A stretch of DNA of 64,000 nt from an uncultured beta proteobacterium. GTDB lineage: Bacteria; Pseudomonadota; Gammaproteobacteria; Burkholderiales; Burkholderiaceae_B. The stretch spans positions 1 through 64,000 of the forward strand of contig CAIZGG010000374.1 of the NCBI GenBank assembly GCA_903932425.1, in the 5' to 3' direction. The notes beneath the pieces were generated by a model. That model was not told the origin of the DNA. It was given only the letters and a program-made list of their open reading frames with translations, and searched no databases. The translations under genes were made by a program, and so were the position numbers. This document shows positions 1 through 64,000 of the stretch, one piece after another. Positions within the stretch are counted from its first letter, which is position 1, and each line of letters opens with the position of its first letter.

Positions 1-57
1 CATGATTGCGCCTAATAAAATAAATAGCGCATCGACACCTGTTTTTATGTTTTCCAT
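1..57 (-). CDS. amt: Ammonium transporter Amt family, N-terminus only (runs off the left edge)
   Basis: Minus-strand ATG at 57 translates MENIKTGVDALFILLGAIM, which resembles the N-terminus of proteobacterial Amt proteins; GGAG lies upstream on the minus strand. Only 19 codons visible. Confidence 0.55.
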   Translation of the reverse strand, partial: MENIKTGVDALFILLGAIM

Positions 58-296
58 TTTGGCTCCGAGTCAAAAAATCGCCTATTTCAGGCGTTCAATC
101 TTCAGACGATGCTGTTAACGTATCGGTTCTTGTTTATTTAAAGAATACCGTGCATCAAAATCGTGAAAATTGACGGCGTATCTTAACTCGACTTAGCGCA
201 ATGTTGGTGCATGAATAAATTGACTATTAAAAACAAATACTTATAAATATTGCACTGAACCACTCTGGTGCATATAGACGGCTTTCAGGAGAAGAT

Positions 297-1382
297 ATGG
301 CAAAGTATGAGATTGCAACGATCGAGGGTGACGGTATTGGCCCTGAGGTCTGTGCGGCAACCGTTACGGTATTGAAAGAAGCGCTTGGTTCAAATCTGTT
401 GTCGTTTAACGACTTTCCTGGCGGGGCATCCCATTACCTCAAAACGGGTCAGGTGCTGCCGCAAGAAACCTTTGATGCCTGCAATACTTCACACGCGATT
501 TTGCACGGTGCCGCGGGGTTGCCGAGCGTGACTTACCCTGATGGCACCGAGGTGGGCAACGATTTGCACCTGCAGTTGCGTTTCAAACTTGATCTGTACG
601 CTAACGTGCGCCCAATTCGGCTGTATCAGGGTGATTTCTCACCGCTCAAAAATCGTAAGGCCGGTGATATTGATTACATCATCGTGCGTGAAAACACTGA
701 AGGCTTATACGCCAGTCGCGGAGCCGGTGTGCTCTTGCGCGGTGAGGTCGCCACCGATACCTTGGTACTGACACGCAAGGGCGTCTCGCGGATCGCCAAG
801 TTTGCCTTTGAACTATCGCGTAAACGCAGCGGTTCGCCCCTTGACGGGGTACGTCGCATGACGGTGTGCGATAAGGCCAATATTTTGCGTAGTTATGCGT
901 TTTTTAGATCGGTCTGTGATGAGGTGGCACAAGACTATCCGGACGTGGCGATTGATTACGCCTACGTTGACGCAATCACAGTGCACCTGGTGAAGCGCCC
1001 CGAGTTCTATGACGTCATCGTGGCTGAAAATATGTTTGGTGACATCATTTCGGATCTTGGCGCAGCAACGGTTGGTGGCATGGGGATTGCACCCTCGGGC
1101 GAGCTGGGTGACAACCACGGCCTTTTTCAGGGCGCGCACGGCTCAGCGCCTGATATCGCTGGCCAAAACATCGCAAGCCCTCTGGCAACGATTTTGTCGG
1201 GTTCGTTTATGTTGCGCTGGCTGGGTGATCGTCACAACGACGCCAGCCTTGTGTCCGCGGCAGAGCGGATCGAGCGTGCGGTTGAGGCGACACTGGCCGC
1301 TGGCAAGGCGATCCCACGTGATTTGGGCGGGTTGGCATCGTGTTCTGACGTGACGACTGAGATTTGTCGCCAACTTAAGTAA
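297..1382 (+). CDS. Isocitrate/isopropylmalate dehydrogenase family protein
   Basis: 361 aa; EGDGIGPEV, VRENTEGLYA, AENMFGDIISDLGA, GLFQGAHGSAPDIAGQNIASP motifs; RBS aggaga before ATG. Confidence 0.9.
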   Translation: MAKYEIATIEGDGIGPEVCAATVTVLKEALGSNLLSFNDFPGGASHYLKTGQVLPQETFDACNTSHAILHGAAGLPSVTYPDGTEVGNDLHLQLRFKLDLYANVRPIRLYQGDFSPLKNRKAGDIDYIIVRENTEGLYASRGAGVLLRGEVATDTLVLTRKGVSRIAKFAFELSRKRSGSPLDGVRRMTVCDKANILRSYAFFRSVCDEVAQDYPDVAIDYAYVDAITVHLVKRPEFYDVIVAENMFGDIISDLGAATVGGMGIAPSGELGDNHGLFQGAHGSAPDIAGQNIASPLATILSGSFMLRWLGDRHNDASLVSAAERIERAVEATLAAGKAIPRDLGGLASCSDVTTEICRQLK

Positions 1383-1462
1383 ATCATAGGTCGTACTTGG
1401 TCATTCAGCGGTTGCCCTTCGGTGGTCGTAGATTAGCCGTTAAGACTCGATGGTTTGTACCC

Positions 1463-1487
1463 ACCCATGGGTTAACCCGTATAGAAT
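1463..1487 (+). promoter_or_regulatory. Putative promoter/operator of RND operon 1 with overlapping palindromes
   Basis: ACCCATGGGT (1463-1472) overlaps GGGTTAACCC (1469-1478), directly before TATAGAAT (1480-1487); TTGTAC at 1455-1460. Confidence 0.4.
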
Positions 1488-1516
1488 GACAGACTACACA
1501 AGTTCAGGAAAGCGCA

Positions 1517-2701
1517 ATGAGCCAAGCGGTCGGTACGATGGGCAGTCGACAAGGTGTCAGGTTTGACACAATGTTCGTTAAACAGACCTCATTGCGCGTA
1601 CTGACGCGTGCCCTCGGCGTAGGTGCGTTGTGTTTGTTTGCAAACGCGACAGCTCTTGCACAGGGCGCTGCCGGTGCACCGCCAGCCTTGCCGGTGTCGG
1701 TGATCGAAGCCTCACCCACGACCTTACCTAATTTGCTTGAAATTACGGCCCAAGCAGAGGGCGCCAAAGAGACCGAGGTGCGGTCGCGCGTTGGCGGTAT
1801 TTTGGTTAAGCGCTTGTACGAAGAGGGCAGCGCTGTGACGGCTGGCCAACCTTTGTTTCAGATTGATCCTGAGCCTTTTAAAAATGCATTAGACGAATCA
1901 CAAGCCCGCGCTAAGCAAACCGCACGCGAGGCGGCGCGACTCAAAGGCTTGTTGAGCCAACAGGCGGTTAGCCGTAAAGAGTTCGATGATGCAACCTCAG
2001 CCAACGAGGTTGCGCAGGCTAATTTAAAAACTGCTCAGCTTAATTTGACTTGGGCGACGGTCACAGCGCCCGTGTCGGGTATCTCGGGTCGTGCGCAACG
2101 CTCAGAGGGCAACTTGATCACCACGGCGATTGACGGCAGCCTGTTGACCTCAATCTATCAAATCAACCCCATCTGGGTGCGGTTTGGACTTTCAGCGAGC
2201 GACACCTCACAACTGCCAGGTGGACGTCTTGATCCACAGCAAAAAACTGAGGTTGAGTTGATCTTGCCCGATGGCAAGGTGTATGACCAACCGGGTAACT
2301 TAAATTTCTTGTCGATGTTTATCGATCCAAAGCTAGGCACGCAGCAAATGCGCGCTGAATTTCTTAACCCGAACAATCAAATTTTGCCGGGTCAGTTTTT
2401 AAAGATTCGCTTGACGACGGGCAAACAAGAAAACGTTTACCTTGTCCCTCAGGCCGCAGTGATTCAAAACGAACGTGGTTTTATGGTGTGGACAATCGGT
2501 GCCGACAACAAGGTCATACCAACGCCCTTAAAAATGGGGACATGGCTTGGCAAAAACTGGATTGTGCGCGCTGGTTTAAAGCCGGGTGATCGTGTGGTGG
2601 TCGATCAAATCATTAAGATACGACCAGGGGCTGTTGTGGCTCCGACCGTGATCCCGCTTGATACGACAAGCACTGCGGCCAATGCCAGAGACGGCAAATG
2701 A
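1517..2701 (+). CDS. RND efflux periplasmic adaptor (MFP/HlyD family)
   Basis: 394 aa; lipoyl-type EVRSRVGGILVKRLYEEGSAVTAGQPLFQIDP, alpha-hairpin, beta-barrel ATVTAPVSGISGRAQRSEGNL; overlaps next gene by 4 bp. Confidence 0.92.
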   Translation: MSQAVGTMGSRQGVRFDTMFVKQTSLRVLTRALGVGALCLFANATALAQGAAGAPPALPVSVIEASPTTLPNLLEITAQAEGAKETEVRSRVGGILVKRLYEEGSAVTAGQPLFQIDPEPFKNALDESQARAKQTAREAARLKGLLSQQAVSRKEFDDATSANEVAQANLKTAQLNLTWATVTAPVSGISGRAQRSEGNLITTAIDGSLLTSIYQINPIWVRFGLSASDTSQLPGGRLDPQQKTEVELILPDGKVYDQPGNLNFLSMFIDPKLGTQQMRAEFLNPNNQILPGQFLKIRLTTGKQENVYLVPQAAVIQNERGFMVWTIGADNKVIPTPLKMGTWLGKNWIVRAGLKPGDRVVVDQIIKIRPGAVVAPTVIPLDTTSTAANARDGK

Positions 2702-5700
2702 GCTTATCCAGTTTTTTTATCAATCGCCCGATTTTTTCCTCGGTGATTTCGATCACTATTGTGATCGCAGGTTTGATGGCTGCGCGTGGCTTACCGATTG
2801 CTCAGTACCCAGAGATCGCGCCTCCAACCGTCATCATTACCGCAGACTACCCTGGCGCCTCGACTGAAACCTTAACGCGAACGGTGGCCGGCCCCATTGA
2901 AGAGCAGCTTTCGGGCGTTGAGAATCTGCTGTATTTCAACTCGGCGGCACAATCCAACGGCACGCTGACAATCACGGCCACCTTTGAAGTGGGCACCAAT
3001 ATTGATATTGCGACCGTCAATATCAACAATCGCGTCAAGATCGCAGAGCCTCGCTTGCCTGATATCGTGCGCCAATATGGTGTGACAGCGCAAAAGCGTT
3101 CAAACGATATTTTGTTGGTCACTGCCTTAACGACACCGACTAATGAGTTCTCATCGTTATATTTGTCGAATTACGCCCTGATCAACGTCCTTGACGAACT
3201 TAAGCGTTTGCCCGGCGTGGGTGATGCGCAAATTTTAGGCGCCAAAGATTACTCGATGCGGATTTGGCTGCAGCCCGATCGCATGGCGCAACTCGGCGTG
3301 ACGACAACTGATATCGCCAGTGCGGTGTCTTCGCAAAATAAACAAAACGTTGCTGGCAAAGTGGGTCAAGAGCCCGCGCCACAAGGGCAGCAGCTGGTCT
3401 ACACGGTGACGGCAAAAGGGCGCTTGGTGACCCCTGAGCAGTTTGGTGACATTGTGATTCGCTCAAGTGGGCCCAGTGGGGTGCTGCGTCTAAAGGATGT
3501 CGCGCGGATTGAGTTGGATGCCGCAAACTACGATGCCTTCACCACCTTGGTCGGTAAGCCTACAGCCATTGTTGCGATCTTCTTGCAGTCGGGCGCCAAT
3601 GCCCTGAATGTTGCTGATCGCGTTCGAACAACAATGGAGGACATCAAAAAGAAGTTTCCACCAGGTATTGATTACGTCATTCCTTTTGACACCACAAAAT
3701 TTGTGAACGCGTCGATCAAAGAGGTTGTCTCAACGCTCATTGAGGCGATGTTGCTTGTTGCCCTTGTGGTGTATGTGTTTTTACAAAACTGGCGCGCCAC
3801 GGTGATCCCGTTAATTGCTGTGCCGGTGTCGTTGATCGGCACCTTTGCTGGTTTATGGATCTTTGGTTTTTCGGTCAATACCTTGACGCTGTTCGCAATG
3901 GTGTTGTCTATTGGTATCGTGGTCGATGATGCGATTGTGGTGCTTGAAAACGTTGAGCGTTTGATGGCTGAACGCCACCTAGCGCCTAAAGAAGCCGCTC
4001 AAGAGGCGATGCGAGAAGTGTCTGGTGCCGTTGTGGCGATCGTGCTGGTGTTGTCTGCAGTGTTTATTCCCGTTGCATTTTTAGGTGGAATCGCGGGTAA
4101 GCTGTATCAGCAATTCGCTGTGACCGTGGCGTTGTCTGTGGTGTTGTCGGGCGTAGTTGCCTTGACCCTGACGCCTGCCTTGTGTGGTGTGTTGCTCAAG
4201 CCTACGCATACCGAGCCCAAAGGCTTTCGGTGGTTTAACCGCGCGTTTGGCTCTCTGACTGAGGGCTACGCCAAGTTGGTCGATAAAACGCTGCACCATC
4301 GTATTTTGGGTGCCACGGTGTTTGCGAGCGTCATTGTGGCCTCGGTTGTATTGTTCAGGCTCCTGCCCGGCGGCTTTGTACCTCCTGAAGATCAGGGCTA
4401 TCTGGTGAGTGCGCTCGTCTTGCCCGACGGCGCAAGTTTGCAACGTACTCAAAAAGCAGGCGAAGCTTTTCAAGCAAAAGTTGTGCAAGATCCGAGCGTT
4501 GCACGTGTATTTGTGATCGCGGGTAATGACATCATCGGCGGCGGCTTAAAGACCAACGCCGGTACTATTTTTATTCCACTTAAAGATTGGGATCAGCGCA
4601 GCGAAAGCGCTGAGCAATTAGCAAAGAAATTTACTGGTCTGGGCATGGGTATGCCTGATGGGATGGCGCTGGTATTTAACCCGCCACCGATTCGTGGTCT
4701 GGGCACTGCGGGTGGCTTCGAATTTTATGTTCAATCGAAAGTAGAACCTTCGCCTGCCCAGTTGGCAGCAGTGATCGGTGGTTTTACCGAGGCCTTAAGA
4801 AAGCAACCCAAGCTCACGGGGATTAATACCTTTTTCAGACCAACCGCGCCGCAGTTGTATGTTGAGGTTGATGAAGCAAAGGCCTTGTCTCTAGGGATAC
4901 CAATCTCAGATGTTTACCTCAGCCTTCAGGCAACGATGGGTACGTTGTATGTCAATGACTTTAATTTAAGCGGGCGTACCTATCGGGTGCAGCTTCAGGC
5001 CGATGCTCAGTATCGCGCCCAACCAACCGACTTAGGGCAGATTTATGTTCGGGCTGATAACGGCAGCATGGTGCCAGTCTCTGCTTTGATTCAGGTCACG
5101 CAAATCGTGGGCCCCGAGCAGCTCGAGAGATTCAACGGGTTTTTGGCAGCCAAAGTGCTTGGTAACGCGATACCTGGCGTGAGCTCGGGTGAGGCGATTG
5201 CAGCGGTGCAAGAGGTCGCTAACGCCTCGTTGCCGCCGGGTTACGAGCTTGCCTGGGCGGGTCAGGCCTACCAACAAATTCGCACTGGCACGACTTCAGC
5301 GGTTGCTTTTGTCTTCGGTATCTTGATGGTATTTTTGATTTTGGCGGCCCAGTATGAGCGCTGGTCGTTACCCTTGGCGGTGCTGCTTGCGGTGCCGTTT
5401 GCCTTGTTCGGGGCGTTGCTTGCAGTCTTGGTGCGCGGCATGCCTAATGATATTTATTTTCAGATTGGGTTGGTTGTGCTGGTTGGGCTTTCAGCAAAGA
5501 ATGCCATCTTGATTGTTGAGTTTGCCTCGCAAAAGCGACAGCAGGGGATGAGTAATATCGATGCTGCTTTGACTGCGGCGCGGCAAAGATTTCGGCCAAT
5601 CGTCATGACATCGCTAGCATTTATTTTGGGCGTGTTTCCATTGGTGATTTCTTCGGGCGCCGGTGCCGCAGCCCGTCGTTCAATGGGGACCGGCGTGTTT

Positions 5701-5853
5701 GGTGGCATGCTGGCTTCAACCTTTATTGCAACCATCTTTGTGCCGATGTTCTTTACTTGGATGTCGCGCAAGCAGCCTAAACAGCTGTCCCCCTCTGATA
5801 CTGCACCAGAGCGCTCTGGCGGATCGACCTCAAATACGGGTGAACAATCTTGA
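2698..5853 (+). CDS. RND multidrug efflux permease, AcrB/MexB (HAE1) type
   Basis: 1051 aa; MSLSSFFINRPIFSSVISI N-terminus, TMs, IGIVVDDAIVVLENVER, GLSAKNAILIVEFA motifs. Confidence 0.96.
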   Translation: MSLSSFFINRPIFSSVISITIVIAGLMAARGLPIAQYPEIAPPTVIITADYPGASTETLTRTVAGPIEEQLSGVENLLYFNSAAQSNGTLTITATFEVGTNIDIATVNINNRVKIAEPRLPDIVRQYGVTAQKRSNDILLVTALTTPTNEFSSLYLSNYALINVLDELKRLPGVGDAQILGAKDYSMRIWLQPDRMAQLGVTTTDIASAVSSQNKQNVAGKVGQEPAPQGQQLVYTVTAKGRLVTPEQFGDIVIRSSGPSGVLRLKDVARIELDAANYDAFTTLVGKPTAIVAIFLQSGANALNVADRVRTTMEDIKKKFPPGIDYVIPFDTTKFVNASIKEVVSTLIEAMLLVALVVYVFLQNWRATVIPLIAVPVSLIGTFAGLWIFGFSVNTLTLFAMVLSIGIVVDDAIVVLENVERLMAERHLAPKEAAQEAMREVSGAVVAIVLVLSAVFIPVAFLGGIAGKLYQQFAVTVALSVVLSGVVALTLTPALCGVLLKPTHTEPKGFRWFNRAFGSLTEGYAKLVDKTLHHRILGATVFASVIVASVVLFRLLPGGFVPPEDQGYLVSALVLPDGASLQRTQKAGEAFQAKVVQDPSVARVFVIAGNDIIGGGLKTNAGTIFIPLKDWDQRSESAEQLAKKFTGLGMGMPDGMALVFNPPPIRGLGTAGGFEFYVQSKVEPSPAQLAAVIGGFTEALRKQPKLTGINTFFRPTAPQLYVEVDEAKALSLGIPISDVYLSLQATMGTLYVNDFNLSGRTYRVQLQADAQYRAQPTDLGQIYVRADNGSMVPVSALIQVTQIVGPEQLERFNGFLAAKVLGNAIPGVSSGEAIAAVQEVANASLPPGYELAWAGQAYQQIRTGTTSAVAFVFGILMVFLILAAQYERWSLPLAVLLAVPFALFGALLAVLVRGMPNDIYFQIGLVVLVGLSAKNAILIVEFASQKRQQGMSNIDAALTAARQRFRPIVMTSLAFILGVFPLVISSGAGAAARRSMGTGVFGGMLASTFIATIFVPMFFTWMSRKQPKQLSPSDTAPERSGGSTSNTGEQS

Positions 5854-7319
5854 AGCCTTTTTTGACAGATGATCGGCTAAAGTCTTCGCCCAGGCGGCGC
5901 GTGTCGCGACGCTTGCTACTGGTGGGTGCTATTTCGCTATCGTTATCGGGCTGTTTGCTTGGGCCCGATTATCAGCGCCCAGACCTGGCTTTGCCTGCTC
6001 GCTATAACGCCCCAGAGTCGCCTGACACGAAAGCCGCGTCCGTAGTGGGCGGTGTGCAAGCGCCTGTCAATGCGCAGTGGTGGACCCTCTTTGGCGATGC
6101 GACACTCAACCAGTTAGTACAAACTGCCAGTCAGGATAATGCTGATATTCAGATCGCAGTGGCGCGCATTCGCTTGGCTCAGTCCCTTGCCGAGCAAGCG
6201 GGCGCTGACCTTTACCCAAACTTGAGCATGACGGCGAGTGGCACGCGTGCTACGTCTGGCCCATCGGTTTCGGTGACCGGGGTGGGCGTGCAGGCCAATA
6301 CCTCACAAGTTGGCCTTGTGACCTCTTATGAATTAGATGTCTGGGGAAGAGTACGTCGAAACATCGAAGCGACCACTGCACTGGCGACAGGCAGCCAGTA
6401 TGAAAAGGATAGTGTTGCCCTGACCGTTGCGGGGTTAGTCTCTAACCTTTATTTGCGTTTGCGTTCGCTCGATGCACAGACGACGGTCCTTAAAGATTCG
6501 GTGCGTACGCGTACCGAATCCGTCAAAGTGGCTGAGGCAAAGTTGCAGGGCGGTTTAGTCTCGCCTATCGATGTCAACCAAGGTAAAGCCGCTTTGGCAG
6601 CCTCTCAGGCAAACCTGTCTGAAGTCACGCGCCAACGCGCGATTGCGCAAAATCAATTGGGCGTATTGACTGGAAAACTCGATCTCGCCATCCCAGCAGG
6701 TGATGTCCGCCAGTTACCAGCTCCCCCTCTGCCTCCTGAAGGGTTGCCTTCGACGATTGTTGAAAGTCGGCCCGATGTGAATCGTGCCGAACAAGATTTG
6801 ATCGCAGCCAACGCGCGTGTTGGTGCCGCAACCGCAGGGTTGTTTCCCACCTTCTCGCTCGTGGGTTTATTCGGCGCGCAAAGTGTATCGTTCAGCTCAT
6901 TTTTAAGCGACCAAAGTTCGGTTTGGTCGGCGGGTATTGGCTTGTTGCAACCAATTTTTTCAGGTGGTTTATTACAGGGTCGCTTGGACTATGCAAAGGC
7001 GCAACAACAAGAGGCATTAGGTGCTTACGTTAAGGTTGTGCGCAACGCCTTCGGTGAAGTGAGTGACGCTTTAATTTCTGTACAACAAACGCTGCAGACC
7101 GAGCAGTATTTGCAGCAGCAGGTTCAGGCCTCTAACAAGGCACAAGAGCTCGCTGTGCTGCGTTATGAGGCGGGGTATGTTGATTTCTTGAGCGTGCTTG
7201 AGTCACAGCGTGTTACCAACGAGGCGAACTTGGCCTTTGTGGTGAATCGTTCAGCGCGCTTGCAAGCAAGTGTCGATTTGTTTAAGGCTCTTGGAGGCGG
7301 GTGGGTAAGTAAACCTTGA
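5850..7319 (+). CDS. Outer-membrane efflux lipoprotein, NodT/OprM family
   Basis: 489 aa; lipobox LSGC; LGPDYQRP; SRPDVNRAEQDLIAANARVGAA; LGGGW C-terminus; 4-bp overlap with pump. Confidence 0.94.
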   Translation: MKPFLTDDRLKSSPRRRVSRRLLLVGAISLSLSGCLLGPDYQRPDLALPARYNAPESPDTKAASVVGGVQAPVNAQWWTLFGDATLNQLVQTASQDNADIQIAVARIRLAQSLAEQAGADLYPNLSMTASGTRATSGPSVSVTGVGVQANTSQVGLVTSYELDVWGRVRRNIEATTALATGSQYEKDSVALTVAGLVSNLYLRLRSLDAQTTVLKDSVRTRTESVKVAEAKLQGGLVSPIDVNQGKAALAASQANLSEVTRQRAIAQNQLGVLTGKLDLAIPAGDVRQLPAPPLPPEGLPSTIVESRPDVNRAEQDLIAANARVGAATAGLFPTFSLVGLFGAQSVSFSSFLSDQSSVWSAGIGLLQPIFSGGLLQGRLDYAKAQQQEALGAYVKVVRNAFGEVSDALISVQQTLQTEQYLQQQVQASNKAQELAVLRYEAGYVDFLSVLESQRVTNEANLAFVVNRSARLQASVDLFKALGGGWVSKP

Positions 7320-7393
7320 GCGCCAAGCCTTAAGGCCTCTGGATCAAACCACTAGCTTGGCATGCTTCCCGCTTTCGTCCTAAGTCATGCGTT

Positions 7394-7726
7394 TTACTTA
7401 AAAATTTGATTGTCGGTAATTGGGATGAACTTACCCCCGATCCCGACAATCTTTACCGTTGGTGGCAGCTCGGGTTTAAATAAGCGCAGCATCGCCAAAT
7501 CAACCGTATACACCGACAACAAATAATAATTATCACGTTGCGTGGCTTCAGAGGCGAGCTTAGAGACCAGACCGCCTACCAATTGGTTCGTAAAGCGATC
7601 ACTTGCCTGATTTTTGTTCGGCATGTTGGCTGTGATCTGGTTGCTGACAAAGCCTTCGAACTCGGCCTTTGTTGGATTACTGACAAGCAGTAAGATACCA
7701 ACAATCAATGCGATGAGGTTGCTCAT
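7394..7726 (-). CDS. Small secreted/membrane-anchored protein of unknown function (possibly DUF4359-like)
   Basis: 110 aa with hydrophobic N-terminus; starts 2 bp after the stop of the upstream spermidine-synthase-like gene on the same strand. Family assignment weak. Confidence 0.55.
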   Translation of the reverse strand: MSNLIALIVGILLLVSNPTKAEFEGFVSNQITANMPNKNQASDRFTNQLVGGLVSKLASEATQRDNYYLLSVYTVDLAMLRLFKPELPPTVKIVGIGGKFIPITDNQIFK

Positions 7727-7728
7727 GG

Positions 7729-9765
7729 CTATTTCAAAATCCCTAATAAATTCGAAAAGCTATCGGTCCATGCCTTAAAGTTTGCCGGCGGGGTCAGCAG
7801 TTTTCCGGCCTTCAGTGCTTCCGGCAGGTTTGCCGCCCTCTCTGGTGGTAATAACAAGACCCACACAGAATGACGGCAAAGCTCTTCTTTTTCTTTAGGC
7901 TGTAAATCAAAGGCTAAGGCGATTCTGCCAAAGTGTTTCGCTGCAGCCGAAACCACCGGTTCAAGGTCTAAATAATGATTGGTGATGTGCACTGCAAGTA
8001 TGCCACCAGGTTTTAAATGTTCAAAGTAAGTCTTCATCGCCTCAAGGGTCAGTAAGTGTGCGGGGATCGAATCCCCTGAAAAAGCGTCCATGGCTAAGAG
8101 ATCAAATTTCTGAGGTGCTTCACGCTCGAGCATGAGGCGGCCATCCCCCAAGACCGGAATAATCTTGGCTGGGCTGTCGCTCAGGTAGGTGAACTCGCTG
8201 CGGGCGAGGTCAAGCACTTGCTCGTTGATTTCGTAAATACGCATCTCGTCGCCCGCGCGACTATAGGTCGCAAGCGTACCTGCGCCAAGTCCTACAACAC
8301 CGATTTTTAACGGAGCGGTTTGTGCCAGGCTATCGATTGCCAGGCCAATGCCAGAGCGATGGCAATAGTAGGCCGTTGGCGTTCGCCGCAGTTTTTGATC
8401 TAGATATTGTTCACCGTGAACGATCCCGCCATGCACCATTTTTCGCAGAGTGCCATGCTGTGGACCTGCCGCGGTCTGTGGGGTGTCTTCAATCCGCAGT
8501 TGGCTGTAAAAGTTACGCACGACGACTCGCGAGCCTTTGATGTCATCTAGCGAAATATCGGCAAGGCGCCAGCCATAGCCTAAAAGAGCGAGCATCAGAA
8601 TGATTCGCCCTGCGGTTGCGGTGCTGTTCCATAGCACTACACAAACCAGGCCAGCACACATGAACAGCCCGATTGGCATTTCAAAATATGCGGTAAAAAT
8701 CAAAGGTGCGATCAAGCCGACAAAGGTGCCGCCCAGAGCCCCTCCGATCGACATCATCAGATAAAAAAGTGTGAGATGGCGCACCGAGGGCTTGCGTCGC
8801 ACTAATTCACCATGACACACCATACAAAAAACAAAGAGCGTGATGGCGATCAGGCCGATCATGACCGGCACGCTCAGGCTGCGACTCATGACAAAATCAA
8901 GCGCGATAAACGATAACGGTAAGGCAACCAAAAAAGCCGACCGGACGTAATAGCGTGGGGCGTCAAAGCAGAGGATAAAACTTAACAGATAAATGCTCAG
9001 CGGTAACACCCATAAGAATGGCACCGGCGCTACATCATTGGTGAGTTGGCGCGTCATGGTTAAGAGCAAAATTGAAGCTGAGGCAGCCAGACCGATCCAC
9101 AGCAAGCACTCTCGAACACTCGGACGCGCTTGAGGCGTCTGCGTGTCGTGCGCCTGCACAGGGTTGTTGGATTTCTTGCGATAGACCTTCACCCCGGTTG
9201 CCATAGCGGCCAAGGCAAAAAGTACGTAGCCCGCCGACCAGCCTTGAGCCTGCAAGCCGACTGCAAAAAAGGGCTCGATAATCACCGGGTATGAGAGCAG
9301 CGCGATCATTGACGCAAGGTTAGACAGCGCGTAAAGCCGATAGGGCTTGGCATCGGCGCCCGTAGAGTGAAAGGCATGGGCGTACCAGGCTTGCATGAGC
9401 GGCCCGGTGGTTGAGAGCATGAGGTAGGGTGCTCCTACCGCAAAGGCGAGCACGACAAATACCGCCCAGCTTGGATTAGCCAACGCGTCACCCTTCCAGG
9501 AAGGGTCGGCGGCTACCGGTAGCATTAAAATGCTTAGCGCCAAGAGTCCGAGGTGCACAATGACCTGGCGTTGTGCTGAAAGCTTTTCGTGCAACCAATG
9601 CACGTAGGCATAGCCTAGCAGCAACTCTGCCTGAAAAAACACCATGCAGACACTCCAGACCGACGATGAGCCACCAAACCACGGGAGAATCATTTTTGCA
9701 ATGATTGGTTGAATCTGAAAAAGCAAAAATGCCGATAGAAAGACGGTGGTGGCGAACAACAGCAT
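7729..9765 (-). CDS. Membrane-fused spermidine synthase-like protein
   Basis: 678 aa; multi-TM N-terminal half, then IGVVGLGAGTLATYSRAGDEMRIYEIN and LLAMDAFSGDSIPAHLLTLEA typical of spermidine-synthase-like methyltransferase fold. Confidence 0.85.
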   Translation of the reverse strand: MLLFATTVFLSAFLLFQIQPIIAKMILPWFGGSSSVWSVCMVFFQAELLLGYAYVHWLHEKLSAQRQVIVHLGLLALSILMLPVAADPSWKGDALANPSWAVFVVLAFAVGAPYLMLSTTGPLMQAWYAHAFHSTGADAKPYRLYALSNLASMIALLSYPVIIEPFFAVGLQAQGWSAGYVLFALAAMATGVKVYRKKSNNPVQAHDTQTPQARPSVRECLLWIGLAASASILLLTMTRQLTNDVAPVPFLWVLPLSIYLLSFILCFDAPRYYVRSAFLVALPLSFIALDFVMSRSLSVPVMIGLIAITLFVFCMVCHGELVRRKPSVRHLTLFYLMMSIGGALGGTFVGLIAPLIFTAYFEMPIGLFMCAGLVCVVLWNSTATAGRIILMLALLGYGWRLADISLDDIKGSRVVVRNFYSQLRIEDTPQTAAGPQHGTLRKMVHGGIVHGEQYLDQKLRRTPTAYYCHRSGIGLAIDSLAQTAPLKIGVVGLGAGTLATYSRAGDEMRIYEINEQVLDLARSEFTYLSDSPAKIIPVLGDGRLMLEREAPQKFDLLAMDAFSGDSIPAHLLTLEAMKTYFEHLKPGGILAVHITNHYLDLEPVVSAAAKHFGRIALAFDLQPKEKEELCRHSVWVLLLPPERAANLPEALKAGKLLTPPANFKAWTDSFSNLLGILK

Positions 9766-9826
9766 CGAAGAACCCTGTGGTCAAGAATTGAGATCGCAAA
9801 CGTTAAGGTAGCTTAAGCCTGACAAA

Positions 9827-11083
9827 GTGGGAAGTGATATTCTCTCAGTCATGCTGATTTCACGTGCTTTCCTAGAGTTAATGTTGTATCGGGCTTGCCT
9901 GTCCCTGAGCTACCAGATTTTGGCAGTGACGGCGGGTTGGCACATCTATGAACTTACCAAAGATCCTCTGTCTTTAGGTTTGCTGGGTCTGGCCGAGGTG
10001 ATTCCCTACTTTTGCAGCGCGTTGTTTGCCGGCCATGCGGTTGATCGGTTATCAAAAAAGCGTATCGCTGTCTTTGGCTGTTCTTTGCATGTGTTGATTG
10101 CTGTGCTGATGGTGCCGATTGCGTTGGGGTATCTGGATGGCTTGCATGGGGGCGTGCAGTGGCTGATTTATGCTGCAATTGGGCTAGCCGGGTTGGCGCG
10201 GGCTTTTATTCGCCCAACCTTTCAGGTGTTATTTGCTCAAGTCGTGAGGCGCGAACATTTTGCCCAAGGCTCGGCCATCGGCGCTGTCATTTTTCAAGGC
10301 GCACAAGTGGTTGGGCCCGTGGTGGGTGGGTTGTTGATTGCGTGGCCCGGTTTGGTGTCTGCGTATCTGGCCTCTGGATTGTTTGCCTTACTCGCCATCA
10401 TTGCGGTCGGGCTGTTGCGTTACACCGCAGAGCCCATCAAGCCGAGCGAACTCTCGATGTGGGCCGGTATTGTGCAAGGCTTGCGCTTTGTATTTTCAAA
10501 GCAAATCATGCTGGCTGCAATGGCCTTGGATATGTTTGCGGTGCTATTTGGTGGCGCCGTGGCGATGTTGCCAGCGTTTATCGATGAGATTTTGCAAGGT
10601 AGCCCAGAAACACTGGGGCTGTTACGTGCAGCACCGGCGACTGGTTCGGTTTTGGCCGGTGCCTGGCTGGCTAGGTATCCGATTCAAAGGCATGGCGGGC
10701 GTTACCTTTTAGGCGCAGTGGCCGGCTTTGGCTTTGCGGTGATTGGCTTCGGTTGGTCAACAAGTTTTTGGCTGGCAGCGTCGTTTTTATTTTTTACTGG
10801 CGTGTTTGACGCTATTTCAGTTGTCGTGCGTTCAACGATCTTGCAGCTGATGACGCCTGATCAGATGCGGGGGCGCATCTCGGCCATTAACGGTATTTTT
10901 ATTGGTTCGTCTAACGAGATCGGTGCGCTTGAGTCGGGCTTGGCTGCAAGCGCTTTGGGCTTGAGTACTTCGATTGTCTTTGGTGGTGTGATGACGTTGC
11001 TGGTGGTGGCGGTGTGCTGGTTAGCGGCGCCCAAGTTGCGAGACCTGGAGCTTGCAGACCTACACAACATGCCCAAACATTGA
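9827..11083 (+). CDS. MFS transporter (EntS-like)
   Basis: 418 aa; 12-TM pattern, GHAVDRLSKKR loop motif, LMTPDQMRGRISAINGIFIGSSNEIGALESG. Start could be ATG 9851. Confidence 0.85.
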   Translation: MGSDILSVMLISRAFLELMLYRACLSLSYQILAVTAGWHIYELTKDPLSLGLLGLAEVIPYFCSALFAGHAVDRLSKKRIAVFGCSLHVLIAVLMVPIALGYLDGLHGGVQWLIYAAIGLAGLARAFIRPTFQVLFAQVVRREHFAQGSAIGAVIFQGAQVVGPVVGGLLIAWPGLVSAYLASGLFALLAIIAVGLLRYTAEPIKPSELSMWAGIVQGLRFVFSKQIMLAAMALDMFAVLFGGAVAMLPAFIDEILQGSPETLGLLRAAPATGSVLAGAWLARYPIQRHGGRYLLGAVAGFGFAVIGFGWSTSFWLAASFLFFTGVFDAISVVVRSTILQLMTPDQMRGRISAINGIFIGSSNEIGALESGLAASALGLSTSIVFGGVMTLLVVAVCWLAAPKLRDLELADLHNMPKH

Positions 11084-11130
11084 GTACTGGCTGCTCAACT
11101 TCATGCAGTTGATAAGACGTGTCTTAGCCT

Positions 11131-12627
11131 TTATTGGGCACCATCAAAAAGCCCAGCCACGTCATCTTGCACTCTAACTACCGGCTCAGGCTCTTTAAAG
11201 CCCTCCCAGCCACCGCCTAAGGCTTTGATCAAGGCAACGTTGGCTAAGAACTGGTTACCATGCATTTGCCATTGTGTTCGCTCTGCCGTCAGCTGATTTT
11301 GTTGCAGTAGTGCGAGCGTTTGGGCCGTGTCCAAACCTTCGCGGTAGCGGATAGCACTGATGCGTAACGCTTTATTCAAGCTATTAACGGCCTCTTCTTG
11401 CTTGGACCGGGCACGATCGTACTGCTGCACGTTGCTCATCGCATCCTGTGTTTCTTGGATCGCCACCAGTACCGTTTGACGATAGTTGGCGACGGTACCT
11501 GCGTAGCCTGCTTTTGCAAAACGATAGTTCGCACTCGTACGACCAGCGTCAAAGATGGTTTGCGTTGCCGTCAAACCGATCGACCAAATGAGCGAGGGTA
11601 GATTAAACAGGGTGGTGGCGTAATTTGAGTCACCCCCGATGAAAGCAGGTGCAACCAGCAGAGTCGGAAAGAAAGCCGCCTTGGCCACGCCGATTTGAGC
11701 GTTGGCAGCTGCCATGGCGCGTTCGGCTGCGGCGACATCAGGACGGCGCTCAAGCAGAGATGAGGGCAAGTTCACCGGAAAGGCTGGCACCACGTCAGGC
11801 AAGCGACCGGGTGGAACCTTAAAACTTGCAGCCGGGGTGCCCGTCAGTGTCGCCAACAAATTCTCTTGGATATTGCGTTGAGTCTTGAGCACTTCAAGTT
11901 GTGCACCGCTTGTTTCGGTCAGGGCACGTTGTTGTTCTAGTTCAGTACGTCCGGCCGAGCCCAAGTCGTAACGTTTTTGAAAGAGACTGAGCAGCTTGGT
12001 CTGTAAGCCAACGATAGTCGTTAATACGCGAATCTCTTCGTCGTACTGACGCATCAAAATATACGAAGAGGCGACCTGAGCGCTGAGTAAAAGTCTGACG
12101 TTTTCGGTGTCAGCTGCCGCTTGTTCGGCTGTGTTACGAGCCGACTCAACATCCCGACGAACCTTGCCTAGCCAGTCAATCTCGTAGGTCATCAGGGCGA
12201 CCGGTCTGAACTCGTTCTGAACCGTTTGGACGTTGACACTATCGTAGGTCGTCGTGGGTCGGTTCGCAGACGTTAACGTGCGCGAGCCAGTGCCTGAGAC
12301 AGAGAGAGTTGGCAGAAGGGCGGCTCCGCGAGCCTCACTTTGGGCGATCGCCTGATCTAGCCTTGCAAGTGATGCTTGCAACGTGAAGTTGTTTTCTAAG
12401 CACCGCTCGACTAACTGGTTCAGGGTTTTGTCTTTAAAACTTGTCCACCACTTATCTTTTGGCACCGCATCAGCAGGCTCGGCGGGCTTCCAAAGTGCCG
12501 GGTTCGCACCGGGCAGGGCCTTCCAGTTATCAGGCATCTCAAGCAGAGGGCGTTCGTAATCGGGCCCAATCGGCGAGCAACCCGCACAGGCCAAAGCAAT
12601 CAAGCAAAGGGAAAACGAACGTTTCAT
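11131..12627 (-). CDS. Outer-membrane efflux lipoprotein, NodT family (RND system 2)
   Basis: 498 aa; lipobox CAGCS, IGPDYERP, ERRPDVAAAERAMAAANAQIGVAKAAFFP, ALGGGW. Confidence 0.94.
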   Translation of the reverse strand: MKRSFSLCLIALACAGCSPIGPDYERPLLEMPDNWKALPGANPALWKPAEPADAVPKDKWWTSFKDKTLNQLVERCLENNFTLQASLARLDQAIAQSEARGAALLPTLSVSGTGSRTLTSANRPTTTYDSVNVQTVQNEFRPVALMTYEIDWLGKVRRDVESARNTAEQAAADTENVRLLLSAQVASSYILMRQYDEEIRVLTTIVGLQTKLLSLFQKRYDLGSAGRTELEQQRALTETSGAQLEVLKTQRNIQENLLATLTGTPAASFKVPPGRLPDVVPAFPVNLPSSLLERRPDVAAAERAMAAANAQIGVAKAAFFPTLLVAPAFIGGDSNYATTLFNLPSLIWSIGLTATQTIFDAGRTSANYRFAKAGYAGTVANYRQTVLVAIQETQDAMSNVQQYDRARSKQEEAVNSLNKALRISAIRYREGLDTAQTLALLQQNQLTAERTQWQMHGNQFLANVALIKALGGGWEGFKEPEPVVRVQDDVAGLFDGAQ

Positions 12628-13805
12628 GGGCGCTTGGGGGCGGGTGGAGTTTGAACGACAACAGGTTGACCGTCGGTGATCGAGTCAAGCGGATTGACAA
12701 TCAAGCTATCGTCGGCCGAGACTCCGCTATTAACTTCAACCTGCATACCGTAGTCGATGCCTATAGAGACCTTGCGTTTTTCAATCTTGCCATCTACAAC
12801 ACGCGCGACATACGGGCCGCCAGAACCAAAAATAAGCGTGTTGGTTGGAATGATCAGATTGTTACCTGGCGCAATTTTGAGAGCGACCTCGACATAAGAA
12901 CCTGGCATGAGCGCTTTTTCAGCGTTTGGCACTTCGACATCAACCTGCATGGTGCGAGAGTTTGTGTCGATCGCGCCGGCAGTACGTGCGATGCGGCCTT
13001 TAACTGCCTTTTCAGGAGCATTCGCTAAATAGATATCAACCTCATCACCTACTCGCACCAGCGAGGCGCGGTCTTGAGGCACATAGACATACACGTGCAA
13101 TTTGTCAATATGCGCAAGCGTAAACAGTGATTGAGGTGTGCCAACATTACCTGAGTTCACCAAGTCGCCCATGTTGACATTGCGTCGCGTGATCGTGCCA
13201 TCAAAGGGCGCCACGATGGTGCCAAAACTTTGTTGATCGCGTAATCGCTTCAGTACCGCTTCGGTCTGTTTGAAGAGTGCAGTTTTTTCATCAAGCTCTT
13301 GTTGCGAGACTGCGTCTTCTGCACGCAAGCGCTTCCAGCGTTCATAAGCTGTTTTAGCGAGTTGAAAATTTGCTGTGGCTTCTTCGACCTGCTTATTGAT
13401 TTCTGGGATGTCAAGAATCGCAAGCGTGTCACCTTTGTTGACTGACTCGCCGATATCTTTAAACCATTTTTGAACGTAACCGTTGCCCCGTGCGTAAATC
13501 TGAGCTTCGTTGATGCCCAAGAGCGTTCCGGGCAGTGCGAGCCTTGCGCTTGCGTTGCTGAGCGTAGTTGACGGCTTAACGACCAACACATTTAGCTTTG
13601 TATTTTCGACCGCGCGGGCTGCAAGCACTTCGGCATTGGATGCGCGTACGAACAAGGTCTTGCCCAGGCCTAAGCCCATTAAGGCGAGCAGGACGAAAGT
13701 CGTGATTTTGACTTTACGTAACACGCCGCGACGATTCAGATCGTTGTCCGGGCCGTGCAAATGAAATTCAGGCAGGCCCTGATGGGCATGGCGTTCTTCG
13801 GTCAT
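12624..13805 (-). CDS. RND efflux periplasmic adaptor (RND system 2)
   Basis: 393 aa; ARGNGYVQKWFKDIGESVNKGDTLAILDIPE, APFDGTITRRNVNMGDLVNSG; 4-bp overlaps with both neighbours. Confidence 0.92.
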   Translation of the reverse strand: MTEERHAHQGLPEFHLHGPDNDLNRRGVLRKVKITTFVLLALMGLGLGKTLFVRASNAEVLAARAVENTKLNVLVVKPSTTLSNASARLALPGTLLGINEAQIYARGNGYVQKWFKDIGESVNKGDTLAILDIPEINKQVEEATANFQLAKTAYERWKRLRAEDAVSQQELDEKTALFKQTEAVLKRLRDQQSFGTIVAPFDGTITRRNVNMGDLVNSGNVGTPQSLFTLAHIDKLHVYVYVPQDRASLVRVGDEVDIYLANAPEKAVKGRIARTAGAIDTNSRTMQVDVEVPNAEKALMPGSYVEVALKIAPGNNLIIPTNTLIFGSGGPYVARVVDGKIEKRKVSIGIDYGMQVEVNSGVSADDSLIVNPLDSITDGQPVVVQTPPAPKRP

Positions 13806-16800
13806 GTCAAGGCTTCCTTTTGTTCATTGCGTATCGCCAACCAGCGATGGAAGGATGCAAAGAGAACTGGCACAAATAAGACGGTGGACACCGTTGCAAA
13901 CAATAAGCCGCCAATCACCGCTCGACCTAAGGGCGCATTCTGCTCAGAGCCTTCGCCCAAACCAATTGCCATCGGGATCATGCCTATCATCATCGCTAAT
14001 GCGGTCATCAGCACAGGACGCAAGCGGGTTGCCCCGGCTTCGAGCGCTGCCGAAAGCGGGGGTAAGCCATCTTGCAGGCGTTGCCGTGCAAAAGAGATCA
14101 CCAGCACGCTGTTAGCGGTCGCGACCCCCATCGTCATGATTGCCCCGGTGAGCGCGGGCACGCTCAGGTTCGTACCCGTTAAAATTAACATCCAGGCAAT
14201 ACCAGCTAAGGCTGCAATCAAACCAGCAACAATAATGAACGGGTCAAGCCATGACTGAAAGTTCACCACAATCAGCAGATAGACCAAAATAATCGCGCCG
14301 ATCAAGCCCACCCCAAGCCCTTGGTAAGAACTCAGCATGGTTTCGACCTGACCACGCATGACCAGACGACTGCCTCGCGGTAGTTCGGCCTTTGCCTCAT
14401 CCATAGTGACTTGAATATCTTTAGCGACCGAGGCGAGGTCACGTCCGCGCACGTTGGCGTAGATATCGATTGAGGGCAAAATGTTGTAACGGGTCAAGAT
14501 CGCGAATTCAGCTTCGGGGCGGGCTGTGACGAGGTTGCCGAGCAACTGGGGGCCACGCCCGGCGGCTGCGTTGGCAGCTGCCGCAGCCGTCGAAGTGGCT
14601 GCGTTCGAAGGCCCCACAGGCAGTCGTAACAATTCGTCAAGCGAATCGATCTTGACCTGTGGTGCTTGCACCGAGATCGAGTAATTGATGTTGTTGACGG
14701 GGTTCAGCCAGAAAGAAGGCGAGGTTTGCGCGCTACCCGAAAGTGGTAGCAAGACGTTTTGCGCCAGGTCTGCCGGTGTGAGGCCATTGACCCCGACACT
14801 TTGCATGCGAGTGCGATCCATTCTTAAGGCAATAGACGGCGAATCAAGTCGCTGATGAATATTGACGTCGGCCGCACCAGGTACTGCCGCGATCTTGGTG
14901 ACAAGCTTGGCGGCGAGTTGTTGGTTGGCCGGGTAGTTCGGGCCGACAATTTGTACATCAACGGCGGCCGGGATACCAAAGTTCAAAATCTGCGTCACGA
15001 TATCAGCAGGCTGATAGAAAAACTCAATGCCAGGGAAGTTTTCGCGCAGAGCCTTAAGCATTGCTTCCATGTACTCTTGCGACGGTTTGTGCCCCGGTTT
15101 GAGCGTAATCAGGATATCTGCGTCAAACGCAGCAATGGTGCCCGAACTACTATAAGACAGGTTGATGCCGCTATTCGGGAGACCAATGTTATCCAGAATA
15201 GAGTCGAGTTCAGACTCGGGGATAACTTGGCGGATCACCGCCTGTACTTCGTCCGCAATCACTGCAGTGCGTTCAACGCGCGTACCGCTTGGTGCGCGCA
15301 TATGAAGCTTAATTTGCCCCGTGTCGACATACGGAAACAAGTCACGTCCTAGCAACCCAAAGATCCCGCAAGACAGCAGGCAAAATCCTAAAAAACTAAA
15401 AATAAATTGCTTGCGATGTGTCAGTAAGTGGCCGAGCAATAAAACATATGCAGTTCTGAATTTTTCAAAGCGCTCGTTAAAGCCGACATGCACGCTGTGA
15501 ATCCAGCGTGTGACAACACCTGGCTTGCCCTGATTGCGCAGAAGCATGTAAGCCATGGTGGGTACCAGCGTACGGGACAACACATACGAGGCTAGCATTG
15601 CAAAACAGACTGCTTCTGCCAGCGGCACAAAAAGGTATTTGGCCACGCCCCCTAAGAAGAACATCGGCACAAACACAATACAAATACAAAGCGTTGACAC
15701 GAACGCCGGTACGGCAATTTCGCCGGCGCCATCCATGATCGACTCGTACAAGCCTTTGCCCATATGCAGGTGGCGCTCGATATTTTCGATGGTCACTGTT
15801 GCATCATCAACCAAAATACCCACCGCGAGCGCCAGACCACCGAGCGTCATGATGTTGATGGTTTCACCCAACATCTGCAAGGCGATGAGCGAACTAAAGA
15901 TCGAAAGCGGAATCGACACCGCAATGATCGTGGTGGTACGCCAGTTGCCCAAGAATAGCAATAGCATGATCGCCGTTAAGCCGGCGGCGATCAGAGCTTC
16001 GTGTATGACCCCGGCAATCGCCTCTTTCACAAAAATGGATTGATCGGACAACAGTTTGACTTCAATGCCTTCTGGCAGCAATGGCAAGAGTGAGGGCAGC
16101 TTGGCTTTCAGTGCGTTGACCACATCAAGTGTTGAGGCGCCACCGTTCTTTAACGCGGTAAGCAGCAGACCTCGTTTACCGTCTTGTCGCACGATATTAA
16201 TTTGCGGCGAAAACCCATCGCGTACGTGCGCCACTTCTCGCATGAATGTGGTCACGCCGTTGACCGTTTTGACAGGGATATCGTTGAGGCCTGCAATATT
16301 GGGTGGCGAGGCGTTGAGCGATACGCCGAACTCGGTATCGCCAATTTTGGCGGTACCCGAGGGTAGGGTTAAGTTTTGGGTGGTGATGGCATTGACGATG
16401 TCTGACGAGGTCAAGCCTTTGGCCAATAACGCTTGAGGGTCAATGTCTACAGACACGGCGCGCACTTTGCCACCGTAGGGGAAAGGCATCGCCACGCCCG
16501 GAATTGTCACGAGCTGTGGACGCAAAATATTAAGCGCTGCGTCAAAGAGCTCTTTTTCTGCAAGCACGTTGCTTGACATGCCGACCTGAACAACCGGGAT
16601 GGATGAAGCCGTGTATTTGATGACTAGCGGGGGCGTAATGCCCGGCGGCATTTGGCGCACGATGGCCGTTGCAGAGGCCACCACCTGGGCGATTGCCGTC
16701 TGAATATTAACGTTGGGCTGAAAAAAGATCTTAATAATTGCGATGCCGCCTAACGAGCGCGACTCAATGTGTTCGATGTCGCTCACCGTGGTGGTCAGCG

Positions 16801-17008
16801 AGCGTTCATGCGACTGTGTGATGCGGTTGCCCATTTGCTCGGCAGATAAACCGTTGTAGCTCCAGATCACGCTAATGACCGGGATATTGATCTCGGGCAA
16901 AACGTCGACTGGGGTACGCATCACCGCGAGCGGCGTGGTGAGCAGGATGAGAATCGCCATCACGATAAACGTGTAAGGTTTCTCTAGTGCAGTTTTAACT
17001 ATCCACAT
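13802..17008 (-). CDS. RND efflux permease (RND system 2)
   Basis: 1068 aa; AVGILVDDATVTIENIERH; large periplasmic loops; C-terminal MTALAMMIGMIPMAIGLGEG. Confidence 0.94.
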   Translation of the reverse strand: MWIVKTALEKPYTFIVMAILILLTTPLAVMRTPVDVLPEINIPVISVIWSYNGLSAEQMGNRITQSHERSLTTTVSDIEHIESRSLGGIAIIKIFFQPNVNIQTAIAQVVASATAIVRQMPPGITPPLVIKYTASSIPVVQVGMSSNVLAEKELFDAALNILRPQLVTIPGVAMPFPYGGKVRAVSVDIDPQALLAKGLTSSDIVNAITTQNLTLPSGTAKIGDTEFGVSLNASPPNIAGLNDIPVKTVNGVTTFMREVAHVRDGFSPQINIVRQDGKRGLLLTALKNGGASTLDVVNALKAKLPSLLPLLPEGIEVKLLSDQSIFVKEAIAGVIHEALIAAGLTAIMLLLFLGNWRTTTIIAVSIPLSIFSSLIALQMLGETINIMTLGGLALAVGILVDDATVTIENIERHLHMGKGLYESIMDGAGEIAVPAFVSTLCICIVFVPMFFLGGVAKYLFVPLAEAVCFAMLASYVLSRTLVPTMAYMLLRNQGKPGVVTRWIHSVHVGFNERFEKFRTAYVLLLGHLLTHRKQFIFSFLGFCLLSCGIFGLLGRDLFPYVDTGQIKLHMRAPSGTRVERTAVIADEVQAVIRQVIPESELDSILDNIGLPNSGINLSYSSSGTIAAFDADILITLKPGHKPSQEYMEAMLKALRENFPGIEFFYQPADIVTQILNFGIPAAVDVQIVGPNYPANQQLAAKLVTKIAAVPGAADVNIHQRLDSPSIALRMDRTRMQSVGVNGLTPADLAQNVLLPLSGSAQTSPSFWLNPVNNINYSISVQAPQVKIDSLDELLRLPVGPSNAATSTAAAAANAAAGRGPQLLGNLVTARPEAEFAILTRYNILPSIDIYANVRGRDLASVAKDIQVTMDEAKAELPRGSRLVMRGQVETMLSSYQGLGVGLIGAIILVYLLIVVNFQSWLDPFIIVAGLIAALAGIAWMLILTGTNLSVPALTGAIMTMGVATANSVLVISFARQRLQDGLPPLSAALEAGATRLRPVLMTALAMMIGMIPMAIGLGEGSEQNAPLGRAVIGGLLFATVSTVLFVPVLFASFHRWLAIRNEQKEALT

Positions 17009-17072
17009 CCTGAACGACCCAAGCTAAGCTTTTTAAATATAAGAATTCACTAGGCAAGACGACTCTGGACCG

Positions 17073-17096
17073 AGTGGAAAATAGGTATTTTCCACT
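17073..17096. promoter_or_regulatory. Perfect inverted repeat upstream of RND operon 2
   Basis: AGTGGAAAAT-AGGT-ATTTTCCACT, 65-88 bp upstream of the pump start codon; no T-tract. Confidence 0.5.
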
Positions 17097-17278
17097 AGCC
17101 TGTAAGGTGTTGGAGTATAGAGTAAGCAAGCCCCAGCAGGTAGTTGTATTTTTGTTGATTGATGGGGCAAAGAAGTTTCATTGTGTTTCAGCTTATTTGG
17201 CTGACACGGGTCTTTTCACGGCGGGTGCCTGAAAACTAAAAAGTTAAACAAAGTTTATCTTTCAGGCTTGCCAGGGTA

Positions 17279-18613
17279 TTACTTTGGCTGTTTTGAGCGA
17301 TTGGTTGCAACCAGCATCTCTAGGTCGATCGCGTCGCCCATCGCGTGGTAGCCAGCCCGATTGGGGTGCAAGCGGTCGCCGGGCCCACCAATTGTGTTGT
17401 CTGGAACGTATTCGGGCTTCATTTGCCCAGTTTGAGTGTCAAGTGTCACAACGTCAAAGTCGATGACTCCGGCAAACAGTGTCGACGAACGAATGAAGTC
17501 GTTTAATACTTTGCGTTTTTCATCTTGCTCGGGAAAACCGTGCGCAGCACTGGTGCTAGCCAAGGCCGACCCAACTGTGGCGCCGATGACGCGAATCCCG
17601 GCAGCATTTAGGCGTTTGACGCCGTCACTCAGTTGCGCAATCACCCTTGCACTTGAGGCATTGCCATTTTTACTAAAGTCATTAATGCCTTCAAGCCAAA
17701 TTAGGCTGGTAACGCCCGAAAGTTGGATGACATCGCGTTCAAGGCGCATCGAAGACGAGGGGCCGCCCGCGAAGGGTTTGATGGGTGAATATTCAGCAGG
17801 CCCCGCTATCTGGTTGCCGCCAATACCGGCATTGAGCACCACCACTTTGTTACCGTACTGATGGCGTAGGCGTCTGGCTAAGACATCGGGCCAGCGATCA
17901 TCGCCATTCATGGTCGAGGCGGTGCCGTCTGAAATCGAATCGCCAAACGCCACAATCACCTTTGTATCCGCTGGGGCACGCATATCAACCGCATCTAAGA
18001 AAAACCAAGACGCGGTGGTGTATGGGAAGTTGGTTTCGCGCTCATCGTGTGTCTGGGAGCCCGACCCTGGCAAGGTTACATACGAGGTTTGCAACGCCTT
18101 GGCGTGCCAGGTCATCGGGCCGCTTGTCTCGGGGATATGAAAACTAACGGCTAATTTGCGACCATCTAACAGGTTGAGGTTGGCTGGGGTGACAAAGGGT
18201 AAAGCGACTGAGTCGCTCCAGACTGACTCACCTGGCGCTACGGTGACAGACTTATTGCCAGAAAAGGTGATGGCTTGATTTGAACCGCGGACAAGTTCAG
18301 CACTTCCGAGTTGCAGGCCCACATAGGCATCGGTGAACGTGACCGGTTGGGTACCGAGTACATTAGACAGCCGGATACGTGTCTGTTCGCCCCAAAGATC
18401 TGGTTTGACCATCAAGCGAAACGATTGATTGCGTGCGCCCGTGGCTGGCGCCGGGAACACCATATGCATGTTGGGTTGTGCCGAAGGATTACCCGTTGGG
18501 TACGGACCTTGAATCGACGCAGCCCAGCTTGTGACCCATTTCATTGGCTCAGCCGCCCACGTCGGTTGCAGCTGTAACACCAACAGCGCAAGCATTGATA
18601 AAAAAGTGCGCAT
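17279..18613 (-). CDS. Secreted SGNH/GDSL hydrolase
   Basis: 444 aa; signal peptide; VIVAFGDSISDGTAST block I, GIGGNQI, LEGINDF, DRLHPNRAGY block V. Confidence 0.9.
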   Translation of the reverse strand: MRTFLSMLALLVLQLQPTWAAEPMKWVTSWAASIQGPYPTGNPSAQPNMHMVFPAPATGARNQSFRLMVKPDLWGEQTRIRLSNVLGTQPVTFTDAYVGLQLGSAELVRGSNQAITFSGNKSVTVAPGESVWSDSVALPFVTPANLNLLDGRKLAVSFHIPETSGPMTWHAKALQTSYVTLPGSGSQTHDERETNFPYTTASWFFLDAVDMRAPADTKVIVAFGDSISDGTASTMNGDDRWPDVLARRLRHQYGNKVVVLNAGIGGNQIAGPAEYSPIKPFAGGPSSSMRLERDVIQLSGVTSLIWLEGINDFSKNGNASSARVIAQLSDGVKRLNAAGIRVIGATVGSALASTSAAHGFPEQDEKRKVLNDFIRSSTLFAGVIDFDVVTLDTQTGQMKPEYVPDNTIGGPGDRLHPNRAGYHAMGDAIDLEMLVATNRSKQPK

Positions 18614-18793
18614 AGAGTGACCCCTTAGTTTTGCTATTTGTATGATTCAACTATGTGACCCCATCAATAATACTGATTTTTTTGAAAAGATAGCCCCAAA
18701 GCCCGTGCTGGCGCGGTCACTCTCACGAAACCTCTCGTTTGCGTGACCCGGGCTGGGCTGCGTTGAGTACCAGAACGCGGTCTTCCCTCAGAG

Positions 18794-20233
18794 TCATGAG
18801 TGACGTCGGTCTAGCAGGCGCTTGACCTTCGAACTCTGCGAGGTCATGGTGTATTTGTCAAGATCGCCCTTTTTAACTGGGGTGATCTGAACTTTCAGGC
18901 TAAGCACCTCTTTCATACGGCGTTCGAGGTCTTCGCGTAAGGCGTTCAGATCGGCTTGTGGGTCGATGACTTCAACCCAGACATCCATATGATCCGTCGC
19001 GGCCTCGCCCACCCGGTCGACAAAACAAAAGTATTCGCCATTCAGACGCTTATCTTCAAGCACTGCGGCGCCCACGGCCTCAGGAAACACATTGACTCCA
19101 CGCAGTTTCACCATATTGTCGTTGCGACCAAAAATACGTTTTAGTCGTCGTGAGGTGTTGCCGCAGGGGCACGAGGTCGTGTGAAAGGCCGAAATATCGT
19201 TGACGTTAAAACGGATCTGCGGGGCGCCATACTTGTATAGCGTCGTAATGTAGGTCGTCCCTTTTTCACCGTCAGGCAAAATTTTTCCGGTGTCTGGATC
19301 TGCCATCTCAAGGATAAAGGCGTCTTCCATCACGTGCATGCCCGTTTGGTGTTCGCACTCGGCTGCAAGCATGCCGCTTTCGTGCGTGCCATACATATCA
19401 AAGGCCTTGGCACCCCACAGGTCTTCAAGCAACTCGCGGTTCTCCATTCCCAAGTGGGTACCCAACAAACGGATTCCTAAGGATTTTGGATCGATGCCCA
19501 ATTCGTCGCGCGCCACAATTGCCATGTGCCGCAAATACGCCGGAAACCCCAAAATGACCTTGATGCCCCACGCCTTGATGATTTCAATCTGGCGGCGGGT
19601 AGGGGTGTTTGCACCGCTCCCTGTCATCACCGGTACCGCGCCGGTGTAACGCCACAGCGCTTCGCGCGGCGCCATGCCGCCATTGCCTAACCCAAGCGAC
19701 AAGGTCACCAACACCATATCGCCGGGTTTAATCCCGTGCATCGCCATACGGCGCCCGCCCAAAATAGCCATGGTCTCGCGGTCTTGTGGCGAGTACAGCA
19801 TGGGGCGTGGCAAACCGGTGGTGCCACCGCTTGTTTGTAGAACCAGCGGCATATGCTTGCCACTTTCAGGTGAGATCCCCATGAAGTCGCCAAAGGGCGG
19901 GTTTCGTTCAATACTTTTGCGGATATCGTTGACGTCGTACACCGGAATCTTCGTGAGATCCTCAAGCGTACGAATATCGGTGGGCACCAGGCCGTGGGCA
20001 GTCCAGTGACGCTTAAAGAACTCGATTTCCCAGCCACGCGCAACCGTTTTTAAAAAGCGCTGCTCTTGCAGTGATCGCATTTCGTCACGCGAAAGTTTTG
20101 CCGTGGTGTGAAAGTAGGTGGGGGGCGGTGGATAGTCGCGCCATAACTGTTCAAAATCAAGCGAACGAAAATACCAAGGCACGAAGTCTGGTGAGTCGGG
20201 TGAGTTGGTGTTGTCTTGGTTGTTTGAGTTCAT
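18794..20233 (-). CDS. Phenylacetate-CoA ligase-like AMP-dependent ligase
   Basis: 479 aa; LQTSGGTTGLPRPMLYSPQD, YGTHESGM, GRNDNMVKLRGVNVFPEAVGAAVL. Confidence 0.88.
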   Translation of the reverse strand: MNSNNQDNTNSPDSPDFVPWYFRSLDFEQLWRDYPPPPTYFHTTAKLSRDEMRSLQEQRFLKTVARGWEIEFFKRHWTAHGLVPTDIRTLEDLTKIPVYDVNDIRKSIERNPPFGDFMGISPESGKHMPLVLQTSGGTTGLPRPMLYSPQDRETMAILGGRRMAMHGIKPGDMVLVTLSLGLGNGGMAPREALWRYTGAVPVMTGSGANTPTRRQIEIIKAWGIKVILGFPAYLRHMAIVARDELGIDPKSLGIRLLGTHLGMENRELLEDLWGAKAFDMYGTHESGMLAAECEHQTGMHVMEDAFILEMADPDTGKILPDGEKGTTYITTLYKYGAPQIRFNVNDISAFHTTSCPCGNTSRRLKRIFGRNDNMVKLRGVNVFPEAVGAAVLEDKRLNGEYFCFVDRVGEAATDHMDVWVEVIDPQADLNALREDLERRMKEVLSLKVQITPVKKGDLDKYTMTSQSSKVKRLLDRRHS

Positions 20234-20372
20234 ATTTTTCTAGTTCTGTATAAAAAAGGGTTTGAGTGACACTTGATGCTGGGTAGGCTGTCTGCGTACT
20301 GATAAAGGCGAGTCGTCAGGCAGCTAGGCAATCATGGGATCAAGATGGGACTCTCGGTTTAACGTGATGTGT

Positions 20373-21158
20373 TTAGAGCAGGCTACCTAGCCTGCCACCA
20401 TCAACGTGTTGTACGGTTCCGGTCATATAGGCCCCCCAGGGCGAGCATAAAAACGCCACCAGGCCGGCTATCTCGTTGGGCTCGCCCACTCTTCCCATGG
20501 GGATCAGTTTAGTGATTTGAGCCATCTGTTCTTGTTCAAGTTGACCAGGGGTGCCGCTGCCAAAGACGGTGGCCAATCGCCCCGTTGCGATGCGCCCAGG
20601 GCAGATGGTGTTGATGGTGATGCCTTGATCGGCGAGTTCAAGAGACAGCGTTTTTGCGTAGCCCAACACACCCGCCCACGTAGCCACCGAAAGCCCAAAG
20701 CGTGCGATCGGTTGAATCGCCGACAGCGCCGTGATGTTAACGACGCGACCCCACCCGTGCTCTTTCATTGACGGTAGCGCACCACGACACAGACGCACGA
20801 CGCTCATCAGGTTTTGCTCAATCGCCTTTTGCCAGGCGATGTCATCAAAGCTTTCAAGCTCGCCGAGTGGAGGAGCCCCATCGTTATTGATCAAGATATC
20901 GATGCGCTTCAATTCGCCTAAGGTTTGAGCAATAATTCTTTCGCAATCAGCACCCTTGCGGATGTCAGCCGGTATCGCAAACGTCTGAGCCCCTGTTTCA
21001 GCCGAGATCCTCGCGCAGGCTTCGTTCAGAGGTTCTTCTTTGCGAGCGACCATTGCGACGGTCGCGCCCTCTGAAGCTAAAAGATGCGCGATCGCGTAAC
21101 CAATCCCTTGACTCGCTCCGCCGACTAAGGCGATTTTTCCGCTCAGTGACAAATCCAT
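20373..21158 (-). CDS. Short-chain dehydrogenase/reductase
   Basis: 261 aa; GGASQGIGYAIA cofactor motif, ILINNDGAPP, C-terminal HVDGGRLGSLL. Confidence 0.9.
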   Translation of the reverse strand: MDLSLSGKIALVGGASQGIGYAIAHLLASEGATVAMVARKEEPLNEACARISAETGAQTFAIPADIRKGADCERIIAQTLGELKRIDILINNDGAPPLGELESFDDIAWQKAIEQNLMSVVRLCRGALPSMKEHGWGRVVNITALSAIQPIARFGLSVATWAGVLGYAKTLSLELADQGITINTICPGRIATGRLATVFGSGTPGQLEQEQMAQITKLIPMGRVGEPNEIAGLVAFLCSPWGAYMTGTVQHVDGGRLGSLL

Positions 21159-22024
21159 TATTTGGCCTCGGCGGGGATGCCAAACAAACGCTCGGCGTTA
21201 CGATGAAACACGCGCTCAAGAATGTCGTCGGTATAGCCCAGATCTTTCCAGTCTTGCACCAGGCGTTCATAGCGAAACAAGGGATAGTCGGCGCCAAACA
21301 TGACACGATCTTTTAAGCGCGATCGAATTTCTTTTTTAAAAGGGTCAGTGAAGTATTTAGGTGACCAGCCGTGCACTTCGCTCCAGACATTTGGCTTGTG
21401 GATCATGATCGAAATCATGTCGTCTTGCCAAGGCCAGGCGGGCCGTCCGCTAATGATTTGTAAATCCGGGAAATCAATCGCCAGTTCATCAATATAGCGA
21501 GGGTGGCACAAGTCGAGTTTGATGCCGGCGCCACCGCGCAGACCAGCACCGGCTCCAGTGTGCCCCACCAACACAAGTGCCGGGCGGTTGTGCGCCTGCA
21601 AGACCTCGTAAATGGGGTGGTAGATTGGGTCGCTCGCAGCAAAGCCTGTACCCGAACCCGACACGCAAAAACCCACAAAGCCTGTGCTCAGCTTGATGCA
21701 GCGCTCAAGCTCATCGGCCGCAGCCTGACCTAAACGTGGATCCATCTGCAGCCAGTTGCCAAAAATACAATCCGAAAACTTTGCCTGAGTCTCGATGGCA
21801 TAGTCGTGCAGTGGTTTAACCTCTTCAATCGATAGATTCTTGGTAAAACCAAAATCCAAAATGGTCTTGACCTGATTGGCGCGCAGGTAAGCGGCCATCT
21901 GTTCTTCAGTGTCGTACTTTGGGGTTGAGTTCCAGGTGCTTTTTTGTTGTGCCAGTGCGTCGGCCGAACGTAGCACGTAGCCACGCTCTGTGCCCCAGTG
22001 TGAATGTAAGTCAACGATCCGCAT
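21158..22024 (-). CDS. Amidohydrolase family protein (metal-dependent TIM-barrel hydrolase)
   Basis: MRIVDLHSHWG start preferred over the ORF-track start at 22144; DLHSH, LVGHTG, MFGADYPLFRYERLVQDW. Overlaps SDR start by 1 bp. Confidence 0.88.
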   Translation of the reverse strand: MRIVDLHSHWGTERGYVLRSADALAQQKSTWNSTPKYDTEEQMAAYLRANQVKTILDFGFTKNLSIEEVKPLHDYAIETQAKFSDCIFGNWLQMDPRLGQAAADELERCIKLSTGFVGFCVSGSGTGFAASDPIYHPIYEVLQAHNRPALVLVGHTGAGAGLRGGAGIKLDLCHPRYIDELAIDFPDLQIISGRPAWPWQDDMISIMIHKPNVWSEVHGWSPKYFTDPFKKEIRSRLKDRVMFGADYPLFRYERLVQDWKDLGYTDDILERVFHRNAERLFGIPAEAK

Positions 22025-22152
22025 AGTGTCTCCTAATCGCCTACGATAGTAGAAACTTGCTTGGGTGCTGTCAACGCAGGTACGGCACGAGTCGACTCTG
22101 TGAAGACAGAAAGTGACGAACCTTGGTAAGCTTGTTCGATTCATTCATTTTC

Positions 22153-22740
22153 ATGCAGAGCAAAGCCTTGAAAAATCAAAAGTTACTGACGTTTGTGCAA
22201 GAACTCAGTCGGTTGCTCGAGCGCGAGCGGGCTGAGCCCGAGCTGTTAAAACAAGGGGCCGCCCTGTTGGCAGCGCTGGTGGCGCAAGATGACTGGTTGC
22301 CAGAACAATTTACTGTGCCGCATCCTGAGTTTTATCGGCAGTATTTGCTTTACGCAGATCCGCTTGAGCGGTTTTCAGTGGTGAGCTTCGTTTGGGGTGC
22401 GGGGCAAAAGACCCCGGTGCATGACCATATGACTTGGGGCTTGATCGGGATGTTGCGTGGTCAAGAGATCGATACGCACTACTTTAAGCAAGCAGACGGC
22501 AGTTATGCGAGGGGTGAGAGCCACGTGCTTAAACCCGGTAGTGTCTGCAGCGTATCACCCGCCACGCACGATGTGCATGAGGTTGCAAATTTTTATGCGG
22601 ATCAGGCCTCAATCAGCATCCATGTCTACGGCGGCAATATTGGCCGCATCAGCCGGCATGTCTTTGACCCTGCAACAGGTTCAGAAAAAACTTTTATCTC
22701 GGGCTACAACAGTGATGTTGTGCCTAACCTTTGGAATTAA
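22153..22740 (+). CDS. Cysteine dioxygenase / 3-mercaptopropionate dioxygenase family (cupin thiol dioxygenase)
   Basis: TPVHDHMTWGLIGMLRGQE metal-binding motif; SISIHVYGGNIGRISRHVFD. Start at internal ATG 22153. Confidence 0.87.
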   Translation: MQSKALKNQKLLTFVQELSRLLERERAEPELLKQGAALLAALVAQDDWLPEQFTVPHPEFYRQYLLYADPLERFSVVSFVWGAGQKTPVHDHMTWGLIGMLRGQEIDTHYFKQADGSYARGESHVLKPGSVCSVSPATHDVHEVANFYADQASISIHVYGGNIGRISRHVFDPATGSEKTFISGYNSDVVPNLWN

Positions 22741-24362
22741 CCACCGTGTTTAAACCTAGTCCAATCGATGCTGTGCAGGTATGCGAGTATCAAGATGTTC
22801 GCAGTGCTTTGCTTGAAAAACGCGAGATCGCATTTTTAGATGTGCGTGAAGAAGACCCGCATGCACAAGCGCACCCTTTATTTGCGGCTAATTTTCCGTT
22901 GTCACGCGTTGAGTTAGATGCCTACTCAAAGTTGCCGCGCCGTGACGTGCAGATTGTGACGCTTGACGAGGGCGATGTCGGCTTGCAAGAGTCTGACGCC
23001 ATGCTAGCGGCGCGCCGTTTAGTGAGCCTGGGCTTTACCCGCGTGGCCGTCTTTGCAGGAGGCGTGCGTGCCTGGCAAGCGGCGGGTGGCGAGTTGTTTC
23101 GCGATGTCAATGTGCCTAGTAAGTCTTTCGGTGAATTGGTTGAGGCTAAAAAACATACCCCCTCGCTCTCGGCGCCTGAGGTGAAGGCGTTGATTGATCA
23201 ACAAGCAGATGTAGTGATTGTTGATGCACGTCGTTATGATGAGTACAACACAATGAGCATCCCAACCGCCACCAGTTGCCCCGGTGCTGAATTGGTGTTG
23301 CGCATTGCTGAGTTGGCGCCACGACCCGAAACCCAAGTCATTGTTAACTGCGCGGGCCGAACGCGTAGCATTATCGGCACTCAGTCTTTGATCAACGCGG
23401 GCATCCCCAATAAGGTGTCGGCGCTGCGTAATGGAACGATTGGATGGACCCTTGCTGGTCAGGTGCTAGACAAAGGCGAGACCCGCAAATTCAAGGATGT
23501 TTCTGAGCAAACGATGCGCACCGCCGCAGCACGTGCACGGAGCGTTGCAGAGCGTGCGGGCGTGAAGCGCACGACGTGGTTAGACGCGCAAACTTGGCAA
23601 ACGCAAGTCGAGCGTACGACTTATTTTTTTGATGCGCGCACGCCCGAGGAATATGCTGCCGGTCATATCACTGGGTTTCGGTCAACACCCGGCGGGCAGT
23701 TGGTGCAAGAAACAGAGATGGTCGCGCCGGTGCGGGGTGCGCGGATTGTCTTGGTGGATTCGGACGGCGTACGCGCCAATATGACAGCCTCGTGGTTGGC
23801 GCAGATGGCATGGGATGTTTATGTGTTGACTGACGTACCCGCAGCTGCGTTTGCCGAAAAGGGTCAGTGGGTGGCCGCGTTGGCACAGTCGCCGATCGTG
23901 CCGGCGATTTCAGTGACTGAATTAGTGGCTGGTTTGGCCGCTCAAAAACTGGTTGCGCTTGACCTGAGCAAGCATGCTCAGTACGTGCAAGGGCATGTAC
24001 CGGGTGCACAGTATGTGTTGCGCTCGAAATTCAAGCAGGCACTGAGCGTGTTGCCACAGGCCTCGGCCTATGTGTTGGTGTGCCCAGATGGCCTGCTCTC
24101 GGGCTATGCGCATGCCGAGATCGCCGCGTTGTTACAGGTGCCTGTTTCGGTTTTGGCTGGGGGGACACAAGCGTGGAAGGTCGCTGGACAGCCTCTTGAA
24201 AAAGGCGCCACTGCGTTGCTGTCAGAGCCCATCGATCGCTACAAGCGGCCCTACGAGGGCACCGATGCCCCACGCGAGGCGATGCAGGCCTATCTAGATT
24301 GGGAGTTCGGTCTAGTCGCACAATTAGGAGTCGATGGCACGCATCACTTTGAGGTGGTGTAA
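22731..24362 (+). CDS. Multidomain rhodanese (four rhodanese-like domains)
   Basis: 543 aa; four GG(x)xAW / rhodanese repeats; Cys loops VIVNCAGRTRS and YVLVCPDGLLS. True start may be GTG 22746. Confidence 0.88.
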   Translation: MELTTVFKPSPIDAVQVCEYQDVRSALLEKREIAFLDVREEDPHAQAHPLFAANFPLSRVELDAYSKLPRRDVQIVTLDEGDVGLQESDAMLAARRLVSLGFTRVAVFAGGVRAWQAAGGELFRDVNVPSKSFGELVEAKKHTPSLSAPEVKALIDQQADVVIVDARRYDEYNTMSIPTATSCPGAELVLRIAELAPRPETQVIVNCAGRTRSIIGTQSLINAGIPNKVSALRNGTIGWTLAGQVLDKGETRKFKDVSEQTMRTAAARARSVAERAGVKRTTWLDAQTWQTQVERTTYFFDARTPEEYAAGHITGFRSTPGGQLVQETEMVAPVRGARIVLVDSDGVRANMTASWLAQMAWDVYVLTDVPAAAFAEKGQWVAALAQSPIVPAISVTELVAGLAAQKLVALDLSKHAQYVQGHVPGAQYVLRSKFKQALSVLPQASAYVLVCPDGLLSGYAHAEIAALLQVPVSVLAGGTQAWKVAGQPLEKGATALLSEPIDRYKRPYEGTDAPREAMQAYLDWEFGLVAQLGVDGTHHFEVV

Positions 24363-24364
24363 AG

Positions 24365-26593
24365 CTATTTAAGTACCGCGCTGGCTTGTGCTTGCGCGAC
24401 GAGCTTCTCTGCATCCTCGGGCAACAGAAAACCTTCCTTCAGTGCTCGCCCTGTTGCCTTTTTAACGGCTGCAACATAGCCCGCGTGATCCTGATAGCGC
24501 TCTTGTAACGACGGCCTTGGATCCTGATTCGCCGTTCGCTCGGCTGCTGTACGAGCAAACGGAATCATGCCACCCACGTAATCGCAAATCTGATCCTTGT
24601 GAAAAGGTTTTTCTCCGTCTGCTGTGACGTTCCACCCGAGATAGGTGCCAAGAGGCGCGTCTAACAGTGCAACAGGTACCCCTCCTAACTCGTTGCCGTC
24701 CTGGTCGACCTTTGGTGCATACATTTTCAAGATCTGCTTGATCTTTGGCGGTGCATACGAGGGTACGCCCGAGGCATCAAGCGCGTTGAACTGTGGCCCC
24801 CAGTCATAATCAAAGACCGGCATGATGAAATCGGCCTCAGGGATTGTGGGCCGTAGGCCTGGAAGGGTTGGAAAGCCCAAATCTTTTTTATTGGCGAGTG
24901 CAAGCGTGCCACTGCTTTGCCCTGCGGCAGGCGCCAGTGTTGGAAACCGACTGGGCGGAGGCGCTTTGCCGGTGATCACCCAGTCGCGAAAATGCACACG
25001 TATGGCATTGACCGTTTCAGTGTGTGGCACAGGGTTCGCGGGCAAGACGCCGACGCCAAAGTTATTACCGGGGCAGATTGGCCCCGCCTTTGGTAACCCA
25101 ACGCCAGGCAGGCTCGTATCAAAGCCGCCCACGCCGCCGCCGTGATTGCTGCTTGCGATGTAATAGCGCCTGACGTTTTCAGGCAGAGGCAAATCTGCCT
25201 TTGCGTCGGTACCGACCCACTCAGGTGTGAGCTTTAACGCCCATACCTCTGCCGAACCAAAGTGCTCAACCACCTTTGGACAGGTGTTGGTCGCAGAGCA
25301 ACGATCCAAAATGCCAGCAGAGGGTAAACCACGCACGGGATCCGGGTGAGGTAGCCACCATTGTGGTCCCTCACTGCCCGCCTGATAGAGTTCAAGCACA
25401 CCATCAGGCTGCGCCCATCTAAAATTTAAGGCGATGCGTCGACCAGCAATAATGGGCCAGGCACCTTCGTGCACAAGGCCACCTTGCTCTGCCTGATTGA
25501 AGCCCAAATGCAGCCAACCCCGCAAAAAATTACCTGATTGTGAAATGCCACGCCCAATACTGTATTTGACAAGATTTGCGACTGGGTTCGCGGTGCCCGC
25601 ATCATCTTTGCCTGAGTGCTTAAAGAAGTGGCCGACATCTCGCCAGGCCGCTAGACCCACGCCCAAGACATAGGGGTCTTGAGCGGTAAAGACCACCTGG
25701 TATAGGCGCTTGGCATCAAAGCCATTTTTTAAACAAATTTGTGTGGCGTCGGGAATGCCTGGAAAAGGCGTCTTGTCATCACACTTTGCCCAGGCCCACT
25801 CTGAGGACGCGATTGAAATTTCGTCGATCGCGGTGCCTTGCATGGTCTCGCCTGCGCGCGAAACAAGTGTCGCCTTTGTCGTATCGAGTGAGGCGGGCTT
25901 GTAAGGCACTGGATTGGTTTGCACGAGTAAGGGCTGCGAGCCCATCCCCGAGCGATTGACGATGCGCCCAAACACTTCACCTGTTACTGGTTCGCCCTTT
26001 GCGAGGCGCGCCACGGGCACCTGAAGAAACTGCATGCCCTTCACGCTGGCTGCAGGTCGTACGGCTGTCGCGCCGCTATTGTCGCCCTGCCAGGCGCTTG
26101 CTAACAGAATGTCACCAAAGGCCTGTTCTTGTGGGGCAAACGGAAACACGCGACCGCGGTTTGGTACGTCGTGCCAAAGCATGCCGCTCGCTTGCTTGGG
26201 ATCAACTGGCTTGTACAGTACGAACGAAGCGACATAACGCACTTTGCCGTCAGCATCTTTCGCAAGCTCAATATCTTGTATTAACGCGTTTTGTGGCAAC
26301 TTAGGATCAAGTTCACCAAAGGCTCGGCCTGCGATGATTTCGTATGGGATCTTTGAGCCGTTGACAAGGGTTTGAGCGCCAGTCGATAACTCGGTTGTGG
26401 AACTTATGGCCGGCGCCATGGCCAGTGTTTCATCGATGACGATTTTCGTGACGCGCGCATGAGCGCTTGTGCACACGAGCAGGCTTGCCGCAACGGTGAG
26501 GAACAGTCGTTGCCGCGCAGGCCATGCTCTTTGGGCTAGTAGGTTTTTTGTACCAGAAAAAAAGTTTGTATTTTTATCGTGATCTTTTTTCAT
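24365..26593 (-). CDS. Secreted alpha/beta hydrolase domain-containing protein (long form)
   Basis: 742 aa; signal peptide; YSIGRGISQSGNFLRGWLHLGFN, GNNFGVGVLPANPVPHTETVNAI as in uncharacterised alpha/beta hydrolase-domain proteins. Confidence 0.8.
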   Translation of the reverse strand: MKKDHDKNTNFFSGTKNLLAQRAWPARQRLFLTVAASLLVCTSAHARVTKIVIDETLAMAPAISSTTELSTGAQTLVNGSKIPYEIIAGRAFGELDPKLPQNALIQDIELAKDADGKVRYVASFVLYKPVDPKQASGMLWHDVPNRGRVFPFAPQEQAFGDILLASAWQGDNSGATAVRPAASVKGMQFLQVPVARLAKGEPVTGEVFGRIVNRSGMGSQPLLVQTNPVPYKPASLDTTKATLVSRAGETMQGTAIDEISIASSEWAWAKCDDKTPFPGIPDATQICLKNGFDAKRLYQVVFTAQDPYVLGVGLAAWRDVGHFFKHSGKDDAGTANPVANLVKYSIGRGISQSGNFLRGWLHLGFNQAEQGGLVHEGAWPIIAGRRIALNFRWAQPDGVLELYQAGSEGPQWWLPHPDPVRGLPSAGILDRCSATNTCPKVVEHFGSAEVWALKLTPEWVGTDAKADLPLPENVRRYYIASSNHGGGVGGFDTSLPGVGLPKAGPICPGNNFGVGVLPANPVPHTETVNAIRVHFRDWVITGKAPPPSRFPTLAPAAGQSSGTLALANKKDLGFPTLPGLRPTIPEADFIMPVFDYDWGPQFNALDASGVPSYAPPKIKQILKMYAPKVDQDGNELGGVPVALLDAPLGTYLGWNVTADGEKPFHKDQICDYVGGMIPFARTAAERTANQDPRPSLQERYQDHAGYVAAVKKATGRALKEGFLLPEDAEKLVAQAQASAVLK

Positions 26594-26698
26594 TTTGTCT
26601 TTGTATGGTTTTGTGCTTGCGAATATCGTTGTTGAGGCAGCACCGACAAGCTCTTCAGTGATTGAAGGTTGAGGCGATGCTGCAACGACGCGGTGCTG

Positions 26699-27760
26699 TT
26701 ATTTTTTTGTAGAAACGGTTTGCAAAAATGCAGCGAGCTGCTGATTCCACCACTTGGCTTGCCCGGTTGTACCGTGCCCAGAGGTATCGGGGCTGGCGGG
26801 GATCAAGAGCAGTTGGCTGTTAGGGATGCGCTTAAGTGCTGCTTCGATGACACCAAACTCTGGTGGGTTACGTTCGTCGTCGGCCGAGTTGATGACCAGT
26901 ACCCGAGCTTGAATTTTTTCGAGCTCACGTGAGGGGTCATAGTCGCGTGAGGAATCCCACTGATACAGATTGTCGTTGGCATCGGCTTTAAGCGGAGCTT
27001 TTAAGCGCTGCTCAAGCACCTGATCAGCGAGCTCGCGGCTTGGGGCAAGTTTTTGCAATCCCATATTGCCGCCGCTTGTGCTGAGTTGAAAGAACACCGA
27101 GGCAAACTGTAAGCTAGGCGGTTGTTGTGTGTAGTTGCCGTTTTGCCAGGCGGGATCGTTGCGGATCGAATCGATAATTAGACGGCGGGTCATCCAATTG
27201 CGGCCCGACATTGCGGCTGGCATCGATGCCATTGGCACCAAGGCGTCCATAAAAGTGGGGTGCTTGACACCCCACAGCCAGGTTTGCATCCCGCCCATTG
27301 AGTTGCCTAGAACTAAGTGCAGGTGCTTGAGCCCTAAGCCCTCGGTGACAAGACGATACTGGCCGGTCACCATGTCGTCGTAGTTGTATTTTGGAAAGTT
27401 CGTGCGCAAGCCATCAGACGGTTTGCTAGACGCCCCCATACCGATGGCATCAGGCAAAATAATAAAATATTTGTTGGCGTCAAGGACTTGACCTGGTCCA
27501 AATAACTGGCCACCAAAAGCTGGGTTGAGCATACCCGTGCCAGTGCCTGCCGTGCCATGCAAAATCAGAACCGGTAGGCCTGTGGGCTCACCCAGAGTGG
27601 TATAGCCAAGCTTGACTTCACTTAAGACTTCGCCCGTGTGAAATTTAAAATCTTTGGCAACCCAGGTTGCTTGCTTAGGAGTATGCGTTGTCTGAGCCAT
27701 CGAATATGCCGTTAAAAGATTTAATAAAATAAAACAGAAAAATTTTAAATAAGCGGGCAT
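26699..27760 (-). CDS. Secreted alpha/beta hydrolase, homoserine O-acetyltransferase-like fold
   Basis: 353 aa; signal peptide; LVLGNSMGGMQTWLWG nucleophile elbow; PDTSGHGT. Confidence 0.85.
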   Translation of the reverse strand: MPAYLKFFCFILLNLLTAYSMAQTTHTPKQATWVAKDFKFHTGEVLSEVKLGYTTLGEPTGLPVLILHGTAGTGTGMLNPAFGGQLFGPGQVLDANKYFIILPDAIGMGASSKPSDGLRTNFPKYNYDDMVTGQYRLVTEGLGLKHLHLVLGNSMGGMQTWLWGVKHPTFMDALVPMASMPAAMSGRNWMTRRLIIDSIRNDPAWQNGNYTQQPPSLQFASVFFQLSTSGGNMGLQKLAPSRELADQVLEQRLKAPLKADANDNLYQWDSSRDYDPSRELEKIQARVLVINSADDERNPPEFGVIEAALKRIPNSQLLLIPASPDTSGHGTTGQAKWWNQQLAAFLQTVSTKK

Positions 27761-28317
27761 TAAAGCACCTCATTTAGAAGGTCGATGAAGAGGCTTTCGC
27801 CATGGCGAACTTTTTTCTGCCAGTCTTGGCCAGAGTCTTCGTTGGTGTGGTCCGTGACATATTTAAACGAACGCCAGGCGATATTGTGCTCATGCGCGAT
27901 GGCCGCGATTGCAAAAAGCTCCATATCAACAACATCAACGTTATTGGCTTCAAACCAAGGGTCTTTTGCCATCACAAAGCTGTCGCCCGTGCCACAGGTG
28001 TATAGCCCTGATCCCGAAAGATATTCATGAGGGCGTGTGCAAAAAGGCACCTGACCGCGTGGCGCCAGGGGCTCGGCAATCATGTCGCGCTGTACCACGC
28101 GCTGAATTTCGATGAGTCCGCTAGCGTGAGGTCGAACAGCCCCCACCGTACCAAAATTTAAAATACGCCGCGGCCGACTCTGTGCAATCGCCTTGAATGT
28201 TGTCATTGCGGCATTGAGCTTGCCTATGCCAGAATAAAAAATATGCACCCCATTGGGCAGCAGGCTGGCATCCAACTCACTGGCGAGCGCAGTAATGATA
28301 ATGGTGTCGGTGGTCAT
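27760..28317 (-). CDS. MTA/SAH nucleosidase-like (phosphorylase superfamily)
   Basis: 185 aa; IIITALASELD, ILNFGTVGAV, VVDMELFAIAAIAHEHNI, YVTDHTNED. Confidence 0.82.
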   Translation of the reverse strand: MTTDTIIITALASELDASLLPNGVHIFYSGIGKLNAAMTTFKAIAQSRPRRILNFGTVGAVRPHASGLIEIQRVVQRDMIAEPLAPRGQVPFCTRPHEYLSGSGLYTCGTGDSFVMAKDPWFEANNVDVVDMELFAIAAIAHEHNIAWRSFKYVTDHTNEDSGQDWQKKVRHGESLFIDLLNEVL

Positions 28318-28400
28318 AAGGCTTCAGATAAATCAGTTAATCTGCATCATATGCCGGCATACTCACACAAACAACCGGCGATGCTGCGATAGGAAATCGT

Positions 28401-29192
28401 ATGAGTGCGCTGCAAGTCTCGTTTCAAGACCTGTCATGGTCTATTCTGTTACCCGCCTTTTGCGCGGGTTTGCTAGTGATTGCAACTCATGTTCCTTTAG
28501 GGATGCAGGTTTTGCAGCGAGGCATCATTTTTATTGACCTGGCCATTGCTCAGGTTGCGGGGCTTGGCGCGTATTTGGTCACGATGGTGTTGGGTACTGA
28601 GGCACCCGTGGTTTGGGTGCAGGTCGGTGCGATGAGCCTGGCTTTGGTGGCGGCCGGGCTGTTGGTGGCGACCGAACACGTGACCACCCGCTATCAAGAA
28701 CCCGTGATTGGTATTGTTTTCGTCCTGGCGGCTACAGCCGTTGTGCTGTTGTTGGCCAACGACCCGCATGGTGGCCAACATTTGTCTGAGTTGCTGGCAG
28801 GTCAAATCTTGTGGATTGGGTGGGGGCAGATTTTTTATTCAGCGCTGGTGACCTGTGCTTTATTAGGGGCCATATTTTTATTTCAGGGTAAGCGTGCCTG
28901 GTTTTATAGCTTGTTTGCCGTGGCGATTACTGTTTCAGTGCAACTTGTGGGGGTCTATCTTGTTTTTGCGACCCTGATCATCCCCGCACTGTCGACAATC
29001 AAACTGAAAGGGACGAGGTCGCGACTTTGGGCGACCTATTTAGTTGCGGTTGCTGGCTACGTGTTGGGCTTGTTGGGTTCGGCGACACTTGACCTGCCCA
29101 CGGGCCCGCTGATCGTGTGGGCGCTGGCCGTTGTGGGCGTTGTTGCACTGTTGCTGCTGTGCCGTCAACCCAGTTTGTCGCCAGAAATTTGA
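28401..29192 (+). CDS. ABC-3 family metal (zinc/manganese-type) transporter permease
   Basis: 263 aa; multi-TM; LGMQVLQRGIIFIDLAIAQVAGLGAYL; VGVYLVFATLIIPALS. No ATPase or SBP partner in the window. Confidence 0.85.
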   Translation: MSALQVSFQDLSWSILLPAFCAGLLVIATHVPLGMQVLQRGIIFIDLAIAQVAGLGAYLVTMVLGTEAPVVWVQVGAMSLALVAAGLLVATEHVTTRYQEPVIGIVFVLAATAVVLLLANDPHGGQHLSELLAGQILWIGWGQIFYSALVTCALLGAIFLFQGKRAWFYSLFAVAITVSVQLVGVYLVFATLIIPALSTIKLKGTRSRLWATYLVAVAGYVLGLLGSATLDLPTGPLIVWALAVVGVVALLLLCRQPSLSPEI

Positions 29193-29201
29193 GCAGTTTT
29201 C

Positions 29202-29648
29202 TCACGCCCTTTCTTCTTTAGGCCACAAGATCATTTGCGTGCAGCGAAACAAGGCAATCTTTTTACCCGTTGCCTGATCGCTCACAACGGCATCCCAAAC
29301 CTGAGTATTGCCGCCCAGATGCTGAGCTGTTGCGGTGCACAAAACCACTTCGCCTTCGCCGCGCACAGTCCCTAAGTGATTGCTTTTGAGCTCAATGGTC
29401 GTGAATGAAAGCGCACCTTTAGGTAGATGCGCCATGGTCGCGTAGCCGCAGGTGGTGTCGGCCAAAGCAATCACGCTTGCCGCGTGCAAGTAGGTATTGG
29501 GGGCGAAATGGACTTTGCGCAGCACCATTCGGCTTTTCAGTGTGTTTTCTGAGATCTCGAGCGCCTCAACACCCATCAGTCCTGGCAAGTTTTCACCACT
29601 GCGCTTATTCAGTTCGGTGACGGTCATTTCTGGGCGAAGCTTAGACAT
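29202..29648 (-). CDS. PaaI/YdiI family hotdog-fold thioesterase
   Basis: 148 aa; LHAASVIALADTTCGYATMAHLP; TIELKSNHLGTVRGEGEV. Confidence 0.85.
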   Translation of the reverse strand: MSKLRPEMTVTELNKRSGENLPGLMGVEALEISENTLKSRMVLRKVHFAPNTYLHAASVIALADTTCGYATMAHLPKGALSFTTIELKSNHLGTVRGEGEVVLCTATAQHLGGNTQVWDAVVSDQATGKKIALFRCTQMILWPKEERA

Positions 29649-29776
29649 CGTGTGAATCTCTTGTGAAAAGTGAAAAAAAACGTGTACTTTGTAGCATTAA
29701 GCCTGCCGCGATGCTTTTCTGCACTCAATCGCGCAGGCTGACCAAGATTATGCATGACCTTGCCAAGGATTAAAAA

Positions 29777-31000
29777 GTGTTGCCGCCAACCAATAAAAAG
29801 ATACCCACCCCGACCTTGATGGCGAACGATCGGTTAGTACAGGGTTTTTCAAGTAAGCGACTCGCCCATTTAACGACCGTCATGCAATCGCAGGTCGAAG
29901 CAGGCATGTTTCCTGGCGCAGTGACGGCGATTTTGCATCGTAATCAGTTGGTGCACTTCGAGGCGCACGGGTATCTGGATGCAGCGCGTAGTCAACCGAT
30001 GACAAAGGATGCGTTATTTCGTCTGGCGTCAATGACGAAGCCCCTGGTGACGACCGTAGCGATGATGATGGTCGAACAAGGAGTGTTCAGCCTTCAGGAT
30101 CCAATCACTCGGTGGTTGCCTGAACTCAATGACTTAGTGGTCGAAACGCCCGAGGGCGATGTGCCGCTGGCGCGCCCGATTTGGGTGCAGGACTTGATGC
30201 GACATACTTCGGGTTTTGTGTACTCAGGGATGACGCAGTCGGCGCGAATTAAAGCCTTGTACGAGCAACATAATATTGAATCACGTGTGCATGATATTCA
30301 TGCCGATGAGATGTTGCGCAACTTAGGCAAAATCCCTCTGGCGCATCAGCCCGGCACCTTTTGGGAGTATTCAATTTCGGTTGATGTCTTGGGGCTCTTG
30401 CTTGAGCGGGTCTTGGGGCAGCCTCTAGATATGATCGTTGCGCAAGCATTACTTGAGCCACTAGGCATGAACGATACGATGTGGTGGGTCACGCCAGAGC
30501 AAGAAAAAAAGCTGGCACAAACGCTTGATGATGATCCGCTGAAAGTTGGTATGCTCAAGTCCTATCGGCAGCACTACAACCCAGCAGGTAAAAGTTATTT
30601 TAAAGGCGGGGCTGGTTTAATCGGGTCGACGGCTGATTATCTGCGTTACCTGCAAATGATGATTAATCGGGGTGAGTTTGAAGGCAAGCGCTATTTGTCG
30701 CGTAAGTCGGTTGAATTGATGCTCTCGCAACACACCGTCGGGATGGCGGGCACGACGATCGCTAACACAGGGCCCGGCTATGGGTTTGGTTTGGGTTTTG
30801 CAATCAGGCAAGGGCAGGGTATGGGCTGGGTGCCTGGTTCGGTTAATGACGCGATGTGGGCCGGTGTTTGGGGAACTAGCTTTTGGCTTGATCCAAAAGA
30901 GAAACTTGCTGCGGTGATCATGGCGCAGGGGCCGACGCACAAGACACATACGCGTATGCTATTCAAAAATTTGGTGTACGGTGCGCTGGTCGCTGAGTAG
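29777..31000 (+). CDS. Beta-lactamase-fold serine hydrolase (no signal peptide)
   Basis: GTG start; RLASMTKPLVT (SxxK), WEYSISVDVLGLLLERV, highly similar to next gene. Alternative ATG 29819. Confidence 0.9.
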   Translation: MLPPTNKKIPTPTLMANDRLVQGFSSKRLAHLTTVMQSQVEAGMFPGAVTAILHRNQLVHFEAHGYLDAARSQPMTKDALFRLASMTKPLVTTVAMMMVEQGVFSLQDPITRWLPELNDLVVETPEGDVPLARPIWVQDLMRHTSGFVYSGMTQSARIKALYEQHNIESRVHDIHADEMLRNLGKIPLAHQPGTFWEYSISVDVLGLLLERVLGQPLDMIVAQALLEPLGMNDTMWWVTPEQEKKLAQTLDDDPLKVGMLKSYRQHYNPAGKSYFKGGAGLIGSTADYLRYLQMMINRGEFEGKRYLSRKSVELMLSQHTVGMAGTTIANTGPGYGFGLGFAIRQGQGMGWVPGSVNDAMWAGVWGTSFWLDPKEKLAAVIMAQGPTHKTHTRMLFKNLVYGALVAE

Positions 31001-31164
31001 CATCGAAACGAGATCATAAGAGCGGACAGGTAAATAATAAATCGCTCAGAAATTAGCCCTTAATCAGATTCTCAGTTGTTTGATTACTGAGACCTCGAGG
31101 GTGAAAAAAAGCGCAGTAAGTGAATGTTTGAATAGTGACCTTTAAAAAATTTTGGAGAGACAAA

Positions 31165-32481
31165 ATGATATTTTTAAAAAATCAATTCTCGCGCACCCGC
31201 GCGCAGGGTATTGGTCTGGCAGTGTCGGCAACGTTGTTGCTCGGAGTGCCCCTTGCTTTTGCGCAAACAACGGCTGCCCCTCAGGCCGCTGCGGCAGCCC
31301 AGCCGGCTGCCGGGGCCGTGATCCAAGGTTTTTCAAATGACCGTCTGGCGCGTATTGGCCCCTCGATGCAAGAGCAAGTTCGCACAGGTATGTTTGCAGG
31401 CGCGGTCACGATGGTCGCGCGCAACGGCGTGTTGGTGCACAGCGAAGCGCATGGATTTTTGGATGCCGCTAAATCTAAACCCATGCCTAAAGATGCATTG
31501 TTTCGGCTCGCTTCAATGACCAAACCTTTGGTAACGGTTGCGGCCATGATGATGGTTGAGCAAGGCAAAATGGGCTTGAACGATCCATTGACAAAATGGA
31601 TGCCTGAATTGAAAGATTTAAAAGTTGAGACCGCAACGGGCGATGTGCCGCTGAACCGTCCGATCTGGGTGCAAGACGTGATGCGGCATACTTCGGGTTT
31701 TGTTTACGCTGGTGGTACGAAATCGCCACGCATTAAAAAAATGTATGACGATCTCAACATCGAAGCGCGCGAAACAGATATCACTGCCGATGAGATGTTG
31801 AAAAATCTTGGTCAAATTCCGTTGGCGAATCAACCAGGTACTGTTTGGGAATATTCAATATCGGTTGATGTTTTAGGCTTATTGCTTGAGCGTGTCGCGC
31901 AAAAGCCGTTAGATGCCATTTTGAATGAGTTGTTGCTGGGCCCCCTGGGGATGAAAGATACGACTTGGTGGGTGCAACCCGATCAGCTTGGTCGAATCGC
32001 CGAGACACTTGATAGTGATCCGTTGAAAGTTGAGATGCTTAAATCCTATCGCCAGACTTACAACCCATTGGGCAAGAGTTACTTCAAAGGTGGTGCGGGC
32101 TTGGTTGGCACGGCGACTGATTATCTGAAGTTTTTGCAAATGATGGTGAATGGGGGTGAGCTGGACGGTAAGCGTTACTTGTCGCGCAAGACCGTTGAGT
32201 TCATGCTGTCGCAGCATACCGTTGGAATGGGCGGCAGCACGATTGCCAGCACAGGGCCTGGTTACGGATTTGGTTTGGGTTTTGCGGTGCGTCTAGATGA
32301 GGGCATGGCTTGGGTGCCAGGCTCAAAGGGCGACGCAATGTGGGCCGGTGCGTGGGGCACAAGCTTCTGGATTGACCCTAAAGAAAAACTTGCCGCTGTG
32401 ATGATGGCGCAAGGGCCATCGAACCGCACTCACACTCGCATGCTATACAAAAATTTGGTTTACGGGGCTTTGGTTAAATAA
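31165..32481 (+). CDS. Beta-lactamase-fold serine hydrolase (exported paralog)
   Basis: RBS ttggaga before ATG 31165; signal peptide ...LLGVPLAFAQ; RLASMTKPLVT; near-collinear with 29777-31000. Confidence 0.92.
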   Translation: MIFLKNQFSRTRAQGIGLAVSATLLLGVPLAFAQTTAAPQAAAAAQPAAGAVIQGFSNDRLARIGPSMQEQVRTGMFAGAVTMVARNGVLVHSEAHGFLDAAKSKPMPKDALFRLASMTKPLVTVAAMMMVEQGKMGLNDPLTKWMPELKDLKVETATGDVPLNRPIWVQDVMRHTSGFVYAGGTKSPRIKKMYDDLNIEARETDITADEMLKNLGQIPLANQPGTVWEYSISVDVLGLLLERVAQKPLDAILNELLLGPLGMKDTTWWVQPDQLGRIAETLDSDPLKVEMLKSYRQTYNPLGKSYFKGGAGLVGTATDYLKFLQMMVNGGELDGKRYLSRKTVEFMLSQHTVGMGGSTIASTGPGYGFGLGFAVRLDEGMAWVPGSKGDAMWAGAWGTSFWIDPKEKLAAVMMAQGPSNRTHTRMLYKNLVYGALVK

Positions 32482-32482
32482 C

Positions 32483-33556
32483 ATGCCGGTTGCTACTTCA
32501 CAGCAAGAAATCCCTGCGCGTCTTGATCCGGATCGTTTGCGGCAAATCGCCGCAGCGGTCTATCAAAGCATCGGAGTGCCAGCGCAAGACGCACTGTTGG
32601 CCGCTGACACATTGGTGCAGGCTGATCTTTGGGGGCATCAGTCGCACGGGCTTTTGCGCTTAGGTTGGTATTACGCACGACTAAAATCCGGTGCGATGAA
32701 GTCAGTGACACAAACCTCGCTGGCGGTCGATGCAGGGGCGATTTGTGTGATGGACGGCCATGACGGCATTGGGCAAGTCATTACACGCCAGGCGGTTGAT
32801 CAGGCCGTTACGCGTGCAAAGTTGCATGGCGTTGGTGTAGTGTCAATTCGTAACTCGAATCATTTCGGCACGTGTATGTATTACACGCGGATCGCAGCCG
32901 AGCAAGGCTGCGTAATGCTCTTGATGAGTAACGCCGGACCGAACATGGCGCCTTGGGGTGGACTCAAAAAGAAAATTGGCACCAACCCTTGGTCAATTGC
33001 TGTGCCCGGGGGGGCTTACGGCCCCATTGTGATGGATATGGCCAACTCAGGCGTGGCTCGCGGCAAAATTTATCTCGCGAACAATCGCAATGAAGAGATT
33101 CCTTCACATTGGGCTGTTGACTCAGCGGGGCGCCCAACGACTGACCCTAAAGCGGCTCTTGAAGGATTTATCTTACCCATGGCGGGGCACAAGGGCTACG
33201 TCATGGGGGTCATGATCGATATTTTGTCGGGGGTCCTGTCAGGCAGTCAGTTTCTTGATCGAGTGCACGGCCCCTATGATCCAGTGAACCCCAGCGGTGC
33301 AGGGCATTTGATGGTGGCGCTTAATGTCGCCGCGTTTCAACCTTTGACAGAGTTTCATCAAAGAATCGATCAGTACGTTCGATCATTAAAAGATGTGCCG
33401 CTGGCTGCCGGTCATTCGCAGGTCTTTTATCCGGGCGAGCTTGAAAAACAAGCAGATCAAGAAAATCGGGAAAAAGGCCTGTTGCTTGCCAGCGAGACCA
33501 TCACAGACCTGAGGCGTGTGGCGCACGAGGCGGGAGTTGAGTGCTCGCTTGCCTAG
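32483..33556 (+). CDS. Malate/L-lactate (Ldh2-type) dehydrogenase family
   Basis: 357 aa; GHQSHGLLRL, VSIRNSNHFGTCMYYTRIAAEQG, GTNPWSIAVP, GHKGYVMGVMIDILSGVLSG. Confidence 0.93.
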   Translation: MPVATSQQEIPARLDPDRLRQIAAAVYQSIGVPAQDALLAADTLVQADLWGHQSHGLLRLGWYYARLKSGAMKSVTQTSLAVDAGAICVMDGHDGIGQVITRQAVDQAVTRAKLHGVGVVSIRNSNHFGTCMYYTRIAAEQGCVMLLMSNAGPNMAPWGGLKKKIGTNPWSIAVPGGAYGPIVMDMANSGVARGKIYLANNRNEEIPSHWAVDSAGRPTTDPKAALEGFILPMAGHKGYVMGVMIDILSGVLSGSQFLDRVHGPYDPVNPSGAGHLMVALNVAAFQPLTEFHQRIDQYVRSLKDVPLAAGHSQVFYPGELEKQADQENREKGLLLASETITDLRRVAHEAGVECSLA

Positions 33557-33559
33557 GCT

Positions 33560-33575
33560 TGGCACGGCATTTGCT
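33560..33575 (+). promoter_or_regulatory. Sigma-54 (-24/-12) promoter upstream of the HAT-like hydrolase
   Basis: TGGCAC-GGCAT-TTGCT; GG and GC doublets 12 bp apart, 66 bp upstream of ATG 33641. Confidence 0.8.
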
Positions 33576-33640
33576 TAAAGCTGTTCAGGCTTGATTTGCG
33601 TGCAGAGCAACTGCGTTACCTCACTTTTTGAAAGCGACCC

Positions 33641-34654
33641 ATGAACGACTACTCAATTTTTCAAGCAGGCAATATCCTGCTGCAATCTGGCCGTACGCTG
33701 CGCAATGGGCAGTTGGCCTATAAAACCTATGGCGCATTAAACGCTGAAAAATCCAATGTTATTTTGTACATGACTTCGTTTGCCGCGCATCATTACGATG
33801 TGGATTGGCTGATCGGCGCTGGCAAGGCGCTGGACACTGAAAAATATTTCGTCGTTGTGCCAAATTTGTTTGGCAATGGTTTGTCATCTTCCCCCAGCAA
33901 TGCAACCGAACCGCAAAATGGTGAGCGGTGGCCATATTTCACCATCGCCGATAACGTTAACGTTCAATATCGTCTGTTGACGCAAGAGTTGGGGATTACC
34001 TCTCTTGAACTTGCGTGCGGTTGGTCGATGGGAGGCCTGCAGGCGTTTCAATGGGCCTCGTATTACCCAGCAATGGTCAAGCGTATGGCGGTGCTGTGTG
34101 GCGCAGCCAAATGTTCGCCGCATAACCAAGTTTTTATCGAAGGTGTGCGTGCCACGCTCACAACTGATCCTGCGTTTCAAAATGGCGTGTTTGTGCAGCG
34201 CCCTGAGCGTGCGTTGCGCGCAATGGGTCGAAATTACGCGACCATGGCAATGTCGCAGACCTTTTATCGTGAAGAGTTATGGCGTGGCGCGGGTTTCTCG
34301 TCCCTTGAAGATTTTTTGATTATGTCCTGGGAGGCGAATTTCTTGAAGCGTGACGCGAACAACCTGCTCACTCATCTTTGGGCATGGCAAAACGCAAATA
34401 TTGCTGATAACGATAAGTACAAGGGTGACTTCAAAGCCGCTCTGCAAGCGATTACGGCTAAGTCGCTTTTGATGCCGGGTACCACAGACTTGTATTTTCA
34501 GGTTGAAGATAACCGTCTCGAGGCTGAGCAAATGCCTAATGCGCGCTTATTGCCCATACCCTCAGACTGGGGTCATCGGGCTGGTTTGCCTTCTGCCAAT
34601 GTGCAAGATGCGCAGTTCATCACCTCGGCTCTCAAAGATTTGCTGCAGTCATGA
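33641..34654 (+). CDS. Alpha/beta fold hydrolase, homoserine O-acetyltransferase-like
   Basis: 337 aa; [16 protein letters not shown] elbow, [16 protein letters not shown]. Confidence 0.86.
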
Positions 34655-36283
34655 GTGACCGAACTGAAAGCCGCGGCCAGGCGCCGCGGCCAACAGAGTT
34701 TTTGTATAAGCATGCTGAGGGTTCATGAAGACCGATTGCACGGGGCCCTGTTCAACGATTTCGCCGCGTTGCATGACCAACACTCGATCACATATTTGAC
34801 TGGCAACGCGCAGATCGTGCGTGATGAATAAAATACCAATTTTTAAGCGCTGCTGAATTTCATCAAGCAGTTCAAGTATCTGTGCTTGCACTGATACATC
34901 AAGGGCTGAAACGGCTTCATCGGCAATCAACAATCTGGGCTGACATGCAAGTGCGCGCGCAATCGAGATGCGTTGGCGTTGGCCGCCTGAAAATTCATTT
35001 GGAAATCTCGCTAAGGCGTCGGGCGTAAGCCTCACGAGGCGCATGAGTTCCTGTGCCTGCGCCAATGCCTCGGCGCGTGGCACTCCAAAATTTAACGGGC
35101 CTTCAATGATCGATTCGCCGATCGTGCAGCGTGGATTCAAGGAGCGGTAAGGATCTTGAAAAACGATTTGAACGCAACGTCTGAACGGATAAAGCTCTTT
35201 GCCAGTTAAGGAGACGATCGATTGACCCTCTACGGCAATGTCCCCTGAAGAGGCTTCGATCAAACGCGCAATGCAACGAGCCACCGTCGATTTTCCTGAG
35301 CCCGACTCACCAACAATGCCGACAGTCTCTTGAGGCAAGACTTTAAATGAGATGTCTTTTGCGGCAAAGACGCTGCGTTTGCGCAAGGGCCAAGAACCCG
35401 TTGAATAGGTTTTCACCAAATGCGTGGTCTCGACCAACGCCTGAGCGGGTGCGACGTTCGCACGTTGCTTAGGGATGAGGCTGGGCACCGAAGACAAGAG
35501 CATTTGCGTATAGGGTTCTTTTGGGGCTTGCAGTACGTCTAGGCGTTTGCCTTGTTCAACTAAATCCCCAAGCCTCAGCACGACAACCCGGTCTGCAATC
35601 TCGGCAACAACGCCTAAATCGTGGGTGATAAAGAGCACTGCAGTTTGGTTCTGTTTTTGTAAATCTGCAATCAGACTTAAGATTTCTGCCTGAGTCGTGA
35701 CATCCAACGCAGTGGTCGGTTCATCGCAAATGAGTAGCGCTGGTTTCAAAATCAACGCAATGGCGATCACAATCCGTTGACGTTGTCCTCCCGAAAGTTG
35801 ATGCGGGTACGAACCGTAAATGCGTTCTGGCTCTGGCAATTTCACACGATTAAAAATATCTATGATTTGTTTGCGCCGGGCTTCCGCCTTCAAGGATGTG
35901 TGTTGCCTAAGTTGTTCATCGACCTGAGCGCCGCAAGTCATGATGGGATTGAGCGCGGTCATAGGCTCTTGAAATACCATCGCCATTTTTTCACCCCGCA
36001 GGCGCCGTAACCGCTCTTTTGGTGCGCTGACGATCGATTCGTTCAGCAACAGGATTTGGCCGCTTGAAATACTGAGTGTTTTAGGAAGTAACCCCATGAC
36101 CGCTTGCGCGATCACTGACTTGCCCGAACCTGATTCGCCAAGTAAGCATACGATTTCCCCTTGTCGGACGTTGAAGGAAATGTTTCGAACTGCGGCTGAA
36201 CGATCGGCGCCACGTGGCAGATCGATTGTGAGGTGCTCGATTGACAATACGATTGTAGGATCTGGCGTCGGCATGTGCATCAT
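34649..36283 (-). CDS. Dipeptide/oligopeptide-type ABC transporter, fused double ATP-binding protein
   Basis: Two Walker A ([22 protein letters not shown]) and two [16 protein letters not shown] signatures. Start set to MMHMPTPD at 36283 to avoid overlap with the permease. Confidence 0.94.
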
Positions 36284-36290
36284 CTTGGTG

Positions 36291-37166
36291 TCAACCGCCA
36301 CGTTTATTAAATTTTGGATCAAGGGTGTCGCGCAATCCATCGCCTAAAATATTGACAGCTAAGACAGTGAGTGCCAAAAAGAATCCGGGAAACAAGACTG
36401 TGTGTGGAAATTGGTTAAATTGCATGCGTCCGTCAGCCATGATGTTTCCCCAGGTCGGAATCTCAGGGGGCAGACCGACTCCTAAAAAAGACAGAATCGC
36501 TTCGACCAAGATCGCTGAGGCACACACATAGGTTCCTTGAACGAGCAGGGGTGCAACGGCGTTGGGCAAAATATGGCGCCAGACAATATTCGGGGTTGAA
36601 CTCGCGAGCGAGATCGCGGCTTCGACGTAGGGCTCTTGACGGATCGTCAGAACAATTGACCTAACCAGACGCGCCACGCGCGGTATTTCAGGGATAGCAA
36701 TTGCAATGACAACTGAAAGCACGGTTGGCCTCCATAAGGCCATCAAGGTGATCGCAAACAAAATGCCAGGTATCGCCATCAAACTGTCCATCAGACGCAT
36801 CAGCGCATTGTCTAGACCCTTGAAATAGCCCGCAATGACACCGAACAGCGTGCCGATGAGCAGCGCGAGCAGTGCAACGCACACGCCCACGGTGAGCGAA
36901 ATCCGTGCGCCATAGGTGATGCGTGTCCAGGTGTCTCGCCCCAGACTGTCAGTGCCCATAAAAAAATAGTGCTCAAACGTATCGCCCGAAAGATCAGAAA
37001 ATTCAGCTTGCGTACCCGGCAGTAAATTGGCGCTGCCAGGATCCATCGCAGTGGGAGATATGGTGTAGAGCCATGGAGCACAAACCGCCATGAATAGTAA
37101 AAACGAGAATGCGGTGATGCCGATGCGTACAGAAGTGTTGCGCAAAATTTTTCTATAAAGAATCAT
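36291..37166 (-). CDS. Peptide-type ABC transporter permease (DppC-like)
   Basis: 291 aa; FMGTDSLGRDTWTRITYGARISL, EAILSFLGVGLPPEIPTWGNIMADGR. Confidence 0.94.
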   Translation of the reverse strand: MILYRKILRNTSVRIGITAFSFLLFMAVCAPWLYTISPTAMDPGSANLLPGTQAEFSDLSGDTFEHYFFMGTDSLGRDTWTRITYGARISLTVGVCVALLALLIGTLFGVIAGYFKGLDNALMRLMDSLMAIPGILFAITLMALWRPTVLSVVIAIAIPEIPRVARLVRSIVLTIRQEPYVEAAISLASSTPNIVWRHILPNAVAPLLVQGTYVCASAILVEAILSFLGVGLPPEIPTWGNIMADGRMQFNQFPHTVLFPGFFLALTVLAVNILGDGLRDTLDPKFNKRGG

Positions 37167-37182
37167 GAATCATTTTGCCTAG

Positions 37183-38124
37183 TTAGTATCGAATACGCGG
37201 GTCAAGCACGAGGTAGCTCAAATCAACTAACAGATTGATCAGTACGTACACAAAAGAGAAAAATAAGGTGATGCCTTGTATCAGTGGATAGTCACGCCCC
37301 AGTACTGCATCAACGGTGAGTTGACCCAACCCCGGAATGGCGTACACCGTTTCAGTCACCACGACACCGCCAATCAGCAGGCCCACCCCAATTCCGATGA
37401 CGGTAACGATGGGGACCGCAGCATTCGCTAACGCATGTCGAATCAATATCCGTAACTCACTAAGGCCCTTCGAGTGTGCGGTGCGAATGTAATCTTCGGT
37501 GAGGGCCTCGGCAACTGAAGCGCGAGTGACTCGTGCAATGAGCGCAAGATAGACTATAGAAAGCGTAAAAGCCGGCAGAATCAGATGTGACAACCATGAG
37601 CTGAAATTTTCAGTCAAAGGTGTATAGCCCTGCACAGGTAAGAGTTTCCAATGTAGGGCGATAGCCCAAATTAAGATGTACCCAATGACAAACGTCGGGA
37701 CAGAAAAACCCATGACAGAAAATCCCATGAGTGAGCGATCGAGCCAGCCACCATGCCGCCAGGCGGCCAACAGTCCAAGCGGAATGGCAACCAGCAGTGT
37801 CATGAGCATCGTGAGTAGGGTTAGACAGACAGTGGGGCCGATGCGTTGGGCAATCAAGTGCGTGACTGATTGCTTCATGTAATAAGACTCGCCCAGATCG
37901 CCGCGCACCACTTTGGTCGCCCAGTGCATGAATTGAATCGGTAATGCTTCGTTTAACCCCAGCGACTCTCGAATCCGCGCAATATCAGCGCTCGTGCCAT
38001 TGTTGCCAACTAACGCCGCAGCGGGATCGCCGGGCGTGAGTCGCAGCATGGCAAAAACGATGAGCGCAACTAGTAACAGGACTGGTATCGTCGACAATAC
38101 CCGCTTTAAAATAAAAAGCATCAA
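37183..38124 (-). CDS. Peptide-type ABC transporter permease (DppB-like)
   Basis: 313 aa; TPGDPAAALVG, EDYIRTAHSKGLSE, ETVYAIPGLGQLTVDAVLGRDYPLIQG. Confidence 0.95.
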   Translation of the reverse strand: MMLFILKRVLSTIPVLLLVALIVFAMLRLTPGDPAAALVGNNGTSADIARIRESLGLNEALPIQFMHWATKVVRGDLGESYYMKQSVTHLIAQRIGPTVCLTLLTMLMTLLVAIPLGLLAAWRHGGWLDRSLMGFSVMGFSVPTFVIGYILIWAIALHWKLLPVQGYTPLTENFSSWLSHLILPAFTLSIVYLALIARVTRASVAEALTEDYIRTAHSKGLSELRILIRHALANAAVPIVTVIGIGVGLLIGGVVVTETVYAIPGLGQLTVDAVLGRDYPLIQGITLFFSFVYVLINLLVDLSYLVLDPRIRY

Positions 38125-39707
38125 TTTTTCTTCAAGTTCCAGAAAGCGTTGATAGGCGACTGGACTAAACCGCTCACAACGCCTTTGCGTACGACGCTGT
38201 AGTAATCAAAATCGCCTACCTTGGCAAAAATTCCGGTCGCATAGGTTTGAAGTTGCAACGCTTCAGCCAGTTTTTTGCGCTCTTGAACTGTGGCGGCCGC
38301 CATGAACTGAGCTTTAAGCTCTTCGAGCTTAGGATCGGTTGTCCAACCGAACCAGCCTTTTTCGCCATTTCCTGTCAACGGTGGGAAGAATAACGGGTTC
38401 ATCATGTCTCCGGGACCCCAGCCGGTGATAAACATATTCCAACCACCTTTGTCGGCTGGCTCTTTACTTGTGCGGCGCGTGACCAAAGACGACCAGTCCA
38501 TGCTCTGCATGTCGACGTTAAAGCCGGCCTGCTTTAACAGCTGCGCCAGCACGGGCGGAAATTTGTTCAATACAGCAAAGTCGGCTGGAAACAACAGGAC
38601 AACGGGCTTGCCGTCATAGCCGGCTTCTTTCAAAAGTTTTTTGGCAGCCTCAAATTGAGGTTTTCCAGTGAAGTAGTCTGTTTGTGGTGAGGCCCAGACC
38701 GAGTCGCAAGGATAAATTGATGTGCAGGGTCGATAGAGATCTTTGTTGACCATTTGAGCGCGCATCAACGCCTCTTGGTTCAGCGCCATGATTGCAGCCT
38801 GTGCAATCTTTGGATTATCGAACGGGGGTACAAAGTGATTCAAGTGCAAATTGTAGGCACCTGCGGGGGTGGGTTTGACGAGCTCAAGGGAGGGGTTGGC
38901 TTTGAAGGCCGCGTATTGCTCGGCAGGCATCCATTCGATCATGTCGATCTCGCCGTTGGCAATTGCGTTGGCCTGAGTTTGCGCATCTTTTAAAATGACC
39001 CACTCAAGTCGATCAACGAAAACTCGCTTGCCTCCCGCCGTTCCAGAGGGGTCCTCTGAGCGTGGCACATACTTTTCATTTTTGACATAAACGATTTTTG
39101 CACCAGGCTTATATTCATCCATTTTCATGATGTAGGGCCCAGAGCCTACATACTCGGAGATCTGCTGATCAGCCGGTGTCATTGCGACCCGCTTGGGCAT
39201 GATGAACGTGGCGTTGCCCGAAGGCTTAGAGAGCGCCTCTAGCACCATTGGGAATGGCTTGCTGAAGCTCATCTTGAAGGTCATGTCGTCGACGGGTTCA
39301 AACGATGCAAGGGCTTGCGCCATGACTTGCCCAAAGACGTCTCGCTTTGCCCAGCGGTTCACTGATGCAATCACGTCCGCCGAGGTTACCGGAGCACCGT
39401 CGCTAAAACTTAGGCCCTTGCGTAGGGTGAAGGTCCATTCCTTGAAGTCGTCTGACTTTGTGTATGTGTCGACCATTTGCGGCTGAATTGCGCCGTTGGC
39501 GTCGATGCCGAACAACTGGTCGTAGACCATATAGCCATGGTTACGAGTCACAAAGGCGGTAGTCCAGATCGGATCAAGAATTTTTAAGTCTGCCTGAGGC
39601 ACGATTCGCAAAACTTTAGCGGCGTCTTGGGCCTGCACCGTCGCCACGACACTGGCGATACCTAAGGCGGTTGCCAAGAACAGTCTACGCAAATTACGAT
39701 TTACCAT
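38121..39707 (-). CDS. Peptide-type ABC transporter substrate-binding protein (SBP family 5)
   Basis: 528 aa; signal peptide; FTLRKGLSFSDGAPVTSADVIASVNRW. Confidence 0.94.
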   Translation of the reverse strand: MVNRNLRRLFLATALGIASVVATVQAQDAAKVLRIVPQADLKILDPIWTTAFVTRNHGYMVYDQLFGIDANGAIQPQMVDTYTKSDDFKEWTFTLRKGLSFSDGAPVTSADVIASVNRWAKRDVFGQVMAQALASFEPVDDMTFKMSFSKPFPMVLEALSKPSGNATFIMPKRVAMTPADQQISEYVGSGPYIMKMDEYKPGAKIVYVKNEKYVPRSEDPSGTAGGKRVFVDRLEWVILKDAQTQANAIANGEIDMIEWMPAEQYAAFKANPSLELVKPTPAGAYNLHLNHFVPPFDNPKIAQAAIMALNQEALMRAQMVNKDLYRPCTSIYPCDSVWASPQTDYFTGKPQFEAAKKLLKEAGYDGKPVVLLFPADFAVLNKFPPVLAQLLKQAGFNVDMQSMDWSSLVTRRTSKEPADKGGWNMFITGWGPGDMMNPLFFPPLTGNGEKGWFGWTTDPKLEELKAQFMAAATVQERKKLAEALQLQTYATGIFAKVGDFDYYSVVRKGVVSGLVQSPINAFWNLKKN

Positions 39708-39798
39708 ACTGATACCTTTTCAAGTGAAGATGAACGGACATTCGCGCCGGGTACTCAGGAAACGCCCAAGCACGCTTGCAGTCGTTAACCAAGCCGAC

Positions 39799-39813
39799 GC
39801 AAAAATCGTGCCA
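39799..39813 (-). promoter_or_regulatory. Sigma-54 promoter for the peptide-type ABC operon
   Basis: Minus strand TGGCAC-GATTT-TTGC, 92 bp upstream of the SBP start at 39707. Confidence 0.78.
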
Positions 39814-39891
39814 CCTAAATTGGCTTTGCGGATTTCTTCCTGATAAAACCCGAGAGGTTGTGGCTGTTGCCCCAGTTATTGTCGACATACT

Positions 39892-39907
39892 TGGCATGGC
39901 ATTTGCT
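39892..39907 (+). promoter_or_regulatory. Sigma-54 promoter for the OsmC/ACAD-like/rubredoxin-reductase operon
   Basis: TGGCAT-GGCAT-TTGCT, about 100 bp upstream of ATG 40007; core closely matches the element at 33560. Confidence 0.75.
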
Positions 39908-40006
39908 TATAGCTAAGTGTTATATCGAACCCTAGTGATCGGTACGCGCTTAGCCGTATGATTCAGCCTATCTTTTTTCTTCTATCGAGTTATTTGGAGC
40001 CCTTCA

Positions 40007-40555
40007 ATGAGCAACGACAATGCCCCTTCTACAGTCAAAGCCTACCTGCGACCAATCGATCGCGAAGGCTTATTAGGCTTCGCTGAAAAAGGCCGTGCAG
40101 ATCCAACACGCAAGGGCACCAACAAGGTGCATACCGTTTGCGAGGGTCAGTATCGCACCCTCAGTTATGTCGGTAATCACCAGCCAGTCGTTGTCGATGA
40201 GCCACCTCATTTATTCGGGCAAGACACAGCTCCAGCGCCGGGTGAAATCGTGTTGTCAGCCCTCGGAGGCTGTTTAGCTGTTGGCATTACGGCTGTGGCA
40301 ACGTGGAAGCAAGTCAAACTGTCAAAGCTTGAATTATTTTTAGAGGGCGACATTGGCAATCCAGCGGCCTGGGGCGCAGGTGGTGCAGAAATGGCACCGC
40401 CTCAAATGGGTTTTCAGGCAATACGTGTCAAAGTGGTGATTGAGGGTGATGCGTCGCGCGAGCAGCTCGACGAGATCGTTCGTCACGCCAACATGTACTC
40501 GCCTGTTGCCAACTCAATGCGTAACCCCATCGGGTTTGAGATCGGGCTGGCGTGA
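40007..40555 (+). CDS. OsmC family protein
   Basis: 182 aa; DEPPHLFGQDTAPAPGEIVLSALGGCLAVGITAVAT, C-terminal CPV-like region replaced by MYSPVANSMRNP. Confidence 0.88.
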   Translation: MSNDNAPSTVKAYLRPIDREGLLGFAEKGRADPTRKGTNKVHTVCEGQYRTLSYVGNHQPVVVDEPPHLFGQDTAPAPGEIVLSALGGCLAVGITAVATWKQVKLSKLELFLEGDIGNPAAWGAGGAEMAPPQMGFQAIRVKVVIEGDASREQLDEIVRHANMYSPVANSMRNPIGFEIGLA

Positions 40556-40578
40556 TAATTGCTTGCTCTCGCTTGTGC

Positions 40579-40607
40579 CTGGCTTGAGCACACGCAGCCC
40601 AAGCCAG
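40579..40607. other. Stem-loop in the OsmC to ACAD-like intergenic region
   Basis: CTGGCTTG-N13-CAAGCCAG, perfect 8-bp arms. Confidence 0.4.
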
Positions 40608-40675
40608 CGCAACCTAGCGAGTTTCTCTTGGCGCTGAGTGAAGCGAGACCAACAACGTAACTTTGAGTTCGCACT

Positions 40676-41812
40676 ATGAATCCCACAGATGTAAGCCCAG
40701 CAATACTCAATACGCCAGCCAGCGATTTGCTAGCGCGGGTCAGGCACATCTCGAGTGGCGAGCTAGCAGGCGCCGCCTACAAGATTGACCACGAAGGTCT
40801 TTACCCTGCCAGCATCATGCAGACCTTGGGTCAGGCTGGCGCATTTGGAGCACACTTAGATCGCAACGGGCAAAATTTTGGCCTGGCGATTGACGCAATG
40901 CGAGAAATCGCACGCAACTGCGGTTCGACTGGCTTTTTAGCTTGGTGCCACGACGTTTGCGGTCTGTATATGGAGCAATCTGGCAACCCAGCCTTGATGG
41001 GGGCTGCGCTGGATGAACACGCCTGTGGCAATACCTTAGGCGGTACCGCCCTCTCGAACCCTATGAAAACGTTCGCTGGCATTGAAAAAATGCTGTTGCG
41101 TGCCAAGCGCGTGCCTGGTGGTTATCGCGTCAGTGGCGCCTTGCCGTGGGTCAGTCATATTGGTCGTGGGCAATATTGTGGCGCGATTGCCGGTGTGTAT
41201 CTCGACGATGGTACGACCTCGCATGAAATTATGTTCTTGCTGCGCTGTACAGAGGACGTGGTGCTCAGGCAATGTCCTGAATTTTCCGGTATGGAGGGCA
41301 CGAGCACCTGGGGAATTCGTTTAGACGATTATTTTGTCAGCGAAGACTCTTTGATCGCCGACCCCGCTAAGCCGTTTATCGCACGAGTCCGTGCTGCGTT
41401 CGTGTTGCTTCAAACCGGTTGGGCGCTTGGGGTCACACAGGGCAGCATTGAGTCGATGCTTGAAGTAGAGCCCTTGCTTGGACATGTGAACAAGTTTTTA
41501 GATAATCGCCCAGATCAATTGCAGGCTGAACTCGATGATTTAAGTGAGCGCATTCAAACGCTTGCCTTGACGCCTTACGACGGTAGTGTCGATTACGTCA
41601 TCAGTGTGTTGGATGCGCGTGCGCAGAGCGCAGAGCTTTCACTGCGAGCGTCTCAATCTGGTTTGTTGCATCAGGGTGCGCGCGGCTACATGATGAACAC
41701 AGCGCCGCAACGTCGCATTCGTGAGGCTCACTTTGTAGCGATTGTTACCCCCGCGATCAAGCACTTACGCTGGGAGATGGCTCGCTTGTCTAAGCAGGTG
41801 TTGCCTGCATGA
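40676..41812 (+). CDS. Acyl-CoA dehydrogenase-fold flavoprotein (atypical)
   Basis: 378 aa; [36 protein letters not shown]-terminal RRIREAHF; overlaps next gene by ATGA. Confidence 0.82.
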
Positions 41813-43131
41813 CGCAAGATCAGGCCTGGAAGCAGTTTATTTGTCGCGCCTGTGGTCTGATTTACGACGAGCAACTTGGCGACCCCGACAGTGGTATCGC
41901 TGCAGGCACACGGTTCGCGGATATTCCTGACGACTGGGTGTGCCCGTTGTGTGGTGTGGTGAAAGCCGACTTTGAGCCCTATGATGCGTTGAGCGTCACG
42001 TCTCAAGCGGCTAGCCCATCTCTGCACCTCGCTCGGGGTGTCGGTGTTGTTATTGTTGGCGGCGGACAGGCTGGGTGGGCTGCTGCCGAGGCAGTGCGTG
42101 CCCTAGATGCCTTGGTTCCAATTACGATGGTGACAGCCTGCGAAGGCGATCGGTACCTTAAGCCTGAGCTCTCGATTGCGCTGCGTCGTCAGTCAAGTCG
42201 TGCATCACTGGTGCGCGAAACTGGCGTCGCGAGTGCTGCTCGCCTTGGCGTGCGTCTCATGAGCGAAACCTTTGCAGTGGGTTTGTCACCCGCTTTGCAC
42301 CAACTGCGCACGACGCGAGGTCATTTGCAGTACACCTCATTAATCTTGGCCCAAGGGGCGCGTCCAGCGTTACCTGACGTGCTGCCGGCGCATCTGTGCT
42401 GGCGAGTCAATGACTTGGACGCTTGGGTCAGGTTAAAGGCTCATCTGGGGGATCAACCCAAGCGCATTGTCATCATCGGGGCCGGGATGGTGGGGTGCGA
42501 ACTAGCAGACGATTTCATGACGGCTGGGCACCAGGTCACGTTGCTTGATGTGCAAAAAGCGCCGTTGGCGGCTTTGCTGCCAGCGCAGGCGTCCGAGCGT
42601 TTGCGTGCGGCACTCACCGGCGCTGGCGTAACATTTTTGGGCGCCACGCGGGTGGCGGGCGTGACTGAGCGCGAGCAGGGAATCAAAACGGTGTCGCTTG
42701 TCGATGCACCACCAATCGAATGCGACGAGGTCGTGGCCGCAACGGGTCTGATCACCGACACTCGCCTGGCGCTCGCTGCAAAATTGGCGACTGATCGAGG
42801 TATTGTTGTTGATCCACTGACACTACAGACGAGTGCCGCCGATGTGTACGCGCTTGGAGACTGTGTCAGCATCAATGGCATGCCTTGTCGCTTTATTGAG
42901 CCGATTTCAAAGCAGGCCCATGCGATCGCGAGCACGATCACAGGGCATGGTGATGCTTCTTATAAGCACAGCCCCCCAGTGATCCGTTTGAAAACGCATT
43001 CCTTACCAGTCGTACTGCATGGTAGTCCCGTTTTACATGGCCAATGGCGCGTCGTGTCAGACACAACGAAACAGCTCAAAATGGCTCAACAAGTTGACGG
43101 CGTTGATTGTTGTACGCTTGAACTAGGCTAA
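41809..43131 (+). CDS. Rubredoxin domain fused to FAD-dependent NAD(P) oxidoreductase (rubredoxin reductase)
   Basis: 440 aa; [12 protein letters not shown]...[18 protein letters not shown] rubredoxin; [19 protein letters not shown] and [17 protein letters not shown] nucleotide-binding motifs; DVYALGDC. Confidence 0.92.
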
Positions 43132-43235
43132 CGAACAAGGCCAAGGCCTTGCTTGATCCCGCCAAAATACGGCTTTGCGAAAGCGATCAAATTGAGTATC
43201 TTAGGGTATGCTAAGAAGGGCTGCATTCGCATTGC

Positions 43236-43254
43236 CCTCGCGCATTGCGCGAGG
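43236..43254. other. GC-rich perfect hairpin upstream of cupin gene
   Basis: CCTCGCGC-ATT-GCGCGAGG, 42 bp before ATG 43297; no T-tract. Confidence 0.5.
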
Positions 43255-43296
43255 ATGCCTTTCAGATCGCGTAAATAGAACAAACGGAGACCTGCC

Positions 43297-43668
43297 ATGA
43301 GATTTAGTATTCAACACGCTAAAGACAAGCCTTTTTCACATGATGGCTTGCGCGAGTATTTTGATTATCGCGACCTAGGGATTTATGACTCGACCGATAA
43401 AAAGGTCGTTGCGCATGTGATTCGCGCCAGTAAAGGCAGCAACGCGCACGGTGATTGGCACTGCCATGAAGTTGAGTTTCAGTTTGTCTTTGTTTTAAAA
43501 GGCTGGGCAATTTTTGAATATGAAGGCCACGGTACCCACAAGCTTGAGGCTGGTACTTGTGTGCATCAGGCCCCTGGGATTCGCCATCGTGAAATCGAGC
43601 ACTCTGACGACTTTGAAACGCTTGAGTTAATTTTGCCAGGCGATTTCAAAACAGTTCAGCTGCCTTAG
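43297..43668 (+). CDS. Small single-domain cupin protein
   Basis: 123 aa; HGDWHCHEVEFQFVFVLKGWAIFEYEG...GTCVHQAPGIRHREIEHS. Confidence 0.88.
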   Translation: MRFSIQHAKDKPFSHDGLREYFDYRDLGIYDSTDKKVVAHVIRASKGSNAHGDWHCHEVEFQFVFVLKGWAIFEYEGHGTHKLEAGTCVHQAPGIRHREIEHSDDFETLELILPGDFKTVQLP

Positions 43669-43698
43669 GTTGAAGCTCTTTTAGGTCGACGGACTCAG

Positions 43699-45129
43699 CT
43701 ACTTGAATGCTTCGTCAAAGTGCATGTCTCGGCTGAAGAGGCGTGCACTTTCTTGATACCCTGCGACAGTTAGATGGATCAGATCTCGCGCCATGAGTGT
43801 TGGGTTTTTTTTGAGCCAGGCGTACGAGCCGCCGGGGCCACCCATTGCTCGTTGCCAATCCCAAAAGCCACAGCCGTAGCGTTGACCAACCGTTTGTTGA
43901 CTGCGGCTGATCTGCTCATGAATGCGTGAGTAAACAAAAAGTTCTTTTGCAATCGCAGGTGCGTCCGCAACCTGTGATTGATCTTTTTTAGCGCTGACCT
44001 GTGGTTTATTTTTTCCAGAGCGGGCAACCAAGGTGCCGCGGTCAGTCGGGCCGAGCAAGATGCAGACGGCATTTGGATATATACGCCGTAAGTTTTCTAG
44101 GCTCGCCGTAAGATCATTTTTGTAGTGAACTGGATCAAAAGGTTTTTGATTGCCTTCGTTCGTGCCGTATTGAAGCAGCACCACATCGTAGGGGGCCTGA
44201 TTGCCAAGCGCCTTAAAGTATGTGGGGTCAAGCCGTTTCCAGCCGCGCATGGTCGCACCTGGTATGGCTAAGGTGTCAAAATATAGCTGTGCTTGTTCAG
44301 CATAGGCGGGTACAAAGCCTTCGAGGCTGACCGAACCTCTGACGAGCCGTAACTTGAGTGTTGACACCAAACCACCTTCGGCTTGAATCTGTATCGCGCC
44401 GCGCTGATTGAGCTTAAGGTCTACTAATTGCTCAGGCAACTGATCAATCGTGATACCCAAAGTGGTGGGTGTTGCGTTCGCCGCGTACAGAATATCGAGC
44501 CCACGCAGATTAGGTTGCTGCCCCTGTATTCTGAAGTCAATCCATTGATAGCTATCGTTGATAGTCGACGTCAGGCGCGCCATGCCTCGTGAAAATTGCT
44601 CAACTCCTTGTCCACCGACATACGCGAGGTCGTATTTCCAACCTTGCCCCTGACATTGTTTTCGAAGTGGCAAGCGCACGCCACCACGCGCGAGTGTGGG
44701 CGGGATAAAAAGCGGTAGAACTTTTTCTTTTGGTAACTTCGCTGATTTAATCAGTTCTTCGGTAAAAAAATTCGCAGCAGCGTGACTATCGCCCCAAAGA
44801 GCAACGTTAAGCGGTCGTGATTTAGGTAGTGTTGCAAAAAGGTTAAGAGCCCCCTCGGTACTTGCTGTCTGTTGGGGCAAAGATTTAATAAGCTCAGCTA
44901 ATAGTTCTTCGTCAGGGATTTCGTACAGGTCCTCAAGAGGAGTGGGGGGTGTTGCGGGACGCGGTGCTGGTTTGCTGATCAGGCATTGCAAGTCAGGGGC
45001 GGGTTGACCGGCCCGAACAGTCAGGTTTTGCGCGCGTAGAGTGTGAGCGGTGAAAAATAAAACTAGAGTGAGACACCCCGAGATCAACGAAATACGCAGT
45101 CTCTTGTGATCGTCTGAAAGGGCTTTCAT
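43699..45129 (-). CDS. SGNH-hydrolase-type protein with large insertion; candidate O-acetylesterase/transferase
   Basis: 476 aa; signal peptide; NVALWGDSHAAANF, QYGTNEGN, DLIHLTVAGYQ; about 200-residue beta-rich insertion between blocks I and III. Overlaps upstream gene by 4 bp. Confidence 0.8.
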   Translation of the reverse strand: MKALSDDHKRLRISLISGCLTLVLFFTAHTLRAQNLTVRAGQPAPDLQCLISKPAPRPATPPTPLEDLYEIPDEELLAELIKSLPQQTASTEGALNLFATLPKSRPLNVALWGDSHAAANFFTEELIKSAKLPKEKVLPLFIPPTLARGGVRLPLRKQCQGQGWKYDLAYVGGQGVEQFSRGMARLTSTINDSYQWIDFRIQGQQPNLRGLDILYAANATPTTLGITIDQLPEQLVDLKLNQRGAIQIQAEGGLVSTLKLRLVRGSVSLEGFVPAYAEQAQLYFDTLAIPGATMRGWKRLDPTYFKALGNQAPYDVVLLQYGTNEGNQKPFDPVHYKNDLTASLENLRRIYPNAVCILLGPTDRGTLVARSGKNKPQVSAKKDQSQVADAPAIAKELFVYSRIHEQISRSQQTVGQRYGCGFWDWQRAMGGPGGSYAWLKKNPTLMARDLIHLTVAGYQESARLFSRDMHFDEAFK

Positions 45130-46541
45130 GGTTTAGCTTGTTTCTTAATCAACTCATATAAACGCGCACTAATTAAACGTAAACCGGCTTGAGTGAAGTG
45201 AATGCCGTCATCTGCGCGAGTCATGACTTGCCCTTTGCCAGGTTCTTCGACAAATTTTTTAAAGGGCTCATCAAGTCCCCCTAAAAAATCTTCTGTTGAG
45301 AGGTAATCAAAATTGAATTGACCGGCCTGCTCTTTAAATATTTTATTTTGCACAATGGCGCCACGCTTAACGCGCTCTTCTTTCATGTTTGGCAGGCCGA
45401 TCCAAATGACATGTACTTGTTGTTCTTTTGCAAATTGCATGACTTCGATGACGCGGTCGCGGTATTTTTCTTCCCATTCGGGTGTGCCAAAGGCATATCG
45501 CTTTGCGCCATCATAAATATCCCAAGGGTCGTTCGGCCCTAAAAATACCGCAACTAATTCGAATCCACGGGCGAGTGTCTCGTCTTTGATTTTTGTGGGC
45601 CAGTCAAAATACCGGCGCACTGTGAGCCCTGTGCTCTGTGCGCTGAGGTCTACGAAGACCCCCTTGGGATTTTCTTTACGTAGCTGATTGATGACTAAGG
45701 GTGCGACGCCTTGCATCATCGAATCGCCGGCAAACAGCACCTTCGGAAAAGTAACGGCTGCCGTCGCGACGTCGGCGCCAGCCCCAGCTACCTTGCCGGG
45801 GGTTGTAGGAGTGTTTGGTGTCGCAGTTAATGGCGCAGAAGAGGTCGTTGCGGTTACAGCAGCAGGAGCTGGAACAGCCGTAGGGGCGGGGGCAACAACC
45901 GTAGGAGTAGCCGAGGCGGGCGCTGCAGTAGCAGTCGAAGGCTTCATCGTAACAACAGCGGGCGCATCAGGAACGGGAGCAAGAACAGAAGCAGGAGCAG
46001 GAACAGGAACGGAAGCAGGAACGGAAACAGGAACAGGAACAGGGATAGCATCAGAAATAGGAACTGGAACAGAAGCAGGAACAGAAGCAGGAACAGAAGC
46101 AGGAACAGAAGCAGGAACAGAAGCAGGAACAGAAGCAGGAACAGAAGCAGGAACAGAAGCAGGTGCTGGAGCGACAACAGCTGTTGCGGTAACGATCGGA
46201 GCGGCGAGCGCCAGGCTCGCTGGGGCGGTTGTGCCTTTGTTTGTTTGCGTTGCAGCTGGCGTGGGGTTCAACTTTGCGGTTAATTTCGGTGCTGCAGGCT
46301 CGGCGTCACGGTGGGGGGGCGCTAAAAGCTGCGCTAGCTTGGCTGCGCCGAATTGTTGAGTGTGAGTGATGAGCGCATGCACCTGTCGCGATAAGGCGAA
46401 AGCTCGCTCTGGCAGGGCAGCGCTGAGCGCAATGTGATAGCGCGAGCTTAAGTAGCGATCAAACGAATCAAGCCACACTAGGGTGTTAAGAAGCACCGCG
46501 GCGACTAAAAGAAGGTAGAACGGGCGTTGGATTTTGCTCAT
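45126..46541 (-). CDS. DUF459-type SGNH protein with N-terminal TM and long Pro/Ala/Val repeat linker
   Basis: LFAGDSMMQGVAPLV, FLGPNDPWDI, DGIHFTQAGLR; start MSKIQRPFYLLL at 46541, 1 bp after MBOAT stop. Confidence 0.88.
   Translation of the reverse strand: MSKIQRPFYLLLVAAVLLNTLVWLDSFDRYLSSRYHIALSAALPERAFALSRQVHALITHTQQFGAAKLAQLLAPPHRDAEPAAPKLTAKLNPTPAATQTNKGTTAPASLALAAPIVTATAVVAPAPASVPASVPASVPASVPASVPASVPASVPASVPVPISDAIPVPVPVSVPASVPVPAPASVLAPVPDAPAVVTMKPSTATAAPASATPTVVAPAPTAVPAPAAVTATTSSAPLTATPNTPTTPGKVAGAGADVATAAVTFPKVLFAGDSMMQGVAPLVINQLRKENPKGVFVDLSAQSTGLTVRRYFDWPTKIKDETLARGFELVAVFLGPNDPWDIYDGAKRYAFGTPEWEEKYRDRVIEVMQFAKEQQVHVIWIGLPNMKEERVKRGAIVQNKIFKEQAGQFNFDYLSTEDFLGGLDEPFKKFVEEPGKGQVMTRADDGIHFTQAGLRLISARLYELIKKQAKP
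46066..46161. repeat. Eight perfect copies of a 12-bp tandem repeat inside a coding region
   Basis: GGAACAGAAGCA x8 (+ strand), encoding repeated ASVP on the minus strand; degenerate copies extend to about 45960. Confidence 0.97.
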
Positions 46542-46542
46542 T

Positions 46543-47946
46543 TCAAAATCGATAGTAAATAAAGCCTGGTACACCGCTTGGGCCCAGCACGATCGCAACA
46601 AAGGCAAGGGCGCTCACTAAAAGAGTGAGTGCAACCCACCTGAGCTCAGTGAGCCGCTGCACACAGGCTTGCTCGATACGTTGAGCCTGTGCACTTAATA
46701 AAAAGAAAATAATGATAAAGGCCGCAAGCAGGCCATGTTGAAATTCAGTTTTGCCTAAACCGTTGGCTAGTCCAGCGAGCAACTGCAAAGCAGCTTCATT
46801 ATTGTCAGCTCTAAAAAATACCCAGGCCAACGCAACGTAAGACAGGGTGAAAATCCGCGCCATGATGACTGGCATCGCTTGATCTTTACCAAGTGCTTTG
46901 TCGTAGAGATTGATGAACACCACTCCGAGCCCGTGTAGAGTGCCCCAAACAATAAAAGTAGAATTTGCCCCGTGCCAGAGCCCGCTGATCACCATCGCCA
47001 GCAGAATATTGAACTGCGTGTGTACAAAACCCTTTCGGTTGCCACCCAACGGGATGTAGATGTAATCGCGAATAAAGCTTGAGAGCGAAATATGCCAATG
47101 CCGCCAAAACTCTTGCAGGTTGATTGCTAAATATGGTTGCTTGAAATTGATCGGAAGGCTGAACCCTAACATCAATGCAAGACCGGTGACAATCAAGGTA
47201 TAGCCGGCAAAGTCTAAAAAAATCTGTAACGAATAGCCCGCGATGGCTGCAAGTGAGGTCACAAAAGTTTGTGCGTCTGGATACTTGAAGGCCTCATCGA
47301 CAAACGTACCTGCGAGCCACGAGGCAAAGACCATTTTTTGAAAAAGGCCCAACAAAATGTAGTAAATCGCCTTGTGCGTTTGGCGCGGCAGTCCAACCTC
47401 TGTGCCGCCAAGTTGTGCAAAAAAATCACCAGCACGCATGATTGGCCCTGCAAATAAGGTGGGCCAAAAAGATAAAAATAAAAGTAGATGAACAAAAGAA
47501 GTGCGTGGTGGCTTAGTTTCGTACTGCCAGACCAAATAGGTAACCGCCTGGAAGGTAAAAAACGAAATACCTGCTGGAGCAACGATATCAATGATGGGTA
47601 GAAGCGCCTGCAGTCCTAAGTTGGGCATGAGCGCGGCGAGCGTCTGGCGCACAAACTCGTAATACTTGCTGGTCAGTAGCAACGTCAGGCTGACGAGCAC
47701 GCTGATTGAAAACCAGAGTTTGCGACCAGGAGTGGTTTTACAGGATTGCACCCAATGGCCGGCTAGCCAGATATATGTGCTGAAGACCAGCAAGATACAG
47801 GCGAACTGCACCGACCAGGTCGCGTAGAGTGCATACCCCGAGATCGTTAAAAACCCGAGTTGAATTGAGCGGTGACGGCTCAGTGACCAGTATATGGGGA
47901 AGAAAATTAGGGCAATGAGTGCAAACTCGGGAGAGACAAAGCTCAT
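46543..47946 (-). CDS. MBOAT family membrane O-acyltransferase (AlgI/PatA/DltB-like)
   Basis: 467 aa; multi-TM; NLQEFWRHWHISLSSFIRDYIYIPLGGNRKG and ISGLWHGANSTFIVWG with conserved His. Confidence 0.94.
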   Translation of the reverse strand: MSFVSPEFALIALIFFPIYWSLSRHRSIQLGFLTISGYALYATWSVQFACILLVFSTYIWLAGHWVQSCKTTPGRKLWFSISVLVSLTLLLTSKYYEFVRQTLAALMPNLGLQALLPIIDIVAPAGISFFTFQAVTYLVWQYETKPPRTSFVHLLLFLSFWPTLFAGPIMRAGDFFAQLGGTEVGLPRQTHKAIYYILLGLFQKMVFASWLAGTFVDEAFKYPDAQTFVTSLAAIAGYSLQIFLDFAGYTLIVTGLALMLGFSLPINFKQPYLAINLQEFWRHWHISLSSFIRDYIYIPLGGNRKGFVHTQFNILLAMVISGLWHGANSTFIVWGTLHGLGVVFINLYDKALGKDQAMPVIMARIFTLSYVALAWVFFRADNNEAALQLLAGLANGLGKTEFQHGLLAAFIIIFFLLSAQAQRIEQACVQRLTELRWVALTLLVSALAFVAIVLGPSGVPGFIYYRF

Positions 47947-48084
47947 GACAACCGAGCGGTATCGGGCTTAAAACAAAGGTAGGCACTCATGCTGGCGGAA
48001 GGGCTCATTGCAGAAAAATAGAAGAGCCTTGACGTTCAAGGCCTGTTGGCTAAATTTTAACTTACTATAAGGCCATACAATTTC

Positions 48085-49191
48085 ATGACCCAGCCAGAGA
48101 GCATGACAGATTCCATTAGCAGGCCTTTTAACGCCATCCGTCGAAGACTGATCGTTGCCTGTGCGGCTTCAGGGGTCACCCTTCAGGCGTGCGCCCAGGC
48201 CACCAGCCCTACAAATTTGCCCTTGACGGATCCGGCCGGAGCGCGCCCGGCTGATGTAGAGGCGACGGTCGTCGATCCAAAAACAAAAAGGAAAATCAAG
48301 CTTAAGATTCGCTTGCCCCCCTTAGAAAAGCAGACGGCCCTGATTTTGTATTCTCCGGGACTGGGTAGCGGGGTCTCCAACGGGGCTGACTGGTGTGAGG
48401 CGTGGCGCAAAGCGGGCTACGTCGTTGTGACCCTGGCGCACCCCGTAACCGATGACAGTATCTGGAATACCACCAAGACCAGATCCTTAAAAATGACGAT
48501 TGCCGAGGCCATTGCTTCGCCACAATATGCCTTGCGGGTGAACGACTGTAGTTTTGTATTGGATCACTTGCTGGGCTTGGCCTCGCTAAAGCCTTATTTT
48601 GCTAAGCCAGGTGAGGGCAAGACTGGCGCGAGTCGCCCCCGTATTGGCATTGCCGGACACTCTTATGGCGCGCTGACAGTGCAGTCAATCGCGGGTCAAG
48701 GCCAAGGAGGCAAGGGCTTGCTCGATCGTCGAATCGATGCTGCGATCGCCTTCTCGCCAAGTGCCATGTCGCAAGAGCGTGCCGCTGCGATGAGTCAGGT
48801 CAAAATCCCATTTTTTTGTGTCACCGGTGATCTTGACGCTTATGTCACGTTTAAAGATGGGCAAGACTCGATACGTTTAGGGGTGCCCTTAAGTCAGCGT
48901 CAATGGGTCTATGGGCATTTGCCGAAAGGTAAGCGCCAAGAGCTCTTAGTCGCGCAGGCCGATCATATGACCTTCGCTGGCGAACCGATTGACGCTGAGC
49001 GCTTCAGTCGAGATGTTTCAGTATCTGAACAAAACAATCCAAAAACATGGGCCCGTATCAGTGACATGACGCTAGAGTTTTGGGAGTTTTATCTGACGGC
49101 CGAACTCAACGGATCACCTGAGAAGCGCAAGGCTTACATCGCTCGTATGCAGGCTTTGGCAGATCCGAAAGATCAGTTAAATTTCGATTAA
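48085..49191 (+). CDS. Secreted alpha/beta hydrolase (predicted dienelactone hydrolase/PAF-acetylhydrolase-like)
   Basis: 368 aa; lipobox-like TLQAC; IGIAGHSYGALTVQSIAG elbow; VAQADHMTFAG. Confidence 0.85.
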   Translation: MTQPESMTDSISRPFNAIRRRLIVACAASGVTLQACAQATSPTNLPLTDPAGARPADVEATVVDPKTKRKIKLKIRLPPLEKQTALILYSPGLGSGVSNGADWCEAWRKAGYVVVTLAHPVTDDSIWNTTKTRSLKMTIAEAIASPQYALRVNDCSFVLDHLLGLASLKPYFAKPGEGKTGASRPRIGIAGHSYGALTVQSIAGQGQGGKGLLDRRIDAAIAFSPSAMSQERAAAMSQVKIPFFCVTGDLDAYVTFKDGQDSIRLGVPLSQRQWVYGHLPKGKRQELLVAQADHMTFAGEPIDAERFSRDVSVSEQNNPKTWARISDMTLEFWEFYLTAELNGSPEKRKAYIARMQALADPKDQLNFD

Positions 49192-49253
49192 GCTTAGGAC
49201 ATTAGCGTCGGCCTGCTGTGTGCGCTGACGAGTGAAAGTTCCCCCATACATTG

Positions 49254-49283
49254 AACAGTTCAATATTTAACAGTTCAATATTT
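49254..49283. repeat. Tandem 15-bp direct repeat upstream of IDH-family gene
   Basis: AACAGTTCAATATTT at 49254-49268 and 49269-49283, degenerate third copy to about 49294; includes TTGAAC-A-GTTCAA (49251-49263). Confidence 0.9.
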
Positions 49284-49306
49284 AATAATTCAACAAGAGA
49301 CGACAA

Positions 49307-50365
49307 ATGAAAATTATTGTGCTTCCAGGAGACGGAATTGGTGCTGAAACTGTAGCGGTTGCAGTTGATGCGTTAGAGCATGTGTCTAAGCAGTTCAACT
49401 TGGGCTTAAAGTTAGAGCACGATATTGCTGGGCATGACAGTCTCAAGAAATATGGCACGACCATCCACGACGGTTTGATGGAATCGGTAAAAAATGCTGA
49501 CGGCTTAATCTTGGGCCCAATGGCGACCTACGACTTCAAAGACGAATCAAAAGGCGAAATCAATCCATCCAAGTTCTTCAGAAAAGGGCTTGATCTGTTT
49601 GCAAATATTCGACCTGCAAAAACGTATCCTGGCAGTGGCACCACGTACAAGCCGCTTGACTTGGTCGTGGTGCGCGAAAACACTGAAGGTTTTTATGCCG
49701 ATCGAAATATCGAATCGGGCGGTAGCGAAATGTTGATTACACCAGACGTTGTTGTATCGCTGCGCCGTATTACACGTCAGTGCTGTGAGCGTATTGCTCG
49801 TTCTGCCTTTGAGTTGGCCATGACACGCAAAAAACATGTGACCATCGTACACAAGGCAAATGTATTGCGCATTGGCGATGGGATGTTTATTGATGCCTGC
49901 CACGCAGTGGCTAAAGAGTTTCCTGCTGTACAGGTCGACGATGTGATTGTTGACGCCATGATGGCTCATGTGGTGCGCGCCCCCGAGCGCTACGATGTGA
50001 TTGTCACGACTAATATGTTTGGCGACATTCTGTCTGACCTCACAGCTGAGTTGGCTGGCAGTTTAGGCATGGCGGCCTCGATTAATGCAGGAACCCATTA
50101 CGCCATGGCCCAAGCTGCACACGGCTCGGCGCCAGATATCGCCGGACAAAATATTGCCAATCCGTTTTCGCAAGTGTGTTCAGCTGCTATGTTGTTGACG
50201 TGGTACGGTCAGCGCGAGGGACGCCCAGAGTTTATTCAGGCTAGTCATGCCCTAGAGCAAGCGGTGACGCAAGCGATTGCTGCCAAAGAATCAACCCGTG
50301 ATATGGGCGGCAAACTTGGCACAAAAGAAACTGGGCAGGCGTTGCTTAAACGACTCGCCGCCTGA
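49307..50365 (+). CDS. Isocitrate/isopropylmalate dehydrogenase family protein
   Basis: 352 aa; LPGDGIGAE, VVRENTEGFYADRNIE, TNMFGDILSDLTAELAGSLGMAAS, AHGSAPDIAGQNIANP. Confidence 0.92.
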   Translation: MKIIVLPGDGIGAETVAVAVDALEHVSKQFNLGLKLEHDIAGHDSLKKYGTTIHDGLMESVKNADGLILGPMATYDFKDESKGEINPSKFFRKGLDLFANIRPAKTYPGSGTTYKPLDLVVVRENTEGFYADRNIESGGSEMLITPDVVVSLRRITRQCCERIARSAFELAMTRKKHVTIVHKANVLRIGDGMFIDACHAVAKEFPAVQVDDVIVDAMMAHVVRAPERYDVIVTTNMFGDILSDLTAELAGSLGMAASINAGTHYAMAQAAHGSAPDIAGQNIANPFSQVCSAAMLLTWYGQREGRPEFIQASHALEQAVTQAIAAKESTRDMGGKLGTKETGQALLKRLAA

Positions 50366-50428
50366 CGGGCGAAACAGCACGCGAGCTGAAATCAATAAAC
50401 GGCTCGCTGCTAAAGCAGACACCCTGGC

Positions 50429-50803
50429 TTAGTATGCGGTCAACGCAAAGGCTGCGATCGCGTCTTGGATCGCCTCTTGTTCGCCAATCGCCGCGCTGGC
50501 TCGCAGTACGAGGTTGGGATGTTTAAGACGTGCTGTTTCAAGCAACGTAGGTAAGTCTTTACGTACGTGACTGCCTACGGCTAAAAATACCGGTATCACG
50601 GTAATCTGCTCAATCCCCGCGCTCACCATGTCATCAATCGCTTGGTCAAGTGTTGGTGTCATGCACTCAAGAAATGCCAGGCTTGCTGGCGAGTCGCTGA
50701 GAGTTTGCATTTTTTTTAGAATGCCTTCGAACGGCACGCGCCATTGTGGGTCTCGTGACCCATGGGCAAAAAGAATCGTACCGGTCGTTGCAGTGAGGGG
50801 CAT
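50429..50803 (-). CDS. cbiX: CbiX/SirB-type sirohydrochlorin chelatase (short form)
   Basis: 124 aa; ILFAHGSRDPQWRVPFE, ITVIPVFLAVGSHVRKDLP. Confidence 0.88.
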   Translation of the reverse strand: MPLTATTGTILFAHGSRDPQWRVPFEGILKKMQTLSDSPASLAFLECMTPTLDQAIDDMVSAGIEQITVIPVFLAVGSHVRKDLPTLLETARLKHPNLVLRASAAIGEQEAIQDAIAAFALTAY

Positions 50804-50821
50804 GAGAAGAACTATAAAAAG

Positions 50822-51598
50822 TTAAGCAGCAGCGCTGAAGTGATGTAACTGCCCAGCCGCCTGAAGAATATCGCCAATTAAAATGATCGCAGGGCTTGTC
50901 AGTTGCTCGGTCTCGATGGTTTCGCACATCGCTGAAAGATGCGTGCGCACCAACTTTTCATCAGAATATGTGGCAGATTTTATCAGGCCAACCGCCGTGT
51001 TTCCCGACATCCCAGAATTTAAAAGATTCTGCTGTATGACTGCGGCCCGTGTGAGTCCCATATAGATCACTAACGTCATCCCGCTTTCGGCCAAGGCGCG
51101 CCAGTTAGGCTGAGCCCCTTCGTCCTTAAGGTGACCTGTGACGAAGATCACGCCAGGTGAATGATGGCGGTGTGTGAGAGACACCCCAAAGGCAGAGGCG
51201 CCCGCGAGGCCTGCCGAAATCCCGTTGACGACAGTCACTTTGATCCTTTGGGCGTGCAAGGCCTCCATCTCTTCTCCCGCACGTCCAAAGATCAGGGGAT
51301 CGCCGCCCTTCAAGCGCGCAACCTTTAAGCCTGAGAGCGCGGCGCGCATCATAATTTTTTCAATAAATGATTGTGGCGTTGAGTGACACCCCCCACGCTT
51401 ACCCACATGAATAATGCGCGCCTGCGGATGGCAGTGGTCGAGAATGAGCGGGTTGACCAAGTCATCCACAAGAACGACATCAGCATGCCTTAAATACTTG
51501 ACTGCCTTCAGCGTCAGCAGCTCGGGGTCACCCGGACCCGCACCTATCAGTGCGACTTCTCCAGGTGAAAAAAACAGAGAATCAATGGAAGTATTCAT
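50822..51598 (-). CDS. cobA: Uroporphyrinogen-III C-methyltransferase
   Basis: 258 aa; VALIGAGPGDPELLTLKAVKYLRHADVVLVDDLV; RLKGGDPLIFGRAGEEMEAL. Confidence 0.95.
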   Translation of the reverse strand: MNTSIDSLFFSPGEVALIGAGPGDPELLTLKAVKYLRHADVVLVDDLVNPLILDHCHPQARIIHVGKRGGCHSTPQSFIEKIMMRAALSGLKVARLKGGDPLIFGRAGEEMEALHAQRIKVTVVNGISAGLAGASAFGVSLTHRHHSPGVIFVTGHLKDEGAQPNWRALAESGMTLVIYMGLTRAAVIQQNLLNSGMSGNTAVGLIKSATYSDEKLVRTHLSAMCETIETEQLTSPAIILIGDILQAAGQLHHFSAAA

Positions 51599-52533
51599 GG
51601 CAGTGGATCGACGAGAGCGTTAGGTACGATTCCGTAGGCGCGGTGTAAGACATTGACTTGGGCAACAAGGCTCAGTGGCAGGGTGCTAGGATCGAGCAGC
51701 ATCTTGTGATAAAGAGCGGCGGTCGCGCCAGGCAGAATACTTTCGGACGATTCGCATGCCTCAGAAAAGTACTGTGCTTCGAGTACTTGCGTACGCTCGA
51801 GTCCTTTGAACCGCAAGTGCAACTCTGGTAAGCGTCGTGGACTGGCCACCGGCTCACCCTCATGGCCGCGCATGGTCGCTACGTTCTCTGAAAAATTCTT
51901 GTAAAAGCCTTCAAGTACGGCGGGATAAGCAGGATGAGTGTAGTTATTCAGTTGAAACGATTGGCTTTGAATCGGATTGATGACCTTCGCTAAGACATGT
52001 CCTGTGTTACGAACTCCTATGACTTGTCGTACTAAAAGAAGTCTGTGCAGGGCTGGGCAGAGCACACTCAGCGGACAGTAGACAAAAGATTGATGCTCAA
52101 GCAGCAGGGGCAATTCGTTTAAGGTCTTGGCAATGGGCCAACCCATTTCGATAAAGAGTTGCTCAGAACTGGTGCGTTGTAGTTCCTCGTGAGCACCATG
52201 AACCAATACAAAATATCCCCTATCGGCTAAAAGTTTTGCAAGCAAGGGGGTCAGCAGGCTGGTCTTACGTGCACCGTTGTAAGACGGCAAGAGCCACACC
52301 GGTTTGCTAAGAGTTAAGCTTGGTAAAAACGGACGTAAAGCCTCATAAAAACCAGAGAGCTCTTCTGCAGTTTCACCTTTGATACGCATTGCCATGCAGA
52401 ACGCACCGAGTTCAAGCGATGAGGTCGCACTTGAAAGTATTAAGGTAAATAAATCTTTTGCCTCGGCGCGCGACAAATCACTCGCCCCTTTGCTGCCCCG
52501 TCCAATTTGCTTGAGATAGGCCTTAATCGACAT
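51595..52533 (-). CDS. ybiB: YbiB/TrpD2-like glycosyltransferase-fold protein
   Basis: 312 aa; anthranilate phosphoribosyltransferase-like fold motifs (DLFTLILSSATSSLELGAFCMAMRIKGETAEE, GVRNTGHVLAKVINP); overlaps both neighbouring genes. Confidence 0.78.
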   Translation of the reverse strand: MSIKAYLKQIGRGSKGASDLSRAEAKDLFTLILSSATSSLELGAFCMAMRIKGETAEELSGFYEALRPFLPSLTLSKPVWLLPSYNGARKTSLLTPLLAKLLADRGYFVLVHGAHEELQRTSSEQLFIEMGWPIAKTLNELPLLLEHQSFVYCPLSVLCPALHRLLLVRQVIGVRNTGHVLAKVINPIQSQSFQLNNYTHPAYPAVLEGFYKNFSENVATMRGHEGEPVASPRRLPELHLRFKGLERTQVLEAQYFSEACESSESILPGATAALYHKMLLDPSTLPLSLVAQVNVLHRAYGIVPNALVDPLP

Positions 52534-55357
52534 GAGAGGTCACCATATTTTTGAGCTCAGGCAAACAAGAGCCGCAGTTGGTACCGCAGTCGAGCTTGGT
52601 TTGTAAAACCGCCAAGAGGTCCTCTGGGTCAGACGAGGCCGTTTGCCGCAAACATTGTGTAATGGATTGTTCTGACACATCAAAACAGTTACAGACGATT
52701 TTTCCGCGGGGGACGATCGGCTGTGGTGCAACTTTGCCGGGCGAAAGCAGCTTACGTCCAAGCGCTGAGATGTCAGTTAATGTTTCTAAGTACTGTTTGA
52801 GCCAAAGGCGTGCCTCAAGATCAACCATCGAGCCGGTCAGCATGACCTGCGATAATATTTTTCTCTCAGTGCCGTGCTCTATGGCTAAGAGTCGCTCGAC
52901 AGACTTCCGTTGATCGCGATAAGCCATCACTGACTTCGCCTCTGTGGAGCGAGTGAAGCAAAATAACTCGCGTACGCGCTCAAGGAGTGCGGGCTCAAAC
53001 GGCTCGAGATTTGCTAAGGTCAGGCTCACGCCTGTTTGGTGTCGGGCGTCATCCCGTCCAAATAACGTGGCGGTCGCAAACGTGCAGTGAGTAAACAGTT
53101 CCCGTAGCTGGATATGTAAGAGCAGTGCGGTGTCCTCATCAAACCACCCGAAGGCGCTCAAATGCCAGGGTAAGTTGGCTTTTGAAATCTTAATGGCAGA
53201 AAATTTTAGTTCGGGCTGTTCCGAGATTGGGTCGCGCGCGCCAATGGTCAGACTATTTACGCCTTGCCCAACGGTCTTGCCAGCTCGCCCCGATACAAAC
53301 TCGGCTCCCCAGTGCATAGCGATGAACGCCTGAGAGCTTCGCAATCCCTTAGAAATTTGCACGGGTAAAACCTGCACGCCTCGACGCGACGTGACATACA
53401 CCAACTCGCCCTCACTTAATTCAAGTCTCTGAGCATCGCCGGTCGAGATCTCGATGCTGGCCTCTGGCGCATGTGAAAATAAACGCGCGAGCGTTCCGGT
53501 ACGGCTCATGCCATGCCATTGATCCCTGAGGCGGCCTGTCAGTAAACCAATCGGATAGCGCGCATCGGTGCGTTCGGCGGTCGCGCGATAGGGGGCCGTG
53601 ATAAACCGTGCTTTGCCGCTCGGGGTTTGAAACACACCGTCTCCGTACAAACGAGTACGCCCATTGAGCGCGCCGATTGGGTAGGGCCATTGCGCAGGCC
53701 CTCGCGCCTCAAGGCGCGCGTAGCTTAGGCCACTAATGTCGAGATCGCGGCCGCGCGTGAGTGCCTGATGATCCTTCCAGATGGTTTGCGCGTCTATGTA
53801 GTCAAAGAGAGAGGTTGCCGTGACTCGGTGATCGTGAGCGAGTTTGATTTCAAGACGCTTGGCGATGTCGACGGCAATTTCCCAATCTTGTCGGGCCTGG
53901 CCAAACGGGGCAAGTGCTGGCCGTACCCGAGAAATGCAACGCTCAGAATTCGTGACGGTGCCGTCTTTTTCTGCCCAGGTCGTTGCGGGCAGCAGCACGT
54001 CTGCATAGGCGGTTGTGGCGGTGTGTGCGTATGCGTCCTGAACCACCACAAACTCTGCGTGTTGTAAGGCTTCGTGCACCAGGGTTTGATCGGGCAGCGA
54101 CTGTGCCGGATTGGTGCAGACAATCCAGATCGCTTTAAGTTGTCCTGCGCGCAAGGCCTCAAACATCGGGATGGCAGTCAGCCCAGGCTTGGAGGGCACC
54201 TCGGGCACTCCCCAAAAATCAGCGACTTCTTGCCGGTGCGCCGGATTTTTCAAATCACGGTGGCCTGACAATAAGTTGGCCAGACCTCCTACCTCGCGTC
54301 CACCCATCGCATTAGGCTGACCTGTTAACGAGAAAGGCCCAGCTCCGGCTTTGCCAAGTTGCCCTGTGGCCAGGTGCAAATTGATAAGCGCAGTATTCTT
54401 ATCGGTACCTGAGGTGGATTGATTTAATCCTTGACAGTACAGCGAGAGTGTTGCGGCTGAGGTTGCAAATAGCTTGGCAGCCGTGTGCAAATCTTGCTCT
54501 GAGATCGCGCAAATCTCAGCAACTGCTTTTGGGGTGTAGTCGCGCACAAGGTTCTTTAATTCATTAAACCCCTCGGTGTGTGCATTGATATATCGTTGGT
54601 CGACCCAGTTTTCCCAAAGCATCAGGTGCAGCATGCCGTGGTAAAGCGCAACATCAGTACCCGGCAAAATCTGAAGAAACAAGTCTGCCATCTGTGCAGT
54701 CTCGGTGTGCCTGGGATCCACAACAATCAGTTTGAGGTCTGGATTAAGCTCTCGTGCGGCTTCGATGCGTCTAAACAAAATCGGATGCGCGAAGGCGGTG
54801 TTCGATCCGGTAATAAAAATAACCTTCGCGTGTTCGATATCTGAGTAGCTACAAGGAGGCGCGTCGGCGCCAAAGCTCTGCTTATAGCCTGCGACAGCAC
54901 TCGACATACACAGACGCGAATTGGTGTCGATATTATTGGTACCGATCAGGCCCTTCATCAATTTATTGAAGACGTAATAGTCTTCGGTTAGAAGTTGTCC
55001 CGACACATAGAGACCAACAGATTCTGGACCGTGCTCTTTAATAATGTCTGCGAAACGCTGTGCAACGTGCTCACTGGCCTCCTCCCAAGACACCTCTTCA
55101 CGAGATGCATCTTTGGTCAGACGTCTTTCAGGAGTTTGGGCGCGTGTTTGCGCATAAATGTGTGGTTGTGCCGTAAGCCCCAGCGTTGAGCCTTTACTGC
55201 ACAGTCGTCCGAAGTTTGCCGGATGCTCTGGATCACCCTCAACACTTTTGATCTCAACACGTCCGGCGACTGTTTCGGTGTGAATCAGCATGCCACAGCC
55301 TACGCCGCAGTAGCAGCAGGTGGTCTTGACGGTGCGCGGTTGAGAAGATATTTGCAT
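52523..55357 (-). CDS. nasA: Assimilatory nitrate reductase catalytic subunit with C-terminal Bfd-like [2Fe-2S] domain
   Basis: TCCYCGVGCGM 4Fe-4S, TGSNTAFAHPILFRRIE, GQPNAMGGREVGGLANLLSGHRD, C-terminal IVCNCFDVSE...CGTNCGSC. Start at MQISSQP (55357), overlapping the NirD stop by 1 bp. Confidence 0.95.
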   Translation of the reverse strand: MQISSQPRTVKTTCCYCGVGCGMLIHTETVAGRVEIKSVEGDPEHPANFGRLCSKGSTLGLTAQPHIYAQTRAQTPERRLTKDASREEVSWEEASEHVAQRFADIIKEHGPESVGLYVSGQLLTEDYYVFNKLMKGLIGTNNIDTNSRLCMSSAVAGYKQSFGADAPPCSYSDIEHAKVIFITGSNTAFAHPILFRRIEAARELNPDLKLIVVDPRHTETAQMADLFLQILPGTDVALYHGMLHLMLWENWVDQRYINAHTEGFNELKNLVRDYTPKAVAEICAISEQDLHTAAKLFATSAATLSLYCQGLNQSTSGTDKNTALINLHLATGQLGKAGAGPFSLTGQPNAMGGREVGGLANLLSGHRDLKNPAHRQEVADFWGVPEVPSKPGLTAIPMFEALRAGQLKAIWIVCTNPAQSLPDQTLVHEALQHAEFVVVQDAYAHTATTAYADVLLPATTWAEKDGTVTNSERCISRVRPALAPFGQARQDWEIAVDIAKRLEIKLAHDHRVTATSLFDYIDAQTIWKDHQALTRGRDLDISGLSYARLEARGPAQWPYPIGALNGRTRLYGDGVFQTPSGKARFITAPYRATAERTDARYPIGLLTGRLRDQWHGMSRTGTLARLFSHAPEASIEISTGDAQRLELSEGELVYVTSRRGVQVLPVQISKGLRSSQAFIAMHWGAEFVSGRAGKTVGQGVNSLTIGARDPISEQPELKFSAIKISKANLPWHLSAFGWFDEDTALLLHIQLRELFTHCTFATATLFGRDDARHQTGVSLTLANLEPFEPALLERVRELFCFTRSTEAKSVMAYRDQRKSVERLLAIEHGTERKILSQVMLTGSMVDLEARLWLKQYLETLTDISALGRKLLSPGKVAPQPIVPRGKIVCNCFDVSEQSITQCLRQTASSDPEDLLAVLQTKLDCGTNCGSCLPELKNMVTSHVD

Positions 55358-55695
55358 TACAAAGCGGCCAGTTGATCGCGCCGAAGAAACACCTCGTCCG
55401 CGACACACTTCACGTCATAGCGCCGAGTGCAACCTTCGTCGGGTTCAAGGGCGCAACCGTTCGCTAAGTTGATATTCCAGGCGTGAATCGGGCAGGTCAC
55501 GGCATGCCCGTGCACGATTCCCTGTGAAAGCGGACCACCCTTGTGGGGGCAGCGATCAAGGACCGCAAAGATAGTGTCGTCTGCAGCCTTAAAAATCGCG
55601 ATAGGACCTGCTGCCGCTCCGGTCACAACGCGTGCGCCCAGCGACGGGATATCTTGCTGCTTGCTCACCAAGACCCATTGTTCTGAAGTTGTCAT
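55357..55695 (-). CDS. nirD: Nitrite reductase small subunit (Rieske-type)
   Basis: 112 aa; DRCPHKGGPLSQGIVHGHAVTCPIHAWNINLANG. Confidence 0.95.
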   Translation of the reverse strand: MTTSEQWVLVSKQQDIPSLGARVVTGAAAGPIAIFKAADDTIFAVLDRCPHKGGPLSQGIVHGHAVTCPIHAWNINLANGCALEPDEGCTRRYDVKCVADEVFLRRDQLAAL

Positions 55696-55706
55696 CTTGA
55701 GTCCCT

Positions 55707-58151
55707 TTAGGTCAATTGAGACAGCGCGATCGTTTCAAACTGCTTGAGGTCTACTCCCGCCGCTTCGAAATCCTTCCAGGGGTCTGGGGCGTCTTTCAAG
55801 GCAAAGAGCAGGCGTTCAAAGAGCGCAAGGCGACCGGGTGCATCTTGCAAAATCCGCGCCTTGATATAGTCCATGCCAACGCGTTGCACATAGTGCACGG
55901 TACGTTCAAGGTACCAACCCTCTTCACGATACAGTTGGATAAACGCGCCAGAATATTCTTTGACCTCATCATCCGTTTTAAGCTTGCACAAAAACTCAGC
56001 GACTTCGGTTTTGATGCCGCCGTTACCAGCGATGTAGATTTCCCAGCCTGAGTCCACCCCAATGACTCCAACGTCTTTAATGCCAGCCTCGGCGCAGTTG
56101 CGCGGACAACCCGAGACCGCCAGCTTGACCTTATGGGGGGCGTACATACCAAAGAGCATTTTTTCAAGCCGTACGCCCATGTCCATTGAAAGCTGTGTAC
56201 CAAAACGGCAGTGCTCAGAGCCGACGCAAGTCTTGACTGTACGAATCGATTTTCCATAGGCGTGCCCGGAAGGCATGCCCAAATCTTTCCAGACCTCAGG
56301 GAGATCTTCCTTTTTGATACCCAGCAAATCAATGCGTTGACCGCCTGTGACTTTAACTGTTGGTACATTGAACTTATCGGCGACATCGGCAATGCGTCTC
56401 AACTCTGAAGCATTGGTTAGCCCGCCCCACATCCTCGGGATCACTGAATAGGTGCCATCTTTCTGAATATTGGCGTGGGCACGCTCGTTGATGAAGCGTG
56501 ATTGTGGATCATCTTTCGCTTCGTGCGGCCAGGTCGAGATCAGGTAATAGTTCAACGCTGGTCTGCAACTTGCGCAACCACTGGGCGTTCGCCAACCCAT
56601 TTCAGAGCGGATCTGCGCTTGGTTCAGATACTTATTTTCACGTATCGCCACACGCACCGCATCATGAGAGTGATCGGTGCACGCGCACATGGCTTTTTTC
56701 TTGGGCGTTTCTGAATAGCTGGTACCCAGGCAGTTCATTAAAATTTGCTCGACCAACCCTGTACAAGATCCGCAAGACGCGCTGGCTTTAGTGCACTTGC
56801 GTACATCCTCAAGGGTGAAGAGCCCTTGATCTTTGATCGCTCTGACGATCTTGCCTTTGTTGACGCCATTGCAACCGCAAACTTCATCGGCGTCGAGCAT
56901 CGCCGCGGCTTTGTTGTGGCCCTCGTGGCCAACGTCGCCGATATTGCTTTCACCAAAAATTAACGTATCCCGAATACTTGCAATATTTTTTTCTTCGCGT
57001 AAAAGCTTAAAGTACCAGGTGCCGTCAGCTGTATCACCGTACATGCAGGCACCCACCAGTTGATCATTTTTGACGACCAGCTTTTTATAAACACCTGCAA
57101 GTGGGTCAGACAATGTGATCTCTTCGCAGCCTTCACCCCCCATGAACTCGCCAGCTGAAAACAAATCAATGCCAGTGACTTTGAGTTTGGTTGAGGTCAC
57201 CGAGCCGCTGTAGCGAGCGATGCCGTATTCAGCCAAATGGTTGGCGCAGACTTTAGCCTGTTCAAATAATGGTGCGACTAGACCATAGACTGAACCACGG
57301 TGATTGACGCACTCACCGACCGCGTAGATCAATGGGTCAAACGTTTGCATGGTGTCGTTGACAATGATGCCGCGCGAGCAATGAATATTGGCAGCCTCGG
57401 CCAGCGCCGTGTTGGGGCGAATGCCCGCAGCCATCACAACTAAATCAGCCGCAATGGTTTCGCCGTCTTTGAAGCGGACCGCTGCGACGCGAGTCCCTTC
57501 GGCGTTGGGCAATAGTGCTTCTGTTTGTGTCTTAAGCTTGAAGTGAATGCCGCGATCTTCCAGACTTTTTTGTAAAAGATTCGAGGCGACTGGATCTAAC
57601 TGACGCTCCATCAACCAATCCATTAAGTGCACAACCGTGACCTTCATGCCTCGCACGCGTAAGCCATTCGCGGCTTCTAAGCCTAGCAAGCCACCACCGA
57701 TGACGACTGCGTGTTGATGCGAGGCGGCCGTGGCAATCATCTCGTTGGTATCTTTGATATCGCGGTAGGCGATGACACCTGGTAGCTCTTTGCCGGGCAC
57801 TGGAAGAATAAAGGGCAGTGATCCTGTGGCCAGCAAGAGGCGATCGTAGCGTTCGACGGTGCCGTCCGCAGCCTTTACCTCACGCGCCACGCGATCGATT
57901 TCAACGACTGTTTTGTCGAGATGAAGACGAATATTATTGTCGGCGTACCATTGCAAATCATTCAAAATGATTTGCTCGACGTTCTGTTCGCCGGATAGTA
58001 CCGGTGAAAGCAAAATTCGGTTGTAGTTTGGATAAGGTTCGCTCCCAAACACTGTGATGTCGTATAAGTCGGGTGCGAGCTTGAGCAGTTCTTCAAGCGT
58101 GCGCACGCCTGCCATACCGTTGCCCACTAATACCAGTTTCATTTTTTTCAT
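55707..58151 (-). CDS. nirB: Nitrite reductase large subunit (NAD(P)H, sirohaem)
   Basis: 814 aa; LVGNGMAGVRTLEEL, Bfd-like cysteines, sirohaem/4Fe-4S motif TCVGSEHCRFGTQ...VSGCPRNCAEAGIKD. Confidence 0.97.
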   Translation of the reverse strand: MKKMKLVLVGNGMAGVRTLEELLKLAPDLYDITVFGSEPYPNYNRILLSPVLSGEQNVEQIILNDLQWYADNNIRLHLDKTVVEIDRVAREVKAADGTVERYDRLLLATGSLPFILPVPGKELPGVIAYRDIKDTNEMIATAASHQHAVVIGGGLLGLEAANGLRVRGMKVTVVHLMDWLMERQLDPVASNLLQKSLEDRGIHFKLKTQTEALLPNAEGTRVAAVRFKDGETIAADLVVMAAGIRPNTALAEAANIHCSRGIIVNDTMQTFDPLIYAVGECVNHRGSVYGLVAPLFEQAKVCANHLAEYGIARYSGSVTSTKLKVTGIDLFSAGEFMGGEGCEEITLSDPLAGVYKKLVVKNDQLVGACMYGDTADGTWYFKLLREEKNIASIRDTLIFGESNIGDVGHEGHNKAAAMLDADEVCGCNGVNKGKIVRAIKDQGLFTLEDVRKCTKASASCGSCTGLVEQILMNCLGTSYSETPKKKAMCACTDHSHDAVRVAIRENKYLNQAQIRSEMGWRTPSGCASCRPALNYYLISTWPHEAKDDPQSRFINERAHANIQKDGTYSVIPRMWGGLTNASELRRIADVADKFNVPTVKVTGGQRIDLLGIKKEDLPEVWKDLGMPSGHAYGKSIRTVKTCVGSEHCRFGTQLSMDMGVRLEKMLFGMYAPHKVKLAVSGCPRNCAEAGIKDVGVIGVDSGWEIYIAGNGGIKTEVAEFLCKLKTDDEVKEYSGAFIQLYREEGWYLERTVHYVQRVGMDYIKARILQDAPGRLALFERLLFALKDAPDPWKDFEAAGVDLKQFETIALSQLT

Positions 58152-58159
58152 GATGATTC

Positions 58160-58975
58160 TTAAGCCTTTGCAGGTGCAGGGTGGCCTTGCTTGCGATATA
58201 AAAAGTCGATGACTGCGGTGCGGTAATCAAGGTATTGAGTGCTATGCGCTAACGCAACCCGATCGCGCGGGCGTTCGAGTTCGACTGATAAGATTTCACC
58301 GATACGCGCCGCGGGCCCATTGGTCATCATCACAATCCGATCCGATAGCAAAACGGCCTCGTCGACATCGTGCGTCACCATGACGGCCGTGCTGTTTTTA
58401 GACGCCATGATTTTGATCAGTTCGTCTTGCAAATTTGCACGTGTCAAAGCGTCGAGTGCACCAAAGGGCTCGTCAAGCAGCAATACTTGTGGCTCCATAG
58501 CCAGGGCGCGCGCGATACCAACACGCTGTTTCATGCCGCCTGATACCTCATGCGGCATTTTGTGTTGTGAGGCAGTCAAGCCCACTAAAGCCATCACTTC
58601 TTCAGTGCGTTCTTTCAACTGAGCGTTGGTTTCAGTGGCCGCAAAGACTCGCTCGACACCAAGATAAACGTTTTCAAAGCAAGATAGCCACGGCAGAAGT
58701 GAATGGTTTTGAAAGACCACCGCTCGGTTCGGGCCAGGCCCTGCAATTTCACGACCCGCACAGATCAGGCGACCCTCGGTTGGTAGCGTGAGGCCAGCGA
58801 TCAAATTGAGCAGGGTTGATTTGCCGCAACCCGAGTGCCCGATCAAGGTGATAAATTCACCTTGCCTGACGCTCAGATTGATATCCTTGAGCGCAATAAA
58901 AGGCCCTTTTTTTGTCTTAAACGTTTGCTGAACATCTTCAACCAGCAAGTAGCGCTCTAGTGTGCTTGGCTTCAT
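58160..58975 (-). CDS. nrtD: Nitrate ABC transporter ATP-binding protein
   Basis: 271 aa; GHSGCGKSTLLNLIAGL, VSGGMKQRVGIARALA; context. Confidence 0.92.
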   Translation of the reverse strand: MKPSTLERYLLVEDVQQTFKTKKGPFIALKDINLSVRQGEFITLIGHSGCGKSTLLNLIAGLTLPTEGRLICAGREIAGPGPNRAVVFQNHSLLPWLSCFENVYLGVERVFAATETNAQLKERTEEVMALVGLTASQHKMPHEVSGGMKQRVGIARALAMEPQVLLLDEPFGALDALTRANLQDELIKIMASKNSTAVMVTHDVDEAVLLSDRIVMMTNGPAARIGEILSVELERPRDRVALAHSTQYLDYRTAVIDFLYRKQGHPAPAKA

Positions 58976-59026
58976 GGTCAGCCTGTGATGTGTGAGGCAA
59001 GCGTGTTTGGATTCATGGCTCGCCTG

Positions 59027-59911
59027 CTATTCATAAGAGAAACGTTTTGCGATGGCGATCATGCAATACTCAAGCAAGAGCCCCACAATACCGATCACAA
59101 AAATTGCGATGATGATATTTTCAACTTTGAGGTTGTTCCATTCATCCCAAAGCCAAAATCCAATACCCACGCCACCGGTGAGCATCTCGGCCGCGACGAT
59201 CACCAACCATGCGGTGCCGATCGATAAGCGCACACCAGTCAACATATAGGGCAAGGTCGCTGGAAACAAAATCTTGGTAAAGACTTTCCACTCTGAAAGA
59301 TTTAATACGCGTGCAATGTTGATATAGTCTTGCGGGATTTTGCTTACGCCGACCGCAGTGTTGATCACCATGGGCCAGATCGAACAAATAAAGATGCACC
59401 AGATTGCTGCTGGGTTCGCGGCCTTAAACAACAGCAGGCCGATTGGTAGCCAAGCCAGGGGCGACACTGGACGTAATAAGCTGATGATTGGCGAGGTCAT
59501 CGCTTGAAATAAGCGAAAGCGTCCGATCAAGAAGCCTACCGGTATACCAATAGCGGCCGCCAGACCAAAACCTAAACCAACCCTGCGTAGCGAAGATAGG
59601 ATGTTCCAACCGATCCCCTGGTCATTGGGGCCGTTTGAATAAAACGGATCAGCAAAGAGTTTGACCGCTGCCGCAAAGGTAAAAGCAGGCGAGGGGATCT
59701 GCTCGATGCTGCGATGGATCGCCTCCCAGATTAATAAGAAAACAATAAAACCAAGCGCCCCTAACAGGGCAGGCACGAACGGGTCGAGCAGGCGCACGAA
59801 CTGCTCTCTGAGCGCCAGACGTTTTTGTTCGCGTCGGCGCAGAGCTTCGCTCTCAAGCTGTTGCTCAAGGGCGAGTTCGGCGATGCTTTTAGTTTGGCCT
59901 TCGCTCATCAT
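59027..59911 (-). CDS. nrtB: Nitrate ABC transporter permease
   Basis: BPD-type permease; SPLAWLPIGLLLFKAANPAAIW; start MMSEGQ at 59911. Confidence 0.92.
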   Translation of the reverse strand: MMSEGQTKSIAELALEQQLESEALRRREQKRLALREQFVRLLDPFVPALLGALGFIVFLLIWEAIHRSIEQIPSPAFTFAAAVKLFADPFYSNGPNDQGIGWNILSSLRRVGLGFGLAAAIGIPVGFLIGRFRLFQAMTSPIISLLRPVSPLAWLPIGLLLFKAANPAAIWCIFICSIWPMVINTAVGVSKIPQDYINIARVLNLSEWKVFTKILFPATLPYMLTGVRLSIGTAWLVIVAAEMLTGGVGIGFWLWDEWNNLKVENIIIAIFVIGIVGLLLEYCMIAIAKRFSYE

Positions 59912-59912
59912 G

Positions 59913-61190
59913 CTAGCCTTTGATGGCAAAGCTGTCAGCGTAAGCAACTGGGTCGCTACCGTCCCAGACTTTACCGTCCAGCAAGGTAGAGGTGCGCATC
60001 TCTGATGCCGGCAACGGCGTGCCCGTCAGTGTCGCCGCCTGTTTGTACACATCGATACGATTGACCTTCTTGGCCACAGCCAGATAATCTGGATGTTCTT
60101 TAAGCAGCCCCCAGCGTTTGTGTTGCGTCAAAAACCATATCCCGTCCGAAAGGTAAGGAAAGTTGACCAGACCATTGTTGTAGAACTTCATGTAATCCGG
60201 GTCATCCCATTTTTTGCCAATGCCGTTGTCGTATTGACCTAAGATTCGACCCAAAATCACGTCAACTTCTGTGTTGACATACGATTTTGCTGCGATCGTT
60301 TCTGCAGTTTTGGTTCGACTCTCTTTTGACGAATCGATAAACTTCGAGGCCTCAAGCACGGCCGCCGTCATCGCGCGTGCGGTGTTTGGGTAGCGCTCTA
60401 CGAACTCAGCGGTCGTGCCTAAGACTTTTTCAGGGTGGTCTTTCCAGATGGCCTGACTGGTGATGGTGGTGAAGCCGATTTTGTCCGCAATCGCTCGTGC
60501 GTGCCATGGCTCTCCGACGCAATAGCCATCCATATTGCCAACCCGCATGTTGGCTACCATTTGCGGTGGCGGCACGGTGATGACCTTGGTATCTTTCATC
60601 GGGTTGATGCCATTGGCGGCTAGCCAGTAATACAGCCACATTGCATGGGTGCCGGTTGGAAAAGTTTGCGCGAAGGTGTACTCGCGCTTCTCCTTCTCCA
60701 TTAAAGTTTTTAACGAGGCGCCATCGGTGACACCCTTTTCGAACAGCTTACGCGATAGGGTGATCCCTTGACCGTTATTGTTCAAGGTCATCAAGATCGA
60801 CATATCTTTTTTAGGTCCACCGATACCTAATTGCACCCCATAGATCAGGCCGTACAGCACATGGGCTGCATCGAGCTCTCCATTAATTAATTTGTCTCGA
60901 ACGCTGGGCCAAGACGCCTCTTTTGAGGGCGTGATTTTTAAGCCGTATTTCTTGTCAAACCCCATCTCTGAGGCCATCACTACCGAGGCGCAGTCAGTCA
61001 AGGGGATAAAGCCGATTTTGATATCGGTTTTTTCAGGTGCGTCGCTGCCTGCAGCCCAGGCGCCGGCTTTGACCAAGGGATCGACTAAGGCCATTAAACT
61101 TGCGCCCGCCAACATTTTGGTCGACGTTGTTAAGACTTTGCGGCGACTCGAATTGATCGCAACTTGAGTGGTTGATTTGCTACTCATCAT
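59913..61190 (-). CDS. nrtA: Nitrate ABC transporter substrate-binding protein (NrtA/CmpA family, Tat-type signal)
   Basis: 425 aa; SSRRKVLTTSTKMLAGASLMAL; IGFIPLTDCASVVMA; VGNMDGYCVGEPWHARAI. Confidence 0.93.
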   Translation of the reverse strand: MMSSKSTTQVAINSSRRKVLTTSTKMLAGASLMALVDPLVKAGAWAAGSDAPEKTDIKIGFIPLTDCASVVMASEMGFDKKYGLKITPSKEASWPSVRDKLINGELDAAHVLYGLIYGVQLGIGGPKKDMSILMTLNNNGQGITLSRKLFEKGVTDGASLKTLMEKEKREYTFAQTFPTGTHAMWLYYWLAANGINPMKDTKVITVPPPQMVANMRVGNMDGYCVGEPWHARAIADKIGFTTITSQAIWKDHPEKVLGTTAEFVERYPNTARAMTAAVLEASKFIDSSKESRTKTAETIAAKSYVNTEVDVILGRILGQYDNGIGKKWDDPDYMKFYNNGLVNFPYLSDGIWFLTQHKRWGLLKEHPDYLAVAKKVNRIDVYKQAATLTGTPLPASEMRTSTLLDGKVWDGSDPVAYADSFAIKG

Positions 61191-61230
61191 TGACTCCTGG
61201 GCTTGTGGTTAAGCGTACAAGAGGGTCAAA

Positions 61231-61245
61231 GCAAGTAGTGTGCCA
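61231..61245 (-). promoter_or_regulatory. Sigma-54 promoter of the nitrate assimilation cluster
   Basis: Minus strand TGGCAC-ACTAC-TTGC, 41 bp upstream of nrtA start. Confidence 0.82.
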
Positions 61246-61333
61246 ACTGAGCGTTAGGCGCTTGCTGCGCCCATTCATGATGGGATCGCTGCAATGAAAT
61301 GAAACTAAGCCGCACTTGCGTGGTGCATCTGAA

Positions 61334-61360
61334 AGCACAGCACCATGATGGTGCTGTGCT
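61334..61360. promoter_or_regulatory. 27-bp palindrome, NtrC-type enhancer site
   Basis: AGCACAGCACCAT-G-ATGGTGCTGTGCT, perfect 13-bp arms, contains GCACCA-N3-TGGTGC; partial second site GCACTTGCGTGGTGC at 61312-61326. Confidence 0.75.
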
Positions 61361-61390
61361 AAGCGCCCGTCTCAAAAAAAGCGTTGCAAT

Positions 61391-62377
61391 CTATTGATTT
61401 ATCACGATGTTGGCAGCTTTGCCAATTGCCTTTGAGGTTGCAAAATCTTTGGCAACATATTGTTCAAACGCAGCACGGTCAAGCGTCATGATGTCGACCC
61501 CAAGGCTGCTAAAGCGGTCTTGCACCGCCTTTTGGCTGAGCGCTTGTTTGAGCGCAGCATTTAATTTGTTGATGACTGCAACGGGCATCCCAACAGGGCC
61601 AAACAAGCCTGTAAACGTCACAATATCAACATCTTTAGCGCCCAGTTCCTGAAACGTGGGTACGTCAGGCAACAACGCAGAACGCGCGTTACCGCTTTGT
61701 GCGATTGCGATCAGTGTGCCATTTTTGATATGCCCGATCGAGGCGATGAGTTGATCTAGGATGCTATCAATTTGACCGCCTACAGCATCGTTTAGCGCTG
61801 GGCCGCTACCTTTGTAAGGGATGTGAGTCAGTTTGAGTTGCATTTTCAGCGCTAACAGTTCGAGCGCGAGGTGTTGGCTTGAACCGTTGCCCGCCGACCC
61901 AATCGAGACCGTCGAGTTTGCAGCTTTGGCTTTGGCTGTAAAGTCGGCAAAGGTTTTGAGTTGCCCTTTGGCTGACACGCTCAGTACCATCGCCGCCTCA
62001 TGAATCGGACCGATTGCGATGAGGTCTTTGGTAGGGTCGTAAGGTGCTTTCTGATCGAGTGCGGGCCCGACCGCGATCGAGCCGCTCGAGCCAAGCAATA
62101 AGGTATAGCCATCGGGGGTGGCTCGCACAACGCCCATGGTTCCGATAAAGCCCCCAGCCCCTGGCTTGTTTTCAACTACGACTTGCTGGCCTAAGATTTC
62201 TGATAAGGCCGGCGCAACCGTGCGGGCGGTGATGTCGACGTTACCCCCGGGCGCCCAAGGTACGACGATTTTGATAGGCTGACGCGGGTAATCTTGGGCG
62301 TGGGCTGTCAAGCCTAAGGTGCTCAGATACAAAGCGGTTAACAGGCCCAAAACAGGCAGCATTTTGAATCTTTTCAT
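61391..62377 (-). CDS. Bug family (TTT-type) solute-binding protein
   Basis: Signal peptide; YPRQPIKIVVPWAPGGNVDITARTVAPALSEILGQQVVVENKPGAGGFIGT. Start set to MKRFKML at 62377. Confidence 0.95.
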   Translation of the reverse strand: MKRFKMLPVLGLLTALYLSTLGLTAHAQDYPRQPIKIVVPWAPGGNVDITARTVAPALSEILGQQVVVENKPGAGGFIGTMGVVRATPDGYTLLLGSSGSIAVGPALDQKAPYDPTKDLIAIGPIHEAAMVLSVSAKGQLKTFADFTAKAKAANSTVSIGSAGNGSSQHLALELLALKMQLKLTHIPYKGSGPALNDAVGGQIDSILDQLIASIGHIKNGTLIAIAQSGNARSALLPDVPTFQELGAKDVDIVTFTGLFGPVGMPVAVINKLNAALKQALSQKAVQDRFSSLGVDIMTLDRAAFEQYVAKDFATSKAIGKAANIVINQ

Positions 62378-62501
62378 GGGGGTCTCCGGCGCAATGCCTC
62401 GGCAAAGGTATGCGCTCATGTTATCTATGGCTTAGACTTATGATTGTACGTGGTTAGAACAAGCGAGCAACCGCACAAGCACCCCAAGATAAGGAAGCAT
62501 T

Positions 62502-63437
62502 TTGAACACACTCAATGAGACGGCCCAAGGGGTCTACCTAATCACCGTTACCCCTTTTAAAGACAATGGCGAGCTTGATCTGCCGAGCACCGATCGAATG
62601 GTGGATTTTTGCCTCGAGCGCGGTGTGACCGGTCTGACGGTTTTAGGGATTATGGGCGAAGCGACCAAGCTGACTGCAGAAGAGTCTCGGCTGTTTGTGC
62701 GGCAGGTGCTCGCTAGGGTGCAAGGTAAAGTGCCGGTGGTGGTCGGGGCCTCAGCGCCCGGGTTCGCACCGATGGGTGAACTGACCAAAAGCGTGATGGA
62801 TATGGGGGCGGCGGGCGTGATGGTGGCACCCCCATCTACGGTGCGCACAGACGATCAAATCAGCAGCTATTTTGAGATGGTTAACGAAACCCTCGGCCCA
62901 GATGTGCCTTGGGTGCTGCAAGACCATCCGGTTTCAACGACTGTGCAGATGTCGACAGCGGTCGTACTTAAAATTCTTAAAAATTCGCCGCAATGTGTCA
63001 TGCTTAAGCACGAAGACTGGCCGGGTCTGGCTAAGCTCAGTGCGATCTGCGCGGCGATGCAAAAAGGCGAATTGCGCAAAATCTCGATCTTGACAGGCAA
63101 TGGCGGCGGGCTGTTTTTGCCTGAAGAACTGGTGCGTGGCGCGAACGGTGCCATGACCGGCTTCGCATATCCTGAAATGATGGTTGATGTCTGTGCCGCC
63201 TACGCGGCGGGCAACGTCGAGCGTGCCTTTGATATTTTTGATGCTTACCTGCCGTTGGCCAAGTACGAGCAGCAGGGCGGTATTGGTTTGGCGGTGCGCA
63301 AGCATATTCTGGCCGAGCGCGGTGCGATTGCTTCGGCGGCGATTCGCAAGCCTGGGCCAAAATTATCTGCGCTTGATATCGCCGACATTAAACGTTTGAC
63401 AGCTCGACAAGAGAAAAAATTAAGCGCGTTAAAGTAA
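62502..63437 (+). CDS. DapA/dihydrodipicolinate synthase-family lyase or aldolase
   Basis: 311 aa; VTPFKDNGELDLPSTDRMVDFCLERGVTGLTVLGIMGEATKLTAEE; Schiff-base Lys region CVMLKHED. Confidence 0.9.
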   Translation: MNTLNETAQGVYLITVTPFKDNGELDLPSTDRMVDFCLERGVTGLTVLGIMGEATKLTAEESRLFVRQVLARVQGKVPVVVGASAPGFAPMGELTKSVMDMGAAGVMVAPPSTVRTDDQISSYFEMVNETLGPDVPWVLQDHPVSTTVQMSTAVVLKILKNSPQCVMLKHEDWPGLAKLSAICAAMQKGELRKISILTGNGGGLFLPEELVRGANGAMTGFAYPEMMVDVCAAYAAGNVERAFDIFDAYLPLAKYEQQGGIGLAVRKHILAERGAIASAAIRKPGPKLSALDIADIKRLTARQEKKLSALK

Positions 63438-63451
63438 GCGCGTTCAAGTAA
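63424..63451. repeat. Tandem 14-bp duplication spanning the stop codon of the DapA-family gene
   Basis: GCGCGTTAAAGTAA (63424-63437) followed by GCGCGTTCAAGTAA (63438-63451), 13/14 identical. Confidence 0.85.
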
Positions 63452-63554
63452 AAGTAAGCGGGTATCGAATGCTGCAGATTGTCGCTACATTGCCGCCCGA
63501 CACCCGAGCTTGGCTTTATCCAACAGTCGCTACACCTACAGAGAGTACTCCGCC

Positions 63555-64000
63555 ATGATTAACATGCAGCTTGACCCCAAAGTCATTGAAATCTTGTCAA
63601 AAATCTCGACCGCAACCTTGACAACTATTTTGCTGAAAAAAGGGTTGCGAAACGTTTGGATGCGTGGCACCAAACCGATTCGCGCGGGTCAGCCGCGCTT
63701 AGTTGCGCGTGCATTTACCTTGCGTTTTGTGCCGGCTCGCGAAGATCTGGCGACGCCCGAGTCTTGGTCGTCACCGATCTCAACGCGTGGTGCGATCGAA
63801 GACATGCCCGAAGGCTGTATTGCTGTGGTCGATTCAATGGGCGTGACCGATGCCGGAATTTTTGGCGATATCTTGTGTGCTCGGATGGCCAAGAAGAAAG
63901 TCGCAGCCCTGGTCACAGATGGTGTTGTGCGTGACCTATCTGGGGTCTTGGGCACTGGCTTGCCTGTGTGGTGCTCGGGTGCGGCAGCACCGCCGTCCGT
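63555..64000 (+). CDS. RraA family protein (RraA / HMG-CHA aldolase superfamily), truncated at window end
   Basis: ATG 63555 open to the edge: MINMQLDPKVIEILSKISTATLTTILLKKGLRN...GDILCARMAKKKVAALVTDGVVRDLSGVLGTGLPVWCSG; DGxxRD motif. Absent from supplied ORF track because no stop is reached. Confidence 0.88.
   Translation, partial: MINMQLDPKVIEILSKISTATLTTILLKKGLRNVWMRGTKPIRAGQPRLVARAFTLRFVPAREDLATPESWSSPISTRGAIEDMPEGCIAVVDSMGVTDAGIFGDILCARMAKKKVAALVTDGVVRDLSGVLGTGLPVWCSGAAAPPS

Follow-up and report, generated by a model that had tools for sequence, protein, structure and literature searches.

Candidate sigma-54 promoters of a nitrogen-limitation regulon around a transporter cassette apparently inserted beside osmC in a freshwater betaproteobacterium

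Three exact matches to the sigma-54 consensus, two of them facing away from each other in one intergenic gap and the third preceding a nearby hydrolase gene, probably act as sigma-54 promoters of the NtrB-NtrC nitrogen-limitation regulon in an uncultured betaproteobacterium, and their present layout would result from the insertion of a transporter/hydrolase cassette. We give this combined reading, which is derived from sequence comparison, a probability of about 0.7. All three sites are situated in the window, i.e. the whole stretch of 64,000 nucleotides that was analysed.

The gap at 39708-40006 measures 299 bp and is flanked by the gene of a solute-binding protein (SBP; start at 39707, minus strand) and osmC (start at 40007, plus strand). 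The initial annotation had placed a sigma-54 element on each strand of this gap, at 39813-39799 (-) and from 39892 (+), and both are indeed exact matches to TGGCAY-N5-TTGC at these positions (Table 1). Two additional exact sites, at 33560-33574 (+) and 61245-61231 (-), were absent from that annotation. The former belongs to a group of three promoter-like exact sites within 7 kb (33560, 39799-39813 and 39892), all of which carry the GG and GC doublets at the fixed spacing. The minus-strand site of the gap runs on as TTGCG, while TTGCT is the commoner continuation. The 39892 site is very likely a genuine sigma-54 promoter of osmC, and the 39813-39799 site is likely, if somewhat less surely, to serve the SBP gene in the same way. 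Sigma-54 sites scoring at least 10 were found in the window neither before ldh2 nor before the two beta-lactamase-like genes upstream of it. One more exact site, at 36768-36754 (-), falls within the coding region of permC, and locus L209 has a match at the equivalent position; the site was treated as coding sequence and is probably maintained by coding constraint.

Table 1. Genes and candidate regulatory elements of the window, in order of position.
Feature	Position	Strand	Remark
Ldh_2 family dehydrogenase (ldh2)	32483-33556	+	left edge of insertion
Third sigma-54 element, TGGCACGGCATTTGC	33560-33574	+	exact match; 66 bp 5′ of alpha/beta-hydrolase gene
Alpha/beta hydrolase, MetX-like family PRK07581	33641-34654	+	
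Opp/Dpp-type ABC transporter, fused double ATPase subunit	34649-36340	-	
ABC permease, OppC/DppC type	36291-37166	-	
ABC permease, OppB/DppB type	37183-38124	-	
Family 5 solute-binding protein (SBP)	38121-39707	-	first gene of ABC operon
Sigma-54 -24/-12 element, TGGCACGATTTTTGC	39813-39799	-	exact TGGCAY-N5-TTGC; 91 bp 5′ of SBP start
Sigma-54 -24/-12 element, TGGCATGGCATTTGC	39892-39906	+	exact TGGCAY-N5-TTGC; 100 bp 5′ of osmC start
OsmC-like protein (osmC)	40007-40555	+	first gene of plus-strand operon
Candidate NtrC dyad, GGCACCAACAAGGTGCA	40115-40131	+	inside osmC; score 19 of 20; maybe coding sequence only
Acyl-CoA-dehydrogenase-fold flavoprotein	40676-41812	+	far from characterised members
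Rubredoxin fused to NorW-like FAD reductase	41809-43131	+	
Cupin protein	43297-43668	+	kept 3′ of reductase gene in most relatives
Sigma-54 element, TGGCACACTACTTGC	61245-61231	-	exact; 40 bp 5′ of nrtA-like gene; comparison promoter
Two NtrC dyads	61311-61327 and 61339-61355	-	upstream of nrtA-like promoter

The promoter region of osmC was compared in 19 genomes of the genus Jezberella (Alcaligenaceae), the window included, in which the flavoprotein gene is preceded by osmC. The initial annotation had proposed conservation of the GG and GC doublets in orthologous regions as a check. An exact site is present 5′ of osmC in 11 of the 19 genomes; in L063 the GC doublet has been lost (TTGA for TTGC), and L066, L069 and L071-L075 have no site there. 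The position is about -115 in the window and L058-L062, about -150 in L064 and L065, and about -73 in L067, L068 and L070, with differing spacers. Within the first of these groups, the 15-bp core is 98% identical in pairwise comparison, compared with 41% (ungapped) over the preceding 60 bp and 86% over the following 60 bp. Since the site has been retained and also re-created at new positions, selection appears to favour sigma-54 control in some members of the genus. Such control on the osmC side is thus well supported by conservation and by the repositioned equivalents.

On the transporter side, Jezberella montanilacus (G014; Alcaligenaceae, Betaproteobacteria according to NCBI) is the named species with the closest ABC cassette, its SBP being 84% identical; the window probably stems from an uncultured member of the same genus. 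In J. montanilacus, exact sites precede both the SBP orthologue (TGGCATGATGATTGC) and a second SBP homologue (TGGCACGAAAATTGC). Weaker candidates with GG/GC spacing occur before the Paraburkholderia and Pseudomonas homologues, and no sigma-54 site was found before the SBP orthologue of the three other cassette-bearing congeners. Through the J. montanilacus homologues, sigma-54 control of the ABC operon is reasonably supported. One of the three congeners without the SBP site, G028, carries a divergent pair of exact sites elsewhere (L209, 2572 (-) and 2607 (+)), between an MlrC-like gene, which is 5′ of the hydrolase gene, and the gene of a solute-binding protein that had no family match and is of the TctC/Bug type by our own reading. 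Another divergent pair was seen at L239 (G000:C408), at 11385-11399 (-) and 11424-11438 (+), 24 bp apart; the plus-strand frame looks transglutaminase-like by eye, and the minus-strand gene has no NCBIfam match.

The surroundings of osmC in relatives bear on the origin of the divergent layout. In thirteen congeners ldh2 is found just 5′ of osmC; the gene is truncated in L062 and complete in the other twelve. No ldh2 was found at the remaining five osmC loci. In the window, the hydrolase gene and the four ABC genes separate ldh2 from osmC. The cassette is located elsewhere in G014, G028, G001 and G003, and a short contig of G009 holds the hydrolase gene without ABC genes. Because ldh2 abuts osmC in relatives, the transporter/hydrolase cassette is best regarded as an insertion and the divergent arrangement as secondary. 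The two sites of the divergent pair described in the initial annotation are real, but the pair is not an ancestral unit, since an inserted block of ABC and hydrolase genes now separates ldh2 from osmC. Most of this insert is flanked by the sites at 33560 and 39892. Among 2926 site pairs, these two show the closest resemblance, agreeing at 13 of 15 non-consensus positions, compared with 10 for the next-best pair. In view of this likeness, the hydrolase promoter was probably copied from that of osmC, and a promoter duplication would probably have put the inserted hydrolase gene under the same control.

A search of the contig with the PF00158 profile gave no match, in agreement with the earlier remark on the absence of an activator gene from the window. 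In the source genome, whose assembly is 84% complete and 6% contaminated, the same profile detected a single strong sigma-54 activator domain (E 2.3e-70), along with six weaker matches (E 1e-5 to 8e-4) that by score look like other AAA proteins. The strong match is NtrC (TIGR01818, 675.8 bits against a cut-off of 558.6), and its gene adjoins ntrB (PRK11073, 306.9 over 240). RpoN is encoded as well (PF04552 match at C408, E 1.6e-59). An SfnR-type activator gene was not found in this assembly, NtrC being the only strong PF00158 match. A single sigma-54 activator gene is present in 23 of 32 genomes of the genus (the source genome plus 22 of its 31 congeners), among them a 100%-complete genome, and nine congeners have further activators. 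In 28 comparable loci NtrC is 78-97% identical to that of the source genome, each time with NtrB beside it. NtrC is therefore the fairly probable activator of the divergent promoters. As the genome yielded no other sigma-54 activator, the operons are most likely switched on under nitrogen shortage.

The other promoter-like sites of the source genome point in the same direction. When 76 sites were sorted by context, partly by hand, 24 were classed as promoter-like and 52 as not, most of the latter being intragenic. Promoter-like sites precede glnA, urtA, an amidase gene and a dihydropyrimidinase/hydantoinase gene, others precede genes of several peptide-type and SsuA-like solute-binding proteins, and one precedes a TorF-type porin gene followed by amtB. 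In the window, one such site precedes an nrtABC-like operon (58160-61190, -). glnA and amtB are generally controlled by NtrB/NtrC with sigma-54. In Paraburkholderia phymatum, nitrate and urea use is under RpoN control (PMC5748707). Since these other sites precede nitrogen-acquisition genes and NtrC is the sole activator found, the regulon appears to serve nitrogen scavenging. The initial annotation had suggested a nutrient-stress scavenging regulon that needs an enhancer-binding protein; this idea gains support from the sole NtrC and the classical nitrogen genes, which narrow it to nitrogen, but the NtrC dyads seen at the glnA, porin-amtB, urtA and nrtA promoters are missing here.

The NtrC dyads were evaluated as 17-bp elements against the E. 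coli-type consensus TGCACY-N5-RGTGCA, with a maximal score of 20. An upstream dyad scoring at least 17 lies within 300 bp of 7 of the 24 promoter-like sites and of none of the 52 others (one-sided Fisher about 2e-4 by our own arithmetic, for a split made partly by hand). The scores are 17-19 at the glnA, porin-amtB, urtA and nrtA promoters. The 33560 promoter is also among the seven, with a dyad of score 18 located 275 bp upstream, inside the ldh2 coding sequence. Judged by its elements, the nrtA-like promoter (61231-61355) is the clearest NtrC-type promoter of the window, having a textbook dyad pair. Within 300 bp upstream of either divergent promoter, the range of 50-250 bp included, there is no NtrC dyad of the GCAC-N7-GTGC type, the best reaching 12-13 of 20, which matches the earlier remark that no clear NtrC site is visible between the promoters.

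The sole strong dyad near the divergent promoters is GGCACCAACAAGGTGCA, which follows the plus-strand site by about 220 bp and is upstream of the minus-strand site by about 300 bp. Its sequence is largely dictated by the conserved peptide GTNKVH. The two free synonymous positions (GGC and GTG) are fixed in the nine genomes of the window's clade; among the ten more distant genomes, GTG is never present and GGC is mixed, but three of the ten also carry a sigma-54 site. These clade-fixed codons are suggestive of an NtrC site and no more, and we did not accept the dyad as proof of NtrC binding, as GTG and GGC may simply be favoured codons. Separately, NtrC-like dyads with scores of 16-19 were observed 88-203 bp before ldh2 in L066, L068, L069 and L070, with no sigma-54 site scoring at least 10 beside them; in L068 and L070, the distance from these dyads down to the osmC sigma-54 site is about 1.25 kb.

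Taken as a mechanism, nitrogen shortage would lead NtrB to phosphorylate NtrC, and NtrC hexamers would then promote open-complex formation by sigma-54 polymerase at the three promoters. The minus-strand promoter would raise uptake through the Opp-type transporter, the 33560 promoter would raise the hydrolase, and the plus-strand promoter would raise the OsmC/flavoprotein/rubredoxin-reductase/cupin operon. Arrival of the cassette between ldh2 and osmC would have created the divergent layout, and a stretch of about 25 bp from the osmC promoter was probably duplicated in the process. We infer the dependence on NtrC, the place of NtrC binding and the supply of organic nitrogen by the three operons. 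A more speculative and rather doubtful extension is that the genus has a class of sigma-54 promoters that are active without a nearby upstream enhancer, whereby NtrC would act from solution or through an intragenic osmC enhancer common to both operons.

Other explanations of the sites were weighed against this nitrogen-regulon reading. Chance matches to a short consensus are very improbable: although most exact matches in the genome are intragenic and the minus-strand site has the less usual TTGCG, TGGCAY-N5-TTGC occurs 78 times in the 4.07-Mb genome compared with 15 times for a reversed-pattern control, about a five-fold excess. At the rate of the 52 non-promoter sites, about 0.004 matches would be expected by our own arithmetic in 299 bp over two strands, so that two sites facing two genes cannot be attributed to chance; in addition, one cassette contains three promoter-placed sites, and there is conservation. 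It is also unlikely that the sites bind sigma-54 polymerase without productive transcription while sigma-70-type promoters drive the operons. Such binding is made conceivable by the widespread intragenic sigma-54 binding that is reported for E. coli (PMC4591121), and by the absence of the site in a minority of relatives. Against it stand the location of the sites 66-100 bp 5′ of the starts of three genes, the conservation of the core compared with the diverged upstream sequence, the re-creation of sites at new positions, and a sigma-70-type scan of 39600-40100 that gave one match in 500 bp compared with 0.5 expected, which is near chance.

Alternatively, the sites may be sigma-54 promoters that answer to another activator, e.g. 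a sulfur-type (SfnR-like) or substrate-specific one, whose gene could be missing from the source genome in view of the 84% completeness and 6% contamination of its assembly. The further activators of nine congeners, the lack of an upstream NtrC dyad at the divergent promoters and the fold-level resemblance of the flavoprotein to flavin enzymes of sulfur scavenging would fit this explanation. The SfnR/sigma-54 sulfur-scavenging regulon of Pseudomonas reportedly combines sigma-54 control with an acyl-CoA-dehydrogenase-fold flavoprotein; both features are shared here, but no SfnR-like activator was found. We consider another activator improbable, because NtrC is the sole activator in 10 of the 11 genomes with the osmC site, several of them at 93-96% estimated completeness, and because J. 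montanilacus, at 100% completeness, has NtrC only and retains an exact site 5′ of each SBP homologue.

Under the preferred nitrogen-regulon reading, the system shares its promoter elements and activator gene pair with the NtrB-NtrC/sigma-54 nitrogen regulon of Proteobacteria (glnA, amtB, urea and nitrate uptake). Classical nitrogen genes are likewise among its members in the source genome, some with tandem NtrC dyads, whereas the divergent promoters have no upstream dyad. The type of control is thus ordinary apart from the absent nearby NtrC dyad. What appears unusual is this lack of upstream dyads, together with the probable promoter duplication over an inserted gene. We know of no membership of the OsmC/flavoprotein/rubredoxin-reductase operon in the NtrC regulon.

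The gene products offer some hints to function. The flavoprotein matches distant acyl-CoA dehydrogenases only, solved ones included, and could receive its electrons from the fused rubredoxin reductase. In J. montanilacus, no gene closely related to that of the flavoprotein was found. The ABC transporter is of the oligopeptide type, and its association, in relatives, with the hydrolase and an MlrC-like metallopeptidase suggests peptides or amides as substrates. This resembles Opp/Dpp importers beside M81-family (MlrC-like) metallopeptidases: the orthologous transporter and hydrolase adjoin an MlrC-like gene in three congeners, and many Burkholderiales have MlrC-like genes 3′ of the transporter. 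In the window, by contrast, no MlrC-like gene is beside the transporter, and the cassette sits between ldh2 and osmC. Further along the window, an ORF at 45126-46607 (-), read from its translation, has a long low-complexity PASVPASVP tract; it adjoins an MBOAT-like acyltransferase gene (46543-47946) and another secreted-protein gene, both assigned from translations.

The probable nitrogen control of an OsmC/flavoprotein/rubredoxin-reductase operon and a peptide-type importer in freshwater bacteria is a clue to their function. A genus with mostly a single sigma-54 activator is also a clean natural system: any sigma-54 promoter that is active there should be a reporter of NtrC. It further raises the question of how promoters without upstream NtrC dyads may be activated.
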